Shown here one piece after another: positions 1-64,000 of a DNA stretch of 64,000 nt; within the stretch, counting starts at the first letter, position 1; the number at the start of each line of letters is the position of its first letter. A program made the position numbers and the translations under genes. The stretch spans positions 1 through 64,000 of the forward strand of contig NZ_JAALLS010000005.1 in assembly GCF_011059105.1 (NCBI RefSeq), written 5' to 3'. The notes under the pieces are model-generated. The model ran no database searches, was not told the DNA's origin, and worked only from the letters and a program-made list of their open reading frames with translations. The stretch comes from Fodinibius halophilus (GTDB lineage Bacteria > Bacteroidota > Rhodothermia > Balneolales > Balneolaceae).

Positions 1-588
1 TCACCGGGATAAATATTTGATAATAAAATCTGACCGTTTTTTGCTACTAAAGGCTGATTATTAATTTTTTTGGCGCGAGGAGTCAAAGGGGTAGGAGCCG
101 GGGGAGGTAAGGCCTGGGGATCTCCCTTTCCATAGTTCATTGATCCCGCTAACTCACCATCAAATGTAAATCGCATAATACGATACTGAATCGGATCAAC
201 AACATACAGGTAATTATTCGCTAGAAATATGTTACTCACTTCTAAAAAACTCTCCGGGACCGCGTCCCCGTTGGCCATATGTATTGACAATATCACCATT
301 ACTGTCAAATTCAAATACCGTTGATTCAGCAGTATCATAGACAAATAGATGTGAATTACAATCGTTGTACCGTATAATTTGTGGATTCGATAACTTTTGA
401 TCTTCATACGAGATGAAGGTACGATACTCTTCAAGTGCTACTACTTTTGCAGTATCATGAGTTGGTGCTTGACTAAAATCAATGAACAGGAAGGAAACGA
501 AAATGGAGACCCAAACTACACTATTTATATTATTTGTCAAGATATTCGACCTTGAAAGAGTGAATTTTAAACTTGAAATAGAAATCAT
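1..588 (-). pseudogene. 6-bladed beta-propeller protein, frameshifted and cut by window edge
   Basis: The first part starts at ATG 586-588 and reads a hydrophobic N-terminal segment, then a propeller start ending in the family signature GQRGRGPGEF, and hits TAA at 232-234. The same protein resumes in another frame to base 1 (SNIFLANNYLYVVDP, then YRIMRFTFDGE). Removing one T from the six-T run (A6 on the plus strand at 244-249) restores PGEFLEVSNIFLANNYLYV, which matches the spacing in the other propellers of this locus. No lipobox Cys is visible. It lies downstream of the intact propeller at 687-1910, probably in the same transcript. It is either a genuine frameshift, a phase-variable tract or a sequencing error. 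The C-terminal part lies outside the window. Confidence 0.75.
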
Positions 589-686
589 TATTGATCAGGG
601 AGATAACATATTACCTATTCGACCGGTGTAGGACCATATCATCCTGACACCGAATTTCCTTAGGTAAGATATAGCCCTCGTATTAT

Positions 687-1910
687 TTAGTTCATTTGAA
701 TTCGATATTTCACAATTCTTTGTTGCCCCATTTCCTCATCAGTCACACAAACGTAGGCATATCCATTTTTTACTGTTTTAATAGAACGGCTTTTCGGCCA
801 TCGAAACTTTGCAATCAATTCGCCGGTATTTTCCATCACCCGCCATTCTCGCATACCATCTTCTGGTATAATTGTAGATACCCACAGCCGGTTCCTATCA
901 TCAACAACTATAGAATGGATGGCCGGCCAGGTTTTCGGCAATTCCGCGTGCTCAACCAACCCGCGGTTCCAGTCGTCTTTATCCACTGTGCCAAGAAGTT
1001 CTTCCCGCTTTATTGGCCTCTTTTGAAATGGATAATAAATAGCTCGCTGGTAGTTGCCATCCGGTCCATAGACCTTGATTAAAAAATCATCGGTCCATGT
1101 GGTGTAGATATGATTGTCGTCCGAGATCCTAATCACCGTTCTACCGAGAAAAGGTAACGGTCTAAAATTAGACAAATGGCGGTCTTCGACACGTGTAGTC
1201 AGAATCTCCCTTGATTTCTTTACTTCAAAAACCTCATCAGAAGTAATATTACTTTCCTTGTCCATGAAATAGTATTTTTTTGGACGATCTTTGTCCAGAT
1301 TAGAATTCGGACTCCCAGCCCTTGCATCCATCCTCTGTTTCCTGAATCCTGCTAGATAGGTCCCGTTGTTTCGGATTAAGAGCCTCCATCTGAGCCATCC
1401 GTTTATTTCATCAAACTCGTCTTGATTAACCGAGGATTTAACAGAATTTGACTCAATAACTTTCAATGAATCAAGGGAATAAACTGTCGTCCGAAATCCC
1501 CTAAAATCAAACACATACAGACTACTTGAACCAATTTGGGTATTTGTTATACTTTGAAACTCACCTGGACCTGAACCTTTCCTCCCCAGACTTTTGAGGT
1601 AATTTCCCGCCGGATCAAACACATGAATTTTTGTAGCATCGTTGTCAGCAATAAACACTCTCCCGGACGTATCTACTTCAATACTTTCCAGCCAGCTATA
1701 AAATGAAACAGTATCATCGTGCCACTTTAGTGAATATTTATCGGGAGCTTCAAAAGTCGCTTCCCGAACCAGATCGACAGAAGCGGTTGGGGGCATATCC
1801 CCTGAATATACAACCAAATTCTCTGTTCCTTTAATATGCTTAGGGATATCCTCTTTTTGAGCGGTACATCCAACTAAAACAAACAATATCCAGATTAGTA
1901 AATTTTTCAT
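687..1910 (-). CDS. 6-bladed beta-propeller lipoprotein A
   Basis: Predicted outer-surface or periplasmic lipoprotein of about 407 residues. I start at ATG 1908-1910 because MKNLLIWILFVLVGC is then a standard lipoprotein signal (lipobox LVGC, Cys 15); an upstream in-frame start would add seven residues. Repeated blade motifs of the type VDTSGRVFIADNDATKIHVFD are visible, followed near residue 110-118 by GRKGSGPGEF, a signature shared with the other propellers here. A late VDDRNRLWVST blade is also seen. The fold assignment rests on these NHL/TolB-like repeats and resembles the Bacteroidetes 6-bladed propeller lipoprotein families. It follows peptide 1 (1992-2162) with an intercistronic hairpin between. 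Ligand and function are unknown; pairing with a peptide gene suggests a peptide-binding or peptide-associated role (inference). Confidence 0.85.
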   Translation of the reverse strand: MKNLLIWILFVLVGCTAQKEDIPKHIKGTENLVVYSGDMPPTASVDLVREATFEAPDKYSLKWHDDTVSFYSWLESIEVDTSGRVFIADNDATKIHVFDPAGNYLKSLGRKGSGPGEFQSITNTQIGSSSLYVFDFRGFRTTVYSLDSLKVIESNSVKSSVNQDEFDEINGWLRWRLLIRNNGTYLAGFRKQRMDARAGSPNSNLDKDRPKKYYFMDKESNITSDEVFEVKKSREILTTRVEDRHLSNFRPLPFLGRTVIRISDDNHIYTTWTDDFLIKVYGPDGNYQRAIYYPFQKRPIKREELLGTVDKDDWNRGLVEHAELPKTWPAIHSIVVDDRNRLWVSTIIPEDGMREWRVMENTGELIAKFRWPKSRSIKTVKNGYAYVCVTDEEMGQQRIVKYRIQMN

Positions 1911-1925
1911 AAAATAATATAGATA

Positions 1926-1964
1926 TAACACAAGCTTGAAGGGCTATCCTCCAAACTTGTGTTA
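1926..1964 (-). other. Intercistronic hairpin between peptide 1 and propeller A
   Basis: The arms taacacaagcttg (1926-1938) and caaacttgtgtta (1952-1964) pair over 13 bp with a single G-U-type mismatch, around a 13-nt loop. It lies between the stop of peptide 1 and the start of the propeller, without a strong T-tract on the minus strand, so it may be an attenuator or an mRNA-stabilising 3' structure. Equivalent hairpins occur in the other peptide-propeller pairs. Confidence 0.6.
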
Positions 1965-1991
1965 AAGATTATTTTTTAAATTAAAAACCAA

Positions 1992-2162
1992 CTACTCTTT
2001 GTCACACATGCATGTTCCCCAAGAACAACCTGTTGGCGGGCTCCCCCCTTCATAGTCATAGCAATTGCACCCCCAATCAGAACAACAATAACAATTGGGC
2101 TCCATAGCACCTGCCTTTACATTTTTCATTTCATTTCGACTAAGTGTTTTTGCAAATGACAT
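1992..2162 (-). CDS. Cys-rich leader peptide 1 (56 aa, 8 Cys)
   Basis: Small gene: ATG at 2160-2162, TAG at 1992-1994, 56 residues. The leader MSFAKTLSRNEMKNVKAG is almost identical to those of three other small genes in this locus and resembles double-glycine (here Ala-Gly) bacteriocin-type or RiPP leaders of Bacteroidetes. The core after AG has eight Cys with spacing C-x-C-C-x4-C-x-C-x10-C-x4-C-x-C, plus several Gly, Trp and Tyr. Paralogy supports the start: an AAGGTGACT motif precedes each such gene by 4-6 nt. It lies downstream of the AraC-type gene at 2302-2709 and the 12-bp repeats at 2250-2273. A secreted, disulfide-bonded peptide is inferred from the even Cys number and the neighbouring VKOR/DsbA gene; activity is unknown. 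Confidence 0.85.
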   Translation of the reverse strand: MSFAKTLSRNEMKNVKAGAMEPNCYCCSDWGCNCYDYEGGSPPTGCSWGTCMCDKE

Positions 2163-2240
2163 AATTAGTCACCTTGTATTTAATTAAAAATTTATTGTTG
2201 CTGCTATCACAGCTGATAGTACGATATTAAAGTTGCCAGT

Positions 2241-2293
2241 CACATGATTGAGATCTCTCCTGAAATACCTCCTGAATTTTATACTGAGAAATG
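2241..2293 (-). promoter_or_regulatory. Conserved upstream element with two 12-bp tandem repeats (copy 1)
   Basis: On the plus strand two 12-mers abut: gagatctctcct (2250-2261) and gaaatacctcct (2262-2273), flanked by conserved catg and by a tail ending actgagaaatg. The proximal repeat begins 88 bp upstream of the peptide-1 start. The same element occurs at 6209-6259, 6817-6867 and 8322-8396. I infer an operator or other cis-element, possibly for the adjacent AraC-type proteins; binding is not shown by sequence alone. Confidence 0.6.
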
Positions 2294-2301
2294 TTGGGAT
2301 T

Positions 2302-2709
2302 TTATGCCACCTCTTTGGCATCTTTACGCCAATCGGAAGGTCCCATATCCATTTCTCGCTTGAACGCTTTACAAAATGCAGAAAGAGAATTAAAACCTAC
2401 GGTTAACGCCACACGAGTTACAGGAAGATCCATTTCTCGTAATATTCTCTTTGCCGCCTTTATGCGATGATGCAGAATATATTCCTTAGGATAATATCCC
2501 ACATGCCGGGCAAAACAAGCAGAGAAAATTTTCTTTTTTATATGACATTTCTCTTTAAGCCATGAAACACTTAACGACGCATCAAACAAGTTTTCATGGA
2601 TACAACTGACCACAATTTGAATATTCTCTGGCCAATCGATATCTGGGGGTGATAATTCATCTAAATAGTTTTTTGACAACACTAAAATTCCCTCTTGTTG
2701 TTGATCCAT
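2302..2709 (-). CDS. AraC-type DNA-binding domain protein 1
   Basis: Stand-alone AraC/XylS DNA-binding protein of about 135 residues with no sensor domain. I start at ATG 2707-2709 (MDQQQEGILVLSKN) because the paralogue at 8405-8812 aligns from this point; a start at 2745 would add 12 residues. The first helix-turn-helix is around LSVSWLKEKCHIKKKIFSACFARHVG and the second around LPVTRVALTVGFNSLSAFCKAFKR, with the family's conserved GY.P..Y....R...A..L pattern between. It sits immediately upstream of the 12-bp repeats and peptide 1, so local regulation of the peptide gene is likely (inference). How it senses a signal is not visible; the N-terminal 35 residues match no domain I recognise. Confidence 0.85.
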   Translation of the reverse strand: MDQQQEGILVLSKNYLDELSPPDIDWPENIQIVVSCIHENLFDASLSVSWLKEKCHIKKKIFSACFARHVGYYPKEYILHHRIKAAKRILREMDLPVTRVALTVGFNSLSAFCKAFKREMDMGPSDWRKDAKEVA

Positions 2710-2891
2710 AAATGTTTTTTTCCTGATGCTATTTCGACTAGTCAAATGTTCAAGAGTATAAACCCAAGCAAATATTACATTAGAAAATGCTAATGCTACT
2801 GATATTAAGTAAATAGTCGCTCGTTTTTAAAATTTCAGAAAATAACAAAAGCTATCTGCTTTTCTGTTCTCCTATTCAGCTCTGGGGGTTC

Positions 2892-4142
2892 TCAATGTAT
2901 TTGAATTTTATACTTCACAATCTGGCCTACTCCCCTCTCATCCTCTTCTTGGGTATAGAGATAGCCGTTTTTAACTGTTTTAATAGGTTTTTGTCGTGGC
3001 CATTCAAATTTGGTGATCACTTCACCTGATTTCTCTAATATCCACCACTCATAAATCTCCATATCCTCCACTATAGTAGCTACCCAAAGCCGGTCTTTGT
3101 CATCAAAGAACATTGTGTGCAATGCGGGCCATTGATTAGGCAGACTTTCAGCTTCACGGATCATTTTCAAACCTATTTTGCCCGGCCCTAAACCTGACAA
3201 ATCTTTTTTTTCATAATATTCTAACAGTTCCTCTGCAGTCACCGATACATTATCAAAAGGATATTCAATAGATCGTTGATATTCCCCTTCTGAGTTTAGT
3301 ATATCGATTTTAAACTCCATGGAACGAGCTGTATATAATTCACCTTTTTCAGTAACGGTAAAAAGTGATTTTTCAAAAAATGAAAACGAACGTATCGCCC
3401 AATAAGGAGTGGGAACATTTTTAACATGGTATGTCAAATACCTTTTGCCTTTTTGTTGTAGTACAGGTCCATCTATAACAGAACCAGTACTGTCCAACAC
3501 AAAATACCGAATGTACTTTGTAGAATCTAAATATACAGATGGTGACTTTCGATATGAAACTAAGAACTTTCCACTTTGTTTGGGATATATTTTATTGGGG
3601 GAATAGCCCTCCAGTTTTATATAGTCATCCCTATTCGATGGTATTAGTTTTAACGTTTGATCAAATGATAGTTCTTTATTTAAGTTAAAAACTTGTGCAC
3701 GGGAGGGATAATAATTGCCAGCACCACTATAATCTGTAACATATAACTTATTCAAATATATGCATACTGTAGTGTTTGGTGTTATAGCTGCAAATTCTGC
3801 CGGTCCATTACCTTCCCTACCCAGTGAAGTGTAATAGCTCCCATCAGTATTAAATACGTGAACAGTGGTCTGATCCATATCAGCAATATATACTCTATTC
3901 TTATCATCTACGGTAAAGTCTGCAATATCGCCTACAAGGATTTCATTAGTAGTACCGTAGCTCTGCATTCGTTTAATACTCATCTCTTTAAAAGAGGAAT
4001 CTGGGGTACTTTCTTTTTTTTGTAAGGCAGCAGAATCAACAGCTTGGGTTAATTCTCGATGATAGTTATTGACTTCTCGATCTTTTTTTTTGGAAAAACT
4101 CAAAAAAGTAATAAAAAATATTATAACAGTGAATAATCTCAT
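2892..4142 (-). CDS. 6-bladed beta-propeller protein B, lipobox lost
   Basis: About 416 residues starting at ATG 4140-4142 (MRLFTVIIFFITFLSFS, then a Lys/Asp-rich stretch). Propeller blades are visible (FTVDDKNRVYIADMDQTTVHVF, then GREGNGPAEF, and later FFDDKDRLWVATIVED). The last third closely parallels propeller A, including a shared ending in which a VKNGY motif is followed by IVKYKIQ. Unlike propellers A, C, D, E and F it has no Cys at the end of the signal segment: the position where a lipobox LSC is expected reads LSFS before the Lys-rich stretch. The product may therefore be periplasmic or membrane-anchored rather than lipidated. It is the partner of peptide 2 (4204-4404), separated by a short hairpin. 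Confidence 0.85.
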   Translation of the reverse strand: MRLFTVIIFFITFLSFSKKKDREVNNYHRELTQAVDSAALQKKESTPDSSFKEMSIKRMQSYGTTNEILVGDIADFTVDDKNRVYIADMDQTTVHVFNTDGSYYTSLGREGNGPAEFAAITPNTTVCIYLNKLYVTDYSGAGNYYPSRAQVFNLNKELSFDQTLKLIPSNRDDYIKLEGYSPNKIYPKQSGKFLVSYRKSPSVYLDSTKYIRYFVLDSTGSVIDGPVLQQKGKRYLTYHVKNVPTPYWAIRSFSFFEKSLFTVTEKGELYTARSMEFKIDILNSEGEYQRSIEYPFDNVSVTAEELLEYYEKKDLSGLGPGKIGLKMIREAESLPNQWPALHTMFFDDKDRLWVATIVEDMEIYEWWILEKSGEVITKFEWPRQKPIKTVKNGYLYTQEEDERGVGQIVKYKIQIH

Positions 4143-4157
4143 ATTAATATATTTATT

Positions 4158-4179
4158 GGGCCCCATTCGCATGAGGCCC
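4158..4179 (-). other. Intercistronic hairpin between peptide 2 and propeller B
   Basis: gggccccat (4158-4166) and atgaggccc (4171-4179) form a nine-pair stem with one mismatch and a 4-nt loop. No T-tract follows on the minus strand, so this is a weak terminator or a structural element. Its placement equals the hairpins after peptides 1, 4 and 5. Confidence 0.5.
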
Positions 4180-4203
4180 TATCCAAAATAAAGTTGACCT
4201 TTC

Positions 4204-4404
4204 TCAATGTACACATCTGCCGGGAGCCGGTCCAGGAGAACCAGCTTCGCCAGGTCCACACATTCGATAAAGTGCAGTGACACAATCTTCTCCGTCAACA
4301 AAACCTTGACAGGTTGAATTTTGACAACCATCACAACGTACATGCATTCTTCCCGCTTTAACATTTTTCATTTCATCTCGACTTAGCGTTTTCATAAATG
4401 ACAT
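4204..4404 (-). CDS. Cys-rich leader peptide 2 (66 aa, 6 Cys)
   Basis: Leader MSFMKTLSRDEMKNVKAG is followed by a 48-residue core with six Cys (C-x2-C-x4-C-x8-C-x7-C-x14-C) and a Gly/Pro-rich stretch near the C-terminus. The start is fixed by leader conservation and by the CGGTGACT motif just upstream. It begins 97 nt after the stop of the VKOR/DsbA-like gene and lacks the 12-bp upstream repeats, so it is probably co-transcribed with the folding enzyme. The shared leader suggests a common export or maturation route. No modifying enzyme such as a radical SAM protein, LanM or YcaO was seen in the window, which favours disulfides as the core modification (inference). Confidence 0.85.
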   Translation of the reverse strand: MSFMKTLSRDEMKNVKAGRMHVRCDGCQNSTCQGFVDGEDCVTALYRMCGPGEAGSPGPAPGRCVH

Positions 4405-4501
4405 AAATAGTCACCGTTTGTTTTTTATTATGAATTATTGATAAGCCTGTTTCGACCATAAAAATTTAGCCGGCCAAGGCACAAGCAGCCTCTCTGCTCC
4501 C

Positions 4502-5344
4502 TCAAGCAAGTTCTTTTGATCCGTTTTTATTTTCAGCCATTCGTCGGGTTTTCAATAGGTCGGCAACCCCCGGCACCAGGGCTATAAGATCATCGGATCG
4601 ATAGTTCCCGGGCATCTTGAAACCATTAATAATAAAAGTGGGCGTCGCCGATATTTCTTGCTCTGCAATCCAGGCGTAGTGCTGTTCCTCTATATTTGAC
4701 AAATCACTATCTGTTGATTCTTGCAACTTATAGTTCTCTCGAAACCAATCAGGATCCATCTCTTCATACCAATCGGCAATTAGCGTCTGGGTACGGCGTT
4801 GTTCATCTCCCGTTCCCTGAATATGCTGTTGCCAGTAGCGAATCAAATAGGTACTTGCCGACAGTTCACCGATGGTATTATCCCTCCCTCTTGTAAACCG
4901 AATAGTGAACGAAATTTGGGACGGATAAATACTTAACAGTTGTTGGATATTGCTAAAGGCCATTCGGCAGGGATTACAGTGCAGATTAGCCACCACCAAA
5001 ATACGTAGTGGAGCCTCAGGGTTACCTAATGTTATCTCATTGGAAAAAGGAGAAATATCAAACTGTTCTCCCGAACGTAAAAAATGGACAAATACCTCCG
5101 GGTCTGACTTTACCCGATTTGCTTTTATTAACTCTTGGCTGACTTTTTGAGCATCATTAAAATTGATTTTCAGCAATAGTATGGCAGAAGTTACAAAAAC
5201 AAATATTACGGCTGATATCAGTATTGCGATCGGCTGTATCCCGCCAAACATCTGCATCTCGTACATTGTAGCAACAACTCCTGCTTGCACGATCAATACT
5301 GCATCCACCGCTAAACATAAACGACACCATGTCTTTGCTTTCAC
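4502..5344 (-). CDS. VKOR C-terminal half fused to DsbA/thioredoxin-like domain
   Basis: Second half of a VKOR-thioredoxin fusion. Reading from GTG at 5342-5344, it opens with TWCRLC, the active-site CxxC of vitamin K epoxide reductase homologues (C7, C10), then two membrane segments (about 11-30 and 36-59). A periplasmic DsbA-like domain follows with HCNPC (C123-C126) and a cis-Pro motif SATPTF. Such enzymes oxidise a partner thioredoxin and pass electrons to quinone, making disulfides in the periplasm. The loop cysteines of the same VKOR domain lie in the upstream ORF (5348-6121), in the same frame and separated only by a TAG and one AAA codon. Activity requires readthrough, reassembly of the two parts or correction of the stop. 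The genomic position suggests the Cys-rich peptides are its substrates. Confidence 0.85.
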   Translation of the reverse strand: MKAKTWCRLCLAVDAVLIVQAGVVATMYEMQMFGGIQPIAILISAVIFVFVTSAILLLKINFNDAQKVSQELIKANRVKSDPEVFVHFLRSGEQFDISPFSNEITLGNPEAPLRILVVANLHCNPCRMAFSNIQQLLSIYPSQISFTIRFTRGRDNTIGELSASTYLIRYWQQHIQGTGDEQRRTQTLIADWYEEMDPDWFRENYKLQESTDSDLSNIEEQHYAWIAEQEISATPTFIINGFKMPGNYRSDDLIALVPGVADLLKTRRMAENKNGSKELA

Positions 5345-5350
5345 TTTCTA
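5345..5350 (-). other. In-frame TAG interrupting the C39-VKOR-DsbA fusion
   Basis: Reading the minus strand the codons are TTA TAC TAT TAG AAA GTG AAA GCA AAG. Frame is unbroken, and protein similarity continues across the stop (YSLYY-stop-KVKAKTWC). Homologous fusions commonly carry Gln or a similar residue here, so CAG to TAG is the simplest origin. A GTG three bases after the stop could permit reinitiation of the second half. Confidence 0.8.
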
Positions 5351-6121
5351 ATAGTATAATGAATAGCCAATGACCGGGAGCGTGGCTATAGCGGCTCCTC
5401 CAAATAGCCACATAAATGAGGCCGGACTCCCCAAAAGGGGTATACATAATCCCATTATTAATAATTGAGATATGAAGTAACTTGCAGTAGCGTCAGCAAA
5501 GCTAAAACTGCCAAATAGGTTGGCCTCTTCGGCATTTAAGATACGATCACAATTGGTCCCTTTTCGGGCATTACAAAACGTCTCCACCGGTTCATAGGTA
5601 ACGCCCAGATCTTTAGCTACTAGCAGATAACCGATAATACTCCCCGCCATGGCCGTTGCAAACAGGGAAAGGTATAGCCAGCTCAACCCTTGAATAACCG
5701 GAAGGGCAATAAGACCTACCAGAGCAGCTCCCAAAACAACAGCTATTCTACCCTGTTTTTTTTCACTGGCTAACTGTTCATTGTGTTCAGTATCCACAAT
5801 AGTATCAGTAGATTCAGCCTTTAATACTACCCCATCCCAGTGTTCCAAATCTATTTCGTCTGTTTCCAGGTCACTTTTTCGTTCGACAACTACAAACTTT
5901 CCCCCGCCTTCATCAAGGTGTAGTACACAGGGGAACGGCAGATCCTGTAAATGCTTCTTTTCAACCTGTCCCACTTCATAATCAACGCCCAACCTGTCCA
6001 GCACATCCGCCACGCTTAATAGAGATGGATAATCGGGATGTTCAAGAATGGCCTGTTTGCAATAGTTTTTGGATATCGGGATATCCAAGCTCTCTAAATA
6101 ATCACTTATTACCTGTTCCAT
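5348..6121 (-). CDS. C39-like domain plus first part of VKOR domain
   Basis: 257 residues from ATG 6119-6121. Residues 1-105 resemble the peptidase C39-like domain found at the N-terminus of Bacteroidetes VKOR fusions: SKNYCKQAILEHPDYPSLLS, then VADVLDRLGVDYEV, then a strand pair with GGGKFVVV. The position where C39 peptidases carry the catalytic His (usually HFVV) is Lys 75, so proteolysis is unlikely and a leader-binding role is possible. Residues 124-257 hold four membrane helices and the VKOR loop cysteines C183 and C191 (C-x7-C followed by DRIL and LFG). The rest of the catalytic core, WCRLC, lies after the TAG in the next ORF. Upstream is a copy of the 12-bp repeat element. Confidence 0.85.
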   Translation of the reverse strand: MEQVISDYLESLDIPISKNYCKQAILEHPDYPSLLSVADVLDRLGVDYEVGQVEKKHLQDLPFPCVLHLDEGGGKFVVVERKSDLETDEIDLEHWDGVVLKAESTDTIVDTEHNEQLASEKKQGRIAVVLGAALVGLIALPVIQGLSWLYLSLFATAMAGSIIGYLLVAKDLGVTYEPVETFCNARKGTNCDRILNAEEANLFGSFSFADATASYFISQLLIMGLCIPLLGSPASFMWLFGGAAIATLPVIGYSLYY

Positions 6122-6208
6122 AACATATTTCCAGTATTAAATGTAGGTTCTCTTTTATAAATCAGTATTTATTTTTCAGAAACTGTTATTTACAAAAGAG
6201 AATTCTTT

Positions 6209-6259
6209 CATGCTTGAGATATCTCCTGAAATACCTCCTGAATTTTATACTGATAAATG
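6209..6259 (-). promoter_or_regulatory. Conserved upstream element with two 12-bp tandem repeats (VKOR copy)
   Basis: gagatatctcct (6216-6227) and gaaatacctcct (6228-6239) stand 95 bp upstream of the C39-VKOR start. Its presence before the folding enzyme as well as the peptide genes suggests coordinated control of peptide and oxidoreductase. Confidence 0.6.
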
Positions 6260-6545
6260 TCACAGTTTTATGTCACTTCTTTGATCATCTCTCCATAGAA
6301 TAGTATTTAGTTATCTTGCAAAAAACAGAGTATAAAATAGCCTTACAAATTTGGAAAAAAGATTTCATCGCATAGTCTTACAAATGGTGAACGAATTAAT
6401 CCCCCTCTTCAAATACCCATATTCCATTGAGTACTTATTGTGATATATATTGGAAAAGAAAAAATGAAACTCAATATAAAATCAGTTCCATTTTAAAATA
6501 AAGAGGAAGCCTTTAAACTCCCCCCTCTCATATACATGTTGTGTA
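6260..6545. other. Non-coding gap with remnant of an AraC gene 3' end
   Basis: Bases 6260-6292 match the last codons and stop of the two AraC-type genes (minus-strand reading ends ...IKEVT-stop against ...AKEVA-stop), but no AraC coding sequence continues upstream. This looks like the edge of a deleted or recombined AraC-operator block. From about 6293 to 6545 I see no gene; the DNA is AT-rich. Confidence 0.5.
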
Positions 6546-6737
6546 TTATTCACGAATACATTCACATGGCACTATGTTTCTTTGTTTGGGCGGACATGAT
6601 GATTCAGAATCATAAAAATCTGAACATTCCGTACAATTAACATCTGCATATTCACAACATTTATTACAACCAGCAGGACTAAAACCAGCCTTTATATTTT
6701 TCATTTCATCTCGACTTAGTGTTTTCATGAATGACAT
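6546..6737 (-). CDS. Cys-rich leader peptide 3 (63 aa, 8 Cys)
   Basis: Leader MSFMKTLSRDEMKNIKAG, then a 45-residue core with eight Cys (C-x2-C-C-x7-C-x2-C-x9-C-x9-C-x-C) and many acidic residues. The start follows an AAAAGGTGACT motif and is fixed by leader identity. The 12-bp repeats begin 87 bp upstream. Unlike the other peptides it has no propeller gene directly downstream; the next gene on the strand is the C39-VKOR gene, 424 bp away behind its own upstream element. The peptide is predicted to be exported and oxidised, with function unknown. Confidence 0.85.
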   Translation of the reverse strand: MSFMKTLSRDEMKNIKAGFSPAGCNKCCEYADVNCTECSDFYDSESSCPPKQRNIVPCECIRE

Positions 6738-6816
6738 AATTAGTCACCTTTTGTTTAGTTAATAATTATTATTGTTGGTAATGCAGCTGATAGCAGCATA
6801 ACAAGGCTGGCAGACA

Positions 6817-6867
6817 CATGCTTGAGATGTGTCCTGAGATTTCTCCTGAATTTTGTACAGTGAAATG
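6817..6867 (-). promoter_or_regulatory. Conserved upstream element with two 12-bp tandem repeats (copy 3)
   Basis: gagatgtgtcct (6824-6835) and gagatttctcct (6836-6847), 87 bp from the peptide-3 start, with the same flanks as the other copies. Sequence from the element to the start codon is nearly the same as at peptide 4. Confidence 0.6.
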
Positions 6868-6965
6868 AGTTAAAGCCATCTCATTTTCTTGGCCGCCATA
6901 CTAGTCAAAACTGATACAATACAGTGGTATTGACAATAATTGATGTATCATTGCCCATATCCGAA

Positions 6966-7973
6966 TTACATTAGAATGCTATTCTTATACAATGTTAATA
7001 TATATTTTCCTTGTGTAATTGATATCCCATATATGTGATTTTCATCAGAACTTAGTGCAATTGTTTTAGGCTTAAGCCCCTTTAACGACCTAATATACTT
7101 CCCGGTCAATTCCTCATAAACATCCACTATATTATTCGGCTCGTTATCAAAACCATAAGAGATAGCTAAAATATGTTTACCAGAAATATCAAAATCCACT
7201 GTCGAAAACTGAGCACCGGGAGCATACCCTAACATTGTCTCTCCTTTACTCTTGAGATAATTAGCCTCCGTATTGAAATTATCGATTATAGCAACCGAGT
7301 ATACCAATTCACCTTCGGAAGAATACTTTTTTAAAAGAGGTTCAGAATAACCCGCATAGTATAGATTACTATTTTGGATCTCAATGATCCCTTCGTATAG
7401 CATTGGATTATGCTCAGAGGGTACATTTTCAAAATGATGAACCGTTCCGTTGTTAACATTAACCAAGTTAAATATATACTTCATCCCAACCATTGGACTA
7501 AAGAGAACATAGGAGTTGCTATTTACTATCCTAATTTGGTGAGGCATCAATTTTTTAAACGTATGTTCTTCAATAAATTCACCGGGCGGTTTATACGTTA
7601 AAACTTTATTTTGCCTTTCATCTAAAACAACCAATAGTGAATCTACTACGTCAAAGCTTTGTAACTGTAATATTTCTTGTGGTCCTTTTCCTTTAGCAAT
7701 GTGAAAGGTTTTGTAATCAGAAAAATTGTCTTTTGTAATAGCCACAATTTTCTTCTCACCACTAATAAATAACTGGCTAGTATTTTGCCGTATATTTCTC
7801 ACATCATAGAGTTGAAACTTTGATAAGTTCAGACTATCTACAGCTGCTAAGGTGCCTTTTACTATTCGGCTTTCAATATTCTGCGAGCTCTTATTCGTAA
7901 ATTTTTTCTTCTCCTTTTTGCATGAAAGAAATAGGAAAAAGATACAGAAGAAAAGCTTAAATATATCTGACAT
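6966..7973 (-). CDS. 6-bladed beta-propeller lipoprotein C
   Basis: 335 residues with a short lipoprotein signal (MSDIFKLFFCIFFLFLSC, lipobox LFLSC with Cys 18 followed by a Lys-rich stretch). It is shorter and more divergent than its neighbours: the signature reads AKGKGPQEI, and blades such as SFDVVDSLLVVLDERQNKV and STVDFDISGKHILAISYG can be followed. It resembles the TolB-like/BF3164-type propeller lipoproteins of Bacteroidetes. Partner of peptide 4, separated by a 13-bp perfect hairpin. Codon use is AT-rich. No catalytic motif is visible. Confidence 0.75.
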   Translation of the reverse strand: MSDIFKLFFCIFFLFLSCKKEKKKFTNKSSQNIESRIVKGTLAAVDSLNLSKFQLYDVRNIRQNTSQLFISGEKKIVAITKDNFSDYKTFHIAKGKGPQEILQLQSFDVVDSLLVVLDERQNKVLTYKPPGEFIEEHTFKKLMPHQIRIVNSNSYVLFSPMVGMKYIFNLVNVNNGTVHHFENVPSEHNPMLYEGIIEIQNSNLYYAGYSEPLLKKYSSEGELVYSVAIIDNFNTEANYLKSKGETMLGYAPGAQFSTVDFDISGKHILAISYGFDNEPNNIVDVYEELTGKYIRSLKGLKPKTIALSSDENHIYGISITQGKYILTLYKNSILM

Positions 7974-7995
7974 AGCTAATAAGATTATTCAAAAA

Positions 7996-8030
7996 ATAAT
8001 GCGATAAGCGTTTCCCACTTATCGCATTAT
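7996..8030 (-). terminator. Perfect hairpin between peptide 4 and propeller C
   Basis: ataatgcgataag (7996-8008) and cttatcgcattat (8018-8030) are perfect 13-bp arms around a 9-nt loop; on the minus strand the right arm runs into TTTTTT. It is a good intrinsic terminator or attenuator that would make the peptide transcript more abundant than the propeller transcript. Confidence 0.7.
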
Positions 8031-8053
8031 AAATTCAAATTCATAGTTTAATA

Positions 8054-8242
8054 TTATTTATAGCACCTAGTATATGATCCATCTCTTGTATCCATGATCA
8101 TGCCACAATATCTTCCATCACCATCGGCACTACATCCTTCCCCAAGACAATCCGCACAACCACTACAATCACCTCCGGGTGCTATATAACCAGCTTTTAC
8201 ATTTTTCATTTCATCTCGACTTAGCGTTTTAGCAAATGACAT
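8054..8242 (-). CDS. Cys-rich leader peptide 4 (62 aa, 6 Cys)
   Basis: Leader MSFAKTLSRDEMKNVKAG, then a 44-residue core with six Cys (C-x2-C-x2-C-x4-C-x8-C-x13-C), rich in Gly and Asp. The start is set by leader identity and the AAAAGGTGACT motif. It follows AraC-type gene 2 and the longest 12-bp repeat array (four units), and precedes propeller C. Its Cys spacing most resembles that of peptide 2, which suggests a common fold among the six-Cys members (inference). Confidence 0.85.
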   Translation of the reverse strand: MSFAKTLSRDEMKNVKAGYIAPGGDCSGCADCLGEGCSADGDGRYCGMIMDTRDGSYTRCYK

Positions 8243-8321
8243 AAATAGTCACCTTTTGTTTAGTTAAGAATTATTATTGCTGCTAATGCAGCTGATAATA
8301 CCATAACAAAGCTGGCGGACA

Positions 8322-8396
8322 CATGCTTGAGATATGTACTGAGATATGTACTGAGATATGTACTGAGATACCTCCTTAACTTTGCACTGATAAATG
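8322..8396 (-). promoter_or_regulatory. Conserved upstream element with expanded 12-bp tandem repeats (copy 4)
   Basis: Three perfect copies of gagatatgtact (8329-8340, 8341-8352, 8353-8364) followed by gagatacctcct (8365-8376). The array begins 87 bp from the peptide-4 start, as at peptides 1 and 3. The unit number differs from the other sites (4 against 2), so it behaves like a short tandem repeat that could tune expression. Confidence 0.65.
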
Positions 8397-8404
8397 TCAG
8401 CGGT

Positions 8405-8812
8405 TTATGCTACTTCTTCGACCTCTTCACGCCAATCGGAAGGCCCCATATCCATTTCTCGCTTGAATGCTTTACAAAATGCTGATAGAGAATTAAAGCC
8501 CACAGCCAGGGCTACTCGTGTGACCGGAAGATCAATGTCGCGCAATGTTCTCTTTGCCGCCTTTATACGATGATGCAGAATATATTCTTTAGGATAGAAC
8601 CCAACATACTGGGCAAAACGAGCTGAAAAGACCTTGTGGTTTATATCACATTTGTCTTTTAACCATGATACGTTTAACGATGCATCAAATAAATTTTTAT
8701 GAATACAACTGACCGCAATTTGAACATTCTCCGGCCAATTGGAATCTGCAGGTGATAAATCATTTAAATAATTTTTTACCAACATTAAAATACCCTCTTG
8801 TTGTTGATTCAA
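8405..8812 (-). CDS. AraC-type DNA-binding domain protein 2
   Basis: 135 residues and a close paralogue of the 2302-2709 product along its whole length. The start codon is TTG (8810-8812), giving MNQQQEGILMLVKN, which aligns with MDQQQEG of the paralogue, whose start is ATG. Both helix-turn-helix units are intact (LNVSWLKDKCDINHKVFSARFAQ and ITRVAL-type second helix before GFNSLSAFCKAFKR). It is transcribed toward the 12-bp array and peptide 4. It probably binds the repeats; whether as activator or repressor cannot be read from the sequence. Confidence 0.85.
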   Translation of the reverse strand: MNQQQEGILMLVKNYLNDLSPADSNWPENVQIAVSCIHKNLFDASLNVSWLKDKCDINHKVFSARFAQYVGFYPKEYILHHRIKAAKRTLRDIDLPVTRVALAVGFNSLSAFCKAFKREMDMGPSDWREEVEEVA

Positions 8813-9096
8813 AAATATATTTTTCCTGATGTTATTTCGACTAGTTTAGTATTCAAGAGTGTAGTCCTACTCAATTGTTACATTAGAAAATGCTAATGCT
8901 AATGATATATTAGCCCATTAACCGTTTTAAAATGATAACGGCTTTCTCCTTGGGGAACGTGCTCCCCGGAAAACTAAAAAAGTAGCTGAAGCCCCAATAC
9001 AAAAATCGCTCTTGGTCTCATAAAAATTATACTTATTGATCAGATATACTTTGTAGTTGCTATTTCCCCATTCTCTGAATTAAATGTCTCCAATTC

Positions 9097-10239
9097 TCAC
9101 AGTCCATCGATCTCATAGCTTATAATCCGCGGAGACATATCTGAGTTGAAAATTCCATAAGCACTCTCCTCATTAATACTATACAGTTCAACCTCTTTCG
9201 GCAATATAAATTCCCAACGGGGGTTCCCTTTGCTGTCAAATCCCTGCCATGTTTGTTGGGGATTTCCCGGATCAAATCGCTTAACCCATCCCCGGCCTTT
9301 ATCATCAACTAACAGCCTCTTAAAAGCTGGCCAGTGCGAAGGGGTACCTACTTTTTGGACCGCTTTCTTAAAATTCTTAGGAAGATCCCGGGCCACGCTG
9401 TCAAGGTCAGCTGCCGTAAAAGGAAGCCCAACACTCCCCGCTCCTACCTCGCCCCTTCTTTTGCCGTCCCGGCTATACCTTTTTAGGTGCAAACTATCAC
9501 TTTTGCCTGTATATAACTGCCCTTTCGAATTTGCTGCAACATAGAACTCAGAGTAAATAGAAGTTATAAAGATGGATACTTTGCCAGGTTCAAAATATAC
9601 TAATCTCCGTGCGGTGGGATAGGGAGCGGGGAACTGCAGCAGACTTTTATCCACAAATGCTCCGGTAGCATCGAGCTTGGATATAGTAATTTGATGAGGA
9701 ACCTCATCTTCTTTGGGAGCTCTGAAATAGGCATCAACAAATACAGCCAGTATCTGTCCATTAGCCAGTGGAAATATAGTTCTGGGACTCCCAATTTTTG
9801 CGCCATTTACTTCGACATCGGGCAATTTTATCGTACGTATAAATTCAGCCGTCGTAACATTAAACAGTTCAATACGACGCGCTCGCTGCTGTAGTACATA
9901 TAATGTATCCGCTTGGATGCGAATGTTGGGTTTCAAGTCAGTAAATTCTCCCGGGCCTTTTCCCTCTCGTCCTATGGCATTCAAATAAGTGCCATCATCA
10001 GAAAACCGGTGTATCTTCTGCTGTTCGGTATCTGCGGCATAAATATTTCCGCTATTATCTGTGGCCAACCCAGAGAACTCACCAATCAGTGCTTCTTCTG
10101 TTGTTATCGGAATACTCAAATTTTTGGTCAACAACAAAGGATGAAGAGCACTTTCATCAGGTGCCTTTTCTTCGGATGAACAGCCTAATATAAGGCCCGC
10201 ACTCAATAGCAAAAGAAATAAATATTTTAGCAGTTCCAT
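9097..10239 (-). CDS. 6-bladed beta-propeller lipoprotein D
   Basis: About 380 residues from ATG 10237-10239; signal MELLKYLFLLLLSAGLILGC with lipobox ILGC. This start leaves 25 nt to the upstream stop, whereas the longest reading would overlap propeller E. Blades include LATDNSGNIYAADTEQQKIHRF, the signature GREGKGPGEF and a late LVDDKGRGWVKRF. It forms a tight pair with propeller E and lies downstream of the HlyD-type adaptor, so the three probably share a transcript. Higher GC than the peptide-adjacent propellers. Function unknown. Confidence 0.85.
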   Translation of the reverse strand: MELLKYLFLLLLSAGLILGCSSEEKAPDESALHPLLLTKNLSIPITTEEALIGEFSGLATDNSGNIYAADTEQQKIHRFSDDGTYLNAIGREGKGPGEFTDLKPNIRIQADTLYVLQQRARRIELFNVTTAEFIRTIKLPDVEVNGAKIGSPRTIFPLANGQILAVFVDAYFRAPKEDEVPHQITISKLDATGAFVDKSLLQFPAPYPTARRLVYFEPGKVSIFITSIYSEFYVAANSKGQLYTGKSDSLHLKRYSRDGKRRGEVGAGSVGLPFTAADLDSVARDLPKNFKKAVQKVGTPSHWPAFKRLLVDDKGRGWVKRFDPGNPQQTWQGFDSKGNPRWEFILPKEVELYSINEESAYGIFNSDMSPRIISYEIDGL

Positions 10240-10264
10240 AAGTAGTTTATCAGGATGGTTGATA

Positions 10265-11314
10265 CTAATTAGCTTTATAATCAAACGCTTTCACATAACT
10301 GGTTTCACTATCTAGCATATAGAGTCTGTCTCTGGTCAGTTCTACATCCCGAACCGATAACGGCAACTCAATAGAATAACGATACTGCCCGGTATCCAAA
10401 TGATAGACATCTATAAATGATGTCGGAAGTGCGTCACTCTCTTTTGCGAAACGTTGTAAAATAAGGAGGAGGTTATCCTCTGTTGACAACGCCCTGGAAT
10501 ACACTTTTACCGTTGGTGGTTTTGTAATATTCATATTTCCTGACTTTTCTTTCACCGGTTTTTGAAAAGGAATGCGGTCAACAGTACGAACTACTTTTGT
10601 CTGTTCTCCCTCTTTGTTAAAATAGTACAGATAGCTGGCATAGGAGGGCGAAAAGACAAAACCGGTATCAGAAATGGTCTCAATGTTACCTGAAACAGAT
10701 AGTCCGTTTTGGGTCTGGCTCTCTATGAACTGACCAAATTGATGCTGAATATTACCTTGAAGATCAGTACTGGAAAACAGTTTTTCTTCCATACTTCGCT
10801 CGATGACAAAACGATTACCCAATGTGGCAAAACGATATGGATGAGATTTAACTTTATGCGAAGTAATGAAACTGGATGATTTCTTATCAAAGAACATCAG
10901 CTCCATCTTTCGGCTATCGAGTACATATATGGAATCTCCGCGCTGATCAAAATCCATCAATTGTTGAAATTCTCCCGGCCCACGTCCCTCTTTACCATAA
11001 CTTCCTATATACTTTCCATCCCTTGTAAACTTTTTGAGGCGCATATCTCCAAAATCAGACACGTATAACTGGTTACCAAACACTTCAATGCTCATACCTC
11101 TAAGCAGGGAATCACGCACTTCATCATGAAGCGAAATCTCTTCACCAATAGCCCCTTTTTTCCACTTCCGTTGCTCGGGCGTCAATATTTCCCCCTTTTC
11201 GTTTTTTGTGATTTCCGTCCCCTTAGATCCATCCTCTTTTTCATTACACGATGTTAATGAAAGTGTTACAAAAATAGCTGTAAGCAGTAAAGCAGTTGAA
11301 ATTCTGAAGTTCAT
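10265..11314 (-). CDS. 6-bladed beta-propeller lipoprotein E
   Basis: 349 residues; signal MNFRISTALLLTAIFVTLSL with lipobox LTSC. Propeller signature GKEGRGPGEF follows the blade MSIEVFGNQLYVSDFGDMRLKKF. The C-terminal quarter lacks the second rigid WxS/T blade motif of propellers A, B and D, so it belongs to a different subgroup. It is located between the adaptor gene (130 nt upstream) and propeller D (25 nt downstream). No peptide gene sits immediately upstream; this pair may serve the RND system or a peptide encoded elsewhere in the locus (inference). Confidence 0.82.
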   Translation of the reverse strand: MNFRISTALLLTAIFVTLSLTSCNEKEDGSKGTEITKNEKGEILTPEQRKWKKGAIGEEISLHDEVRDSLLRGMSIEVFGNQLYVSDFGDMRLKKFTRDGKYIGSYGKEGRGPGEFQQLMDFDQRGDSIYVLDSRKMELMFFDKKSSSFITSHKVKSHPYRFATLGNRFVIERSMEEKLFSSTDLQGNIQHQFGQFIESQTQNGLSVSGNIETISDTGFVFSPSYASYLYYFNKEGEQTKVVRTVDRIPFQKPVKEKSGNMNITKPPTVKVYSRALSTEDNLLLILQRFAKESDALPTSFIDVYHLDTGQYRYSIELPLSVRDVELTRDRLYMLDSETSYVKAFDYKAN

Positions 11315-11444
11315 AGTTTCACTTTATTAATTCATTATTGGCAAGTATAATACTCAACAAACCAGATGGGCTAAATAATAATACTATTTAAATAGTACAA
11401 AAAAAATTTCATCCTCTCCAAGTCAACCGCAAAAAAATGTAGTA

Positions 11445-12572
11445 CTATTCGGGAGTTTGTAACCGTGGCTTGACAATCTGTAAATGAGACAAAGCGAAAT
11501 GACGGTCTACGGCAATGGTATCTCCGGGGGCTACTTGCTCGTGATTAATAATAGCCCACTGGCTATTCAGGGCTTCCGGTTCCACATATACCCAGTGCAC
11601 TTCATCATTTTCGGGTTTGAGTTTAAACAGCAACGTTCGCCCGCCGTCTCGTGAAAGGATAGCTGAGCGCGGCACGCGTACCTTCCCTTCCTGCTTAAGC
11701 ACTTGTATGCGCCCCTCTACCGTCATACCAGGTGACAAAATCCCGTCCCGGTTTTCGGCTTCGACAATGATTGTACCGGTTTTTGTTTTAGTATCTACGA
11801 CAGGATCTACTGCCATTACAGTTCCTTTAAGCTGCTCTGCTCCCGGGCCACTGAGCTTAACCTCCATACCGGACTCTATTTTACTCAGTTCCGATTCCAA
11901 TACATCAAAACGCAGGCGAACCGTGCGATCATCGACCAACTCGCCCACCTTGGTACCCGCGTTCACATAGGTTCCGTTGGCCAGGCGCCTATCGGTAGAA
12001 AGTGTGCCTGTAAAAGGTGCTTTGAGTACCGTATAAGACAGGTCCAGTTTGGCTTGTTCCAGCTCCAGCTCTGCCTTTGCCAGGCCGGTGGTAATACGTA
12101 CCATCTGTTTGCCGGCATCTTTTTTATGATCACCGTTGGTACCACTGTTATTACCGTTGGTACGCATATTCATCTCAATACGATACTTGTGAAGGGCCTC
12201 TTCGTAGGTATTCTGGGCCTGTTGCACTGCCATTTTTGCCTCGCGTCGGTCAAACACTAACAGCGTATCTCCTTTTTGCACGCTCCGTCCCTCGGTAATA
12301 TAAGATCGTTCTACATAGCCGCTGATCTTGGGCTTTAGCTCTACCGATTGATTGGCCTCTACCACCCCCTGGCTTTCAATATGTTGGTAGATCGGCTTGC
12401 TATCGGCGATGGCAAAAATAACTTCAGGCCGTACCTCGGCCGATTCCTGCTCTTCTTCGGACAATGGGTTTTTATCTTCCTCTTCTCCGTTTTTACAACC
12501 GCTGAGAATAATTCCGATACAGAGAATACTGAAAAAAAGGTTCCGGTATATATTTTTGGACGTACTGTGCAT
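11445..12572 (-). CDS. HlyD/MFP-type RND periplasmic adaptor lipoprotein
   Basis: About 375 residues from ATG 12570-12572, lipobox ILSGC. The order is typical of RND adaptors: a biotinyl-lipoyl half-motif (VELKPKISGYVERSYITEGRSVQKGD), a helical hairpin (QQAQNTYEEALHKY to LAKAELELEQAKLD), the second lipoyl half (YTVLKAPFTGTLS), then beta-barrel and membrane-proximal domains. It links an inner-membrane RND permease to an outer-membrane channel. The permease encoded at 16309-19359 is the obvious partner, although five other genes lie between; no TolC-type gene is in the window. Substrate unknown; export of the locus peptides or of a toxic by-product is a speculation. Confidence 0.9.
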   Translation of the reverse strand: MHSTSKNIYRNLFFSILCIGIILSGCKNGEEEDKNPLSEEEQESAEVRPEVIFAIADSKPIYQHIESQGVVEANQSVELKPKISGYVERSYITEGRSVQKGDTLLVFDRREAKMAVQQAQNTYEEALHKYRIEMNMRTNGNNSGTNGDHKKDAGKQMVRITTGLAKAELELEQAKLDLSYTVLKAPFTGTLSTDRRLANGTYVNAGTKVGELVDDRTVRLRFDVLESELSKIESGMEVKLSGPGAEQLKGTVMAVDPVVDTKTKTGTIIVEAENRDGILSPGMTVEGRIQVLKQEGKVRVPRSAILSRDGGRTLLFKLKPENDEVHWVYVEPEALNSQWAIINHEQVAPGDTIAVDRHFALSHLQIVKPRLQTPE

Positions 12573-12816
12573 GATGAAGTTTTTGTATGCTAAAAATAAA
12601 AAATGAATCCCTTGGTTGACAAACATCCCTTGTAATATATCCCGGATTAAAAGAACGCCGTTTGTATACCTCTGGGATAGTCTTTTAGGTACAATGCTAT
12701 CTAAATAGTATTGGCAATGTATCGATATGGAAGGAATGGCGCAAATGGAAAAGCTTTAATCGGAATTTGTAAAACAAGTGTTTGATGACTTTACACTTCT
12801 CATAATTTTAATCAAA

Positions 12817-13320
12817 TCACTGTTCATTTTTCTGTGTAATCACCAAAAGTATATTTTCCCCGGATATCCCTAATAAAATTTTATATCTGTTTTCTTCTTC
12901 TCTATGTATCCATCTTTTCATCTCAATATCCTTCGGTGGTATCACCAATGGATCATCTACTTGAACAGTATCTCCTGACTCAAACTGTTCAACTAGTTGA
13001 GTTGTAAGTTTATTCATTAATTTTTTACTGTTTTTTTGTTTAGTAAGAAAATTCGCCCTCCTTAAATCTTTTTTTATGATGAGACCTGCCAAAGGGTGAT
13101 CATCCCAAATATCAGAGTCCCCCTGAAAGGGGTAGATATTTCTCGGTGTCTTATCACCCCACAAATCTGAGTTTGAGACATCGAAAACCTTTTTAAGAGA
13201 GGTAACTTCAAGATCTCCAAAACTATATTGTGCATACCCCTTGCTATTCACAGTAAAAACAATCACTGTTAACGTTAGCAAAAAAGCGGCAAATTTGTTT
13301 ATTATGCTAGACAAATCCAT
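12817..13320 (-). CDS. Secreted protein of unknown function (167 aa)
   Basis: I start at ATG 13318-13320; the result is a Sec-type signal (hydrophobic stretch FAAFLLTLTVIVFTV, probable cleavage after GYAQ). The mature part has no Cys, several Trp/Asp motifs (DLWGD, DIWDDHPLAG) and a Lys-rich middle. No family recognised. It directly follows the thioredoxin-like gene (35 nt apart) and ends the operon starting with AraC 3 or peptide 5. AT-rich composition matches its neighbours at 13-16 kb and contrasts with the flanking RND genes. Confidence 0.7.
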   Translation of the reverse strand: MDLSSIINKFAAFLLTLTVIVFTVNSKGYAQYSFGDLEVTSLKKVFDVSNSDLWGDKTPRNIYPFQGDSDIWDDHPLAGLIIKKDLRRANFLTKQKNSKKLMNKLTTQLVEQFESGDTVQVDDPLVIPPKDIEMKRWIHREEENRYKILLGISGENILLVITQKNEQ

Positions 13321-13355
13321 AGTGATTTTATTACGTATTAATAACAATTTATCTG

Positions 13356-13916
13356 TTATAGACTATTATTAAACATTTCTTGAATTTCTTTATTTTTTGA
13401 CTTTTTACTAAGCCTATGTAAAAACCTAATATCTTGAATACCAACTGAACGATGAAGCAAATCTTCTTTCCTCGTTATAGAGGCGTCAGTTGAAGATTTT
13501 TTATATTTTGTCTTTGTAATTACAATTTGTGGCGTAGCTGCTTCTCCTTGGATAACATCCCATACATAGTGACTTATACCTAAATTATACCAACTGGCCC
13601 CTGCGATAATTTCATCATAAGGTTTAGTCTTTTGAAGATACTTTGTACCCACCTCCGCATGTATATCTTTTGAAATACCAGTGGTGAGAAATTTCAGATC
13701 ATTTTTGTTTGCTAACTTTTTAAAATATTCTTTTAACTCTATAACCATGTTATGAGTTTCTTCGCTATTTGAATAAACACAAGAAGAAGACCCAATAAAC
13801 ACAAATCTTAAAAAGTTTCCTCCCTCCATTGATTGGATATTTGTTTCAGTAGAAATATTCTCAGGAGTTTCATAGATAAACTGAAATCCAATTATGAATA
13901 GTAATACAGCAATCAT
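13356..13916 (-). CDS. Membrane-anchored thioredoxin-like protein with CxxS motif
   Basis: 186 residues; one N-terminal hydrophobic segment (1-15), then FLRFVFIGSSSCVYSNSEE, which resembles a thioredoxin beta-strand plus active site with a single Cys (C46-V-Y-S49). A later EAATPQIVI has the cis-Pro position expected of the fold. A CxxS site points to an isomerase-like or trapping role rather than a dithiol oxidase (family inference). The gene lies between propeller F and the unknown secreted protein, in the operon of peptide 5, so it may service that peptide. Fold assignment is by motif only. Confidence 0.6.
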   Translation of the reverse strand: MIAVLLFIIGFQFIYETPENISTETNIQSMEGGNFLRFVFIGSSSCVYSNSEETHNMVIELKEYFKKLANKNDLKFLTTGISKDIHAEVGTKYLQKTKPYDEIIAGASWYNLGISHYVWDVIQGEAATPQIVITKTKYKKSSTDASITRKEDLLHRSVGIQDIRFLHRLSKKSKNKEIQEMFNNSL

Positions 13917-13964
13917 AATTTCATATTTTTTTCAAAAAAATATTTTCCCTTTTCCATTTTAACC

Positions 13965-15164
13965 TCAAAAATTAAACCACTTTAGTCTTCCACCGGTACT
14001 TCTAATAACTCCTTGTTTGGTAACTATCAAACTACCGTATGTCTCTTTTTTATTAAAATGTCGGCTCCCCAGATATTTAGCTTTAGTTTCATTTAGACCT
14101 ATCAAATAAAAATCTAATTGCCGATCCCAAGCAAATACAGAACTAATTACCTCACTATCTCTTTTGGTTTCAACTTTGAGCAAGGCTAAATCTTTGGTTA
14201 GTAAAGTAATATCTTTCATTATGCTATGATTACTCAATACAATCCTCAAACGTCCCTCTTTAGGCCAGTACTTCTGTTTACCTAGGATGAAATTCTTAAA
14301 TTTATAAGATCTAACAAGTTCTAATTCATCATTAAATATATAGATATAGGGTAATCGGCTGTAAGATAAAATATATAAGCCATATTGATTACTATATTTA
14401 ATAATCCCCTCTGTAAAGGGTCTTTTCAACATCCAATGATTATTTGTCTTATACCTTTTACCAAAACTGAAAACCTTTTTCCTATCATTATAAACATGTA
14501 GTGACGGTTCATTTTTATCACCAGTACTTTTTAAGTTTGAACCAGAAGTTTGATTAGTTGGGGTACCACCCAAAACAACAAAGGAACTGTCAGTTTTAGC
14601 TAGTGAATAGATAATTTGTTTATTCAACTTTGTTTCTTTCTTGAAAAAACAAGGCGTACTTTCACAGTAAAAAGTTGATATCCTATCCGAGGACATGGCA
14701 ATATATACCATATCATCTTTGATCGTTAAGTCGTTAGCATTTGATAACCCTCCCGGTCCTCTTCCAAACTCTGCAATATGATACAGAGAATCTTGCCTGA
14801 AATTATATTCAAAAAGTTCTTGGTTCTCAGTATCCAGTAATATCAATCGATTTTCATCTAATCCTTCAAGAACCAAATCTCCGTAACTATTTGTTTTTAT
14901 GGGTATTTTTTGTGTTGCATAACTTGAAGGGTTATTAAGTATACCCTTGATCTTTTTTATCATTTTATTACGTGACAAATCAAAGGACGATTTAGTGGTG
15001 TCAACAATGAAATGTCGATAATCCAAATATGGAATCCGTTCTTCAATAGGATGAAGCTCAAGTTTTCTATTAGATTCGTTTTCTTTATTTGAACAACCTC
15101 CTACTTGTAACAGTATGCATATTAATGCTAGGTTTAATAAAGATAAGCGACAACAAAAACTCAT
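13965..15164 (-). CDS. Beta-propeller-type lipoprotein F, partner of peptide 5
   Basis: 399 residues with lipobox VGGC (Cys 24). Divergent from propellers A-E: the signature is reduced to FGRGPGGLSNAND, preceded by the blade ENRLILLDTENQELFEYNF and followed by DDMVYIAMSSDRISTF. It resembles the DUF4221/TolB-like lipoproteins of Bacteroidetes that occur beside NVEALA peptides. It is separated from peptide 5 by a perfect 14-bp hairpin and lies 48 nt upstream of the thioredoxin-like gene. Strongly AT-rich. Confidence 0.7.
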   Translation of the reverse strand: MSFCCRLSLLNLALICILLQVGGCSNKENESNRKLELHPIEERIPYLDYRHFIVDTTKSSFDLSRNKMIKKIKGILNNPSSYATQKIPIKTNSYGDLVLEGLDENRLILLDTENQELFEYNFRQDSLYHIAEFGRGPGGLSNANDLTIKDDMVYIAMSSDRISTFYCESTPCFFKKETKLNKQIIYSLAKTDSSFVVLGGTPTNQTSGSNLKSTGDKNEPSLHVYNDRKKVFSFGKRYKTNNHWMLKRPFTEGIIKYSNQYGLYILSYSRLPYIYIFNDELELVRSYKFKNFILGKQKYWPKEGRLRIVLSNHSIMKDITLLTKDLALLKVETKRDSEVISSVFAWDRQLDFYLIGLNETKAKYLGSRHFNKKETYGSLIVTKQGVIRSTGGRLKWFNF

Positions 15165-15184
15165 ACATCAATAATTAAATTAAA

Positions 15185-15222
15185 ATAAAACAGCAGGTGA
15201 AAAGTAATACCTGCTGTTTTAT
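15185..15222 (-). terminator. Perfect hairpin between peptide 5 and propeller F
   Basis: ataaaacagcaggt (15185-15198) and acctgctgttttat (15209-15222) are perfect 14-bp arms with a 10-nt loop, followed on the minus strand by a T-rich tract. It is a terminator or attenuator with the same placement as after peptides 1, 2 and 4. Confidence 0.7.
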
Positions 15223-15226
15223 AAAT

Positions 15227-15469
15227 TTATCTTTTGGGAGGTTCTTGGCAATTTGTATGACCAGTACATGGTAGTTTGCCCGTTGGAGAAGCACAATTGG
15301 TCATATTATAGTTACCATCACATGATCCACCCTTACAATATGTATAAGAACAACCAGCTGTCATCCTAGCTTCGGCATTAGTAACATTTAAAAAATGAGC
15401 TGTACCCATTCCTACAATTAAAAAGAAAGCCAAAAAGAGTACACGACTAGATTTTATTAATTTGACCAT
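15227..15469 (-). CDS. Secreted Cys-rich peptide 5, NVEALA-like (80 aa, 6 Cys)
   Basis: Start ATG 15467-15469. The N-terminus is a hydrophobic Sec-type segment (SRVLFLAFFLIVGMG) ending in NVTNAEA, reminiscent of the NVEALA motif that ends the leader of a Bacteroidetes small secreted peptide family. The mature part has six Cys (C-x4-C-x4-C-x8-C-x8-C-x5-C), Gly/Asn/Thr-rich with a basic tail. It does not share the MSF-KTLSR leader, yet occupies the same place as the other peptides: after an AraC-type gene and before a hairpin and a propeller lipoprotein. The NVEALA relationship is tentative. Confidence 0.75.
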   Translation of the reverse strand: MVKLIKSSRVLFLAFFLIVGMGTAHFLNVTNAEARMTAGCSYTYCKGGSCDGNYNMTNCASPTGKLPCTGHTNCQEPPKR

Positions 15470-15614
15470 AATATTTTTATCCGTTTTGCTAGTTAATTAT
15501 CAAGTTTATCTAAAAAAGAATTATGCTAAACTGCTTTATTTCCAACTGTGATACTAATTTAATCGATGAAACGACCGACCACCTGCATTTTCTATTGAAA
15601 AATCTCTTGAATTT

Positions 15615-16058
15615 TTAACTAATCTTGTTTTCACTTCTCCACTTACCGGGCGGAACCCCTTTTATTCGCTTAAAGGCCTTAACAAAGGTTGAGGAGTTTC
15701 TATATCCTACATGCATTGCTATGCGTTGAATCGTCAATCCATCCAAACTATTATCATCTAATAGTTTTACAGAGGCCTTAACCCGTAATAAATTGATAAA
15801 TTTCTTTGGTGGTACCCCCAGGTAAAACTTGAACTTTCCGGCCCAGTTGTTGCCGTTTATATCACACTCCTTTTTTACAAATGCTACTGTTAGCTGATGA
15901 TTAAATAAATGTCGGTAAATGCATAATAACATTCCTTCAATAATACCCGGCAGTTGCTTTTTGTTACTTTTAACCCCAAACTTCTGATCTTTTTTACCCA
16001 TAACAGGGGGGGGGATGGATTCTGAATGAGTCTCTCTTGAAATGCCTGTGATGTACAT
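15615..16058 (-). CDS. AraC-type DNA-binding domain protein 3
   Basis: 147 residues from ATG 16056-16058, or 128 from ATG 15999-16001. The C-terminal 100 residues hold both AraC helix-turn-helix units (LTVAFVKKECDINGNNWAGK, then LTIQRIAMHVGYRNSSTFVKAFKR and the closing PGKWR). More divergent than AraC proteins 1 and 2 but with the same size and layout. A run of nine C (G9 on the plus strand, 16006-16014) lies in the N-terminal codons, between the two candidate starts, and could change the N-terminus by slippage. It is upstream of peptide 5 and downstream of the RND permease. Confidence 0.8.
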   Translation of the reverse strand: MYITGISRETHSESIPPPVMGKKDQKFGVKSNKKQLPGIIEGMLLCIYRHLFNHQLTVAFVKKECDINGNNWAGKFKFYLGVPPKKFINLLRVKASVKLLDDNSLDGLTIQRIAMHVGYRNSSTFVKAFKRIKGVPPGKWRSENKIS

Positions 16059-16194
16059 GTCATCATTTGGTATTGATTGGACTGCATATGTTGTCTCCTG
16101 ATTTTACAAAAATTGACTTTCTATTTATAAAGAGATCATCGCATCCTTTCTGTTACAAAAAATACCGTTAGAATATTTTAAAGTAATGGAGCTC

Positions 16195-16237
16195 TCTTTA
16201 GACTTTCCAAGTCTTCAACACTTGGAAAGTCTAAAGA
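16195..16237. other. Perfect 18-bp inverted repeat downstream of the RND permease
   Basis: tctttagactttccaagt (16195-16212) and acttggaaagtctaaaga (16220-16237) pair perfectly around a 7-nt loop. No long T-tract follows in either direction. It lies between the permease stop and AraC 3 and may end or stabilise the permease transcript. Confidence 0.65.
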
Positions 16238-16242
16238 ATCCC

Positions 16243-16287
16243 GGCTTTATCCCGTTTCGACGCCGAACATCGTAACGAGATAAAGCC
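16243..16287. other. Second inverted repeat, 17-bp arms with two mismatches
   Basis: ggctttatcccgtttcg (16243-16259) and cgtaacgagataaagcc (16271-16287) match at 15 of 17 positions, loop 11 nt. It stands 5 bp from the first hairpin and 21 bp from the permease stop. Two strong hairpins in tandem are unusual here; a double terminator or a small repeat element are both possible. Confidence 0.55.
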
Positions 16288-16308
16288 ACAGAAATCCATT
16301 CCTAATTT

Positions 16309-19300
16309 TTAATTCTTAACTCTCAACCGCTCTACCCATTGGAAGATAATCGGTACCAGGTATAGCGTAAGCAGCGTACTGGTAATCATCCCTCCCATCA
16401 GCGCCAAGGCTAGTGACTGACGAAAAGCATAGCCGTCGCCAAAGGGCAGCAGCATCGGTATCAACCCAAATATGGTCGTCAGGCTGGTCATTACTACGGG
16501 ACGAAAACGGTGCAGCCCTGCTTTGGTAATGGCTTGGTGCAGATCTCCGGTATCGGCAAAATAGCGACGCATGAAATCGACCTTCAAAATGGAGTCATTA
16601 ACGGCAATACCGGTCAATATTAGGATCCCCATAAAGGAAAGGGCATTCAAACTGATGCCCGTGCCCCATAATATTAATATGGAACCTATCCAGGCGAAAG
16701 GTACGGCAACGAGAATAATGAGCGGGTGCCGCAGGCTCTCAAACTGTACTGATAATATGATGTAGATGATTACTACACTAATGAGCAGCAGCAATCCCAT
16801 ATCAGATAACAACGAAGAGATACTCAAAACCGCCCCGCCCACCTTTACCTCGGTGCCTGTTTCTCGGGCGAATTTTGTCAGTACATTTTGGATCTCCTCT
16901 CCGTGCCACCACCAATCGGTAAATCCTATTTCGCTCATATAGCTGAGTACCGGGGTTTGATTGACCCGTTCGAGCTGTTCCGGCTCTGAGCTTTTCTTGA
17001 TCTCCACTACTTTTGAAAGCGGTACTTTAAGGTTATTAAGGTCAAGGATGATATCTTCAGGTTCAAAAATCTGTCGATCATAGCCTACCATACGAATAGG
17101 TACATTTTCATCCTGGCGATTCCAGTCGGTAATCCAGCTCCCCCTTGTCAGTGATTTAAGATACTGCAACACCTCCTCTTCGTTAATACCGAGCCGAAGT
17201 AGCTGCTCGGTGTTAAACCGCAGTTGGTATGTCTGCAATTGCTGTTCATATTGTTTTTTAAAAGGCAGGTCCTCCCTCACCTTTTGCAGGTCTTGCTCGA
17301 GCTTGACCGCTAACTGCTCACTTTTATTCCGATCCTCATCCACCAGTCGAAATATAATTGGCGGTTCATTGGCTGACGGCAACACATTTAATGCATTTTG
17401 AGCCGCCAGTTGCTGGCCGCTCCAGTCGGGTTGGCCGGCCAAAAAATCTGTAACTTCCCGGTGTAGTTTATCGGCCATTTCATACCCATTCACGGGAATA
17501 CTGATCGTAAATTTATTACGCCCTTCTTCTGAAAGGTTTGCCAAATTTGTCTGATCAGTATAGCCCCCCAGAACGCGTGTTGGGCGGTCATCGGCTTTGT
17601 ATACGGCTACTTTTCGAATCAAACTTTCGGCTACTTCCCGGGTAGCGTGTAGCGAGGTATTCCCGGGCAACCGTACCTGGTAGCGAACTTTCTGAGGTTC
17701 AGTTTCGGGTAACACGCGCTTGGTTACAGAGTTAAACAGGACTGCTGTTCCCAGGAACAGCAACATCATGCCCCCCAAAAATAGCCCTTTATGACGCAGG
17801 GCCCACTGCAGACTCTGTTCATACTGATTTCGCAGGCGGTCAAAAAATTGATTAAAACCGAGCACAGTAGATTGTGCTCCTTCCTTTTTACGGAACTGTG
17901 TTACCAACACCGGTAGTATAAGCAGGGCAACCCCCAACGAGGCCAACAGACTAATAGAGAGTGTCCAGGCCTGATCCTGAAAGAAGGCTCCCTCAAATCC
18001 CCCTAAAAACACGAGGGGCAAAAATACGGAAATGGTGGTAAAAGTAGATGCGGTTACGGCCAGTGAAATTTCGCTTGTGCCTTTATAGGCCGCTTCCATA
18101 ATAGAGCTGGTTGTGGCCCGGTGCCTGTTGATATTCTCGAGTACAATAATAGCATTGTCTACCAAGAGCCCGATGGCAAGGGTAAGACCACTGAGTGATA
18201 CGATATTCAATTGGATATCGAAGATGTACATCACAAAAAAAGTGAGGAAAATGCTTACCGGTATGGCCACTCCAATGGTAAAGGGAGTCCGCCAATTATC
18301 CAGAAACAGGAAGAGTATGACAAACGCTAAAAGCGCCCCGTACAGTAGCGTTTGCAATAAGTTATTGATAGCATTGCGAATAAAGGTGGCATTTTCCTGA
18401 AGTACCGTAATACCGATATCCTTGTTTTTTGAGCGTAATTCGTCGAGTAGTGGCAACATGGTATCATAAGCTTCAACCGTGTTGGCCCCATACTCCTTTT
18501 TTACCAGCACACTGAGCACTTCTTTGCCATCGACCAGTGAAAATGAGGTGGGGTCGGCCTCCCCTAAATCGACTTCAGCAACATCACTGAGTTTAAGTAC
18601 TCGCCCTGTGCCCAAGGTTTTAAGCGGCACCTCCTTTACATCATCTATTGACTGAATACGGCTCTGTATTTTTAATGAGTATCGGTACCAACCATCTCTC
18701 ATTTCACCCGTGGAGGTAAACAGGTTTGCTCCAGCCACCAGATTTTCAACTTGGGAAAGAGATATATCGTACCGGTTTAGGGCTTTGGGACGATATCGAA
18801 TTTGAACTTCGGGTTTTACTTCGCCCACTAATACCGTTTGGGCAATGCCCTCTGCCTGTTCTAAGCGACGAGACAACACCTGTTCGGCCCATCGCTTCAG
18901 GCTAAGTCGCGTGTTAAAATCAGGATTAGGATTGTCTGCACTTGTTATCCCCAGTATGGCTATGGGTTTATCGGAAGCGGTATTTTGGACCAGTTGCGGG
19001 CGTTTGGCTTGCTCGGGCAGGGCACCGCGAATCTGATCCAGCTTTTCTCGCACATTCAGGAAAGACAGATCCATATTTTGCCCCCACTTAAACTTCAGGG
19101 AAATAATGCTCTGTCCCTGCCGGGCGAACCCGTGGATACTCTCAATCCCTTGAACTGTGCTCAGTCTTGCTTCCATCAGTTCATTAATTCGCTGCTCTAT
19201 TTCTCGGGGGGCAGCTCCGCTCCAGTCGGTCTGTACCAGTAACGTGGGTGAATCAACCTCGGGTAATAGGTTAACGGAAAGTTCAGTGAGCGCGATCGTT

Positions 19301-19359
19301 CCAAAGATGAACGTCGCCAAAATTAACATGAATGCTGCTATCGGGCGTTTTAGTAGCAA
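16309..19359 (-). CDS. RND efflux permease (AcrB/HAE1-like), TTG start
   Basis: 1016 residues, the usual size for a resistance-nodulation-division permease. N-terminal LLKRPIAAFMLILATFIFG and the NLLPEVDSPTL motif open the first membrane helix and porter domain. Membrane block LLYGALLAFVILFLFLDNWR through GLLVDNAIIVLENINRH carries the conserved proton-relay Asp region, and the second half repeats it as GIAVNDSILKVDFMRRY. An in-frame TAA lies eight codons upstream with no ATG between, so the start is TTG 19357-19359; an ATG ten codons later would cut the first helix. With the adaptor at 11445-12572 it would form a proton-driven pump across the envelope. Higher GC than the intervening genes, suggesting the peptide-5 cassette was inserted between two parts of an older pump operon (inference). 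Confidence 0.92.
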   Translation of the reverse strand: MLLKRPIAAFMLILATFIFGTIALTELSVNLLPEVDSPTLLVQTDWSGAAPREIEQRINELMEARLSTVQGIESIHGFARQGQSIISLKFKWGQNMDLSFLNVREKLDQIRGALPEQAKRPQLVQNTASDKPIAILGITSADNPNPDFNTRLSLKRWAEQVLSRRLEQAEGIAQTVLVGEVKPEVQIRYRPKALNRYDISLSQVENLVAGANLFTSTGEMRDGWYRYSLKIQSRIQSIDDVKEVPLKTLGTGRVLKLSDVAEVDLGEADPTSFSLVDGKEVLSVLVKKEYGANTVEAYDTMLPLLDELRSKNKDIGITVLQENATFIRNAINNLLQTLLYGALLAFVILFLFLDNWRTPFTIGVAIPVSIFLTFFVMYIFDIQLNIVSLSGLTLAIGLLVDNAIIVLENINRHRATTSSIMEAAYKGTSEISLAVTASTFTTISVFLPLVFLGGFEGAFFQDQAWTLSISLLASLGVALLILPVLVTQFRKKEGAQSTVLGFNQFFDRLRNQYEQSLQWALRHKGLFLGGMMLLFLGTAVLFNSVTKRVLPETEPQKVRYQVRLPGNTSLHATREVAESLIRKVAVYKADDRPTRVLGGYTDQTNLANLSEEGRNKFTISIPVNGYEMADKLHREVTDFLAGQPDWSGQQLAAQNALNVLPSANEPPIIFRLVDEDRNKSEQLAVKLEQDLQKVREDLPFKKQYEQQLQTYQLRFNTEQLLRLGINEEEVLQYLKSLTRGSWITDWNRQDENVPIRMVGYDRQIFEPEDIILDLNNLKVPLSKVVEIKKSSEPEQLERVNQTPVLSYMSEIGFTDWWWHGEEIQNVLTKFARETGTEVKVGGAVLSISSLLSDMGLLLLISVVIIYIILSVQFESLRHPLIILVAVPFAWIGSILILWGTGISLNALSFMGILILTGIAVNDSILKVDFMRRYFADTGDLHQAITKAGLHRFRPVVMTSLTTIFGLIPMLLPFGDGYAFRQSLALALMGGMITSTLLTLYLVPIIFQWVERLRVKN

Positions 19360-19379
19360 TAGTCTATGATGAAATTATA

Positions 19380-19934
19380 ATTGTACGATTATTATAGTAG
19401 AATAGATATGAATATGCAATGTGCAACTGTTATCTCTGTCAAATTTAATCTTGGTATAGGTATAAAGAGTATCTCACCCCTGTACTGTTACATTAAAATA
19501 CTATAATAGACTTTTATAACCATTGATATGCTTATTCTACATACAGAGCAACGGTTATATATATGCAAGATATTGGAACATGCTGAAGGAAGTTCCCCCA
19601 TAAATCGACATACTGTAATTGTGTGTGGGCACCTGTTTTATCTCTTATATTTTCGCTCACTGCTCTCTAAAAGTTTATAGTCGGTAGCTCTTAATTGTCA
19701 GTAATTTTTCTTTTAAAAAATTCTGTGAACGGTCGATGATTATTAACTGGAAACACGGTATGGAGGAGCTTTTCAGCTGCGATTTAAAATAAATGAAAAG
19801 TTCCAATTTAATATTACAATACTTAACTTTAGGCTTAATTGCTTTTGGGTGCTAAAAACCCAACGAAATAATCCATTATAACTTGTATAGGCTTTTGTTA
19901 GCCAAAAATTTAAACTAGTCAATAAGACCACATT
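19380..19934. other. Intergenic region between RND permease and kgd
   Basis: 555 bp of AT-rich DNA separating two divergent transcription units. Only short open frames occur (the longest I followed, about 50 codons near 19.53-19.68 kb, has no recognisable features). It must hold the promoters of both flanking genes, but I cannot place them confidently. Confidence 0.5.
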
Positions 19935-22900
19935 TTGAAGTCGCTCGAATCTGTATTCGGACCCAATTCCGCACTCGTTGAAGAACTGTTTAACCAATAC
20001 AAAGATGACCCGTCTTCGGTACCAAACCACTGGAGACAATACTTTGATGAAATCGAAGGGGTAGAACGTGCTGAGGATATTAAATCTGAAGCCAAACAGG
20101 CCGGCAACGGGGCCACTGCATCGGCTCCTGCACCTGCCAAGAAGAAACCTACCGCTAAAAAAGAGACCGATAAGAAGGATCAGGATAAACAGCTGCCTTC
20201 CGGGGCAACACTGGAAAAGATAAAAGGGGTTTCCAGTAAAATTGTTGAGAATATGGACGAGAGCCTGGAAGTGCCTACTGCAACCTCGGTACGCGCCCTT
20301 CCTATGAAGATGCTTATCGAGGACCGTGCTATTATTAACCGGCACCTCAAGCAGCGTAACGAACCGAAATCTTCTTTTACGCACTATATTGCCTGGGCCA
20401 TTATCAAGGCGCTGGAAGAGTTCCCCAACATGAACAATTCCTTTATGTATAAGGATGGGGAACCCTATAAAGTGATTCCCGACCAGGTTAACCTGGGACT
20501 GGCTATTGATGTACAAAACAAAGATGGGTCCCGCAATCTACTGGTCCCCAATATTAAGGGTGTAGATGAGATGGACTTTAAAGAGTTTCTGTACGCCTAT
20601 GCAGATCTTGTTGACAAAGCCCGTAATGGCAACCTCGAAATATCTGATTTCCAGGGGACAACGCTTACGCTTACTAATCCCGGTATGATCGGAACCGTTC
20701 AATCGGTACCCCGCCTGATGAAGACCCAAGGGACTATTATTGCTACCGGTGCTATTGATTACCCGGCCGAGTACCAGTCCATGTCGCAAGAGGTACTGAA
20801 TAAGCTGGGTATCAGCAAGGTGATGAATATTACTTCAACTTATGATCACCGTGTTATACAGGGAGCCGAATCGGGATCGTTCCTGAAGAAAGTGCACAGC
20901 CTGTTAAATGGTGAAGAAGAATTTTACAGCAGTATTTTTGAGGATCTGGAGATTCCATATGATCCCCTTCCCTATGGCGAAGACACCTATGTAGGACAGC
21001 TCGACGGGCAGGGTGCTACGCTGGAACAAAACAAGCGGGCTATTGCCGTTATGCGATTGATCAATATGTATCGCACGCGCGGGCATGTGCTTGCTGATCT
21101 TGATCCGTTAAGTGATGAACCCGGCCACAGCCCTGAGCTGGACCTGGAGTATTATGGTCTTACCCTTTGGGATCTGGATCGCGAGTTTTATTGCGGCGGT
21201 CTGGGCGGTAACGAAAAAGCTACGCTCCGCGAAATCATCAACCTGCTACGCCAAACGTACTGCGGAAAGATGGGTGCCGAATATATGCACCTGCTGGATC
21301 TGGAAGAACGAAAATGGTTGCGCGAGCGCATGGAATCTACTACCAACACGCCGGACCTTGACAAGGATGAAAAAGAAGACATCCTTCACAAGCTTAACCA
21401 GGCCATGGCTTTTGAGCAGTTTCTGCACAAAAAGTATATCGGGCACAAGCGCTTCTCTCTTGAAGGGGCCGATACCCTGATCCCCATGATGCATCATATG
21501 CTCGAAAAAGCGGGTGAAGATGAAGTTGAAAAGATATTTATGGGCATGGCCCACCGGGGACGTTTGAATATCCTCGTAAACATTATGAATAAGCCATACC
21601 GCAAGGTCTTTGCCGACTTTGAAGGCAACCTTGACCCGGGCAGCATTCAAGGATCCGGGGATGTAAAATACCACTTGGGCTCAAAAGGTACTTATGAGAC
21701 ACAAGCGGGTGAAGAAGTTGAGATTGAGCTTATGCCCAACCCCAGCCACCTTGAATCGGTAAACCCCGTGGTAGAAGGTGCTACCCGGGCTACCCAAGAC
21801 CATGATGGCGAGAACGCAGAAAAGAAAAATGTACCAGTACTCATTCACGGCGATGCTGCTTTTGCCGGACAGGGCGTTGTAGCTGAGACGTTGAATATGT
21901 CGCAACTGGATGCCTATAAAACGGGCGGAACAGTGCACATCATCATCAATAATCAAATTGGTTTTACCACCCTGCCCGAAGATGGACGTTCTACGGAATA
22001 TGCTTCGGATATCGCCAAGATGATTCTTGCACCAATTTTCCATGTAAATGGAGATAACCCGGAAGAGGCTGTCCATGCTATACGGATGGCATTTGAGTAT
22101 CGTCAAAAGTTTGGGAAAGATGTTGTTATCGATCTTATCGGTTTCCGTAAGCACGGCCATAACGAAGGGGATGAACCGGCCTTTACGCAACCCGGCATGT
22201 ATAAAGAGATCGACAACCATCCAACGGTACGCGATATCTATACCGAACACCTGCTCGAAAAAGGTGAATTTACCGAAGAAGAGATGCAGGAGATCTTTGA
22301 TGAGTTTGATGAACTACTGCGTGATGCTTTTGAGGACGCTAAAAATGCTTCTCCTCTTGAGGTATCAGACAATATGATTGATCGTCATGAGACGAAGCAG
22401 GAAGACCGACCGGAATATCCTGATACCACGTATCCCGAGGATGAGCTCAAAGATATTGCTGTTAAGTTAAATACGGTTCCAAAAGATTTCGATGCCAACC
22501 CCAAGCTGCTGAAACAGCTGGCCAAGCGTGCCGAAATTGTTGATAAAAATGAGGAGAAAATCGACTGGGGCTTTGCTGAAGCACTGGCCTTTGGATCCCT
22601 CCTCAAAAAGGGTACAACAGTACGCTTGACAGGACAGGATGCTGAACGCGGAACATTCTCTCATCGTCATGCTATTTTGCACGGTACCGAAACTGATCAA
22701 CAGTTTATTCCCCTTAATAACCTTGAAGAAGACCAAGCTCCTTTCTTCCCCTACAATAGCTTACTCAGTGAGTTTGCTTGCGTTGGGTATGAGTTCGGAT
22801 ACAGCGCTGCCAGGCTCGATGCACTGGTAATCTGGGAAGCACAGTTTGGTGACTTTGCCAATGGAGCCCAGGTTCAAATTGACCAGTTTGTTTCTGCAAG

Positions 22901-23585
22901 TGAAGCTAAATGGGGACAGAAGTCAGCACTGGTAATGACCTTGCCACACGGCTATGAGGGCCAAGGCCCTGAGCACTCCTCGGCCCGCTTAGAACGGTAC
23001 CTGCAGCTCTGTGCTGAAGATAACATGCAGGTTGCCAACCTAACTACCCCGGCCCAGTATTTCCATATTCTGCGTAAACAAGCCAAACAAGATGATAAGA
23101 AACCACTTATCATTATGTCACCTAAAAGCTTGTTGCGCCATCCGCTGGCTACTTCCAAGGCTTCTGACTTGGCAGAAGGTGAGTTTAAACCCTTTATTGC
23201 TGACCAGGAAGTGGAAGACAAAAAGAATATTGATCGATTGGTCATCTGCTCTGGCAAAGTCTATTATGATCTTTACAAACAGCGCCAGGAAGATGAGATC
23301 GACAATGTAGCTATTGCACGCTTAGAACAATTTTATCCATTTCCCGATGCAGATGTCAACGATATACTCTCTGAGTATGATCATGTTGATGATATTGTTT
23401 GGTGCCAGGAAGAGCCTAAGAATATGGGCGCCTGGACCTTTGTATCGCCTCGTATTTCGCAAGAGTTACAAGACGGACAAAGTCTGCGTTATGTAGGACG
23501 TCAAGCTTCTGCTTCTCCTGCCGCGGGACATAAGAAAGTCCATAAGGCAGAGCAAGAGAAGCTGGTTAGCGAAGCTCTTAACTAG
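19935..23585 (+). CDS. kgd: Multifunctional 2-oxoglutarate dehydrogenase E1 fused to E2 succinyltransferase domain
   Basis: 1216 residues. N-terminal E1 motif (FGPNSALVEELFNQY), a charged Ala/Lys linker (about 50-90), an E2 acyltransferase domain (about 100-345, catalytic TSTYDHRVIQGAESG with His near 305), then a complete thiamine-diphosphate E1 (about 370-1216, HGDAAFAGQGVVAET near 638 and a transketolase-like C-terminal half). It converts 2-oxoglutarate to succinyl-CoA in the TCA cycle with lipoylated E2 and E3 encoded elsewhere; there is no lipoyl domain in this protein. This architecture is known from Actinobacteria (Kgd) and some Bacteroidota relatives. The start is TTG 19935-19937; the frame has TAA 12 bases upstream and no ATG. 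Followed by a terminator. Confidence 0.95.
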   Translation: MKSLESVFGPNSALVEELFNQYKDDPSSVPNHWRQYFDEIEGVERAEDIKSEAKQAGNGATASAPAPAKKKPTAKKETDKKDQDKQLPSGATLEKIKGVSSKIVENMDESLEVPTATSVRALPMKMLIEDRAIINRHLKQRNEPKSSFTHYIAWAIIKALEEFPNMNNSFMYKDGEPYKVIPDQVNLGLAIDVQNKDGSRNLLVPNIKGVDEMDFKEFLYAYADLVDKARNGNLEISDFQGTTLTLTNPGMIGTVQSVPRLMKTQGTIIATGAIDYPAEYQSMSQEVLNKLGISKVMNITSTYDHRVIQGAESGSFLKKVHSLLNGEEEFYSSIFEDLEIPYDPLPYGEDTYVGQLDGQGATLEQNKRAIAVMRLINMYRTRGHVLADLDPLSDEPGHSPELDLEYYGLTLWDLDREFYCGGLGGNEKATLREIINLLRQTYCGKMGAEYMHLLDLEERKWLRERMESTTNTPDLDKDEKEDILHKLNQAMAFEQFLHKKYIGHKRFSLEGADTLIPMMHHMLEKAGEDEVEKIFMGMAHRGRLNILVNIMNKPYRKVFADFEGNLDPGSIQGSGDVKYHLGSKGTYETQAGEEVEIELMPNPSHLESVNPVVEGATRATQDHDGENAEKKNVPVLIHGDAAFAGQGVVAETLNMSQLDAYKTGGTVHIIINNQIGFTTLPEDGRSTEYASDIAKMILAPIFHVNGDNPEEAVHAIRMAFEYRQKFGKDVVIDLIGFRKHGHNEGDEPAFTQPGMYKEIDNHPTVRDIYTEHLLEKGEFTEEEMQEIFDEFDELLRDAFEDAKNASPLEVSDNMIDRHETKQEDRPEYPDTTYPEDELKDIAVKLNTVPKDFDANPKLLKQLAKRAEIVDKNEEKIDWGFAEALAFGSLLKKGTTVRLTGQDAERGTFSHRHAILHGTETDQQFIPLNNLEEDQAPFFPYNSLLSEFACVGYEFGYSAARLDALVIWEAQFGDFANGAQVQIDQFVSASEAKWGQKSALVMTLPHGYEGQGPEHSSARLERYLQLCAEDNMQVANLTTPAQYFHILRKQAKQDDKKPLIIMSPKSLLRHPLATSKASDLAEGEFKPFIADQEVEDKKNIDRLVICSGKVYYDLYKQRQEDEIDNVAIARLEQFYPFPDADVNDILSEYDHVDDIVWCQEEPKNMGAWTFVSPRISQELQDGQSLRYVGRQASASPAAGHKKVHKAEQEKLVSEALN

Positions 23586-23619
23586 CACGCAACCAAATTC
23601 TGCTTTATTATCCAATTCA

Positions 23620-23649
23620 GGGGCGTATTTTTCGATACGTCCCTTTTTT
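23620..23649 (+). terminator. Terminator after kgd
   Basis: ggggcgtat (23620-23628) and atacgtccc (23635-23643) form a nine-pair stem with one wobble, 6-nt loop, followed by TTTTTT. Confidence 0.8.
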
Positions 23650-23711
23650 ATTGCTGATACTTTTCCAGAATACCCCCCCCGGACTTTTAAAGTGCCGGGA
23701 TTTGTAGTTAT

Positions 23712-23752
23712 AAAAAAGAAAAGCCCTGAACCCAACTAAGGTCCAGAGCTTT
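23712..23752 (-). terminator. Terminator after folE2
   Basis: On the minus strand AAGCTCTGGACC pairs (two wobbles) with the complement at 23721-23732 and is followed by TTCTTTTTTAT. It closes the queD-folE2 unit and faces the kgd terminator. Confidence 0.7.
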
Positions 23753-23779
23753 CAAAAGAAGTAAAATAATAGATGCTTT

Positions 23780-24679
23780 TTAACGCAGGCCGTTCTTCAC
23801 ACCTTTGCAAATGCGACTGACAGCATCATGGCTGTGCAGGCTTTCCATATGTACACAACGGATGACGAAATCCTTAATCCGTTCTTCATCATTCAGCTCT
23901 TCGTAGAGAAGACGTGCCGCATCTTCCACAAACTTCTGGTATGCACCATTCATCTCTGCAAAAGCCTGCTCATCTTCACGCTTAACCATTACCTGTGTTT
24001 CCGTCATCAATGCATCCTGGCAATGTTGAACCAAGTCTTCAATAAAGATCTCCTCATTGAGCTCCACGGTAAGGTTCGCCACACTACGCTGGCTGTGCGG
24101 AATACTTACCACTTCACGCTTCTCGCGGGCATGCTCAGAAAGTTCGTATGAGCACGGGCAGGCACTGCTATATTCAAAGTCGAGATGGATAAAACTACGG
24201 AAATCGCCATTTGTGTTCATCGTCCCTTCAATGGCAACTGTATAGTACTGGTAGCCTTCTAAACCCGAACGCAGGCTTTCCTGAGAAATAGGATAGTTAA
24301 AAGACAGCCGTAAATAAGCTGACTGCGAGTCCAGGTCTTCGCGGTATTTTTCCAATACCTCTTCCAGTTTATCAGGATGAAAAACATCATCCTGGAACTC
24401 ATAGAATGAGCGCATAATACGGCTCATATTAATACCCTTCTTACCGGCCTCCAGCCCCACATAGCCATCCACAGAGGTTTCAAGCGTAATAAGCTCACCA
24501 TCGGGCCTTGGATACTTTAGGGGCAGCTTAAAATCCGAAATACCAACTTGTTGGATGGGTACATCGGCTCCTTCAATAAGTGAGGCCGGTCCATTCTGTA
24601 AGTCGGGTAAACTTGCCTTATAATCGTCAGAAACTGTAAAAGTTGGATCGTAGTAACGTTTCAATTTTGTAGAAATCAT
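23780..24679 (-). CDS. folE2: GTP cyclohydrolase FolE2 (type IB)
   Basis: About 299 residues from ATG 24677-24679; a TTG at 24694 would add five. It makes 7,8-dihydroneopterin triphosphate from GTP, the entry step for folate and queuosine. Type IB features are visible: the active-site Cys region [13 protein letters not shown], the PHSQRS motif, the conserved [20 protein letters not shown] segment and a late [14 protein letters not shown]. It is not homologous to the zinc-dependent FolE. It lies 30 nt downstream of a queD-like gene, and both use or make the same pterin intermediate, consistent with a small pterin operon. Confidence 0.93.
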
Positions 24680-24709
24680 TCGTTTATACTGCAATTCTAT
24701 AGTTGTTGA

Positions 24710-25159
24710 TCAAAGAGCAGGAATCTCTTTATTCAGGAGATATGGACAATATTTGGCCGAGTTTCGTTCGGTTTCTTCCAGTTCAACTTCATATAAAAAG
24801 CCGTTTCCGTTGGTCCCTTTTTTTATGGGTTCTTCCAGCTGATGATAAAAAACTTTCACCAAATTTTCTGTGGATGGTAAGATTCCATCTAAGAAATCCA
24901 CATCGAGGTTAAGATTCTTGTGGTCACACTTATCAACTATTGTTTCTTCAATAATGGATTTAAGCACAGAAAGATCTATCACATATCCTGTTTCTTCATC
25001 TGGTGTACCTGCAACGGTTACCCTGATGATGTAATTGTGCCCATGCCAATTTTCGTGGTTACATTTCCCAAATGTTTGTTTATTCCATTCATCAGATTTA
25101 TCAGGGTTATGTAACCGATGGGCAGCATTAAAATGTGCTTTTCTAGTAACAAAAACCAA
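24710..25159 (-). CDS. queD: 6-carboxytetrahydropterin synthase / 6-pyruvoyltetrahydropterin synthase family (QueD-like)
   Basis: 149 residues. Zinc ligands are visible as FNAAHRL (His) and NHENWHGHNY (two His), with the family's catalytic Cys in GKCNHENWH and a later DHKNLN motif. The substrate is dihydroneopterin triphosphate, made by the neighbouring FolE2. The start is TTG 25157-25159 (TTG GTT TTT GTT ACT), since no ATG precedes FVTRKAHFNAAH. Whether it works in queuosine or in biopterin synthesis cannot be decided from this window; the carbinolamine dehydratase at 44231-44518 shows that pterin chemistry is present. Confidence 0.88.
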   Translation of the reverse strand: MVFVTRKAHFNAAHRLHNPDKSDEWNKQTFGKCNHENWHGHNYIIRVTVAGTPDEETGYVIDLSVLKSIIEETIVDKCDHKNLNLDVDFLDGILPSTENLVKVFYHQLEEPIKKGTNGNGFLYEVELEETERNSAKYCPYLLNKEIPAL

Positions 25160-25290
25160 AGTAGCTGTATTTATTTTCAGAGTTTAAAATAACAAACACT
25201 CACAACGATTCTATAAAATCGAAGGTTCCCGCCTTTTTCAATTATCAGATAAAATTATCACTACAGACGATCTATATCAAATAAAACCTA

Positions 25291-25328
25291 AAATAAAAGA
25301 AGGAGGTCCCGGATCAACGGAACCCCCC
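25291..25328 (-). terminator. Terminator after the TIG/beta-helix lipoprotein gene
   Basis: On the minus strand GGGGGTTCCG pairs with CGGGACCTCC (wobbles allowed), followed by TTCTTTTATTTT. It separates the receptor-lipoprotein pair from queD. Confidence 0.65.
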
Positions 25329-25386
25329 TGTGATCAGCACACCTCACACATTGCATGTGAGACAATATTTCAAAAAAACATCGTGC

Positions 25387-27012
25387 TTATATGGGCCATT
25401 TTACCCAGATTCCTTCATTCACCCAGTCCCATTGTGTTCCTGATTCACCAACAGCACCTCGGAAAGATACGTCGTCGAACCAACTGTCACTGGGGGCCTG
25501 CCCTCCGGAAAGATAAGCAGAACCTGAAGGTAGACTGTAATCGTAGTTGCTGGGATTATTGAATAAATCGGCAGGTTTATCAGATGATGTATACTCATAG
25601 ACTGCAGAATATCGCGACTCATCCGATGAAGCCCATGGGCCATTGTTTTGGAGAACAAAGTTTTCAAGGACAAGATCACCGGAATCGTAGTTTTCGTAGG
25701 TATCATCATTGGCGTTGTTTTCTCCGTCAAGGTAGAATGGGTTCCCAACAAAGTTGCTCACAATGATATTTCGGTATGCTCCCTGGAGACCTTCACGAAG
25801 CTTGAGTCCCATATTATCTTTTCCGGAAGCAGTATTCTTAGGAGCGATAACCGTAGCATTTGAAATATTGGGGCTTCCCGGTCCACTTCCCTGGTCGCAA
25901 TCAGCTTCGTCGGCACATCCATCATTTTCAAATCCTTGGTCAGCACCATCTCGCTGCACAGCTAACCAAAACTGTCCTTTACCAGACCAACCTTGGTCGT
26001 AGTCAAAGCTATCATCATCAGCACCGTAAACAACCAAATACTTGATATCAACCGTACCACCAAAGAGCTCTATACCATCATCACTAGAACCGAAGAGGTT
26101 AACGTGATTGATGTTCGTTTCACTTCCAATAGAGTACAATGTTAATGATTGCAACTCAGATCCAGCGTTGATACTGTAACCGGCATACTCAATTCGTACG
26201 TACTCCAGAGAGCCACTGTCATCAGAATCATTGAAGTTACCATCAGCATCTGCACCATAGAAAATATCTTGCTCAATGCCTTCAACAGTACCTTGTCCCC
26301 CCGGAATGTTGTTAGAGGCACGACCGGTCATGATAATTCCACCCCACGAGTTAATCTGCTTTCGATCAGAAGTAAACACAATAGGTTGATCAGCCGTACC
26401 TTCGGCAACCAGTTTTGCGGTCTCGCGAGGTTCGCTAAAGTTCTGGTCGTCAGATGCCAGGGTATAAATAGCCCCAACCTTGTCATCATTTCCGTTGTGG
26501 TATTCGAAAGTAACTTCCACACCGGCCTCAACTGTTAGAGTAACGCCCGGCAGTACAAAATGTGGACCTACAAGGGTAGTATCATTGCTCCACGTTTCAT
26601 CAGCAGCAATTTTAGTACCCGGGAAACTCGCATAAGGCTCTGGAATTTCAGGTTGCGGTTCACTGCTTATTGCGAATTCTGACGTTGTAGCTGATTCCCC
26701 ATCAACAGACACTGTAATAGGACCTGTTGTAGCTCCTTGAGGAACAGTTACAACAAGCTCAGTAGCTGAAACAGAAGAAATGCTTGCAGTTACGTCCCCA
26801 GCAAAAGTAACGCTGTTATCATCAGCATTGTTGGCAAAACCGGTACCGGTGATAGTTACCTCATCACCCGGTTGACCAGCAGTGGGGTTAATAGACTCAA
26901 CGGAAAGAGGGTTTGAATCGGGACCATTAGGGCCGTCATCGTTACATCCCGTAACAATTACAGTTAACGCAAGAACAAGTGCACTTGCAACTTTTGTAAA
27001 GCTAAGTTTCAT
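25387..27012 (-). CDS. Surface lipoprotein with IPT/TIG domain and beta-helix-like repeats
   Basis: 541 residues; signal MKLSFTKVASALVLALTVIVTGC with lipobox VTGC, then a Gly/Asp/Pro linker. Residues about 38-120 are an IPT/TIG immunoglobulin-like domain (INPTAGQPGDEVTITGTGF). The rest has repeated short strands typical of right-handed beta-helices (GGIIMTGRA, LEYVRIEYAG, GIELFGGTVDIKYLVVYGADDDSFD) and many Asp/Asn. It is downstream of and likely co-transcribed with a TonB-dependent receptor (110 bp gap), so it is a candidate surface partner that captures ligand for the receptor. Substrate not evident. Confidence 0.82.
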   Translation of the reverse strand: MKLSFTKVASALVLALTVIVTGCNDDGPNGPDSNPLSVESINPTAGQPGDEVTITGTGFANNADDNSVTFAGDVTASISSVSATELVVTVPQGATTGPITVSVDGESATTSEFAISSEPQPEIPEPYASFPGTKIAADETWSNDTTLVGPHFVLPGVTLTVEAGVEVTFEYHNGNDDKVGAIYTLASDDQNFSEPRETAKLVAEGTADQPIVFTSDRKQINSWGGIIMTGRASNNIPGGQGTVEGIEQDIFYGADADGNFNDSDDSGSLEYVRIEYAGYSINAGSELQSLTLYSIGSETNINHVNLFGSSDDGIELFGGTVDIKYLVVYGADDDSFDYDQGWSGKGQFWLAVQRDGADQGFENDGCADEADCDQGSGPGSPNISNATVIAPKNTASGKDNMGLKLREGLQGAYRNIIVSNFVGNPFYLDGENNANDDTYENYDSGDLVLENFVLQNNGPWASSDESRYSAVYEYTSSDKPADLFNNPSNYDYSLPSGSAYLSGGQAPSDSWFDDVSFRGAVGESGTQWDWVNEGIWVKWPI

Positions 27013-27122
27013 GATAGATTGATTAGTTATTTAGGGTTGATTTCTACTAAAGGTTGATTATAAGATCTCTACTTTAAGAAACGGTTAACTGGAAATGAGT
27101 AAATGATTATAATTCTCACTAT

Positions 27123-29924
27123 CTAGAATGATAATTTTAACCCAAAATCGAAGGTGAGCCCCGGCTTGTACTTATAGGTGACAAAGCCTCCCTGCTCATA
27201 GGTTTTGGTATCATTCAACAGGTTAGAAACCGAAAAGCTTAACGTTGTGCTACCGGCGCGGTAGTCTGCCTTCAAACTCAGATTATGAAATGGCTTTTCA
27301 TATTCATCATCCGGATGCAAAGAATTTCCGATTGTTACAATTCGTTTTCCGAATGTGTTGTAATTCGCTGACAGGTCCAGATTCCATTCCAGGATGCTGT
27401 AATATGCCCCAAAGTTAACGGTGTAGGGAGACTGCCCGAACATAGGCCTTGCTTCATTGGCTACCCGATCAACATCTTTCTTCTTAACGGTTGTTTCTGA
27501 AAAAATAAACGAGGCATTTGCTACCAATTGTAATTCGGGTAACACATTTTTACGGCCTTCTACTTCCAGCCCGTAAAGCTGAGCTTCTTTCCCATTCACA
27601 AACTTTATTTCAGCACGTTCAAAGATGGGCCGATATATCTTTTCAATGGGATTTTGGAAATCCTTGTAAAACACACTCAGTGCAAACAATTCACCAATAT
27701 CGGGGTATGTTTCGAAACGAAGATCGTAATTGGTAATCTTGGTACGTTTCAGTTTGGGATTTCCAATCAGCTTCTCTCCACCAATGAAATCGGTAAAACT
27801 GAAGTTTGAGATTTCACGAAAATCGGGTCGAGCCAATGTTTGCGAAAAAGCTCCGCGCAAGTTTGTCTTATCACTTAAGCTGTAACTCAGATTTACAGCC
27901 GGCAAAAAATCGGTGTTCTCTACATTTGATATTTGAACCAGCTGCTCTCCCGAAGAATTTGAGATTGGTTCTTCGTAGGAAACCTCTTGGTCTGAAATTT
28001 CTACACGAGCCCCAACTTCCAGGGTCGTATTTTTAAGGGCTGTCCATACCGTACTAAGATATCCGGCCCACAAGGTTTGGTCGCCTATATAAGAGTCATC
28101 TGGTACGGTGTTTTCGCGGATCTCCAAGACCTCATTTTCAACCAGTTCAGGCCGTAGTGCAATACTGGGATCTGCATTTTTATCTTCTTCTGGGTAAGCC
28201 GGCGCACTAAAGTCCGGGTTATCCACATAGGTAAATCTACGGGCATCAAAAGAACGTTCTTTAATCATTCCCGATCCGCCTGCTTTTACTTTCAGAAAGG
28301 GAAATGGCTTTAGCTCATAATCTACTTCGGCAGAATAGTTATTGTCTTCCTGGTTTGCGAAATAATGGGTATTCCCCCCCTCACTGCTACCAAGATTAAT
28401 TTTATAGTTTACGACATCATCAGTCGTTCGATCATTATAGAGCGTAGTACGGCGGTCTGGTTGATCTCTTTCAGCCCGACTATAATTGATATTCGCGGAG
28501 ATACGAGATGAATATAAACGCTCTATATAGGTATCAAATTCTATAGCAGTAGCGAAAATAGCTTTTCGATCGAAACTAGAAACTGTTTGTCGAGGAGTAC
28601 TATTTTGGTAGTTATAATAACTACCCGTTAATATACTGCCGCTGTTCTCCAGTGAGTTCGAATACAGGTTCTTGAAACCGATCTTTGTTACATCGTTGGG
28701 CTTGATGAACAAATTCATCATGCCACCGAGTTTTACATTTTCAGTACCGGTACTTTTTTCAAACTTAGAGATGTAAGAAGCAGTATTCTCACTGGCCGTT
28801 TGTAACTGGTTCAGGGTCTCAGCGGGCTTGTACTGTCGGTCGTACTTATAATTAAAATTTGCTACCAGCCCAATTGGCATTTTATCCTGGTTATACTGAT
28901 TAGCATAACTAACACCTATCTTTTGTGAAGGCAGAGCTTTTTTGGAATCACGAATTGTCCAGTCTGTATGTACCTGATTGGCGAAACGGGCCTGTCCTTT
29001 TGTAGTAGTTAACCGATCTCCTTTTACCATACTCGGCAAGGCCCGTTTTCCACTGTCAAATCCGATAAAATCTGTTGCGCTTCCCGGCGAGTACAGCATA
29101 TCATTAAAAGCCGATATGGTATTGAGGCTTGTTGAATAGCTGAGCGTTAAATTCTCTGCATCAGGGAATTCACTCGTGGTAATCTGAACAGATCCACCGG
29201 AAAATTCACCGGACTGGTCGGGGGTAAAGGTTTTCTGTACAACAACGTTGTCAACCAAGCCACTGCCAACAAGATCTACAGGGGCTTCCTTTTCTGTAGG
29301 ACTCGTAGAAGGTACCTGGGCCCCATTCAACTGGATATTGCTGTACCTGTTACCGAGCCCGCGTACATATACATCATTGCCATTTACCAGGGAAACACCG
29401 GTAACACGCTTCATCGCAGAAGCCACATTCCCATCACCCGTTTTACCCAAGAATTCAGAAGAAAGTCCATCCTGAACTGCTACTGCTTTTCGCTGAATAG
29501 ATAACAGGCCTGCCTCATTGTTAGAGCTGGCCCTGGCAGTAACTTTAACCTCTTCCAAACCAATAGTTTCTGGCTGCAGAGTGATATTCAACTTTGTTTT
29601 CTGACCGCTACCTACTTCTACACCGGTTATCGTTTTCTTTGCATAAGAAATATATGAAACGGTAATTGAATAGAAACCGGGTGCTACATCTCTTATAGCA
29701 TATTTTCCATCAAGATCTGTAGCGGCCCCTTTGGTTGTACCTGTTATTGATACATTGGCTCCGATGATAGCCTCGCCCGTTTTAGCATCTACAACTTTAC
29801 CCACAATTTTACCATTGTCGGCCTTATTATTCATTTGAGCGTTACCAACGGAAACAAAACAAAATAACGCTACGAAAACTATCGTAGCAGATTTTCGAAG
29901 AATTGTTAATTTTAAAGTATTCAC
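27123..29924 (-). CDS. TonB-dependent receptor with carboxypeptidase-regulatory-like N-domain
   Basis: 933 residues: Sec signal ending near VSVGNAQ, a CarboxypepD-regulatory-like domain (about 38-125, GKVVDAKTGEAIIGANVSITG and DLDGKYAIRDVAPGFYSI), a plug domain (VYVRGLGNRYSNIQLNGAQVP), then a 22-strand-type outer-membrane barrel ending in an aromatic-rich strand (GLTFDFGLKLSF). It takes up a ligand across the outer membrane using TonB/ExbBD energy; an ExbB/ExbD operon lies 5 kb away. Paired with the TIG/beta-helix lipoprotein rather than a SusD-like protein, so glycan uptake is not implied. Ligand unknown. Confidence 0.92.
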   Translation of the reverse strand: MNTLKLTILRKSATIVFVALFCFVSVGNAQMNNKADNGKIVGKVVDAKTGEAIIGANVSITGTTKGAATDLDGKYAIRDVAPGFYSITVSYISYAKKTITGVEVGSGQKTKLNITLQPETIGLEEVKVTARASSNNEAGLLSIQRKAVAVQDGLSSEFLGKTGDGNVASAMKRVTGVSLVNGNDVYVRGLGNRYSNIQLNGAQVPSTSPTEKEAPVDLVGSGLVDNVVVQKTFTPDQSGEFSGGSVQITTSEFPDAENLTLSYSTSLNTISAFNDMLYSPGSATDFIGFDSGKRALPSMVKGDRLTTTKGQARFANQVHTDWTIRDSKKALPSQKIGVSYANQYNQDKMPIGLVANFNYKYDRQYKPAETLNQLQTASENTASYISKFEKSTGTENVKLGGMMNLFIKPNDVTKIGFKNLYSNSLENSGSILTGSYYNYQNSTPRQTVSSFDRKAIFATAIEFDTYIERLYSSRISANINYSRAERDQPDRRTTLYNDRTTDDVVNYKINLGSSEGGNTHYFANQEDNNYSAEVDYELKPFPFLKVKAGGSGMIKERSFDARRFTYVDNPDFSAPAYPEEDKNADPSIALRPELVENEVLEIRENTVPDDSYIGDQTLWAGYLSTVWTALKNTTLEVGARVEISDQEVSYEEPISNSSGEQLVQISNVENTDFLPAVNLSYSLSDKTNLRGAFSQTLARPDFREISNFSFTDFIGGEKLIGNPKLKRTKITNYDLRFETYPDIGELFALSVFYKDFQNPIEKIYRPIFERAEIKFVNGKEAQLYGLEVEGRKNVLPELQLVANASFIFSETTVKKKDVDRVANEARPMFGQSPYTVNFGAYYSILEWNLDLSANYNTFGKRIVTIGNSLHPDDEYEKPFHNLSLKADYRAGSTTLSFSVSNLLNDTKTYEQGGFVTYKYKPGLTFDFGLKLSF

Positions 29925-30087
29925 AATAAGTGTGCTGATTTATGTTTCGGTTCTGTCCTTAACATCACATGGCAAGGATAGCACACTTAAGTTGCAGAAC
30001 TATTATCTCACAGTTATGACTTTGTTATTCTTACTTTAAGAGATTGTTAAGAAGGGCAGCTGCAGTTTTTTAAGGGAGGTGTAAAAT

Positions 30088-30125
30088 AATGATGCACAGC
30101 CTCTTAAAGAGTGTTGTGCATCATT
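30088..30125 (-). terminator. Probable terminator after ftsH
   Basis: aatgatgcaca (30088-30098) and tgtgcatcatt (30115-30125) are perfect 11-bp arms with a 16-nt loop that itself can pair (ctctt/aagag). The minus strand continues ATTTT. A modest terminator. Confidence 0.55.
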
Positions 30126-30160
30126 AAAACAGAGACTAAAACTAAAGAATACGGTTTCGG

Positions 30161-32194
30161 TTATTCCTCTTCATCTTCAGTTGGTTCTTCTTCGACCTCG
30201 TCTGATACAGCCATTCCATTGATAACTTCGGCATCAAAAATACCTTCGGGGTATTTCCCTTCGGGATGGTCACCGAGCAACGCTTTCAAGTCATTATGGT
30301 CAATAACTTCTTTATCAAGCAAGGTCTCGGCCATTTTTTCAAGTTGATCTTTGTGCTTGATAAGTAGTTCTTTGGTCCGCTCATAATTTTGTCGGATAAT
30401 TTCTTTTACTGCCTTGTCAATATTTTCTGCCGTCTGCTCGGAATACTTCTTGTTGAAACCGTAGCTATTATCGGGATTCTGTGAGTCTTTTAGGGAGATG
30501 TATCCCAGCTCTTCGCTCATCCCATATTCAGCTACCATCGCAAAGGCCATATTGGTAATGCGTTCCAGATCGTTTTGAGCACCGGTAGAGATACGACCAA
30601 AAATAACCTCCTCGGCAATTCGTCCACCGAGAAGTGCACAAATTTTATCATTAAGCTCATCGGTAGTCATCAGGAAGCGATCTTCCAACGGTGTTTGCAA
30701 GGTATAACCTAAAGCAGCTAACCCGCGAGGTATAATACTTACTTTCAACACCGGATCAGTATGCTGTAGGTACCAACCTACAATTGCATGTCCTGCCTCA
30801 TGATAAGCAACAATCTCTCTTTCTTTAGGACTGATAAGTTTATTCTTTTTCTCCAGCCCTGCAATTACACGTTCAATAGAATCCTGGAAATCCTCCATCT
30901 CTACCGCATCTTTGCCACGACGAGCTGCCATTAACGCAGCTTCGTTACAGAGATTGGCTAACTCGGCACCGGCAAAACCGGGCGTTTGTGAAGCCAACAG
31001 TTTCAGTTCAATATCGTCGGACAGGATAAGATCTCGGGTATGCACTTTCAGCACTTCTACCCGTCCTATGAGGTCCGGTTTATCAATAACGATCTGTCGA
31101 TCAAAACGACCGGGACGCAGGAGTGCCGAATCTAACACATCCGGACGGTTGGTCGCCGCCATAATAATAACTCCGTCATCACTATTGAACCCATCCATTT
31201 CACTTAAAAGCTGATTTAAGGTATTTTCACGCTCATCGTTTGAGCCCATTGACATACCCTTACCACGGGTTCGACCTATGGCATCAATTTCATCAATAAA
31301 AATAATACAGGGAGCCGTTTCTTTGGCTTTTTTAAACAGGTCGCGAACTCGTGCTGCCCCAACTCCTACAAACATCTCTACAAAATCCGACCCACTTAAG
31401 CTATAAAAAGGAACATCTGCTTCTCCGGCTGTTGCTTTTGCCATTAATGTTTTTCCGGTACCGGGCGGGCCTACCAACAACGCACCTTTGGGGAGGGTGC
31501 CACCCAACTTAGTAAACTTTTTGGGGGTTTTTAGAAACTCAACAATCTCTTCGACTTCAGCTTTAGCTTCTTGCAGACCTGCTACATCTTCAAATGAGGT
31601 TTTACTTTCACTCTGTTTATCATATAGAGAGGCCTTGTTTTTCCCAATATTAAGTACTTGCTGGCCAGGGTTCATTCGCTTAAAAATAAATACCCAGAAA
31701 GCAACAGCTATAGCAATAAACACTAACCACACAAAGAGGCTGCTGAACCAATCTTCCTCTATTTGGACATCATAAGTGACCTCATTTTCATCCAGGATCG
31801 GTCGAATCTCATCTCCATCCAACATCGTTGTGCTAAAGGTATTGGGTGCCTCCGTATCTATTAAGGGAAGTGGATCTTCTACCGCGTTGGGATCTTTAAC
31901 AATTCCTTCTTCTACAGCTTTGCTGCTATATTCACCGGTGATATAAGAGCCGTTTTTTATAACAATATTATCTACATACCCTTTCTCAACGTATTTCAGA
32001 AAGGTGCTATATTTTATGCGGCTGCCATCAGATGTATTAAAGGCATAAAACTGAATACCCAGCAGTACCAATAACAGGACAACATAGATCCATATAGGAA
32101 ATTTGGGGATTAAGTTATTGCCCTGTTTCGACTTCTTTTGATCTTTACCGGTATTATCGGACGGCTTGTTCTTTTCTGACATTGAATCATTCAT
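30161..32194 (-). CDS. ftsH: ATP-dependent zinc metalloprotease FtsH
   Basis: Inner-membrane AAA+ protease that removes misassembled membrane proteins and regulatory proteins. Two transmembrane helices flank a periplasmic domain ([21 protein letters not shown] and [20 protein letters not shown]). Walker A GPPGTGKT lies near residue 240, Walker [14 protein letters not shown], the second region of homology [20 protein letters not shown], and the zinc site HEAGH near 465. The C-terminus is acidic. I start at ATG 32192-32194 ([10 protein letters not shown]); ATG 32182 is equally possible. 677 residues, normal for the family. Confidence 0.96.
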
Positions 32195-32334
32195 TAACAA
32201 TTGAATCTTATCTTGATAAAGATACGGCAAATTTACCTATTCTGCGTACTTCCTTAACTACTTTTCTGAATCAATATTTAATAATTAAGAAGTAATCCTA
32301 AAAAGGTGTGTATACCTTCTGTAATACTTGCCTG

Positions 32335-33378
32335 TTAAGAATTTGTCTCGTCCTCTTCTCCAAATGTTACCACTCCCCCTTCAGCCTGTTGCATACACAA
32401 GCCCTCTTCTTTATCTGTAATTTTACCTATAACCACAAAGTCCTGGAATTCATCTGCCAATGTTTCTACTTGTTCCTCAGGAAGGGTAAACATCAGTTCA
32501 TAATCTTCTCCACCATAAAGCGCATAACGGTCTACTTCTTCACGCATCTCATCAGCAACGGTTCTGGTATCTAAGGCGATGGGGAAAGCTGCCTGGTACA
32601 CATAACTTCCAACATCAGAAGCACTGGTTAGATGCTGCAATTCACTTACCAACCCCTGTGTAACATCAATCATTGCGGTTGGTTTAAGGCTTGACTCACC
32701 AATTTGCTCAATAAAGTCGTTACGTGCAGCCGGTACCAGTTGTCGTTTTACTACATATTCATAATCATCGAGGTCAGGCTGAAAAGAGGTCTGCTCTTCC
32801 TGTTCCTGCCAAAACTTCTTCTCACGCATTAATATACGGAGCCCGGCAATTGCCCCACCAAGGTCACCGGTAACACAGATGGCATCGCCTACCTGTGCTC
32901 CCTTGCGATAAATAATGTCTTCTTTTGCAACTGATCCGTAACAGCTTATACTTACGGATAATGTTTTATGCGATGCGGTAAGATCTCCACCAACAATTTG
33001 GAACTGGTAATCTTTAGAAGCCGCTCCTATGCCCCTATAAATCTCTTTTAGCATATCTACCGACAGCTTATTCGGTACAGCCAAATCTACATTAACAACC
33101 TCAGGAGTACCATTCATGGCATAAATATCACTCACTGCAGCAGTGGCAATTTTATAACCTAAATGATGAAGAGGTACGTAGGTCAAATCAAAGTTTACTC
33201 CTTCCATAAAGGTTTCGGAAGTTGTAAGTTTAAAATCATCCTCTCCTTTTAATACGGCCGCATCATCTCCATACCCTAATTTTACTGATGGATGCTCATA
33301 TTCGGCATATTCCATCAGTTCATCAATAAGTTCAGTTCGTCCTAAAGATTGTATCGTTCTAAAAGAATCGTCTTTCAT
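32335..33378 (-). CDS. thiL: Thiamine-monophosphate kinase
   Basis: 347 residues; phosphorylates thiamine phosphate to thiamine diphosphate, the cofactor of E1 enzymes such as Kgd. AIR-synthase-like fold with the ATP/Mg site GYGDDAAVL, the SDIYAMNG motif, a VGGDLTAS motif, VTGDLGGA and a YGGEDYELMF motif. The start ATG 33376-33378 agrees with family length. It lies between ftsH and the ExbB operon terminator and looks monocistronic or co-transcribed with ftsH. Confidence 0.92.
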   Translation of the reverse strand: MKDDSFRTIQSLGRTELIDELMEYAEYEHPSVKLGYGDDAAVLKGEDDFKLTTSETFMEGVNFDLTYVPLHHLGYKIATAAVSDIYAMNGTPEVVNVDLAVPNKLSVDMLKEIYRGIGAASKDYQFQIVGGDLTASHKTLSVSISCYGSVAKEDIIYRKGAQVGDAICVTGDLGGAIAGLRILMREKKFWQEQEEQTSFQPDLDDYEYVVKRQLVPAARNDFIEQIGESSLKPTAMIDVTQGLVSELQHLTSASDVGSYVYQAAFPIALDTRTVADEMREEVDRYALYGGEDYELMFTLPEEQVETLADEFQDFVVIGKITDKEEGLCMQQAEGGVVTFGEEDETNS

Positions 33379-33395
33379 AGTTTTTTAGATAATAA

Positions 33396-33428
33396 AAAAG
33401 GCAGGCACAATAACTGTGCTTGCCTTTT
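33396..33428. terminator. Bidirectional-looking terminator after the ExbB/ExbD operon
   Basis: aaaaggcaggcaca (33396-33409) and tgtgcttgcctttt (33415-33428) pair with one wobble around a 5-nt loop, with T-runs on both strands. It closes the exbB-exbD operon ahead of thiL. Confidence 0.8.
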
Positions 33429-33470
33429 AAAAATTAAGTGTGAACTTTGCTAAGAGCGTAAGCCTGTGGC

Positions 33471-33920
33471 TTAGTTAACTTCCTGCTTGGTAGAATAATT
33501 GATACGCAAGGTACCGGCCTCACGTAGTTCCTCCTGAATATCGGTTATTTTACCAAACTCTGCCTCATCATGCACACGAAGTGAAACAATGAGTTTAGGT
33601 TGCTCTCTTAACTTGTCGTACATAATGTTACGTACCGCAGATACGTCATCGATAATAGAGTCATCAATCTGGATCTTGGTTGGACCCAATTTATTTCCCG
33701 ATAACTTTTGCGGCCCTACATAGATGTAACTGACAAGTCGCTTCTGTTCAATTTTTTCAATGTTTTCTGCTTTCGCGAAATCTACCTTTACCTGTAATGT
33801 AACCTCTCGCAGTACTGTTGTCACCATAAAGAAGATGAGCAACATAAATACAACGTCAGGCATTGCGGATGTAGGTACATCCTGACTGGTTTTGGCAGAT
33901 TTTTTCTCAAAATGTCCCAT
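33471..33920 (-). CDS. exbD: ExbD/TolR-type biopolymer transporter 2
   Basis: 149 residues: cytosolic N-terminus, one membrane helix with the conserved Asp (SAMPDVVFMLLIFFMVTTVL) and a periplasmic domain. It functions with an ExbB/TolQ proton channel to energise TonB or Tol systems. Second of two ExbD genes in the operon, 12 nt after the first. Two ExbD paralogues per ExbB is common in Bacteroidota, where heteromers are assumed. Confidence 0.9.
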   Translation of the reverse strand: MGHFEKKSAKTSQDVPTSAMPDVVFMLLIFFMVTTVLREVTLQVKVDFAKAENIEKIEQKRLVSYIYVGPQKLSGNKLGPTKIQIDDSIIDDVSAVRNIMYDKLREQPKLIVSLRVHDEAEFGKITDIQEELREAGTLRINYSTKQEVN

Positions 33921-33932
33921 AGTTAAATACTC

Positions 33933-34484
33933 TTATTGATTGGGCTCTGCGATTGAAATTTTCTTAGGATACATATCCTTCACCTTCTCGTGTCGTTCGC
34001 TACCTTCCTCTAAACGATCATAAGGCACGCCGTAATTAGACTGTGCAGCTTGGTTTCGAAGTTCAGCATAAGCACCCATTACCTCATCAAGCATATTAAT
34101 GTAGACGTTGTAAGGGGTATCTCGTTGCGTCTGAATAGACACAATTGCTTTATCAGGGTTGTCCGATAAATTAGGATCCTGTCCCCGATTGGTGATAAAC
34201 TCCTTCAGGTTACGCTTGACCTGTGTTACAGGTGTTGGCTGTGTTTCTTCGGTACCCATTAAGACTTGACCCTGTGCATTCACAAGGATCTTCATCATAT
34301 TCCTTTTTTTAATGGGTGGGGGCTCCTGATCTTCTTCAGGTGCTGGAGGTAGTTGCAATCCAATACCTGTATCAACGTCAATCGTTGTTACAAGCAGGAA
34401 GAAGATAAGCAACAAGAAGGCAATATCCGCCATTCCTGCTCCACCAACTTCCGGATCTTCTCGTTCTCTTTTTTTTCCAATCAT
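33933..34484 (-). CDS. exbD: ExbD/TolR-type biopolymer transporter 1
   Basis: 183 residues with the same layout: EVGGAGMADIAFLLLIFFLLVTTID carries the membrane helix and its essential Asp. A Pro-rich linker (QLPPAPEEDQEPPPIKK) separates it from the periplasmic domain, which is larger than that of ExbD 2. Transcribed after the small membrane protein at 34502-34771. Confidence 0.9.
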   Translation of the reverse strand: MIGKKREREDPEVGGAGMADIAFLLLIFFLLVTTIDVDTGIGLQLPPAPEEDQEPPPIKKRNMMKILVNAQGQVLMGTEETQPTPVTQVKRNLKEFITNRGQDPNLSDNPDKAIVSIQTQRDTPYNVYINMLDEVMGAYAELRNQAAQSNYGVPYDRLEEGSERHEKVKDMYPKKISIAEPNQ

Positions 34485-34501
34485 TGGTTAAACTCTAATG
34501 T

Positions 34502-34771
34502 TTATAGATTAAATGTACCGCGCAAACCAGTAAGAAGCATAAACAACAACATTACGGCCATCATAAATAACATAGTACCGATTGCTGCTTCTGTGATAGT
34601 TCCAGCGATACCGTAAGCGGCACCGAAAACGACAAAAGGAACAAGCATAGATATTATCTTCTTCTTGTCCTGTTTGCCTTTAATCAGGCTTTGGATTCCG
34701 GAAATAACCATTCCTATCACGCCCAGCGCGATCAATCCCAAGCCTAAACCTATTGCTATAGATACAATCAT
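34502..34771 (-). CDS. Small membrane protein of unknown function in the ExbB/ExbD operon
   Basis: 89 residues with three hydrophobic segments (IGLGLGLIALGVIGMVISGI, IISMLVPFVVFGAAYGIAG, TMLFMMAVMLLFMLLTGL) and a Lys-rich loop. No family recognised. Placed between exbB (46 nt upstream) and exbD (17 nt downstream), so probably an accessory subunit of the proton-driven motor, or simply a conserved operon member (inference). Confidence 0.75.
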   Translation of the reverse strand: MIVSIAIGLGLGLIALGVIGMVISGIQSLIKGKQDKKKIISMLVPFVVFGAAYGIAGTITEAAIGTMLFMMAVMLLFMLLTGLRGTFNL

Positions 34772-34817
34772 AATATTAGGTAGAATTCGTTAAAAAGGTA
34801 GTAGTTGTTAACTTATC

Positions 34818-35531
34818 TTATTCTTCAGACTCAGAAGGATCTACGATCTGCTCGCCTTCTTTGAGCATAACAATAGAATCAATAAGCGTGATAGAACTTT
34901 CTTCCATCTCAGAAATCAGACGGTCAATTTTAGACACACAGTAATTGTAACCGATCTGGAGAATAATACCTGCGAGAAGTCCACCTGCAGTTGTCAAAAG
35001 TGCTACCTTAATACCACCGGCAACAAGCGTAGGCGAAATATCACCTGCTTCTTCAATAGCATCAAATGCCTGAATCATACCAACTACCGTACCGAGGAAT
35101 CCGAGCAGTGGGGCAATGGCAATAAACAGAGACAGCCAAACAAGCCCTCGCTCAAGGAAACTCATTTCGATAGAACCATAAGCAGAAATTGCTTTCTCAG
35201 CGGCTTCGATACCTTCATCAACACGCATCAAACCTGCTTGGAAAACAGAAGCAACGGGGCCCCGTGTTTCGGCACAAAGTTCTTTAGCAGCAGAAACTCC
35301 GCCTTCTTGGAGAGCCTCTTGTACGTCAACAATAAATTTACGTGTGTCAATATCGGCTAAGTTCAAGGTAATAATACGCTCCAGGAAGATGGCCAATCCT
35401 AAAATTAAGGCGACAAGGACAGGCCACATAAAACCACCCTCATTACCTTCATTAAATTTTTCAACTAGTACATTAAAAAATCCTTGGTCCACTCCTGCTT
35501 GAAGGAAGAAGAGAGTTATAGACGTTGTCAT
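34818..35531 (-). CDS. exbB: MotA/TolQ/ExbB proton channel family protein
   Basis: 237 residues. Three membrane helices (WPVLVALILGLAIFLERI, LVWLSLFIAIAPLLGFLGTVVGMI, VALLTTAGGLLAGIILQIGYNY) with the family's GLLGTV-like and TTA motifs. Forms the pentameric proton channel partnered by the two ExbD proteins. First gene of the operon; the ATG at 35529-35531 follows an intergenic region shared with the dsbD downstream end. It would energise the TonB-dependent receptor encoded nearby. Confidence 0.92.
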   Translation of the reverse strand: MTTSITLFFLQAGVDQGFFNVLVEKFNEGNEGGFMWPVLVALILGLAIFLERIITLNLADIDTRKFIVDVQEALQEGGVSAAKELCAETRGPVASVFQAGLMRVDEGIEAAEKAISAYGSIEMSFLERGLVWLSLFIAIAPLLGFLGTVVGMIQAFDAIEEAGDISPTLVAGGIKVALLTTAGGLLAGIILQIGYNYCVSKIDRLISEMEESSITLIDSIVMLKEGEQIVDPSESEE

Positions 35532-35691
35532 ACGATTACTCCGATTAAATTATATTAGTTATCTGTTAATAAGGGCTCACAAAGATGCAAAATGATAGAT
35601 CATTTTAACTAAAATGTCAAAGAAGGTACATCCTTTTTTTAAATAAACTTTTTAGTATTAAAAACTTTAACAAGTTAAGAACATTCAGGAA

Positions 35692-37689
35692 TTAATTAAT
35701 TCCTGTTTGGAAACCACTATTTCTTTTCCCGTACTGTTGCAGACCGGCATCCAAGAATTGTTGAAACTCTTCTTTATCAGCATAACCTACGAGCTGTTGT
35801 AGAATGGTTTCACTTTCCGGGTCAAGAACTACATAGGTAGGTAATGCTACCGTACCGGTAAGTTCAAACTGAAAACGCTGGTTTGCCGGCCCTTCAGATC
35901 CATCATCCGTATATAAACGCACCAGCTGCATTTTTGCAAATCGTTTTTTAATTGATTCTCGTGGAAAGACATTAGTTTCCATAGCGCGACAATTCGTACA
36001 AGTATAGCCTGTAAAGTCAATGAATACAGGTTTATTTTCTTGTTTCGCTTTTTCGCGTGACTCTTTATAGTTACTTGACCACATCTCAGCTTCCGAAGAA
36101 TTGGCAGATCCCCCTCCAAGCTGTGCGAAAGAGCGAACCACACTCACATCGGTAGCTTGTTTTGGAGGAAGCCATGCATCCCATATTCCTAAGGATGCTC
36201 CCATCAATCCGGGGATTAAATAAAAGCTGAACAAGATAAAAGGCATAGCCAACATTAACCGCCCCGTACCAATTTGTTTAGGCTTGGAGTCGTGATTAAT
36301 GGCATACATCCCCAGTACATAAAACCCGGCTAGTAGAAAAATAGCAATCCATGTTGCAATGGCAAAGGGTCGTGAAATCAATCCCCATTCCCACACGAGG
36401 TCAGCATTTGATAAAAACTTAACTGCTGCAGCCAACTCAATAAAACCCAAAAGCACTTTAACAATATTCATCCAGGACCCACTCTGTGGCAGAGACTCTA
36501 GCCATCGTGGGAAGAGTGCGAAAACCACAAACGGGCTCGCAAATGCCGCTGAGAAGCCGGCCATTCCAATAATGGGATAAAACCACTCCCCTCCTGTGGT
36601 AGCAGCTAGCACCCCACCTACAAAGGGTGCAGTGCAAGAGAATGATACCGCACTGATTGTTAATGCCATAAAGAGAATACCAATAACTCCAGAACTCTCA
36701 TTACTTTTTCGGTTTAGCCAATTCGTAAGTTGATGGGGCAGCCGTAATTCAAAAGCTCCCAACAAACTAACTGCAAAAACAACCAGTATTGCTGCTATAA
36801 ATAGATTAACCCACGGGTTAGCCGCAAACTGATTGGCCCCCGAAGCGCCTAGTATCAGCGCCAGTAAAGCCCCTAAAATCGTAAATGTAAGAACGATAGT
36901 TAGACCGAAACCAACAGCCTGCCATACAGCCTTTCCACTGCCCTGCCCCTCTTTTTGTTTTGAAAAGAAGGAAACAGTTAACGGTATCATAGGAAACACG
37001 CAAGGGGTAAGCAATGCAGCAAAACCCGCCGTTAGTGCGATCCACAGGAAAGAGAAAATTCCGGAGCTTCCCAGTCCGGTGCTTGCATTATCGCTACTGC
37101 TAACAGATCCGTCACTTTCGGCAGAAGGAACTGTACCGATTGAAGATTCTTCTTTTGTATCTGCAGCTTCTGCCTCCTCAAAGCCCTGGTAAGGGCTATC
37201 AGATGTACCACTTATATTTATGGAATGAGTAATAGATTTCGTTTTGGGGGGCAGACAGGTCTTATCATCACAAACCTGGTAAAGCACCTCAAGGTCTACC
37301 ATTACAGAACCAGAAGCATCTTCTCGGAATGCTACAGGAATAGTAAACGTAGCTTCTTTGGTATGCCAGCCCAGTTCTGCATTAAAGTTCGGATCCATCT
37401 CTATTACCGGTTCCGATTCGGTAACTTCTCCAGCAACAGCCATCTTACTATTAGCTGATGTAAACTGGGTTGGGTAAGGACCGGCATCAGGATCGTTTGC
37501 AACAGAGTATAAATGCCATTTTCCATCTATTGAAGCTTTGATAGTAAGCTCAAAAACTTCGCCTGCCTGAACGGTTTCAGGGGCATCACTTACAGAATAA
37601 GAGACAGGATCTAACATCTGCCCCTGAACAAAGAATGGGGATAACACCATTACGATGATCCCCATTATCTTTATAATCGAATTCCTCAT
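35692..37689 (-). CDS. dsbD: Thiol:disulfide interchange protein DsbD-like
   Basis: About 665 residues from ATG 37687-37689. An N-terminal DsbD-alpha-like periplasmic domain with its redox pair (QVCDDKTCLPP) is followed by the DsbD-beta membrane core with Cys in LLTPCVFPMIPL and VSFSCTAPFVGG. A C-terminal thioredoxin domain follows (FTGYTCTNCR, cis-Pro in ALPTYVV). It carries electrons from cytosolic thioredoxin to the periplasm, for isomerase and cytochrome biogenesis, opposite in direction to the VKOR/DsbA enzyme at 4502-6121. It could help reshuffle disulfides in the Cys-rich peptides, but there is no linkage other than shared chemistry. Confidence 0.92.
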   Translation of the reverse strand: MRNSIIKIMGIIVMVLSPFFVQGQMLDPVSYSVSDAPETVQAGEVFELTIKASIDGKWHLYSVANDPDAGPYPTQFTSANSKMAVAGEVTESEPVIEMDPNFNAELGWHTKEATFTIPVAFREDASGSVMVDLEVLYQVCDDKTCLPPKTKSITHSINISGTSDSPYQGFEEAEAADTKEESSIGTVPSAESDGSVSSSDNASTGLGSSGIFSFLWIALTAGFAALLTPCVFPMIPLTVSFFSKQKEGQGSGKAVWQAVGFGLTIVLTFTILGALLALILGASGANQFAANPWVNLFIAAILVVFAVSLLGAFELRLPHQLTNWLNRKSNESSGVIGILFMALTISAVSFSCTAPFVGGVLAATTGGEWFYPIIGMAGFSAAFASPFVVFALFPRWLESLPQSGSWMNIVKVLLGFIELAAAVKFLSNADLVWEWGLISRPFAIATWIAIFLLAGFYVLGMYAINHDSKPKQIGTGRLMLAMPFILFSFYLIPGLMGASLGIWDAWLPPKQATDVSVVRSFAQLGGGSANSSEAEMWSSNYKESREKAKQENKPVFIDFTGYTCTNCRAMETNVFPRESIKKRFAKMQLVRLYTDDGSEGPANQRFQFELTGTVALPTYVVLDPESETILQQLVGYADKEEFQQFLDAGLQQYGKRNSGFQTGIN

Positions 37690-37721
37690 TACCAAGAGGT
37701 TAAGTTGAACGCCGAAGCGTT

Positions 37722-38180
37722 TTAGTTTTTAACCACCCAAACCTTGATTTGTGCTTTAATCTCACTGATCAAAGTAATAGTGGCGGTGTATTCACCTAAC
37801 GTTTTGATGTCTTGGTCTAGTTCAATCTTACGTTTATCGATGTTAATATCTCGTTCTTCGAGGGCATCAGCAACATCTTGGTTCGTTACTGAACCGTGAA
37901 TACGCTCATCTTCTCCTACAGCAACAGGAATAGTTACCGAAGTAGTTTCCAGACGTTCTGCCAGTTCCTGAGCATTCTCAACAGTAACTTCTGCACGACG
38001 TTCCGCTTTTTCTTTCATCGTTGCAATCTGCTTGAGTGCACCGTCGGTAGCCATTACGGCTTTACCTTGGGGAATCAAATAGTTTCGGCCGTATCCGGCT
38101 TTTACTTCTACGATGTCGCCGGCATCACCGAGCTTATTAACATCTTCTCTTAAAATTAACTTCATGTATTTATTAGCCAT
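37722..38180 (-). CDS. rplI: 50S ribosomal protein L9
   Basis: 152 residues, or 147 if ATG 38163-38165 is used (MKLILREDV is the classical N-terminus). N-domain GDIVEVKAGYGRNYLIPQGKA is diagnostic, followed by the long connecting helix and the C-terminal 23S rRNA-binding domain (GSVTNQDVADAL). Last gene of the rpsF-rpsR-rplI operon. Either start is compatible with the 18-33 nt spacing. Confidence 0.97.
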   Translation of the reverse strand: MANKYMKLILREDVNKLGDAGDIVEVKAGYGRNYLIPQGKAVMATDGALKQIATMKEKAERRAEVTVENAQELAERLETTSVTIPVAVGEDERIHGSVTNQDVADALEERDINIDKRKIELDQDIKTLGEYTATITLISEIKAQIKVWVVKN

Positions 38181-38198
38181 GGGAATAGAAAATCTTTG

Positions 38199-38450
38199 TT
38201 ATCGAAGGTTATCTGCTACATATGGAATCAAACCGAGAAATCGTGCTCGCTTAATAGCACGCGACAGCTGCCGCTGATATTTAGCGCTGGTACCGGTTAC
38301 ACGGCGGGGAAGAATTTTTCCCTGATCGTTCATAAAACGCTGTAGCAAATCAGTATTTTTATAATCGATATATTCAATGCCCGCTTTTGAAAACTTGCAC
38401 TCACGGGTTTTTATGTGCCCTTTTTTTGGGTGTGATGGATTCTTAATCAT
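38199..38450 (-). CDS. rpsR: 30S ribosomal protein S18
   Basis: 83 residues; the core [46 protein letters not shown]-type motif ([20 protein letters not shown]) is characteristic. S18 binds S6 in the small-subunit platform. It lacks the zinc-binding Cys set apart from a single Cys near residue 13. Middle gene of the operon. Confidence 0.97.
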
Positions 38451-38481
38451 AATAGAAAATTGTTGTATTTATTGAGATGAA

Positions 38482-38865
38482 TTAATCTTCGTCGTTTTCT
38501 TCTTCATCTTGCTCTTCGACAAAGACCGGAGGTACTTCATTCTTACGCTGCTGTTCACGATGACGTAACATTTTTGCATCATACTTCAACGTCAAATAAC
38601 GCATAATATGATCATCAATGCGAAGTGCTCGCTCTAGCTTCTCAATAAGTTCTCCGGGCGCAGTAAAGTAGGCATTTACGTAATAGCCACTGGACTTATT
38701 GTCCATTTCAAACTCAAACTTTCGGATTCCCCACTCGTCAACTTCATCAATTTCACCGCCATTATCTCTGATAAACTGGGTGAACTTCTCAACGATGCCT
38801 TCATACTCATCGTCTTCTAAAACGGGGCTTATTATATATGTTAGTTCGTAATAGCTTCTACTCAT
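38482..38865 (-). CDS. rpsF: 30S ribosomal protein S6
   Basis: 127 residues starting MSRSYYELTYIISP; the S6 fold with NGGEIDEVDEWGIRKFEFEMD and YLTLKYD is plain. Extended by an acidic tail ending NDED. First gene of the rpsF-rpsR-rplI operon; S6 partners with S18. Confidence 0.97.
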   Translation of the reverse strand: MSRSYYELTYIISPVLEDDEYEGIVEKFTQFIRDNGGEIDEVDEWGIRKFEFEMDNKSSGYYVNAYFTAPGELIEKLERALRIDDHIMRYLTLKYDAKMLRHREQQRKNEVPPVFVEEQDEEENDED

Positions 38866-39349
38866 AGGATATGTTTTCCTTTGGTTGTTCCTTAACTGAA
38901 ACAGCCGACGTGGTGACTTTCACTCGTCAGCAGGCACGCAAAAATAAGCTTTTTTAATACTAATTCCAATCCTTAACTTTATTGTTCACTACCCTAAAGC
39001 CAGCGCCGGTATGATAAAGTATTGTATGGCTTTTTTGACTTTAAACTTCATTTCCGGTTTACTTGTTATATTATTACCTAAAGGTATAAACTCGGTTTTA
39101 TCTTTGATTCGTGAAGTACCTTAATATTGATAATCACATTCAAAGCGTCATAAATAAACCGTTGGCTAACATCATATAGTATTACTTGTGCTCATCTGTA
39201 CTAGCTGCATTAAAACCGTATTTAACGAGTACAATTGAAACTTATAAAACAGGGTTCTATTCTGGTTTAATAGATATTTAAAATAGAGAACCCTAGTCCA
39301 CCGATTTTATGGAGCATCAACAGAGAATACCAAACAAAAAACAGTACCA
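38866..39349. other. Intergenic region between rpsF and the ECF sigma gene
   Basis: 484 bp between divergent genes, AT-rich. No ORF, hairpin or repeat that I can support; promoters for both units must lie here. Confidence 0.5.
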
Positions 39350-39913
39350 ATGCCAGACTCTCGTCAAATCACCCATCTGTTAAACGATATCCGGGAAGGC
39401 ACTGAAGAAGCATATGAAAAGCTTTTCCCGTTGGTCTACCAAGAACTTAAGCAGTTAGCTTATTCTAATTTACAAGATGAAAGAGATGACATTACCTATA
39501 CCAAAACTGCTCTTGTCCATGAGGTATATCTTAAACTCGTACAGCAAGGGAGGTTGGAAGTTGCTAATAAGAACCATTTTTTAGCTATAGCTGCCCGTTG
39601 TATGCGACAAATACTGGTTGACCATGCCCGAAAGAAACAAGCAGAGAAAAGAGGCAATAATATCAGAGATATTACTTTTATCGATGAATTATTGAAGGTA
39701 CAACAAGAATCTGATCATATTGTAGAACTGGATAAAAAGCTTAAAGAGCTGGAAAAAATAGATGAACGAATGGCCCGGGTAGTTACTCTTCGTTTTTTTG
39801 GGCAAATGACCGTCTACTCTACCGCCAAAGCCTTGGAGGTATCGGAACGAACGGTAAAAAGAGACTGGGCCAAAGCACGCGGATGGTTATATAAAGAGCT
39901 AAAATCCGAATAA
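39350..39913 (+). CDS. ECF-type RNA polymerase sigma factor
   Basis: 187 residues with sigma region 2 (EEAYEKLFPLVYQELKQLAYSNLQ, ...KTALVHEVYLKLV..., HFLAIAARCMRQILVDHARKK) and region 4 (MARVVTLRFFGQMTVYSTAKALEVSERTVKRDWAKAR). The DHAR motif and long form resemble the ECF group known from Planctomycetes and Acidobacteria that is encoded next to protein kinases. No anti-sigma factor is adjacent; the kinase 18 nt downstream is the likely regulator. The start is ATG 39350-39352. Confidence 0.9.
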   Translation: MPDSRQITHLLNDIREGTEEAYEKLFPLVYQELKQLAYSNLQDERDDITYTKTALVHEVYLKLVQQGRLEVANKNHFLAIAARCMRQILVDHARKKQAEKRGNNIRDITFIDELLKVQQESDHIVELDKKLKELEKIDERMARVVTLRFFGQMTVYSTAKALEVSERTVKRDWAKARGWLYKELKSE

Positions 39914-39931
39914 TGAGAAACACCATTATTC

Positions 39932-42727
39932 ATGAATAAACAAGAGTGGAAAGAAGTAAATAAAATTGTTGATACTGCCTTAGATCTGGCTAAAAACAAA
40001 CGATCTACCTATATCCAAAAGCGCTGCCAGGGCGATCCAGAAATTCAGCAAAAGGTAAATGAGCTTCTGGAATCAATTGATAGATCCGGGGCCGAAGCAT
40101 TCTTAGAGGAAACCCAAGCCTACCCTAACCATTTAGCGGCAGATTTTTCAAAACAGCATAACAACCGGACCGCATCTTCCCTGGTGGGTACAACCATCGG
40201 TAAATACAAAATTATTGAATTAATCGGCCATGGAGGAATGGGGTCCGTTTATTTAACAGAACGGGGTGATGGAGCCTATAACAAAAAAGTTGCTTTAAAA
40301 CTACTTCAACGTGGCATGGGCACCCCTTCAAATATTGCCCGTTTCCAACGCGAGAGAAATATATTGGCTAACCTTGACCATCCAAACATTGCTCGACTAC
40401 TTGACGGGGGCGTTACCGATAATGGACTCCCCTACTTAGTGATGGAATATATAGAAGGGGTCCCCCTCCTGGAATATTGCCAAAAACATACGCTCAGTCT
40501 GAGCAAACGTCTACAGCTATTTAAAACTGTTTGTGAGGCCGTACAACACGCCCATCAAAATGCAATTATTCATCGCGATTTAAAGCCCGGCAATATTTAT
40601 GTCACCGGCAATGGAACGGTAAAAGTGCTTGATTTCGGCATTGCTAAACTCTTAAAACCAGCCCCCAAAGAAACACTTTTATTTAAAACTGGCACCCGTG
40701 ATCATATACTCACGTTGGGATATGCCGCCCCAGAACAGTTTGATGGTAAAACTATTACTACAGCTACTGATACCTACACGCTGGGAATACTGTTCTATGA
40801 GTTATTGACAGGTAAACATCCTTTCAATATCAAAGACAAAAACCCATCTAAAATTGAGAATCTTATTCTCAGAGAGCCTCCTGAAAAACCTTCAAAAAAG
40901 GTTAAAAAATTAAACAAAAATGAACAGACTGCAATTGCATCACACAGAAATACTAATCCTTTGTCTGTGATTCAGAAACTCAAGGGAGACCTTGATGCCA
41001 TGGCCATGAAAGCGCTCCGCCAAGAGCCTGAAGATCGATATCTATCTACAGAACAATTGCTTGAGGACCTGGACAGGTATAAACGATCTTTGCCTCTTAT
41101 TGCCCAGCGTGATACACTGCAATACAGGTTTAAAAAGTTCGTCAAACGAAATCGCCATATTATTATAGCTGCAATTCTAGCTATAGTTACAATAATTGGA
41201 TTTGGGCTGTACCATATCAATACGATTGAGGAAAAACGCCATATTGCTGAAACCGAAGCCCAAAAAGCGGAAACTGTTAAGGACTTTTTAATACAGATGT
41301 TTGATTCAGCAAACCCCAAAGACAATACGTTTGAAGGGAAAAATTTATCTGCTAAAGAGTTACTAGTTAAGGGTAAAAATAGTATTTCGTCGAGATTAAA
41401 CACACAGCCCAAAATATCAACAGAGGTGTTACTTGCCATTGGTAATGCAATGAGTAACATCGATGCTTTTGAAGAGGCGGAAACAACATTTAGAGAAGCT
41501 CTCAAAAAAAGTGCTAGCACAGCACGTTCATTAGAAAATAAGACCCAGGCTCTTGTTAGCCTTGGTAACCTTGAAGCAACACGAACCAACATTGATAAAG
41601 CATATCAACTGGCCCTGGATGCAAATAACAATTTGGATAAGATCTCCTCTCCGTCCACGACCTTGAAAGCCTCTGTTTTTAGCTTATTGGGCAGACTGAA
41701 TGTAGTTAAAGACAATTATGAACAAGCGAATTCGTATTACGAAAAGGCAAAAAACATCTATGTAAATGCGGGTAAAACAAGCAGCGAAGATTATATCCAA
41801 ATGCTGACCGGCTACGGAAAGTCCCTAATATATGTTTTTGATTTTAAAAAGGCCGAAGAAACCCTACTTAAATCAAATGAGTTATATCTCAAAAAGTATG
41901 GAAAGCCCACCATGACTATGGCTGAAAACTATAAATTTTTGGCATGGACCAATCGCGAAATGGGTGATTTTGAAGCTTCAAACCGATATTTCGAAAAATC
42001 GATAGAGCTAAAAAAGCAATTGGCCGGGAAAGAAACAATATCTACCGCGCTTTCAATATATCACTTATCCAGAAATTATACCCTGATGGGTAACTATGGG
42101 AAATCAAAAGAGCTTGCTAAAAAAGTATTGAGTACTTTTCAACAGATTACTGACCCACCAAATTCTTTTACTTTGCGGGCTAAAAACTACATTGCTATCG
42201 CAAATTATAACCAATCTAACCTCGTAGAAGCTCAGAAGTTATTCACTGAGGTTATTGCAAAGTACACAAAACTGAACGGAGAAAACCATATGAGCGTTGC
42301 CGGTCCATCTTCTCATTTAGCCGTTGTATATCAAAAGATGAACGACTACCAAAAAGCCATACCACTTCTGGAAAAAAGTATTCGCATTAATGCTGACAAT
42401 TTGGGTGAAGAAAGTCGGGGTGTTGGTGTAGATATGTTAAAGCTTGCAGTAGTTTATCGAGGGATGGGTAACTATGAAGAAGCACAAAATTATTTCCGGC
42501 AGGTAAAATCAATATTTAGTGAAGAAGTCCCCAAAAACCATTATCGAGAGGGGGAGTTTTATTTTCAATATGCTAAACTAAAACGTGATTTGAACCAGTA
42601 CTCTCAGGCTCAAAAGTATTTTCAGCAAGCATTTGAGGTCTATCGAGACAATTTTGGAAGAGATAATAAATTGACAAAGAAAGTGAGATCTTATATCGCA
42701 CAATCAGCAGAAGTATCTTTTCAATGA
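39932..42727 (+). CDS. Membrane Ser/Thr protein kinase with C-terminal TPR repeats
   Basis: 931 residues. Cytosolic Hanks-type kinase domain (about 85-380): GHGGMGSVYL loop, VALKLL Lys, HRDLKPGN near 213, DFGIAKLL and APEQF, so all key residues are present. One membrane helix near 408-425 (IIIAAILAIVTIIGFGLY) and a C-terminal array of tetratricopeptide repeats (about 500-920; NYEQANSYYEKAKNIY, NYEEAQNYFRQVKSIF). N-terminal 80 residues are helical, of the type seen in kinases of this layout. Forms an operon with the ECF sigma factor; signal sensing by the extracytoplasmic TPRs is inferred. Confidence 0.93.
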   Translation: MNKQEWKEVNKIVDTALDLAKNKRSTYIQKRCQGDPEIQQKVNELLESIDRSGAEAFLEETQAYPNHLAADFSKQHNNRTASSLVGTTIGKYKIIELIGHGGMGSVYLTERGDGAYNKKVALKLLQRGMGTPSNIARFQRERNILANLDHPNIARLLDGGVTDNGLPYLVMEYIEGVPLLEYCQKHTLSLSKRLQLFKTVCEAVQHAHQNAIIHRDLKPGNIYVTGNGTVKVLDFGIAKLLKPAPKETLLFKTGTRDHILTLGYAAPEQFDGKTITTATDTYTLGILFYELLTGKHPFNIKDKNPSKIENLILREPPEKPSKKVKKLNKNEQTAIASHRNTNPLSVIQKLKGDLDAMAMKALRQEPEDRYLSTEQLLEDLDRYKRSLPLIAQRDTLQYRFKKFVKRNRHIIIAAILAIVTIIGFGLYHINTIEEKRHIAETEAQKAETVKDFLIQMFDSANPKDNTFEGKNLSAKELLVKGKNSISSRLNTQPKISTEVLLAIGNAMSNIDAFEEAETTFREALKKSASTARSLENKTQALVSLGNLEATRTNIDKAYQLALDANNNLDKISSPSTTLKASVFSLLGRLNVVKDNYEQANSYYEKAKNIYVNAGKTSSEDYIQMLTGYGKSLIYVFDFKKAEETLLKSNELYLKKYGKPTMTMAENYKFLAWTNREMGDFEASNRYFEKSIELKKQLAGKETISTALSIYHLSRNYTLMGNYGKSKELAKKVLSTFQQITDPPNSFTLRAKNYIAIANYNQSNLVEAQKLFTEVIAKYTKLNGENHMSVAGPSSHLAVVYQKMNDYQKAIPLLEKSIRINADNLGEESRGVGVDMLKLAVVYRGMGNYEEAQNYFRQVKSIFSEEVPKNHYREGEFYFQYAKLKRDLNQYSQAQKYFQQAFEVYRDNFGRDNKLTKKVRSYIAQSAEVSFQ

Positions 42728-42773
42728 ACTAACAAGAGACAGTGAGTGCCTCAGATAGTTAAAGAAGTACAAC

Positions 42774-44222
42774 TTAGCCACCAATCAAGGCCACCCACTC
42801 ATTGGAATAATATGAAGTAAGCAGATTATGCAGGTCGCCAAATGCAACCCCCAGATACACTGTTAAAGCCGCCAGTACGATGAGTGTAGAACGAAATAGT
42901 AAGCCTGACTGTACAAGTGGTACATCTTTGTGGGGCTCGCGGAAATACATATATACCATGGGGCGCAAGTAATAATACACACTTGCTGCACTTGCAAGCA
43001 CACCAATAATAGCCAGTGCAATATATCCGGCATCAATAGCTGCTGCGAAAACCATATATTTTCCAATAAACCCTACAAATGGTGGAATACCGGCTAAGGA
43101 GAATAAAAAGAAAGAGAGTAATACGGCCATTAGTGGTCGCTTAAATCCAAGACCGGCGTAATTATTTACATCAGTGAAATCTAATCCCTGCTGACGCTCA
43201 TAGTATGCGACGACCCCAAAAGCACCTACGTTCATAATAGTATATGCTAACAGGTAAAAGAGTACAGCACTATAGCCTGCTGTTGTCCCTGCTGCCAGCC
43301 CTACCAGCAAATATCCTGCGTGTGCAATACTGGAGTAAGCCAGCATTCTTTTGATGTTATCTTGCACAAGGGCAATTAAATTGCCAAGAACCATCGTTAA
43401 AATTGCAATAACTTCTATCAGCTCTCCCCACTCTGCCGTTTCGGCCGGTATCATCTTTGAAAGAATGATCATCAGTGCAATAAATGAGGCCGATTTTGAA
43501 GCCGTAGCCATGTAAGCCGTAAGCGTGGTGGGAGTTCCCTGGTAGACATCAGGGGTCCACATATGAAAAGGAACTGCAGATATCTTAAAGAAAAAACCAG
43601 TTAACAGTAATGCAGCTCCTGCTACAAACAAAAGATCGGTGCTGGCTGCTTCTGCTATAACGGGAAGTGATAATGAGCCCGTTGCTCCATATAAAAGAGC
43701 CATTCCGTAAAGTAGAAAGCCGGTAGAAAAAGCCCCAAGTAGAAAATATTTAAGAGAAGCCTCAGCCCCGGTTTTTCGGTTTTTAAAAATTCCTGCCAAC
43801 ACATAAAGACAAATTGACATCGTCTCGACCCCAATAAAAATCATGATAAGATCATTCGCACTCGCTAATGCAACCATTCCTGTAGTTGCAAAAAGCACCA
43901 TGGCATACACCTCACCAAAATCGTGATCAATGGCACTAAGGTACTCCCGTGAGATTAACACACAGAAAAGTGCGCCAAACAAAATAACAGCATTCCCGAA
44001 TGCAGTAACGCCACCGTATGTGATCATTCCGGAAAAAGCGATACCTGCCGGCTCAAACATATCAGTAACTGACAAGACCAATCCGGCCAATAGCGATACT
44101 ACCGAAAGACCATAAATGGCACCGTGGTCGTCTTTATAAGAGTCAATGACAATTCCGATGAGTCCGGCTACACCAACAATTATACCGGGTAAAAAAGCGT
44201 TGATATCGTGTAAGTAATCCAT
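42774..44222 (-). CDS. nuoN: NADH-quinone oxidoreductase subunit N
   Basis: 482 residues, about 14 membrane helices. Antiporter-like subunit of respiratory complex I; the conserved lysine-bearing helix region reads YFLLGAFSTGFLLYGMALLY and KMLAYSSIAHAGYLLVGL. Last gene of the nuoL-nuoM-phhB-nuoN run, 8 nt after the dehydratase gene. The start at 44222 follows family length. Confidence 0.95.
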   Translation of the reverse strand: MDYLHDINAFLPGIIVGVAGLIGIVIDSYKDDHGAIYGLSVVSLLAGLVLSVTDMFEPAGIAFSGMITYGGVTAFGNAVILFGALFCVLISREYLSAIDHDFGEVYAMVLFATTGMVALASANDLIMIFIGVETMSICLYVLAGIFKNRKTGAEASLKYFLLGAFSTGFLLYGMALLYGATGSLSLPVIAEAASTDLLFVAGAALLLTGFFFKISAVPFHMWTPDVYQGTPTTLTAYMATASKSASFIALMIILSKMIPAETAEWGELIEVIAILTMVLGNLIALVQDNIKRMLAYSSIAHAGYLLVGLAAGTTAGYSAVLFYLLAYTIMNVGAFGVVAYYERQQGLDFTDVNNYAGLGFKRPLMAVLLSFFLFSLAGIPPFVGFIGKYMVFAAAIDAGYIALAIIGVLASAASVYYYLRPMVYMYFREPHKDVPLVQSGLLFRSTLIVLAALTVYLGVAFGDLHNLLTSYYSNEWVALIGG

Positions 44223-44230
44223 GCAGCTAA

Positions 44231-44518
44231 TTAGTTATACAGTGACTCGATGGTTTTTGCGAGCGTAATATCTTTTCCGGTTACCTTGCCGCCGGCATCG
44301 TGTGTGCTCAGCGAGATGTTAACCGTATTATAAACGTTAAAAATTTCTGGGTGATGAACCTGCTCTTCGGCTTCAAAAGCGATCCGATTAATAAATGCTA
44401 CCGCATCGCGAAAATTATCGAAACTAAATTCTTTGCTGATCTTATCATTTGCATGTTCCCAACCGGGAAGACTCCCCAGTTCATCTGCAATCTTATTATC
44501 AGAAAGTGGTTCAGCCAT
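44231..44518 (-). CDS. phhB: Pterin-4a-carbinolamine dehydratase
   Basis: 95 residues, the normal size. It dehydrates 4a-hydroxytetrahydrobiopterin; the catalytic pattern HHPEIFNVYNTVNISLSTHDAGG (two His then Thr-His-Asp) is intact, as is the GWEH N-terminal strand. It is embedded between nuoM (4 nt) and nuoN (8 nt), so certainly co-transcribed with complex I genes. No phenylalanine hydroxylase is in the window; many bacteria have the dehydratase in other roles. Confidence 0.93.
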   Translation of the reverse strand: MAEPLSDNKIADELGSLPGWEHANDKISKEFSFDNFRDAVAFINRIAFEAEEQVHHPEIFNVYNTVNISLSTHDAGGKVTGKDITLAKTIESLYN

Positions 44519-44522
44519 TGTA

Positions 44523-46130
44523 CTATTTATTTTTTGTTTTAGATGCTAATTCATCTGTTACATCATACAATGTTGAAGCCCATTGTGGTAGTTCCTGAGA
44601 GTTTGCTGACTGTTTGATAGCCATTCTCTTTTCGTTGGATGATTCAAGCAGTTCCTGCACTTGTGCCTCAGAATACTGGGTGAAATCTACAGGTCTGATA
44701 CCGATCCAGATCATAAAAACAACTAACGGTACCAATAGACCAATCTCCCGGGCATTTAAATCTACCAGTTTCTCGTGCTTCTCATGCTTAAGCGGGCCAA
44801 ACATCACACGCTGATACATCCAAAGCATATAAACAGCCGCTAAAATCACTCCCAGTGCGGCAAATACTACAAAAGCGTTTTGCGGTAGCACTTCGGAACT
44901 AAAGGTTCCATTTAAGATCAAGAACTCGCCAATAAATCCGTTTAAGCCAGGCAATCCTATAGATGCCAATGTTGCAATCATAAACATGACCGCAAAGACG
45001 GGGACTACCTTAGCAATTCCACCATAATCTTTTATCTGGCGTGTATGGGTACGATCATATATCATTCCCACAATAAGGAAGAGGGCACCTGTTGAGAGCC
45101 CGTGATTAATCATTTGTATAAGTGCTCCCTGCACTGCGATAGTGTTGAAAGCAAAAAGCCCCAATACTACAAAACCAAGGTGGCTCACAGAGGAATAGGC
45201 AACAAGTTTCTTGACATCTTTCTGCACCATAGCCACCAACGCTCCATAAATAATTCCAATAACTGCCAGCGTTGCTAAATAAGGAGCAAATTCAACAAAC
45301 GCATTCGGGAAAAGCGGCAAACAGATTCTTAATAATCCATATGTACCCATCTTCAACATAATAGCAGCCAGTACTACAGAACCTGCAGTAGGAGCTTCGG
45401 TGTGCGCATACGGCAACCAGGTATGGAAGGGAAACAGCGGAACCTTAATACAAAAGGCTAATGAAAATGCTAAGAATAAATATGTTTGTTCAACCAGCCC
45501 AATTTGGTAGGTATCCCCGGAGAGGAATCTCCAATCAGTAGAAAATTGATATCCATCAATAAATGACCCTGCATCGTAGCCAACATAGATCAAACCTACG
45601 AGCATGATCAAAGAACCAACCAGGGTATAAACAAAGAACTTTATAGTGGCATGGATACGATTCTTTCCACCCCAAATACCGATCAAGAAATACATTGGGA
45701 TTAGCGAAAGCTCGAAGAACACATAAAATACGATAAGATCGAGCGATGCAAAGACTCCCATCGAGGCCGTCTGCAACAAAAGCAACATGGAATAATAACC
45801 GGCCAAGTGCTTTTTAACTGAATCCCAGGAAGATAAAATTACAATGGGTCCCATTAGGGTCGTTAGCATAAAGAGCAGAAGACTCAACCCATCAAGTCCC
45901 AACAGGTATTTTATATCCAGTCCTGTTAATACGGGATTACCCTCTGTCAAATATTGCGCAGTAGAGGAATTAGCAATATCAAAATTAAACAGTAACGGCA
46001 GGGATAATGCGAATGTCGCCGTTGTGACGATCAGGCTTATCCATTTAGTAGCTTTGTCACTGCGGACAGCCAAAATTGCGGCAATCCCTGCTAGTGGTAA
46101 ATAAATACAAATATTTAAGAGTAACTCCAT
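44523..46130 (-). CDS. nuoM: NADH-quinone oxidoreductase subunit M
   Basis: 535 residues; antiporter-like membrane subunit of complex I with the characteristic ELSLIPMYFLIGIWGG (conserved Glu), FHTWLPYAHTEAPTAGSV and KLVAYSSVSHLGFVVLGL motifs. 13 nt after nuoL. C-terminal 45 residues form a charged cytosolic tail longer than in E. coli. Confidence 0.95.
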   Translation of the reverse strand: MELLLNICIYLPLAGIAAILAVRSDKATKWISLIVTTATFALSLPLLFNFDIANSSTAQYLTEGNPVLTGLDIKYLLGLDGLSLLLFMLTTLMGPIVILSSWDSVKKHLAGYYSMLLLLQTASMGVFASLDLIVFYVFFELSLIPMYFLIGIWGGKNRIHATIKFFVYTLVGSLIMLVGLIYVGYDAGSFIDGYQFSTDWRFLSGDTYQIGLVEQTYLFLAFSLAFCIKVPLFPFHTWLPYAHTEAPTAGSVVLAAIMLKMGTYGLLRICLPLFPNAFVEFAPYLATLAVIGIIYGALVAMVQKDVKKLVAYSSVSHLGFVVLGLFAFNTIAVQGALIQMINHGLSTGALFLIVGMIYDRTHTRQIKDYGGIAKVVPVFAVMFMIATLASIGLPGLNGFIGEFLILNGTFSSEVLPQNAFVVFAALGVILAAVYMLWMYQRVMFGPLKHEKHEKLVDLNAREIGLLVPLVVFMIWIGIRPVDFTQYSEAQVQELLESSNEKRMAIKQSANSQELPQWASTLYDVTDELASKTKNK

Positions 46131-46143
46131 TATCAGTTCTTTT

Positions 46144-48165
46144 TTACAGGATCAACATACTTAGTACAAGAATAACTCCGAGAACAAGTGCCAGCGCATA
46201 GGTACTGGTAACACCGGTTTGGATATAGCGGAAGACACTTCCGAAAAGTCGAACAACGCCCCCTACTGTATTTACAATACCGTCAACAACCTTCATGTCA
46301 AATTTCGCAAGTCCTTTTTCTGACATACGAACAACAGGATTTACAACTACGCCCTCATAAAATTCATCGAGGTTGTATTTCTCTTTCCAAGTCTGATACA
46401 AGGCTCCAAATCGATCGGCAAGCTTGGCATCAGACTCTTCGGTAGCTCCGCTCCCGTACATGCGATAGGCAACAAAAACACCGGCAACAGCGATAGCAAT
46501 GGAAACAAACATCAGTATCCATTCGGCAGAATGTGAAAGCGTAAGCCCATAATCTGCGGTTACCGTGTACAACCAATTATGCAAAAGATTGATATGCTCC
46601 TCTTGGTGGGTAAAGGTTGCCAACAAAAAGTTGGGAACTCCCAAAAATCCGCCAACAACCGACAACCCACCTAACGTCCAGAGTGGAATCGTCATCGTCT
46701 TAGGACTCTCGTGCAAATATTTTTCCGCTCCGGCAGCTTCACTAATCTTTTCCGGCAGTTTAAAAGATCCGTTAAAGGTTCCGAAAGTGAGGCGGAACAT
46801 ATAGAAGGCTGTTAAGAATGCGGTCACAATTCCTACGCCCCAAAGGAGCAAGTACAACGAACCGGCGAACTCACCAAAGCCGGCATTGAAAGTAAACGCT
46901 AATATTTCATCCTTTGAGAAAAAACCTGCCAGAGGCGGTATCCCTGCAATGGCAATAGTCGCAATTAAAAATGTCTTATAGGTAGATGGCATATATTCTT
47001 TAAGCCCACCCATAAAACGCATATCCTGTGGATCAAAATGCACATCCTTACCTTCATCATGTAATCCATGCTCTACATGCTCCATAGCATGAATTACAGA
47101 TCCGGACCCAAGGAAGAGACAAGCTTTAAAGAAAGCGTGCGTCACAACATGGAACATGGCAGCAGTAAATGCACCGGATCCAAGCGCCAAAAACATATAA
47201 CCGAGCTGCGAAACGGTTGAATAGGCCAACACCCTTTTAATATCGTTCTGTGTAATCGCAATAGTAGCAGCAACAATTGCTGTTAACGCGCCCACAACAG
47301 CGACAATCATCATTAATTCCGGAGATAGCACAAACATTTCGGACATCCGAGAAATCAGGTATATACCTGAAGTTACCATCGTAGCGGCGTGGATAAGAGC
47401 AGAAACAGAAGTCGGTCCGGCCATCGCATCAGGCAACCACACAAAAAGTGGTATCTGTGCACTCTTACCGGTCGCTCCAATCAACATCAACAAACCGATC
47501 CAGAAAGTATCATCTGCAGGTATAGCCTCGAGGTTTGCAAGTACTACATCGAAATCAAGACTGCCCACATGCTGAAACATCAAGAACATGGCAACAAGAA
47601 ATGCAAAGTCCCCTACCCTGTTATACCAAAACGCTTTGCTCCCGGCGGCGGAATTTGCCATATCTGTGTACCAGAATCCGATAAGCAGGTATGAACACAA
47701 GCCAACGCCTTCCCAACCTAAGAATAGCAGCAGCATATTGTCTGCTAACACGAGATTGAGCATTGCAAAAATAAAGAGGTTCAGGTAAGCAAAGAACTTC
47801 CAATATCCTTCATCGTGCCACATATAGCCGATAGAATACAGGTGGATCAAAAACCCAACCCCTGTCACTACCAAGGCCATCATTATAGAAAGCTGGTCCA
47901 GCTGATAGGCAATATCTACACTAAAAGACCCAACTTCGATCCAAGTGAAGAGTTCGGCAAAAATAGGTTCTGATCCCTGCCCCATATTTACAAAAAAGTA
48001 AACGGCTATGGCAAAAGGAATAAAGACTGCGAGATTTGAAATCGCTCCAATAAGTCCCTTCTTATCGCGAAAAGACTCGGAGTATAGACCCAGCAGGCCA
48101 TTGATCAGAAATCCCAACAGTGGGAAGAGAATAATAAGCGTAGTAAGCGTAGTTGCAGAATCCAT
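46144..48165 (-). CDS. nuoL: NADH-quinone oxidoreductase subunit L
   Basis: 673 residues; the largest antiporter-like subunit, including the C-terminal lateral helix. Diagnostic motifs LFLGWEGVGLCSYLLIGFWY, PLFVWLPDAMAGPTSVSALIHAATMV and KRVLAYSTVSQLGYMFLALG. It heads its own block: 260 bp and a terminator lie between it and nuoK. Confidence 0.96.
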   Translation of the reverse strand: MDSATTLTTLIILFPLLGFLINGLLGLYSESFRDKKGLIGAISNLAVFIPFAIAVYFFVNMGQGSEPIFAELFTWIEVGSFSVDIAYQLDQLSIMMALVVTGVGFLIHLYSIGYMWHDEGYWKFFAYLNLFIFAMLNLVLADNMLLLFLGWEGVGLCSYLLIGFWYTDMANSAAGSKAFWYNRVGDFAFLVAMFLMFQHVGSLDFDVVLANLEAIPADDTFWIGLLMLIGATGKSAQIPLFVWLPDAMAGPTSVSALIHAATMVTSGIYLISRMSEMFVLSPELMMIVAVVGALTAIVAATIAITQNDIKRVLAYSTVSQLGYMFLALGSGAFTAAMFHVVTHAFFKACLFLGSGSVIHAMEHVEHGLHDEGKDVHFDPQDMRFMGGLKEYMPSTYKTFLIATIAIAGIPPLAGFFSKDEILAFTFNAGFGEFAGSLYLLLWGVGIVTAFLTAFYMFRLTFGTFNGSFKLPEKISEAAGAEKYLHESPKTMTIPLWTLGGLSVVGGFLGVPNFLLATFTHQEEHINLLHNWLYTVTADYGLTLSHSAEWILMFVSIAIAVAGVFVAYRMYGSGATEESDAKLADRFGALYQTWKEKYNLDEFYEGVVVNPVVRMSEKGLAKFDMKVVDGIVNTVGGVVRLFGSVFRYIQTGVTSTYALALVLGVILVLSMLIL

Positions 48166-48373
48166 TAACTATGATCTTTCAGATTTGTATCCTCATACAA
48201 TTTTCGGCCCAAATGTAGCCATTACCCTAAATTTTCCCAAGGGTAAATTCACAAGTGGCAAAGATACAAAAAAGTGAGTGAAGGTAAAGAGTTTTATTAC
48301 TGTTTAGACCCATTTTAGAAACAGCCATTTTCGCTTCTAAGAAATCTAATTTGATCACTTTCTAAATAAAAAA

Positions 48374-48395
48374 GGCGGCCTACAACAAGGCCGCC
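48374..48395 (-). terminator. Terminator between nuoK and nuoL
   Basis: ggcggcct (48374-48381) and aggccgcc (48388-48395) form an eight-pair GC stem with a 6-nt loop, followed on the minus strand by TTTTTT. It should uncouple nuoLM-phhB-nuoN from nuoJK. Confidence 0.85.
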
Positions 48396-48425
48396 AATAA
48401 TGAACTAAACTTTCAGGAGTGTATA

Positions 48426-48728
48426 CTACCACCGAAGCAAATTGATCTTGCCAATATCCACCGAAAGGTTATTTCGGAAAATGGCAATAATGATGGCCAA
48501 TCCTACTACTGCTTCTGCTGCTGCAATCGCCAGTGAGAAGAAAACCAGTATTTGCCCATCAACATTTCCGTAGTGGCTACTAAATGAGATCAGCGATAAG
48601 TTTACCGCATTCAACATCAATTCTACGCACATAAATATTACAATGGCGTTTTTTCGAATCAATACACCAACAATTCCAATACAGAACAATAGCGCACTGA
48701 GCGCTAAGAACCAATCAATACCAATCAT
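48426..48728 (-). CDS. nuoK: NADH-quinone oxidoreductase subunit K
   Basis: 100 residues, three helices with the two conserved membrane Glu (IFMCVELMLNAVNL and AIAAAEAVVGLAI). Its start overlaps the stop of nuoJ by 4 bp (ATGA), indicating translational coupling. Confidence 0.95.
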   Translation of the reverse strand: MIGIDWFLALSALLFCIGIVGVLIRKNAIVIFMCVELMLNAVNLSLISFSSHYGNVDGQILVFFSLAIAAAEAVVGLAIIIAIFRNNLSVDIGKINLLRW

Positions 48729-49243
48729 TTATTACCCTCAGTTCTAACTTTATGTTGTGCTATCATTATCGCTCCATTCATAGCAGCGGTCAACAGCATA
48801 GCAATTATGTGAAAAGGAAGTATATACTTTGAAAAGAGCACATCCCCTATCGCTTCTACCGTTCCTGCCTGGGCCATTTCCGAAGAAATGGTCGGTAAGG
48901 TATCAGAAAAACTGCCAAGGCTGTATAAGATCTGAGCAAACACCCCTACTCCTAATAAGAAAGCTACAAAGTATTTTACGCGTAACTTACTAAAGAGACT
49001 TGTTTCCTCATCAACATTCAGGAGCATAATCACAAATAGGAATAACACCATAATAGCACCGGCATAGACCAGTACCTGTATTATTGCCAGAAATTGTGCC
49101 TGGAGTAACAAGAAAAGCCCTGCCAGCGACATCATATTTAGTACCAGGAAAAGCGCGCTATTGACGGTATTTTTACTGATTACCATCATCAGCGCAGAAG
49201 CAACGGCCAAAACGGCCAGAAAAATGAAGAAATACGTAATCAT
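48725..49243 (-). CDS. nuoJ: NADH-quinone oxidoreductase subunit J
   Basis: 172 residues; membrane subunit with the pi-bulge helix motif (QVLVYAGAIMVLFLFVIMLL) and five predicted helices. First gene of nuoJK; the genes for subunits A-I are not adjacent, since uppP precedes it. Confidence 0.94.
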   Translation of the reverse strand: MITYFFIFLAVLAVASALMMVISKNTVNSALFLVLNMMSLAGLFLLLQAQFLAIIQVLVYAGAIMVLFLFVIMLLNVDEETSLFSKLRVKYFVAFLLGVGVFAQILYSLGSFSDTLPTISSEMAQAGTVEAIGDVLFSKYILPFHIIAMLLTAAMNGAIMIAQHKVRTEGNK

Positions 49244-49362
49244 ATTTATCTATTTATTTTGGTGGCTTCAAAGGTAGATAAAATTAAAAACCTCATCAAC
49301 AAAAAAGCGAATTTGTTTCCATTCTTTATAAGCAACTTACTCTTGGCAAAGGCTAAATAAAA

Positions 49363-50178
49363 TTACCAAAAATAAATAAGGCCACATATGCCAATAATCC
49401 AACAATACCAGGCAAACGGATGAATTCCTTTTGTTCGGAGAAGGATAATCAAGTACTTCAATGCAATATATCCTGATACAAAAGAGGTAATAAAACCAAC
49501 CGCCAGATCCCAAAATGCGGCCATTGGGATACCTAACTCTATCATTGTTTTAACTTCCAAGAGCATGGCCCCGGCAATAACGGGAATAACCATCAAGAAA
49601 GAAAAATTTGCTACCTCTTCTCTTTTTATCCCCAAATAAAGCCCCAATGAAATGGTTGAGCCCGACCGGCTGATGCCTGGCAAAATGGCAAAGGCCTGCG
49701 CAAGACCAATACCAAAGGCACTGCCGGCACCTAAATTGTTGGGGAACCTTGTTCTAAACTTGGTGGCAAACAATATACCCCCTGTTACCAAGAGCATAAT
49801 TGAAACCATAAATGGATTAAGAAACACATTCTCAATGGTATCCTTCAGCGTCAAACCCACAATAAGTGCGGGAATCATACTCAGTAAAATAAAGCCACTA
49901 AGTTTGATGTTACTGTCAGTAGATAGTTTATTGGAAAAATCAGAGGGATTAATAAGTAATTCCCAAAGCGAGCTCAATATGCTGGTAATCTTTTTGCGAT
50001 AGTAGATGAGGATACTGCACAGAGTACCAAAGTGCACAACAACCTCAAATGTAATACTTTTACCCAGCTCTCTACCGAGCAAAGCCTTTCCTAATACGAG
50101 GTGTCCTGAGCTGCTAATGGGAAGGAATTCTGTTAATCCCTGAATGAGTCCTAATAAAAAAGAATCTATGATTTCCAT
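49363..50178 (-). CDS. uppP: Undecaprenyl-diphosphatase
   Basis: 271 residues, multi-pass membrane protein. Recycles the lipid carrier for peptidoglycan and glycan export by removing one phosphate from undecaprenyl diphosphate. Both consensus regions are present: GLTEFLPISSSGHL (catalytic Glu) and PGISRSGSTI (phosphate loop). Divergent from the MoxR gene with an 84-bp gap. Confidence 0.95.
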   Translation of the reverse strand: MEIIDSFLLGLIQGLTEFLPISSSGHLVLGKALLGRELGKSITFEVVVHFGTLCSILIYYRKKITSILSSLWELLINPSDFSNKLSTDSNIKLSGFILLSMIPALIVGLTLKDTIENVFLNPFMVSIMLLVTGGILFATKFRTRFPNNLGAGSAFGIGLAQAFAILPGISRSGSTISLGLYLGIKREEVANFSFLMVIPVIAGAMLLEVKTMIELGIPMAAFWDLAVGFITSFVSGYIALKYLIILLRTKGIHPFAWYCWIIGICGLIYFW

Positions 50179-50262
50179 TTATTACCTTTAGGCGTTTATA
50201 TTAGAGCGAAAGAAAATAGTTATAACTCATTTGAATTCTAAATTAACAATCGAACTTCTGCT

Positions 50263-51270
50263 ATGGAGAACCCTTCAACATCAGTAGATATGCAAGAACT
50301 GGGCGAAAAAATTAAAAAGTCCAGTGCCTTTATTGAAGATATTTACAAGGAATTGGATAAAGTTATCGTCGGACAGCGCTATATGATAGACCGGCTGCTT
50401 ACTGGTTTACTTTCTGATGGGCACGTACTGCTCGAAGGGGTACCCGGCCTTGCCAAAACCCTAACCGTATCTTCACTGGCAAAAGTAATTAACACTAAAT
50501 TTCAACGCCTGCAATTTACCCCTGACCTACTTCCTGCAGACCTTATCGGTACACTTATTTACAACCAAAAAGAAGCTGAGTTCACGGTAAAGAAGGGCCC
50601 TATTTTTGCGAATATTATTTTAGCGGATGAGATCAACCGATCTCCTGCCAAAGTTCAGAGTGCACTCTTGGAAGCTATGCAGGAGCAACAAGTTACCATT
50701 GGAGAAGAAACGTTTAAGCTTGACGATCCTTTTCTGGCACTGGCAACTCAAAACCCGGTTGAGCAAGAAGGTACCTATCCCCTGCCCGAAGCCCAGGTCG
50801 ATCGTTTTATGATGAAAATCAAGATCGACTACCCCAATGAAAGTGAAGAGCTTGAAATTATGCGCCGGATGGCCAAGACCGGGCAACAAGAAGAGTTAAA
50901 ACCTGTTATTACGGTTGATAAAGTATTGGAGGCTCGTGAGGTCATTAATGAAATCTATATTGATGAAAAGGTTGAGCAGTATATTATAGATCTTGTTTTT
51001 GCAACCCGAAATCCTGAAAAGTATAATCTCGATGACCTATCTGATCTGATTAATTTCGGTGCTTCTCCCCGTGCTTCTATTAACCTAAACCTGGCGGCTC
51101 GGGCACACGCTTTTATGGCACATCGTGCTTACGTAACCCCCGAAGATGTGCGAACCATAGCGATGGATGTGCTTCGCCATCGTATCATCCCTACTTTTGA
51201 GGCAGAAGCAGAAAATATCACTTCTGAAGATCTTATTGATAAAATTATGTCTTCGGTACAAGTGCCATAG
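50263..51270 (+). CDS. MoxR family AAA+ ATPase
   Basis: 335 residues with Walker A LLEGVPGLAKT, Walker B IILADEINRS and the MoxR motif ATQNPVEQEGTYPLPEAQVDRFM; a lid domain follows. MoxR chaperones usually act with VWA or DUF58 proteins, but none is adjacent here: the next gene is a small unknown one and then a convergent rpsA. The start is ATG 50263-50265. Confidence 0.93.
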   Translation: MENPSTSVDMQELGEKIKKSSAFIEDIYKELDKVIVGQRYMIDRLLTGLLSDGHVLLEGVPGLAKTLTVSSLAKVINTKFQRLQFTPDLLPADLIGTLIYNQKEAEFTVKKGPIFANIILADEINRSPAKVQSALLEAMQEQQVTIGEETFKLDDPFLALATQNPVEQEGTYPLPEAQVDRFMMKIKIDYPNESEELEIMRRMAKTGQQEELKPVITVDKVLEAREVINEIYIDEKVEQYIIDLVFATRNPEKYNLDDLSDLINFGASPRASINLNLAARAHAFMAHRAYVTPEDVRTIAMDVLRHRIIPTFEAEAENITSEDLIDKIMSSVQVP

Positions 51271-51435
51271 ACTCCATTTCAGCTCGATTTTGAAAGCCTG
51301 TAAGGTTTATTGCTAATATATATTTGTTGTGTATGTTAGTTTCTAAATAAGCTTTACGGGCTTTTCTATTTTACATTTGAAACTATTCTGATCTCTTTAT
51401 TACTTAATATCACTTGTTAACTCAATCCACTATTT

Positions 51436-51690
51436 ATGGATATCAATTTTGTCTCTCGAAAAGACATTAACATCTCCAAGAAGAGCTCTTCAAAGTACAG
51501 GCCGCTTCTAGAAGCTATCCAACAGCTAGAAGCCGGGGGCAAAGCGATTCAGGTTTCTTATGATGACAAAGCGGAACTTAACTCTATGCGTAATGTTATA
51601 TACAGCTATAATCGGCAGGAAAACGAAAACGTAAAAACCAGCAAACACCCTGATAAAAAGGTAGTCTTCTTTTTTTTAGAAGATGAATAG
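51436..51690 (+). CDS. Unknown 84-aa protein
   Basis: MDINFVSRKDINISKKSS at the N-terminus, no signal peptide, no Cys, charged, ending in the hydrophobic-acidic VVFFFLEDE. It lies 165 bp after the MoxR gene and ends just before a strong terminator. No family recognised; coding status is supported by the full start-to-terminator layout but not by homology. Confidence 0.55.
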   Translation: MDINFVSRKDINISKKSSSKYRPLLEAIQQLEAGGKAIQVSYDDKAELNSMRNVIYSYNRQENENVKTSKHPDKKVVFFFLEDE

Positions 51691-51713
51691 TGTCAAGAAT
51701 CTTTTAATAAAAG

Positions 51714-51747
51714 AAAAGGCCCGGTGTGGATCCACACCGGGCCTTTT
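51714..51747. terminator. Strong bidirectional terminator between convergent genes
   Basis: aaaaggcccggtgtgga and its exact complement abut (a 34-bp palindrome, 51714-51747) with T-runs on both sides. It serves both the small 84-aa gene and rpsA. Confidence 0.9.
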
Positions 51748-51775
51748 TAATTTTTACCAAAGAGTGTATTCAATA

Positions 51776-53794
51776 CTACTCTTCTTGGTCATCAGCCTCT
51801 TCTTCCTTTTCAGCTTCTTCGGCTTCAGCTTGCTCACGGAACTTCCGTGCAGCCTCTTCCTTCTGCTTGTCAACCATCTGCTGCTTAAGATCAGCGAGAC
51901 CAGACATTTCACCAAGTGTAGGTGTACCTGTTTCGGTTGATTTTTTACTGCTGCTGCTCTCAGGCTTGCTTCGTTCCTTCTTCTCTTTAGGTTCAGAAGT
52001 CTCAGCTTTTTCAACGTCTTTCTCACGTTGACTGAGCGTAATGTTTTTGTTGGTTTCATCCAACTCAATTACAAACGCTTCTACACTGTCGCCATCTTCG
52101 AAGATTTCAGACGGCTCCCCGTCTTCTTCGGTCTTACTGGCTGGCAAGAAGCCTTCAAGTCCATGAGGCAGAGAAATAAAGGCACCTTTTTCGGTAGTCT
52201 TAGAGACTTCACCTTCGACCTTGTTTGTTCCGCCGTACTCTTCAGCGAATGTCTCCCAAGGGTTCTCTTCAATCTGCTTATGACCAAGTGTAATTCGACG
52301 ATTTTCAAAGTCGATCGCCAGAATAATAACTTCGATCTCTTCATCCTTGTCGATAACCTCGTTTGGATGATTGATTTTCTCAGTCCAGCTCAAGTCAGAG
52401 ATATGGATGAGTCCGTCAATACCGGGTTCGAGTTCAACAAACACACCGAAGTTGGTGAGGTTGCGAACAGTTCCCGTATGCTTGGATCCAACAGGATATC
52501 GCTTGTCGATATCTTCCCAAGGATCTTTTTCGAGCTGTTTAACACCAAGAGAAATTTTCTTCTCCGGTTCATTCACATTCAGTACAACACAGTCGATAAT
52601 ATCATTCTTGCTTACGAGCTGTGATGGGTGCTTAATGTGCTGTGTCCACGACATTTCACTAATGTGGATAAGCCCTTCAACACCTTTCTCAAGCTCAATA
52701 AATGCACCATAATCAGCGATAGAAACAACACGACCCTGCACCTGGATATTTTCAGGATACTTAAGGTCAATTTCGTTCCATGGATGTGGCTGCAACTGCT
52801 TGAGTCCGAGCGATACTCGCTTAGAATCTTCATCGAAGTCGATAACAGCGACGTTAAGTCGTTGATCCAGAGAAACGATCTCTTCGGGATGTTCAACACG
52901 TCCCCACGAAAGATCTGTAATGTGCAAGAGGCCGTCGACACCACCAAGATCGATAAAGACACCGAAATCGGTAATATTTTTGACAATACCTTCGAGTACC
53001 TGTCCTTCTTCAATAGTAGAAAGGATCTCTTCGCGCTGCTCTTCGAGATCAGACTCGATAAGTGCACGGTGAGATACAACGACATTTTCTGCCGACATGT
53101 TGAGTTTAACAACCTGGAATTCCATGGTTTTGCCCACATAAGCATCAAAGTCTCTTACCGGACGCACATCAATTTGCGATCCGGGTAAGAAGGCATCGAT
53201 CCCCATAATATCGGCAACCATACCGCCTTTAATACGACGCTTAATATGACCTTCCAGAACTTCGCCCGTTTCAGCAGCACGTTCAATAGTCTCCCAAGCG
53301 TGCAAGATATCAGCCTTGCGACGTGAAAGTATAAGTTGTCCTTCCTGATCTTCAACCTTATCAAGGAATACATCAACTTCATCACCCGGTTGAAGGTCTT
53401 CAACGACCTCATCAGGAAATTCATTTGCTTGTACAATTCCTTCGGATTTAAATCCGATATCAACAATTACGTAATCTTCATCAACAGAAACGACACGGCC
53501 CGTTACAATCTCTTTTTCTTCAATTTCATTGAGCGTGTCTTCATACATATCTGCAAGCTGATGAAATTCTTCATCAGAATAGTCTTCCGATGCAGCCTGC
53601 AATTGGTCATAAGTATAGGTTTTTTCACCCTCTTCTACATCGCCGGAGAATGAAGCAATTTCTTCAGCTTCCGGTTCCACACGTACTTCTTCTTCGGTGG
53701 TAGGGTCTATTGCAGCTTCTTCAGTAACCTCTTCTTGGGCTACTGTAGCCTGCTCTTCTTCGTTATTTTGTTCTTGTTTGGGTTCGTCTGTCAT
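51776..53794 (-). CDS. rpsA: 30S ribosomal protein S1
   Basis: 672 residues: an acidic N-terminal extension (1-80), six S1 RNA-binding domains (for example GIVKNITDFGVFIDLGGVDGLLHITDLSW and GRVVSIADYGAFIELEKGVEGLIHISEMSW), and a charged Glu/Lys/Ser-rich tail. It recruits mRNA to the ribosome, which matters more in lineages with weak Shine-Dalgarno use, as seen in this window. It follows cmk, the classical neighbour. Confidence 0.95.
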   Translation of the reverse strand: MTDEPKQEQNNEEEQATVAQEEVTEEAAIDPTTEEEVRVEPEAEEIASFSGDVEEGEKTYTYDQLQAASEDYSDEEFHQLADMYEDTLNEIEEKEIVTGRVVSVDEDYVIVDIGFKSEGIVQANEFPDEVVEDLQPGDEVDVFLDKVEDQEGQLILSRRKADILHAWETIERAAETGEVLEGHIKRRIKGGMVADIMGIDAFLPGSQIDVRPVRDFDAYVGKTMEFQVVKLNMSAENVVVSHRALIESDLEEQREEILSTIEEGQVLEGIVKNITDFGVFIDLGGVDGLLHITDLSWGRVEHPEEIVSLDQRLNVAVIDFDEDSKRVSLGLKQLQPHPWNEIDLKYPENIQVQGRVVSIADYGAFIELEKGVEGLIHISEMSWTQHIKHPSQLVSKNDIIDCVVLNVNEPEKKISLGVKQLEKDPWEDIDKRYPVGSKHTGTVRNLTNFGVFVELEPGIDGLIHISDLSWTEKINHPNEVIDKDEEIEVIILAIDFENRRITLGHKQIEENPWETFAEEYGGTNKVEGEVSKTTEKGAFISLPHGLEGFLPASKTEEDGEPSEIFEDGDSVEAFVIELDETNKNITLSQREKDVEKAETSEPKEKKERSKPESSSSKKSTETGTPTLGEMSGLADLKQQMVDKQKEEAARKFREQAEAEEAEKEEEADDQEE

Positions 53795-53873
53795 TATGTG
53801 TTTTAGTTAAAATTACCGCATCCCGAATAACTCGGGGTGGGATTAGTGTTCGTATTATAGTTTACATTCGTAT

Positions 53874-54530
53874 TTAATCTTCAATCCGTTGCTTTACTTT
53901 CCAACAAATTTCATCGACCTGTTGTTCAAATGTCATAGCCGTGGTATCAATTTCGATGGCATCATCCGCTTTTTTAAGTGGATCAGCTTCACGGCTTGCA
54001 TCTTTCTGATCACGCTGAGCTATGCTTTCTTTGACTTGCTCAAACGTCAGATCAGGATTTTTGTCTTTGCGTTCATCAAAACGCCGCTGGGCACGTTCAT
54101 CCAAATCCGCCCACATATAAAATTTCAGTTCTGCGTCAGGAAATACCGCTGTTCCCAAGTCGCGACCTTCTGCGATATATATACCTTCTTTTACCACATC
54201 TCGCATGAGATCATTAACAAATGCGCGCACATCAGGCATTGCTGCTACTTCACTTACATTCTCAGCAACAGCTGCTGTTCGAATATCATCGGTGACTGAG
54301 CTGCCGTCAATAGCTATATGAAACAGCTGATCACGATAATAAAATGAAATATCTTTCTTTTGTAATAAGCTAAAGAACTTTTCTTCTTCACAGCCAGCCT
54401 CTAAATAAACAAGCGTTACCGCTCTGTATAATGCCCCAGAATCTAAATACTCAATACTTAATCTGTTGGCTACGGCCCGTGCTGTAGAACTTTTTCCTGA
54501 GCCGGCTGGCCCATCGATCACTATGATCAT
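53874..54530 (-). CDS. cmk: Cytidylate kinase
   Basis: 218 residues; P-loop GPAGSGKSS, the SGALYRAVTLV nucleotide-binding segment, and the characteristic AEGRDLGTAVFPDAELKFYMWA motif followed by RR...ER...D. It phosphorylates CMP and dCMP. Start ATG 54528-54530 (MIIVIDGP), 79 bp ahead of rpsA. Confidence 0.96.
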   Translation of the reverse strand: MIIVIDGPAGSGKSSTARAVANRLSIEYLDSGALYRAVTLVYLEAGCEEEKFFSLLQKKDISFYYRDQLFHIAIDGSSVTDDIRTAAVAENVSEVAAMPDVRAFVNDLMRDVVKEGIYIAEGRDLGTAVFPDAELKFYMWADLDERAQRRFDERKDKNPDLTFEQVKESIAQRDQKDASREADPLKKADDAIEIDTTAMTFEQQVDEICWKVKQRIED

Positions 54531-54685
54531 AATCGAAAGTCTCCTAAATTACCCTTCTTTTATTAAATTTTCAATGATTTCTTGTATAACATTACCAGAA
54601 ATTTTAACTTTGACGTCTTTCTGATCATGGCGAGGAAGATGATACGAATTAATTTGAAGAACTGATAAGAACATTTTATAAAAAT

Positions 54686-54937
54686 ATGCCACAACATAAG
54701 TCAGCAGTAAAGCGAGTACGTCAAAACGAAAAACGCCGTCAGCGTAACCAGGGGCAACTGTCTAAGATGAAAACCTTAGTCACAAAAGCTCTGGAAACAA
54801 CGGACAAAGAAGAAGCTGAGGAAGCTTTTAAAGAAGCCAGCTCTTACCTTGATAAGATGGCTGCCAAAGATCTTGTGCACGAAAATTTCGCTGCACGCAG
54901 AAAATCAAAGATTGCAAAGCACGTTAATAACCTGTAA
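54686..54937 (+). CDS. rpsT: 30S ribosomal protein S20
   Basis: 83 residues, helical and Lys-rich (MPQHKSAVKRVRQNEKRR at the start, KIAKHVNNL end). Binds 16S rRNA. Followed after 13 bp by gpmI. Confidence 0.95.
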   Translation: MPQHKSAVKRVRQNEKRRQRNQGQLSKMKTLVTKALETTDKEEAEEAFKEASSYLDKMAAKDLVHENFAARRKSKIAKHVNNL

Positions 54938-54950
54938 GCACTGAAGTATC

Positions 54951-56474
54951 TTGGCTGACCCGAGCACAAAAGCACTTCTTGTAATTCTGGATGGTTTCGG
55001 GTTAGCCGAAAATCCCGAGGTAAGCGCTATTGATAAAGCGCAAAAACCATTTATTGATTCCCTTTTTCGGGATAACCACCACTCTAAACTCTCTGCCAGC
55101 GGTAAAGATGTAGGATTACCCAATGGGCAGTTTGGCAATTCGGAAGTTGGCCACCTTAATATAGGGGCCGGGCGTATTGTTCCCCAAGAGCTAACGCGCC
55201 TCAATACCGCTATTGAAGACGGTAGCTTTTTTGAAAACGAAACCCTTTCATCTGCTTTTGAAAAAGCTGAAGAAAATGGGCGTATCCATATTATGGGCTT
55301 ATTTTCTGATGGCGGCGTGCACAGCCATAACAACCATCTGTTTGCCTTATTGAAATTTGCTAAGTCTCAAGGTATCGATAATACCTACATTCATGCCTTT
55401 ACAGACGGTCGTGACACATCGCCCCACGGAGGACTTGAATATACCAAAGAGTTTAAAAGACAGGCTGAACAAATTGGTACGGGTAAAATCGCCTCCATCA
55501 TTGGTCGATATTATGCTATGGACCGCGACAACCGATGGGAACGAACGAAATTAGCTTATGACCTTCTTGTGCACGGAGAGGGGCAGAAATTTGACGACCC
55601 GGAAGAAGCCCTGCAATCATCTTATAAAGATGATATTACCGATGAGTTTATAAAACCTAAACTTATCGACCAATCATCCGACTCACGCATACAAGAAGGG
55701 GATGTGATTATTTTCTATAATATCCGTGGTGACCGTGCACGACAAATCACTCGTGCCCTTACCGAAGATGGATTCAATAAATTCGAAGTAGAAGACAACC
55801 TGGATCTTCATTATACCACTTTTACTTCTTACGATGATACGTTCCAACATGTAGAAGTAGCTTACCCCCCATTGGCACTCAAAAATACGTTAGGAGAGAT
55901 AGTAAGCAAACACGGCATGCAGCAACTCCGTATTGCTGAAACTGAAAAATATCCTCATGTGACCTACTTTTTTAATGGTGGTGAAGAAGAAGCGGTTGAA
56001 GGCGAACATCGGATCATGATTCCCAGCCCACAGGTAGCAACATACGATCTGCAACCTGAAATGAGTGCACCCAAAGTTACTGACGCACTTTGCAAACAGC
56101 TGCAGTCCGAAAAATACAACTTATGTATTCTCAATTATGCCAATCCAGATATGGTTGGCCACACCGGAGATATGGAAGCTGCTATCGAAGCCGTTGAGAA
56201 TATCGACCAATTACTGAAAGAGGTAGTAGATACAGCAACCAATCACGACTACAAAATTTTGGTCATTGCGGATCACGGAAACGCCGATTGCATGATTAAT
56301 GAAGATGGCTCGCCTCATACGGCGCACACATCTGCCGATGTGCCAGCACTTATTATCAACGAACCGCGAGCCAAAGAAATGCGCGATGGTATTCTAGCAG
56401 ATATTGCTCCTACTCTGCTAAAATGTTTAGATCTTGAGCAACCCGAAGAGATGACTGGCACCCCTCTCTTTTAA
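54951..56474 (+). CDS. gpmI: 2,3-bisphosphoglycerate-independent phosphoglycerate mutase
   Basis: 507 residues. Glycolytic conversion of 3-phosphoglycerate to 2-phosphoglycerate by a metal-dependent alkaline-phosphatase-fold enzyme. Active site LLVILDGFG, Ser in FGNSEVGHLNIGAG near residue 63, HAFTDGRDTSPHGG, and the metal motif ADHGNADCM. Start TTG 54951-54953 is chosen because TGA interrupts the frame three codons upstream and no ATG precedes LLVILDGFG. Confidence 0.95.
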   Translation: MADPSTKALLVILDGFGLAENPEVSAIDKAQKPFIDSLFRDNHHSKLSASGKDVGLPNGQFGNSEVGHLNIGAGRIVPQELTRLNTAIEDGSFFENETLSSAFEKAEENGRIHIMGLFSDGGVHSHNNHLFALLKFAKSQGIDNTYIHAFTDGRDTSPHGGLEYTKEFKRQAEQIGTGKIASIIGRYYAMDRDNRWERTKLAYDLLVHGEGQKFDDPEEALQSSYKDDITDEFIKPKLIDQSSDSRIQEGDVIIFYNIRGDRARQITRALTEDGFNKFEVEDNLDLHYTTFTSYDDTFQHVEVAYPPLALKNTLGEIVSKHGMQQLRIAETEKYPHVTYFFNGGEEEAVEGEHRIMIPSPQVATYDLQPEMSAPKVTDALCKQLQSEKYNLCILNYANPDMVGHTGDMEAAIEAVENIDQLLKEVVDTATNHDYKILVIADHGNADCMINEDGSPHTAHTSADVPALIINEPRAKEMRDGILADIAPTLLKCLDLEQPEEMTGTPLF

Positions 56475-56552
56475 CTGTTTGGGAGCTCCTAAGTACCTTC
56501 CCTGCAACCCCCTCTTTCTATAGGATATAAGCAATTTACGACTGCTAATACC

Positions 56553-58757
56553 CTAGCCTCCCTTACCAGTTTGTGCCAAGTAGTATAATCGCATAATTTT
56601 CAGTTCTTCATAACTTATTTTCCCATCAAGTTCTTCATGAACCGGGCGCAACAGATCAGTGCCACATTTTTTGTAGGCCTGCCAAACGATATTTTGCTCT
56701 TCTTTGTCCAGCCCACTGATTTCCGGGAACCCTTCGGGGCGCAAGGAATTACCCTCCCTGTAATAGTTGCGGAGATGTTTGAGAATAGTGGACAGTTTAA
56801 CATCATATTTGGCCCTCAATTCCTTGATAGATTTTCCCTTGTTATAGGCTCGTCCAACTTTATGATGACGTTTCTTGCCGGAGGTTCCCGCAGACGACCG
56901 GGATGACCTGCGGGTCGTGGCCTGCCTTTTTTTCTTTTCCGCAATACCATGTTCCTCGCAGTACTCCTTAACTAGTTTCCCGAAAATTGCACCATACTTT
57001 TTAAGTTTGACCGACCCCACCCCGTGAATAGCACGCATACTCTTTTTTCTCTGGGGAAAGTAATAGGCCATCTCAGTAAGCGTAGTATCAGGGAAGATTA
57101 CATATGGCGGCACATCTGCTTCATCAGCCAGCTCTTTACGCTTTTCTCGCAGTTGTTGGAAGAGTACTTCATCATAATCGATCTTGTTCGCCGAGGCTGC
57201 TGTTCGTGAAGCGCCCCGGCCGGTATTTTTCTTCCTGCTTTTCACCTTTCCATGCAACGTTTTTCTACCTTTTAATAGCTCGATTCCTGCCTGTTTAATC
57301 TTCAAACTTCCATATTCAGGGTCGCGCTTCAAAAAATTCTGGATAAGTAACTGCTGGGCCAATCTCTTCCATTGTTTTTTAGACAGCTCGCGTCCAATGC
57401 CATGGGTTGAAAGTTCATCATGTCCGTGTTCCTTTATTTTTTTAGCCTCTGATCCCCGTAAGATGTTAGCGATATGAGTAGCCCCAAAATATTGATCAGT
57501 ACGCACAACACAGGAAAGGAATTTCTGGGCCTGAACCGTCAGGTCTTGTACCTGTTTGGGTTCTCCAATACAGTTATCACACATATCACAATTATCAGGG
57601 GAATAGGTCTCCCCAAAATACTCCATCAATGGAATGCGACGGCACTTGTTGCTCTCAATAAACTGCAGCAGGGCATTTAAATGCCGTTCAGCTATCTTCT
57701 TCTCTTGCCCCTGCTTTTGGTTGATAAAGTACCTGATCTTATTAATATCAGAATAACTGAACAGCATCAGACAGTTAGCCTGTAACCCATCGCGGCCTGC
57801 TCGCCCAATCTGCTGATAGTAGGACTCAATATTCTGCGGCATATCATGATGTATAACAAAGCGTACATCCGGCTTATTAATCCCCATTCCAAAAGCGACG
57901 GTCGCCACTATAATATCCACATCATCGCGAATAAAGGCTTCTTGATTCTTGCTACGCTGTCTTTCTGAAAGCCCTGCATGGTAGGAACGCACCGAAAAAT
58001 TTTCAATCTCCAATTCTTGGGTCAACTCATCCACCTGCTTGCGCGAAAAACAATAAATGATGCCTGATTGATCTTCGTGCTGTTCTAAGAAAGTCAACAC
58101 TTGATCCAATGGACGATGCTTGTCCTGGATTTCTACGAACAAATTCGTTCGGTTAAAACTGGCAATAAATGTTTCCGTTTCCTTTAGCTCCAAAGTCGCC
58201 TTGATATCTTCCTGTACCCGAGGCGTAGCGGTGGCTGTAAGACCGATAGCGACAGCATCAGGGAAATTTTTACGCACCTCGGCCAACTTTCGATACTCCG
58301 GACGAAAATCGTGCCCCCATTCCGAAATACAATGCGCTTCATCAATTGCGAAAACATCTATGTCAAGTGATTCAAGCAGCTTTTTTGTACGTGGCATCAT
58401 CAATGTTTCCGGGGCGAGGTAAAGCAGTGAAACCTCCCCTCGCTTTATCAGGTCGATATTGTGCTGGTAGTCTTGCCGAGAAAGCGTACTATTGAGTTGG
58501 ACAGCCGAAATATCATACTCCCGTAATTGCTCCACCTGGTCTTTCATCAAAGAAATAAGTGGAGAAACAACGATTGTAAGTCCGTCGAAAACAAGGGCAG
58601 GAATCTGATAGCACAGCGACTTTCCGCCACCGGTGGGCATAACAACCAAAGCGTCCTTTCTTTCCAATACATGATCTATTACTTCTTCCTGAAGGGGACG
58701 AAACTCTTTAAATCCAAAAACATTCTTGAGCGTCTCTCGAGCTTGTTGTATCATCAA
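56553..58757 (-). CDS. recQ: ATP-dependent DNA helicase RecQ
   Basis: 734 residues: superfamily 2 helicase core (Walker A MPTGGGKS, DEAHC, ATATPRVQEDIK, GRAGRDG), the RecQ-C-terminal zinc module (four Cys in CRRIPLMEYF and CDMCDNC), a winged-helix part and an HRDC domain (RKELADEADVPPYVIFPD). A further C-terminal segment (about 630-734) carries a helix-turn-helix-like stretch after a Lys/Arg/Ser linker. Unwinds recombination and replication intermediates. Confidence 0.95.
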   Translation of the reverse strand: MMIQQARETLKNVFGFKEFRPLQEEVIDHVLERKDALVVMPTGGGKSLCYQIPALVFDGLTIVVSPLISLMKDQVEQLREYDISAVQLNSTLSRQDYQHNIDLIKRGEVSLLYLAPETLMMPRTKKLLESLDIDVFAIDEAHCISEWGHDFRPEYRKLAEVRKNFPDAVAIGLTATATPRVQEDIKATLELKETETFIASFNRTNLFVEIQDKHRPLDQVLTFLEQHEDQSGIIYCFSRKQVDELTQELEIENFSVRSYHAGLSERQRSKNQEAFIRDDVDIIVATVAFGMGINKPDVRFVIHHDMPQNIESYYQQIGRAGRDGLQANCLMLFSYSDINKIRYFINQKQGQEKKIAERHLNALLQFIESNKCRRIPLMEYFGETYSPDNCDMCDNCIGEPKQVQDLTVQAQKFLSCVVRTDQYFGATHIANILRGSEAKKIKEHGHDELSTHGIGRELSKKQWKRLAQQLLIQNFLKRDPEYGSLKIKQAGIELLKGRKTLHGKVKSRKKNTGRGASRTAASANKIDYDEVLFQQLREKRKELADEADVPPYVIFPDTTLTEMAYYFPQRKKSMRAIHGVGSVKLKKYGAIFGKLVKEYCEEHGIAEKKKRQATTRRSSRSSAGTSGKKRHHKVGRAYNKGKSIKELRAKYDVKLSTILKHLRNYYREGNSLRPEGFPEISGLDKEEQNIVWQAYKKCGTDLLRPVHEELDGKISYEELKIMRLYYLAQTGKGG

Positions 58758-59164
58758 TTACAATTAAATATTAACGGGATATTTGAATCAAGAATACGAT
58801 AAGTCGATTTTTATCTCAACTTTGAAACTACTTTTATCAGTTTTATTAGTAATATTTTATGAGATCATTAGTTGAGAGAATTTTGCCTGACTACCCTTAC
58901 TAAAAAAAACCTTGCCGAATTTCACCTATTATTTTGGTGAGAATTTACTATTTTAAAATCAGGATTGAGCAGATAATTTATTTACAACTTAGATATGACC
59001 TCTTTTGTTATAAGGTCTACTGGCAAATATTTTGGGTATTTTTTCCCGTTTGCTTTTGCACGATGCCAGTACTACTTTCGTTAAAAGAATATGAACTAAA
59101 TAGTTCGCTCACTCGTTTTACCGATTGAAACATAACCCTAAAACTACAAGAAGGTTCGATTTAT
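58758..59164. other. Intergenic region between recQ and clpC
   Basis: 407 bp, AT-rich, between divergent genes. No feature that I can support. Confidence 0.5.
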
Positions 59165-61777
59165 ATGGAGGGTAATTTCTCTAGCAAAGTTCGAGATGTT
59201 ATTCAATTTAGTCGCGAAGAAGCATTGCGTCTTGGACACGATTATATCGGAACAGAACACCTCATCCTTGGAATTGTACGTCTTGGAGAAGGTGTCGCCG
59301 TCAAAATACTCAAAAATTTAAATTGTGATCTTTTCAAACTAAAGAAGACTGTTGAAGATACCGTGCGCGGAACAGGCGGTTCAGTAAAAGTGGGTAATAT
59401 TCCACTTACCAAACAGGCTGAAAAAGTACTGCGCATTACCTATCTGGAAGCTAAGCTTTATAAAAGTGATACTATCGGCACGGAACATTTGTTGCTCTCG
59501 CTGTTGCGCGATGACGAAAATATCGCCGCACAAATCTTACAGCAATTCAACATTTCGTACGATGCCGTACGTGAAGAACTTGATCTAATTATTTCAGGAA
59601 AATCTTCGGATGACAAAAGTGCTGACTCACGCTCTGTTTCTGCCAGCCTATCTTCATCCAAAGGTTCACAATCCTCCGGAAGCTCTAGAGAAAAGAAAAT
59701 GGAAAAATCAAAAACACCAGTACTCGATAACTTTGGCCGTGACTTAACACAATTAGCTGAAGATGGTAAGCTCGACCCAATTATTGGAAGAGATAAAGAA
59801 ATTGAACGCGTAGCCCAGGTACTAAGCCGAAGAAAGAAAAACAACCCCGTACTTATTGGAGAACCCGGAGTTGGTAAAACAGCTATTGCCGAAGGACTGG
59901 CCTCGCGTATCATTGAAAGAAAGGTATCGCGGGTACTCTATGACAAACGAGTAATTGCTCTTGACCTTGCTGCCCTCGTTGCCGGTACCAAATATCGCGG
60001 ACAGTTTGAAGAACGCATGAAAGCGGTAATGGGCGAGCTCGAAAAAACAAAGAATGTTATTCTCTTTATTGATGAACTCCATACTATTGTAGGTGCAGGT
60101 GGGGCAAGTGGTTCGCTAGATGCTTCTAATATGCTCAAGCCAGCACTGGCACGAGGCGAAGTTCAGGCTATTGGTGCAACAACGCTCAATGAATACCGCC
60201 AGCATATTGAAAAAGACGGGGCGCTTGAGCGTCGATTCCAGAAGATTATGGTCGACCCCACTACTCCTGAAGAAACTATTGAGATACTTAGCCAGATCAA
60301 GGATAAGTATGAGAGCCACCACAGCGTTGCTTATTCAGAGAAAGCCATCCAAGCATGCGTTAGCTTAACCGATCGCTATGTCACGGATCATTTCTTGCCC
60401 GACAAAGCTATTGATGCTCTCGATGAAGCCGGGGCTCGTGTCCACCTTTCCAATATCCATGTGCCGCAACACATCATCGATCTGGAAGAAAAGATCGAAG
60501 AAACCAGTGAAAAGAAAAACGGCATGGTTAAAAAACAGCGTTTTGAAGAGGCCGCACGTCTCCGTGATAAAGAGAAGCGCTTAAATGAAGAACTTGATGA
60601 AGCCCAGAAAAAATGGGAAAAAGAGTCGGAAGAAATCATTTATGATGTTGAAGAGAAAGATGTGGCTCATGTGGTAGGTATGATGAGTGGCGTTCCTGTC
60701 AGCAAAATAAATGAAAGTGAAAGCAAGAAGCTGGTCAAGATGAAGGAGGAACTCTCCAAGCAAATTATTGGCCAAAATGAAGCTATTGTTAAGCTTACAA
60801 AAGCAATTAAACGAACACGTGCAGGACTTAAAGATCCCACTCGACCAATCGGATCGTTTATATTCTTAGGTCCTACCGGAGTTGGTAAAACGGAAATGGC
60901 CAAAGTGCTAGCCGAATATCTCTTTGACAAAGAAGATGCTCTTATCCGTATTGACATGAGTGAATATATGGAGAAATTCTCCGTATCACGTCTTGTAGGT
61001 GCGCCTCCGGGTTATGTTGGATATGAAGAGGGCGGTATGCTTACGGAAAAAGTTCGTCGAAAACCATATAGTGTGGTTCTTCTCGATGAAATTGAGAAAG
61101 CCCATCCCGATGTCTTCAATATCCTGCTACAGGTTCTTGACGATGGTATTCTTACAGATAGCCTGGGACGTAAAGTTGACTTCCGAAATACCATTATCAT
61201 CATGACATCCAATATTGGTGCTCGTGATATCCGCAACCTCGGAGAAGGTATTGGTTTCTCTACCGGAGATTCCAACTTTAGCTATGAACAGATGAAGTCA
61301 ACAATACAAGATGCCCTTAAAAAGGTATTTAATCCTGAGTTCTTAAATCGTATTGATGATGTCATCACTTTCCGTGCACTCGAAAAAGAAGATATCTTCC
61401 AGATTATAGATATCCTATCTGACGATCTCTTCAAACGTATCCACAATCTCGGATACGAAGTCTCGGTTACGCAAGGTGCCAAAGACTTCTTAAGTGACAA
61501 AGGGTTTGACCAGAAGTACGGTGCTCGTCCGCTAAAACGTGCTATCCAAAAGTATGTTGAAGAGCCGCTTGCTGAAGAGCTACTTGAAGCCGATCATTCC
61601 GAAGGCTCAGAGATCAGAATCAAGATGAACAAGTCGCGAGACGGCTTAACCTTTGATTGGAATGAAACTGATGAGTCGACAACTTCGGACGACGGTAAAG
61701 AAGAAGCCAAGTCTTCAAAAGATGGGGCTTCTGATGACGATGAAGAATCGAAATCCGAAGCAAAAGCTTCTGAATAA
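59165..61777 (+). CDS. clpC: ATP-dependent Clp protease ATPase subunit ClpC
   Basis: 870 residues. Clp N-domain repeats (1-150, [25 protein letters not shown]), a Ser-rich linker, AAA1 with GEPGVGKT, a UVR-like middle domain ([18 protein letters not shown]), AAA2 with GPTGVGKT and the sensor-2 region near the end. The C-terminal acidic tail is unusual in length (about 40 residues). Unfolds substrates for ClpP and takes part in stress proteolysis. Followed by a clear terminator. Confidence 0.96.
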
Positions 61778-61801
61778 CTGTTTGGATAAACTTAAATAAA
61801 C

Positions 61802-61830
61802 AAAAAGGCCTCCGTCAGGAGGCCTTTTTT
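61802..61830 (+). terminator. Terminator after clpC
   Basis: aaaaaggcctcc (61802-61813) and ggaggcctttttt (61818-61830) form a perfect stem with a 4-nt loop (gtca) and a T6 tract. It also works for the convergent gene at 61856-62980. Confidence 0.9.
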
Positions 61831-61855
61831 ATTGGTACATATTTTTTACCGACTG

Positions 61856-62980
61856 CTAAAAATCTGCTCGAATACGTACTCTTTTACTTCCTCCGTTCAG
61901 CTGATAGTTATCAGCCGACAACCGATCAATATCTGCATCTAGTCCTTTTATAAACCCAATGGAAGATCCGAGCTCTTCACTTGTTATCGATCTCTTTTTC
62001 AAATTTATACCACGAAATTCAACATTATTTAGAACGCCTGCGCTTTCGGAGTAACTTCCTGTGAGTGCTAAGATCAAGTTATCTTCAGGAAAATAATCAG
62101 CCAAGAACACAGGAGATCTGAAACTGGTAGCTCCAAGGCTTTCTCCACTCAACACATTGTGTACCATTACCCGTCCGCCGGAGTAAAGCGTAATATACTT
62201 GCTATCCGCTGAAAAAGATGCTCCAATCAAATTCTCATCAGCAGAAATAGTATTCAACTCATTGCCAAATCGATCCATAATAATTGCCTGGTCATCGGTA
62301 CCCTGCTGTGCAGTAATAGCAACCATCACATCCCCATCATCTGTAAGTTTTATGCTCTTTATATAGCGGTCACTGCTATAAAAAATATCTTTAAAACGCC
62401 CATTGGTCATCTTTAATTTAACTTGTGAACCAAAATTATTACCCCTTTTTATTTTGGGACTGTAAATAATTACTGTCTTTTGATTAACACTGATAGCTAC
62501 CTCAGAAATTTTCTCTCCCCCTTTGCTTTGTGAACTACTAGACATGTTAGCCGTTATATCTCCGGCTCGTCCATAGAAAGTGAAATTAGCAATATTATCC
62601 CGAAGTAAAACGTCTCCGTTATTGGCGAGATAAGTGGCAATTGAAGGGTCGTTATCTCCCAGACTTATAGTAGAGTATTCATCTAATTTTTGACCCCCAG
62701 AGCTATAAATACCAATATCCCCTTTTTTTCCATTTCGTTTCAGTATGCTAACAATAGAATGGTCCGGGGCAACACCCACCGCCTCATAACCATTAATAGT
62801 AGCACCGGATTCGAGGAACCGTATATTCGAGGATTTTATGACTACCTCTGAACCATCCAACACAAAAGTGGATGTAGAATTATTTGTGGTAGGTGATACA
62901 ACCGAGAGATCAAGAGATTGCCCAAAAACTACTGCAGGCAACAAAACAAACATTAGCGTTCGAAAAATATGGGTAGCCAT
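61856..62980 (-). CDS. Secreted WD40/propeller-like protein of unknown function
   Basis: 374 residues with a Sec signal cleaved near VVFGQS. Repeats of about 40 residues (KLTDDGDVMVAITAQQGTDDQAIIMDRFGNEL, SFSADSKYITLYSGGRVMVHNVLSGE) have the propeller rhythm, but there is no lipobox and no GPGEF signature, so it is not a member of the peptide-locus propellers. It is convergent with clpC and divergent from the glycosyltransferase. Confidence 0.7.
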   Translation of the reverse strand: MATHIFRTLMFVLLPAVVFGQSLDLSVVSPTTNNSTSTFVLDGSEVVIKSSNIRFLESGATINGYEAVGVAPDHSIVSILKRNGKKGDIGIYSSGGQKLDEYSTISLGDNDPSIATYLANNGDVLLRDNIANFTFYGRAGDITANMSSSSQSKGGEKISEVAISVNQKTVIIYSPKIKRGNNFGSQVKLKMTNGRFKDIFYSSDRYIKSIKLTDDGDVMVAITAQQGTDDQAIIMDRFGNELNTISADENLIGASFSADSKYITLYSGGRVMVHNVLSGESLGATSFRSPVFLADYFPEDNLILALTGSYSESAGVLNNVEFRGINLKKRSITSEELGSSIGFIKGLDADIDRLSADNYQLNGGSKRVRIRADF

Positions 62981-63116
62981 AAATCAATGTACATTTCATG
63001 TTAAAAATTTGACCTTTAAAGAACGCAATTATTTACCAGAGTTTCAGCAACGATCAACTATAATTCCATAATAATTATTTGTAGTTTTGCCCTACTCAAA
63101 ATCTTAAAACCTGATT

Positions 63117-64000
63117 ATGTTTTTCTCTGTTGTAATCCCTGTTTATAATCGGCCTGAAGAGGTTAATGAACTACTGGAAAGTCTTACTAAACAGACGTAT
63201 AAAAATTTTGAGATACTGATCATTGAAGATGGCTCAGAAGAGCCCTGCAAAGATATTGTTTCCCAATATAAAAACACGCTTAATATCCGGTACTTTTATA
63301 AAGAAAATTCCGGACAGGGATTTAGTCGTAATTATGGTTTTGAGAGGGCAAAGGGCGATTATTTTATCGTATTCGATTCCGATTGCCTTATCCCTTCTCA
63401 TTACTTCGAAACCGTAAATAGCTTTTTAAAAAAGCAGCCCCTTGATGCCTATGGCGGCCCGGACCGTGAACACGAAAGTTTTACACCCATACAAAAGGCC
63501 ATAAGCTATGCCATGACCTCCCCCATTACTACCGGGGGCACCCGAGGAAATGAAAAACACCTGGGTACTTTTCATCCCCGTAGTTTTAATATGGGAATAT
63601 CCCGTGAAGTCTATGAAGAGACCGGTGGATATCGCATTACCAGGATGGGCGAAGACATTGAGTTTAGCATTCGTATCATAGAACACGGTTTTACGACCGG
63701 TCTAATTCCGGATGCCTATGTTTACCATAAACGGCGCACTGATTTAGCACAATTTTTCCATCAGCTTCACTTTTTTGGCAGAGCCCGTATCAACATCAGT
63801 CGATTTTATCCATCAGAGTTAAAACCCATTCACACTTTACCTGCCCTTTTTACCGTAGCGACACTGGTGATGTTTAGCCTTCCATTTTGGGCTCCATCTC
63901 TATTCGAAATAGCAATACTTCCGTTCCTCGCACTGTTCATTTTAATTTTCGCACATGCATCAATAAAAAATAAAAGTGTAGAGATCGGACTACTCAGTTC
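63117..64000 (+). CDS. Family 2 glycosyltransferase, C-terminus beyond the window
   Basis: Starts ATG 63117-63119 and stays open to base 64000. GT-A features: MFFSVVIPVYNRPEEV, the EDGSEEPC and FDSDC (DxD-like) motifs, GEDIEFSIRI catalytic acidic region and HKRRTDLAQFF. After about residue 235 membrane helices follow (TLPALFTVATLVMFSLPFW, LFEIAILPFLALFILIF). Transfers a sugar from a nucleotide or lipid donor, substrate unknown. Confidence 0.9.
   Translation, partial: MFFSVVIPVYNRPEEVNELLESLTKQTYKNFEILIIEDGSEEPCKDIVSQYKNTLNIRYFYKENSGQGFSRNYGFERAKGDYFIVFDSDCLIPSHYFETVNSFLKKQPLDAYGGPDREHESFTPIQKAISYAMTSPITTGGTRGNEKHLGTFHPRSFNMGISREVYEETGGYRITRMGEDIEFSIRIIEHGFTTGLIPDAYVYHKRRTDLAQFFHQLHFFGRARINISRFYPSELKPIHTLPALFTVATLVMFSLPFWAPSLFEIAILPFLALFILIFAHASIKNKSVEIGLLS

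What the first reader, a model, noticed from the sequence alone, without database searches (positions are those of the whole stretch)
1992..8242. Four small genes with one leader and divergent cores, all with an even Cys count
Leaders at 2109-2162, 4351-4404, 6684-6737 and 8189-8242 are near-identical while cores diverge (8, 6, 8 and 6 Cys). Peptide 5 also has 6. Conserved leader with hypervariable core is typical of exported or modified peptides, and even Cys counts fit full disulfide pairing.
Basis: partly seen in the sequence, partly recalled or inferred. Interest (0 to 1): 0.8.

Follow-up and report, generated by a model that had tools for sequence, protein, structure and literature searches.

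The report
Swappable disulfide peptides with paired propeller proteins
The four small genes are real and belong to a large, apparently undescribed system in Bacteroidota bacteria: exported cysteine-paired peptides, probably weapons against rival bacteria, share one export tag but have interchangeable active parts, each inherited with its own partner protein that may protect the producer.

Summary
Four minus-strand genes share an 18-residue leader (MSF[AM]KTLSR[DN]EMKN[VI]KAG, a canonical double-glycine-type export leader) and have unrelated cores with 8, 6, 8 and 6 Cys. The genome, of the family Balneolaceae, has eight such genes, and about 75 occur across the family. Even Cys number is a system-wide rule: 78 of 83 cores, 73 of 76 core clusters. 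Machinery encoded beside them fits disulfide formation and export: a fusion of a degenerate C39 peptidase-like domain, VKOR and a DsbA-like thioredoxin, plus a C39 ABC transporter and HlyD. The window's own fusion gene carries one in-frame TAG; an intact paralogue lies on another contig with the transporter. New here: 69 of 75 family peptides are directly followed by a six-bladed propeller (mostly lipoprotein-like). Between genomes, core type predicts propeller type (r = 0.49; 0 of 500 within-genome shuffles reach it) while the leader does not. Fragments of transporter genes flank several cassettes. This is the architecture of a polymorphic toxin-immunity system. Pedobacter and Mucilaginibacter have the same leader, fusion and transporter, often with secreted thioredoxin-like partners instead. 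Export and disulfides are well supported; antagonism with propeller immunity is the best, untested, reading.

The parts
1992..2162 (-). Precursor peptide A, 56 aa: leader MSFAKTLSRNEMKNVKAG plus 38-aa core with 8 Cys
687..1910 (-). Six-bladed beta-propeller lipoprotein (lipobox LVGC), partner of peptide A
   Evidence: PF17170 4.9e-13; AF2 propeller pLDDT 83; NHL/propeller folds
2302..2745 (-). Small AraC-type HTH regulator directly upstream of peptide A
   Evidence: PF12833 2.9e-19
4204..4404 (-). Precursor peptide B, 66 aa, 6 Cys; same core family as L077:8955-9203
2892..4172 (-). Six-bladed beta-propeller, partner of peptide B
   Evidence: PF17170 1.8e-10; its best between-genome propeller match is the partner of the matching core
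5348..6121 (-). 5' part of the C39-like / VKOR / DsbA-like fusion gene: degenerate C39-like domain plus first part of VKOR; ends at an in-frame TAG (5348-5350)
4502..5344 (-). 3' part of the same fusion gene: VKOR WCRLC active site and DsbA-like thioredoxin domain
   Evidence: PF13462 8e-10; VKOR match spans the stop
6546..6737 (-). Precursor peptide C, 63 aa, 8 Cys; no propeller directly downstream (the next gene is the fusion)
8054..8242 (-). Precursor peptide D, 62 aa, 6 Cys
6966..7973 (-). Divergent propeller-type partner of peptide D (no Pfam hit; found by the propeller HMM)
   Evidence: 102 bits to the propeller HMM; that HMM was seeded with this protein among others
8405..8812 (-). Small AraC-type HTH regulator directly upstream of peptide D
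   Evidence: PF12833 6e-19
9097..10284 (-). Propeller lipoprotein without an adjacent peptide (possible orphan partner)
   Evidence: PF17170 9.8e-14
10265..11314 (-). Second propeller lipoprotein without an adjacent peptide
   Evidence: PF17170 9.8e-14
15227..15469 (-). Probable 'peptide 5': 80 aa, hydrophobic Sec-type N-terminus, 6 Cys; a related layout using another export route
13965..15164 (-). Lipoprotein-like partner of peptide 5; no Pfam match, with a propeller-like GRGPGG motif
15615..16058 (-). Small AraC-type HTH regulator upstream of peptide 5

Best explanation
The four genes encode precursors of secreted, fully disulfide-bonded mini-proteins, part of a polymorphic cassette system. 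Step 1 (supported by sequence): the shared leader has the double-glycine consensus (L-12, S-11, E-8, M-7, V/I-4, A-2, G-1) and should be cut and exported by a C39 ABC transporter with HlyD; the likely one here is the C23 locus. Step 2 (inferred): the degenerate C39-like domain of the fusion docks the leader, as the C39-like domain of HlyB docks its substrate, and the VKOR and DsbA-like domains install the disulfides during or after export. Step 3 (shown): core and downstream propeller are inherited together as cognate pairs, while the leader stays like the other leaders of the same genome. Step 4 (inferred): cores are exchanged by recombination in conserved flanks, leaving fragments of transporter genes as scars. 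Step 5 (inferred, about 50%): the mature peptides act on competing bacteria and each propeller lipoprotein is the specific immunity protein.
For: Eight leader genes in the genome; leader kept by purifying selection. Even Cys in 78/83 cores and 73/76 clusters; within families Cys columns are kept. Fusion and C39-ABC co-occur: all 12 family genomes with the fusion have the transporter, which is in 14 of 92. VKOR Cys pairs, thioredoxin CxxC and cis-Pro are kept across 28 fusions. The N-terminal domain matches C39 domains (PCAT1 8e-5, ComA 6e-3; hhalign 94.8%) but lacks the catalytic Cys and His. 69 of 75 family peptides are followed by a propeller; 56 of 69 propellers have a lipobox-like motif. 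Core-propeller coupling r = 0.49, shuffle maximum 0.19, 0 of 500; propeller similarity 0.41 for similar against 0.11 for dissimilar cores; leader uninformative. Scars: C39-ABC heads after propellers in five genomes and HlyD tails before peptides. Arrays persist in G012, G017, G091 without fusion or full transporter. No LanC; no radical SAM on these contigs.
Against: No activity, mass or expression data. Peptide C and a few others have no propeller next to them. In Pedobacter/Mucilaginibacter the gene after the peptide is often a secreted thioredoxin/TlpA-like protein (22 of 52 peptides by motif), which could be a folding helper rather than immunity. The window's own fusion gene is interrupted by a TAG. 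Coupling of neighbouring genes shows co-inheritance, not binding.
Confidence: 0.55

Rival explanations
1. The propeller (or in Pedobacter the thioredoxin-like protein) is a dedicated periplasmic folding or maturation partner of its peptide, not an immunity protein; the peptides may serve any extracellular role.
For: Partner is secreted, cognate and next to the peptide; the Pedobacter partner often carries a thioredoxin domain, natural for disulfide isomerisation.
Against: Propellers have no redox domain. Propellers occur without peptides (9097-11314) and arrays persist in genomes lacking the exporter, which fits orphan immunity better than a maturation helper.
Confidence: 0.2
2. Peptide pheromone system: the exported peptide is a signal, the propeller lipoprotein its receptor, and the small AraC-type gene the response regulator.
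For: AraC-type genes sit upstream of several cassettes; ligand-receptor pairs would co-diversify as seen.
Against: The AraC-type proteins are short (135-147 aa), and no membrane-spanning sensor was seen beside them to connect a periplasmic propeller with a cytoplasmic regulator; 6-10 Cys peptides of 35-60 residues are unusual for pheromones; many cassettes lack an AraC gene.
Confidence: 0.12
3. Modified RiPP in which the Cys form thioether or other cross-links (lanthipeptide or radical-SAM type) rather than disulfides.
For: The leader weakly resembles NCBIfam leaders of lanthipeptides and TIGR04149 radical-SAM RiPPs, all below cut-off.
Against: No LanC in the genome; no radical SAM gene on the four contigs that carry the peptides; even Cys and a VKOR-DsbA fusion point to disulfides. 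The Lant_dehydr_N search was uninformative.
Confidence: 0.04
4. Metal- or nutrient-binding secreted peptides, with the propeller lipoprotein as surface receptor.
For: Cys-rich; the propeller model resembles, among many folds, the B12-binding surface lipoprotein BT1954.
Against: Reduced thiols would be needed for most metal binding, yet an oxidase fusion is part of the system; even-Cys parity is not required for chelation; no TonB transporter was seen in the cassettes.
Confidence: 0.06

Closest known systems
Class II bacteriocins / microcins with double-glycine leaders and C39 ABC exporters (e.g. pediocin PA-1 with the accessory thioredoxin-like protein PedC)
   Same: Double-glycine-type leader, small Cys-containing core, C39-ABC plus HlyD, a dedicated disulfide-forming protein
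   Different: Many unrelated cores share one leader; oxidation apparatus is one membrane fusion with a dead C39-like domain; partner is a periplasmic propeller; no activity shown
NCBIfam NF047798 leader_Chryseo 'bacteriocin-like protein' and NF047792 CCPGW family
   Same: Recognisably related leader; a peptide next to a related fusion and transporter in a Bacteroidota MAG (L161:7701-7910) passes the NF047798 cut-off (27.8 against 23.5)
   Different: Window peptides stay below the cut-off (18-20 against 23.5 bits); cores are different
Polymorphic toxin-immunity systems (CDI, Rhs, colicin-type)
   Same: Conserved delivery part, swapped active part, cognate partner gene downstream, orphan modules and fragments
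   Different: Effector is a tiny disulfide peptide sent through a C39-ABC; immunity role unproven
HlyB C39-like domain (CLD)
   Same: Degenerate C39 fold without catalytic residues next to a substrate-handling machine
   Different: Here fused to VKOR and DsbA-like domains, not to an ABC transporter
Bacterial VKOR-DsbA fusions
   Same: VKOR with two Cys pairs fused to a thioredoxin-fold oxidoreductase
   Different: Extra N-terminal C39-like domain and co-location with double-glycine peptides

Membership tests
Double-glycine-leader exported peptide | Leader consensus with hydrophobic -12, -7, -4 and G/A-G at the cleavage site | tested here: met
   L-12, S-11, E-8, M-7, V/I-4, A-2, G-1 in all eight leaders of the genome; GG in many relatives
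Double-glycine-leader exported peptide | Cognate C39-ABC transporter and HlyD encoded in the genome | tested here: met
   C23 locus; not on the window's array itself
Bacteriocin | Kills or inhibits other bacteria | not testable with these tools
   no assay possible
Bacteriocin | Producer self-immunity gene | tested here: inconclusive
   cognate downstream propeller, function unproven
NF047798 leader_Chryseo | Score at or above 23.5 bits | tested here: not met
   18.4-19.8 bits for the four window peptides
NF047792 CCPGW putative bacteriocin | Score at or above 80 bits | tested here: not met
   at most 16.1 bits
Lanthipeptide | LanC cyclase | tested here: not met
   no PF05147 match in the genome
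Lanthipeptide | LanB-type dehydratase | tested here: inconclusive
   no PF04738 match, but the search rang in no control genome
TIGR04149 radical-SAM RiPP | Radical SAM maturase in the cluster | tested here: not met
   nine radical SAM genes, none on C45, C41, C27 or C23
C39 peptidase (N-terminal domain of the fusion) | Catalytic Cys and His | tested here: not met
   Cys segment absent and His replaced
VKOR | Loop Cys pair and CxxC | tested here: met
   invariant in A5; present in the window copy on the two sides of the stop
Polymorphic toxin-immunity system | Cognate pairing of variable part and downstream gene, with exchange | tested here: met
Polymorphic toxin-immunity system | Toxicity and specific neutralisation | not testable with these tools
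   needs an assay

The most novel reading that the evidence does not exclude
A Bacteroidota-wide interbacterial weapon class: disulfide mini-proteins whose leader docks on a dead C39 domain fused to a VKOR-DsbA oxidase, so that oxidative folding is leader-guided and coupled to C39-ABC export, with six-bladed propeller lipoproteins (Balneolaceae) or thioredoxin-fold secreted proteins (Pedobacter/Mucilaginibacter) as interchangeable cognate immunity proteins.
Probability: 0.38. Interest if true: 0.78.

Novelty: new variant of a known kind. Interest (0 to 1): 0.63.

Why it matters
It links four things usually annotated separately and as unknown: tiny Cys-rich ORFs, 'VKOR family protein', C39 ABC transporters and '6-bladed beta-propeller' lipoproteins. 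The cognate pairing gives a function to test for part of the large DUF5128/6-bladed propeller family, supplies dozens of natural disulfide scaffolds with predicted partners, and suggests a leader-guided oxidative folding machine that could be rebuilt in a laboratory host.

Tried and rejected
Lanthipeptide and radical-SAM readings. Positive selection in the cores: pairwise dN/dS within families is below 1 where dS is measurable and Cys columns are kept, so rejected for gene-wide rates; several dS values are saturated and site-level tests were not possible. NVEALA (PF14055) relationship: the Sec-type peptide 5 looks NVEALA-like from memory, but Pfam gave no match, the phylum sample barely contains the family and no paper was found, so this is only a lead. 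Literature searches for VKOR with bacteriocin or C39, and for propeller with immunity, gave nothing relevant in the open library.

Full report
OBSERVATION. The four leader genes exist as described on the minus strand: 1992-2162, 4204-4404, 6546-6737 and 8054-8242. The leader DNA is found with 0-1 mismatches at exactly these places, against 0.25 expected in shuffled sequence. Core Cys counts are 8, 6, 8, 6. The genome (98.6% complete, 91 contigs) holds four more leader genes: two on a 5.9-kb contig (C41) and two on C27. Related genomes of the same family are named Balneolaceae; for instance L064 and L106 are evidently the same 13,713-base contig.

LEADER. Counted back from the end it reads L-12, S-11, E-8, M-7, V/I-4, A-2, G-1, the double-glycine consensus (established knowledge). 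Among the six MSF leaders of the genome 65 codon differences are synonymous and 23 are not, so the protein sequence is kept while the DNA drifts. Conservation is high from -20 to +39 and falls off on both sides.

EVEN CYSTEINES. Using an HMM of the leader I collected 85 peptides from the family and from other Bacteroidota. Of 83 cores of at least 25 residues, 78 have an even Cys number (p = 6e-18); Gly, Ser, Asn, Asp, Tyr, Ala and Thr show no such excess of even counts. Giving each of 76 core clusters one vote, 73 are even and 3 odd (p = 2e-18; Pedobacter-type peptides were admitted with three or more Cys). Within most families, where Cys numbers differ they differ by two or four. This favours full disulfide pairing; it does not prove it.

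MACHINERY. Between peptides B and C lies a gene for a C39-like / VKOR / DsbA-like fusion, 4502-6121. It is interrupted by one in-frame TAG at 5348-5350, either a real nonsense mutation or an assembly error. An intact paralogue (546 aa) lies on contig C23 beside another Cys-rich peptide (L016:7664-7858, 6 Cys), a C39 ABC transporter and HlyD. Across 28 fusions from the phylum both VKOR Cys pairs, the thioredoxin CxxC and the cis-Pro are kept. The N-terminal part matches C39 domains of PCAT1 (E 8e-5) and ComA and the C39 domain of the neighbouring transporter (hhalign probability 94.8%), but the catalytic Cys segment and His are missing, so it is a docking rather than a cutting domain (inference). 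AlphaFold2 gives a confident model (pLDDT 87) whose C-terminal part matches DsbA-like folds. In 92 family genomes the fusion occurs in 12 and the transporter in 14, with all 12 shared; part of this reflects physical linkage. The fusion occurs in 40 of 395 sampled genomes of the phylum.

COGNATE CASSETTES. 69 of 75 family peptides are directly followed on the same strand by a gene recognised by a six-bladed propeller HMM; 56 of the 69 have a lipobox-like motif. The modelled propeller (pLDDT 83) resembles NHL-type six-bladed propellers and the Bacteroides exported protein BF0058. Among 65 peptide-propeller pairs, comparing only different genomes, core similarity and propeller similarity correlate (r = 0.49), against a mean of 0.06 and a maximum of 0.19 in 500 shuffles of propellers within genomes. 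Propeller similarity is 0.41 for similar cores (58 comparisons) and 0.11 for dissimilar ones (1,864). Leader identity is 0.49 against 0.53, so it carries no information about the core, although leader and core are one gene. Within genomes leaders are more alike (0.63) than between genomes (0.53). Cores and propellers thus travel together while the leader stays with the host. Peptide B of the window matches L077:8955 of another species of the genus (core z 20.6), and the propeller of peptide B has the partner of that peptide as its best between-genome match (rank 1 of 58).

SCARS AND ORPHANS. Short N-terminal fragments of the C39-ABC gene directly follow propellers in five genomes (L066:3973, L067:8415, L077:12218, L078:3662, L080:423). 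HlyD C-terminal tails precede peptides (L010:18079 and L079:4037; at DNA level both C27 cassettes). Such remnants are expected if cassettes were inserted or duplicated by recombination in conserved flanks. Genomes G012, G017 and G091 keep peptide-propeller arrays without fusion or full transporter, and some of the peptides of G012 and G017 are truncated or carry stops. Propellers without peptides occur at 9097-11314 of the window.

SELECTION. Within core families dN is 0.02-0.5 for most pairs with dS around 1 or saturated, and Cys columns are fully conserved in eight of nine comparisons. No positive selection was detected at gene level; variety comes from many core families.

OTHER BACTEROIDOTA. 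In Pedobacter and Mucilaginibacter the same leader type (MKKVNLLSKAEMKNVMGG and similar), Cys-rich cores, the fusion, C39-ABC and HlyD occur together, but the next gene is often a secreted protein with a thioredoxin/TlpA-type domain (22 of 52 peptides by motif; Pfam examples). The partner family is therefore lineage-specific while a secreted partner recurs.

HOW IT MOST LIKELY WORKS. Shown by sequence: shared export leader, even Cys, conserved oxidase fusion and exporter, cognate core-propeller inheritance, fragments that look like recombination scars. Inferred: leader docking on the dead C39 domain, oxidation by VKOR-DsbA, cleavage after AG and export through the C23 transporter, attack on competitors, protection by the propeller. 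I put export at about 0.9, disulfides 0.85, cognate pairing 0.85, antagonism with propeller immunity about 0.5.

NOVELTY. The parts are known kinds; the combination, the fusion architecture and the propeller pairing were not found in the open literature available, which does not cover most subscription journals. NCBI has a leader model for Chryseobacterium-type peptides (NF047798) that the window peptides do not reach.

Noticed in passing
window 5348-5350: Single in-frame TAG splits the C39-like/VKOR/DsbA-like fusion gene; intact copies exist in the same genome (C23) and in relatives.
   Followed up: partly
window 15227-15469 with 13965-15164 and 15615-16058: Sec-type Cys-rich peptide, lipoprotein-like partner and AraC-type gene: the same layout with a different export signal. 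Similar sets at L010:11929-12162, L010:4191-4463, L071:18045-18326, L077:13868-14089.
   Followed up: partly
L009:2585-3505 and L016:6029-7122: Transposase-like genes or remnants inside or beside the peptide arrays.
   Followed up: no
L017 (contig C17): A separate C39-ABC cluster with double-glycine peptides that have Gly/Ala-rich cores and few or no Cys, probably a second bacteriocin-type system of the same genome.
   Followed up: no
L076:4816-5846: C39-ABC head next to an HlyD C-terminal part, a decayed exporter left in an orphan array (G012).
   Followed up: partly
window 11445-12626 and 16309-19359: RND efflux adaptor and inner-membrane pump genes next to the array; relation to the peptides unknown.
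   Followed up: no
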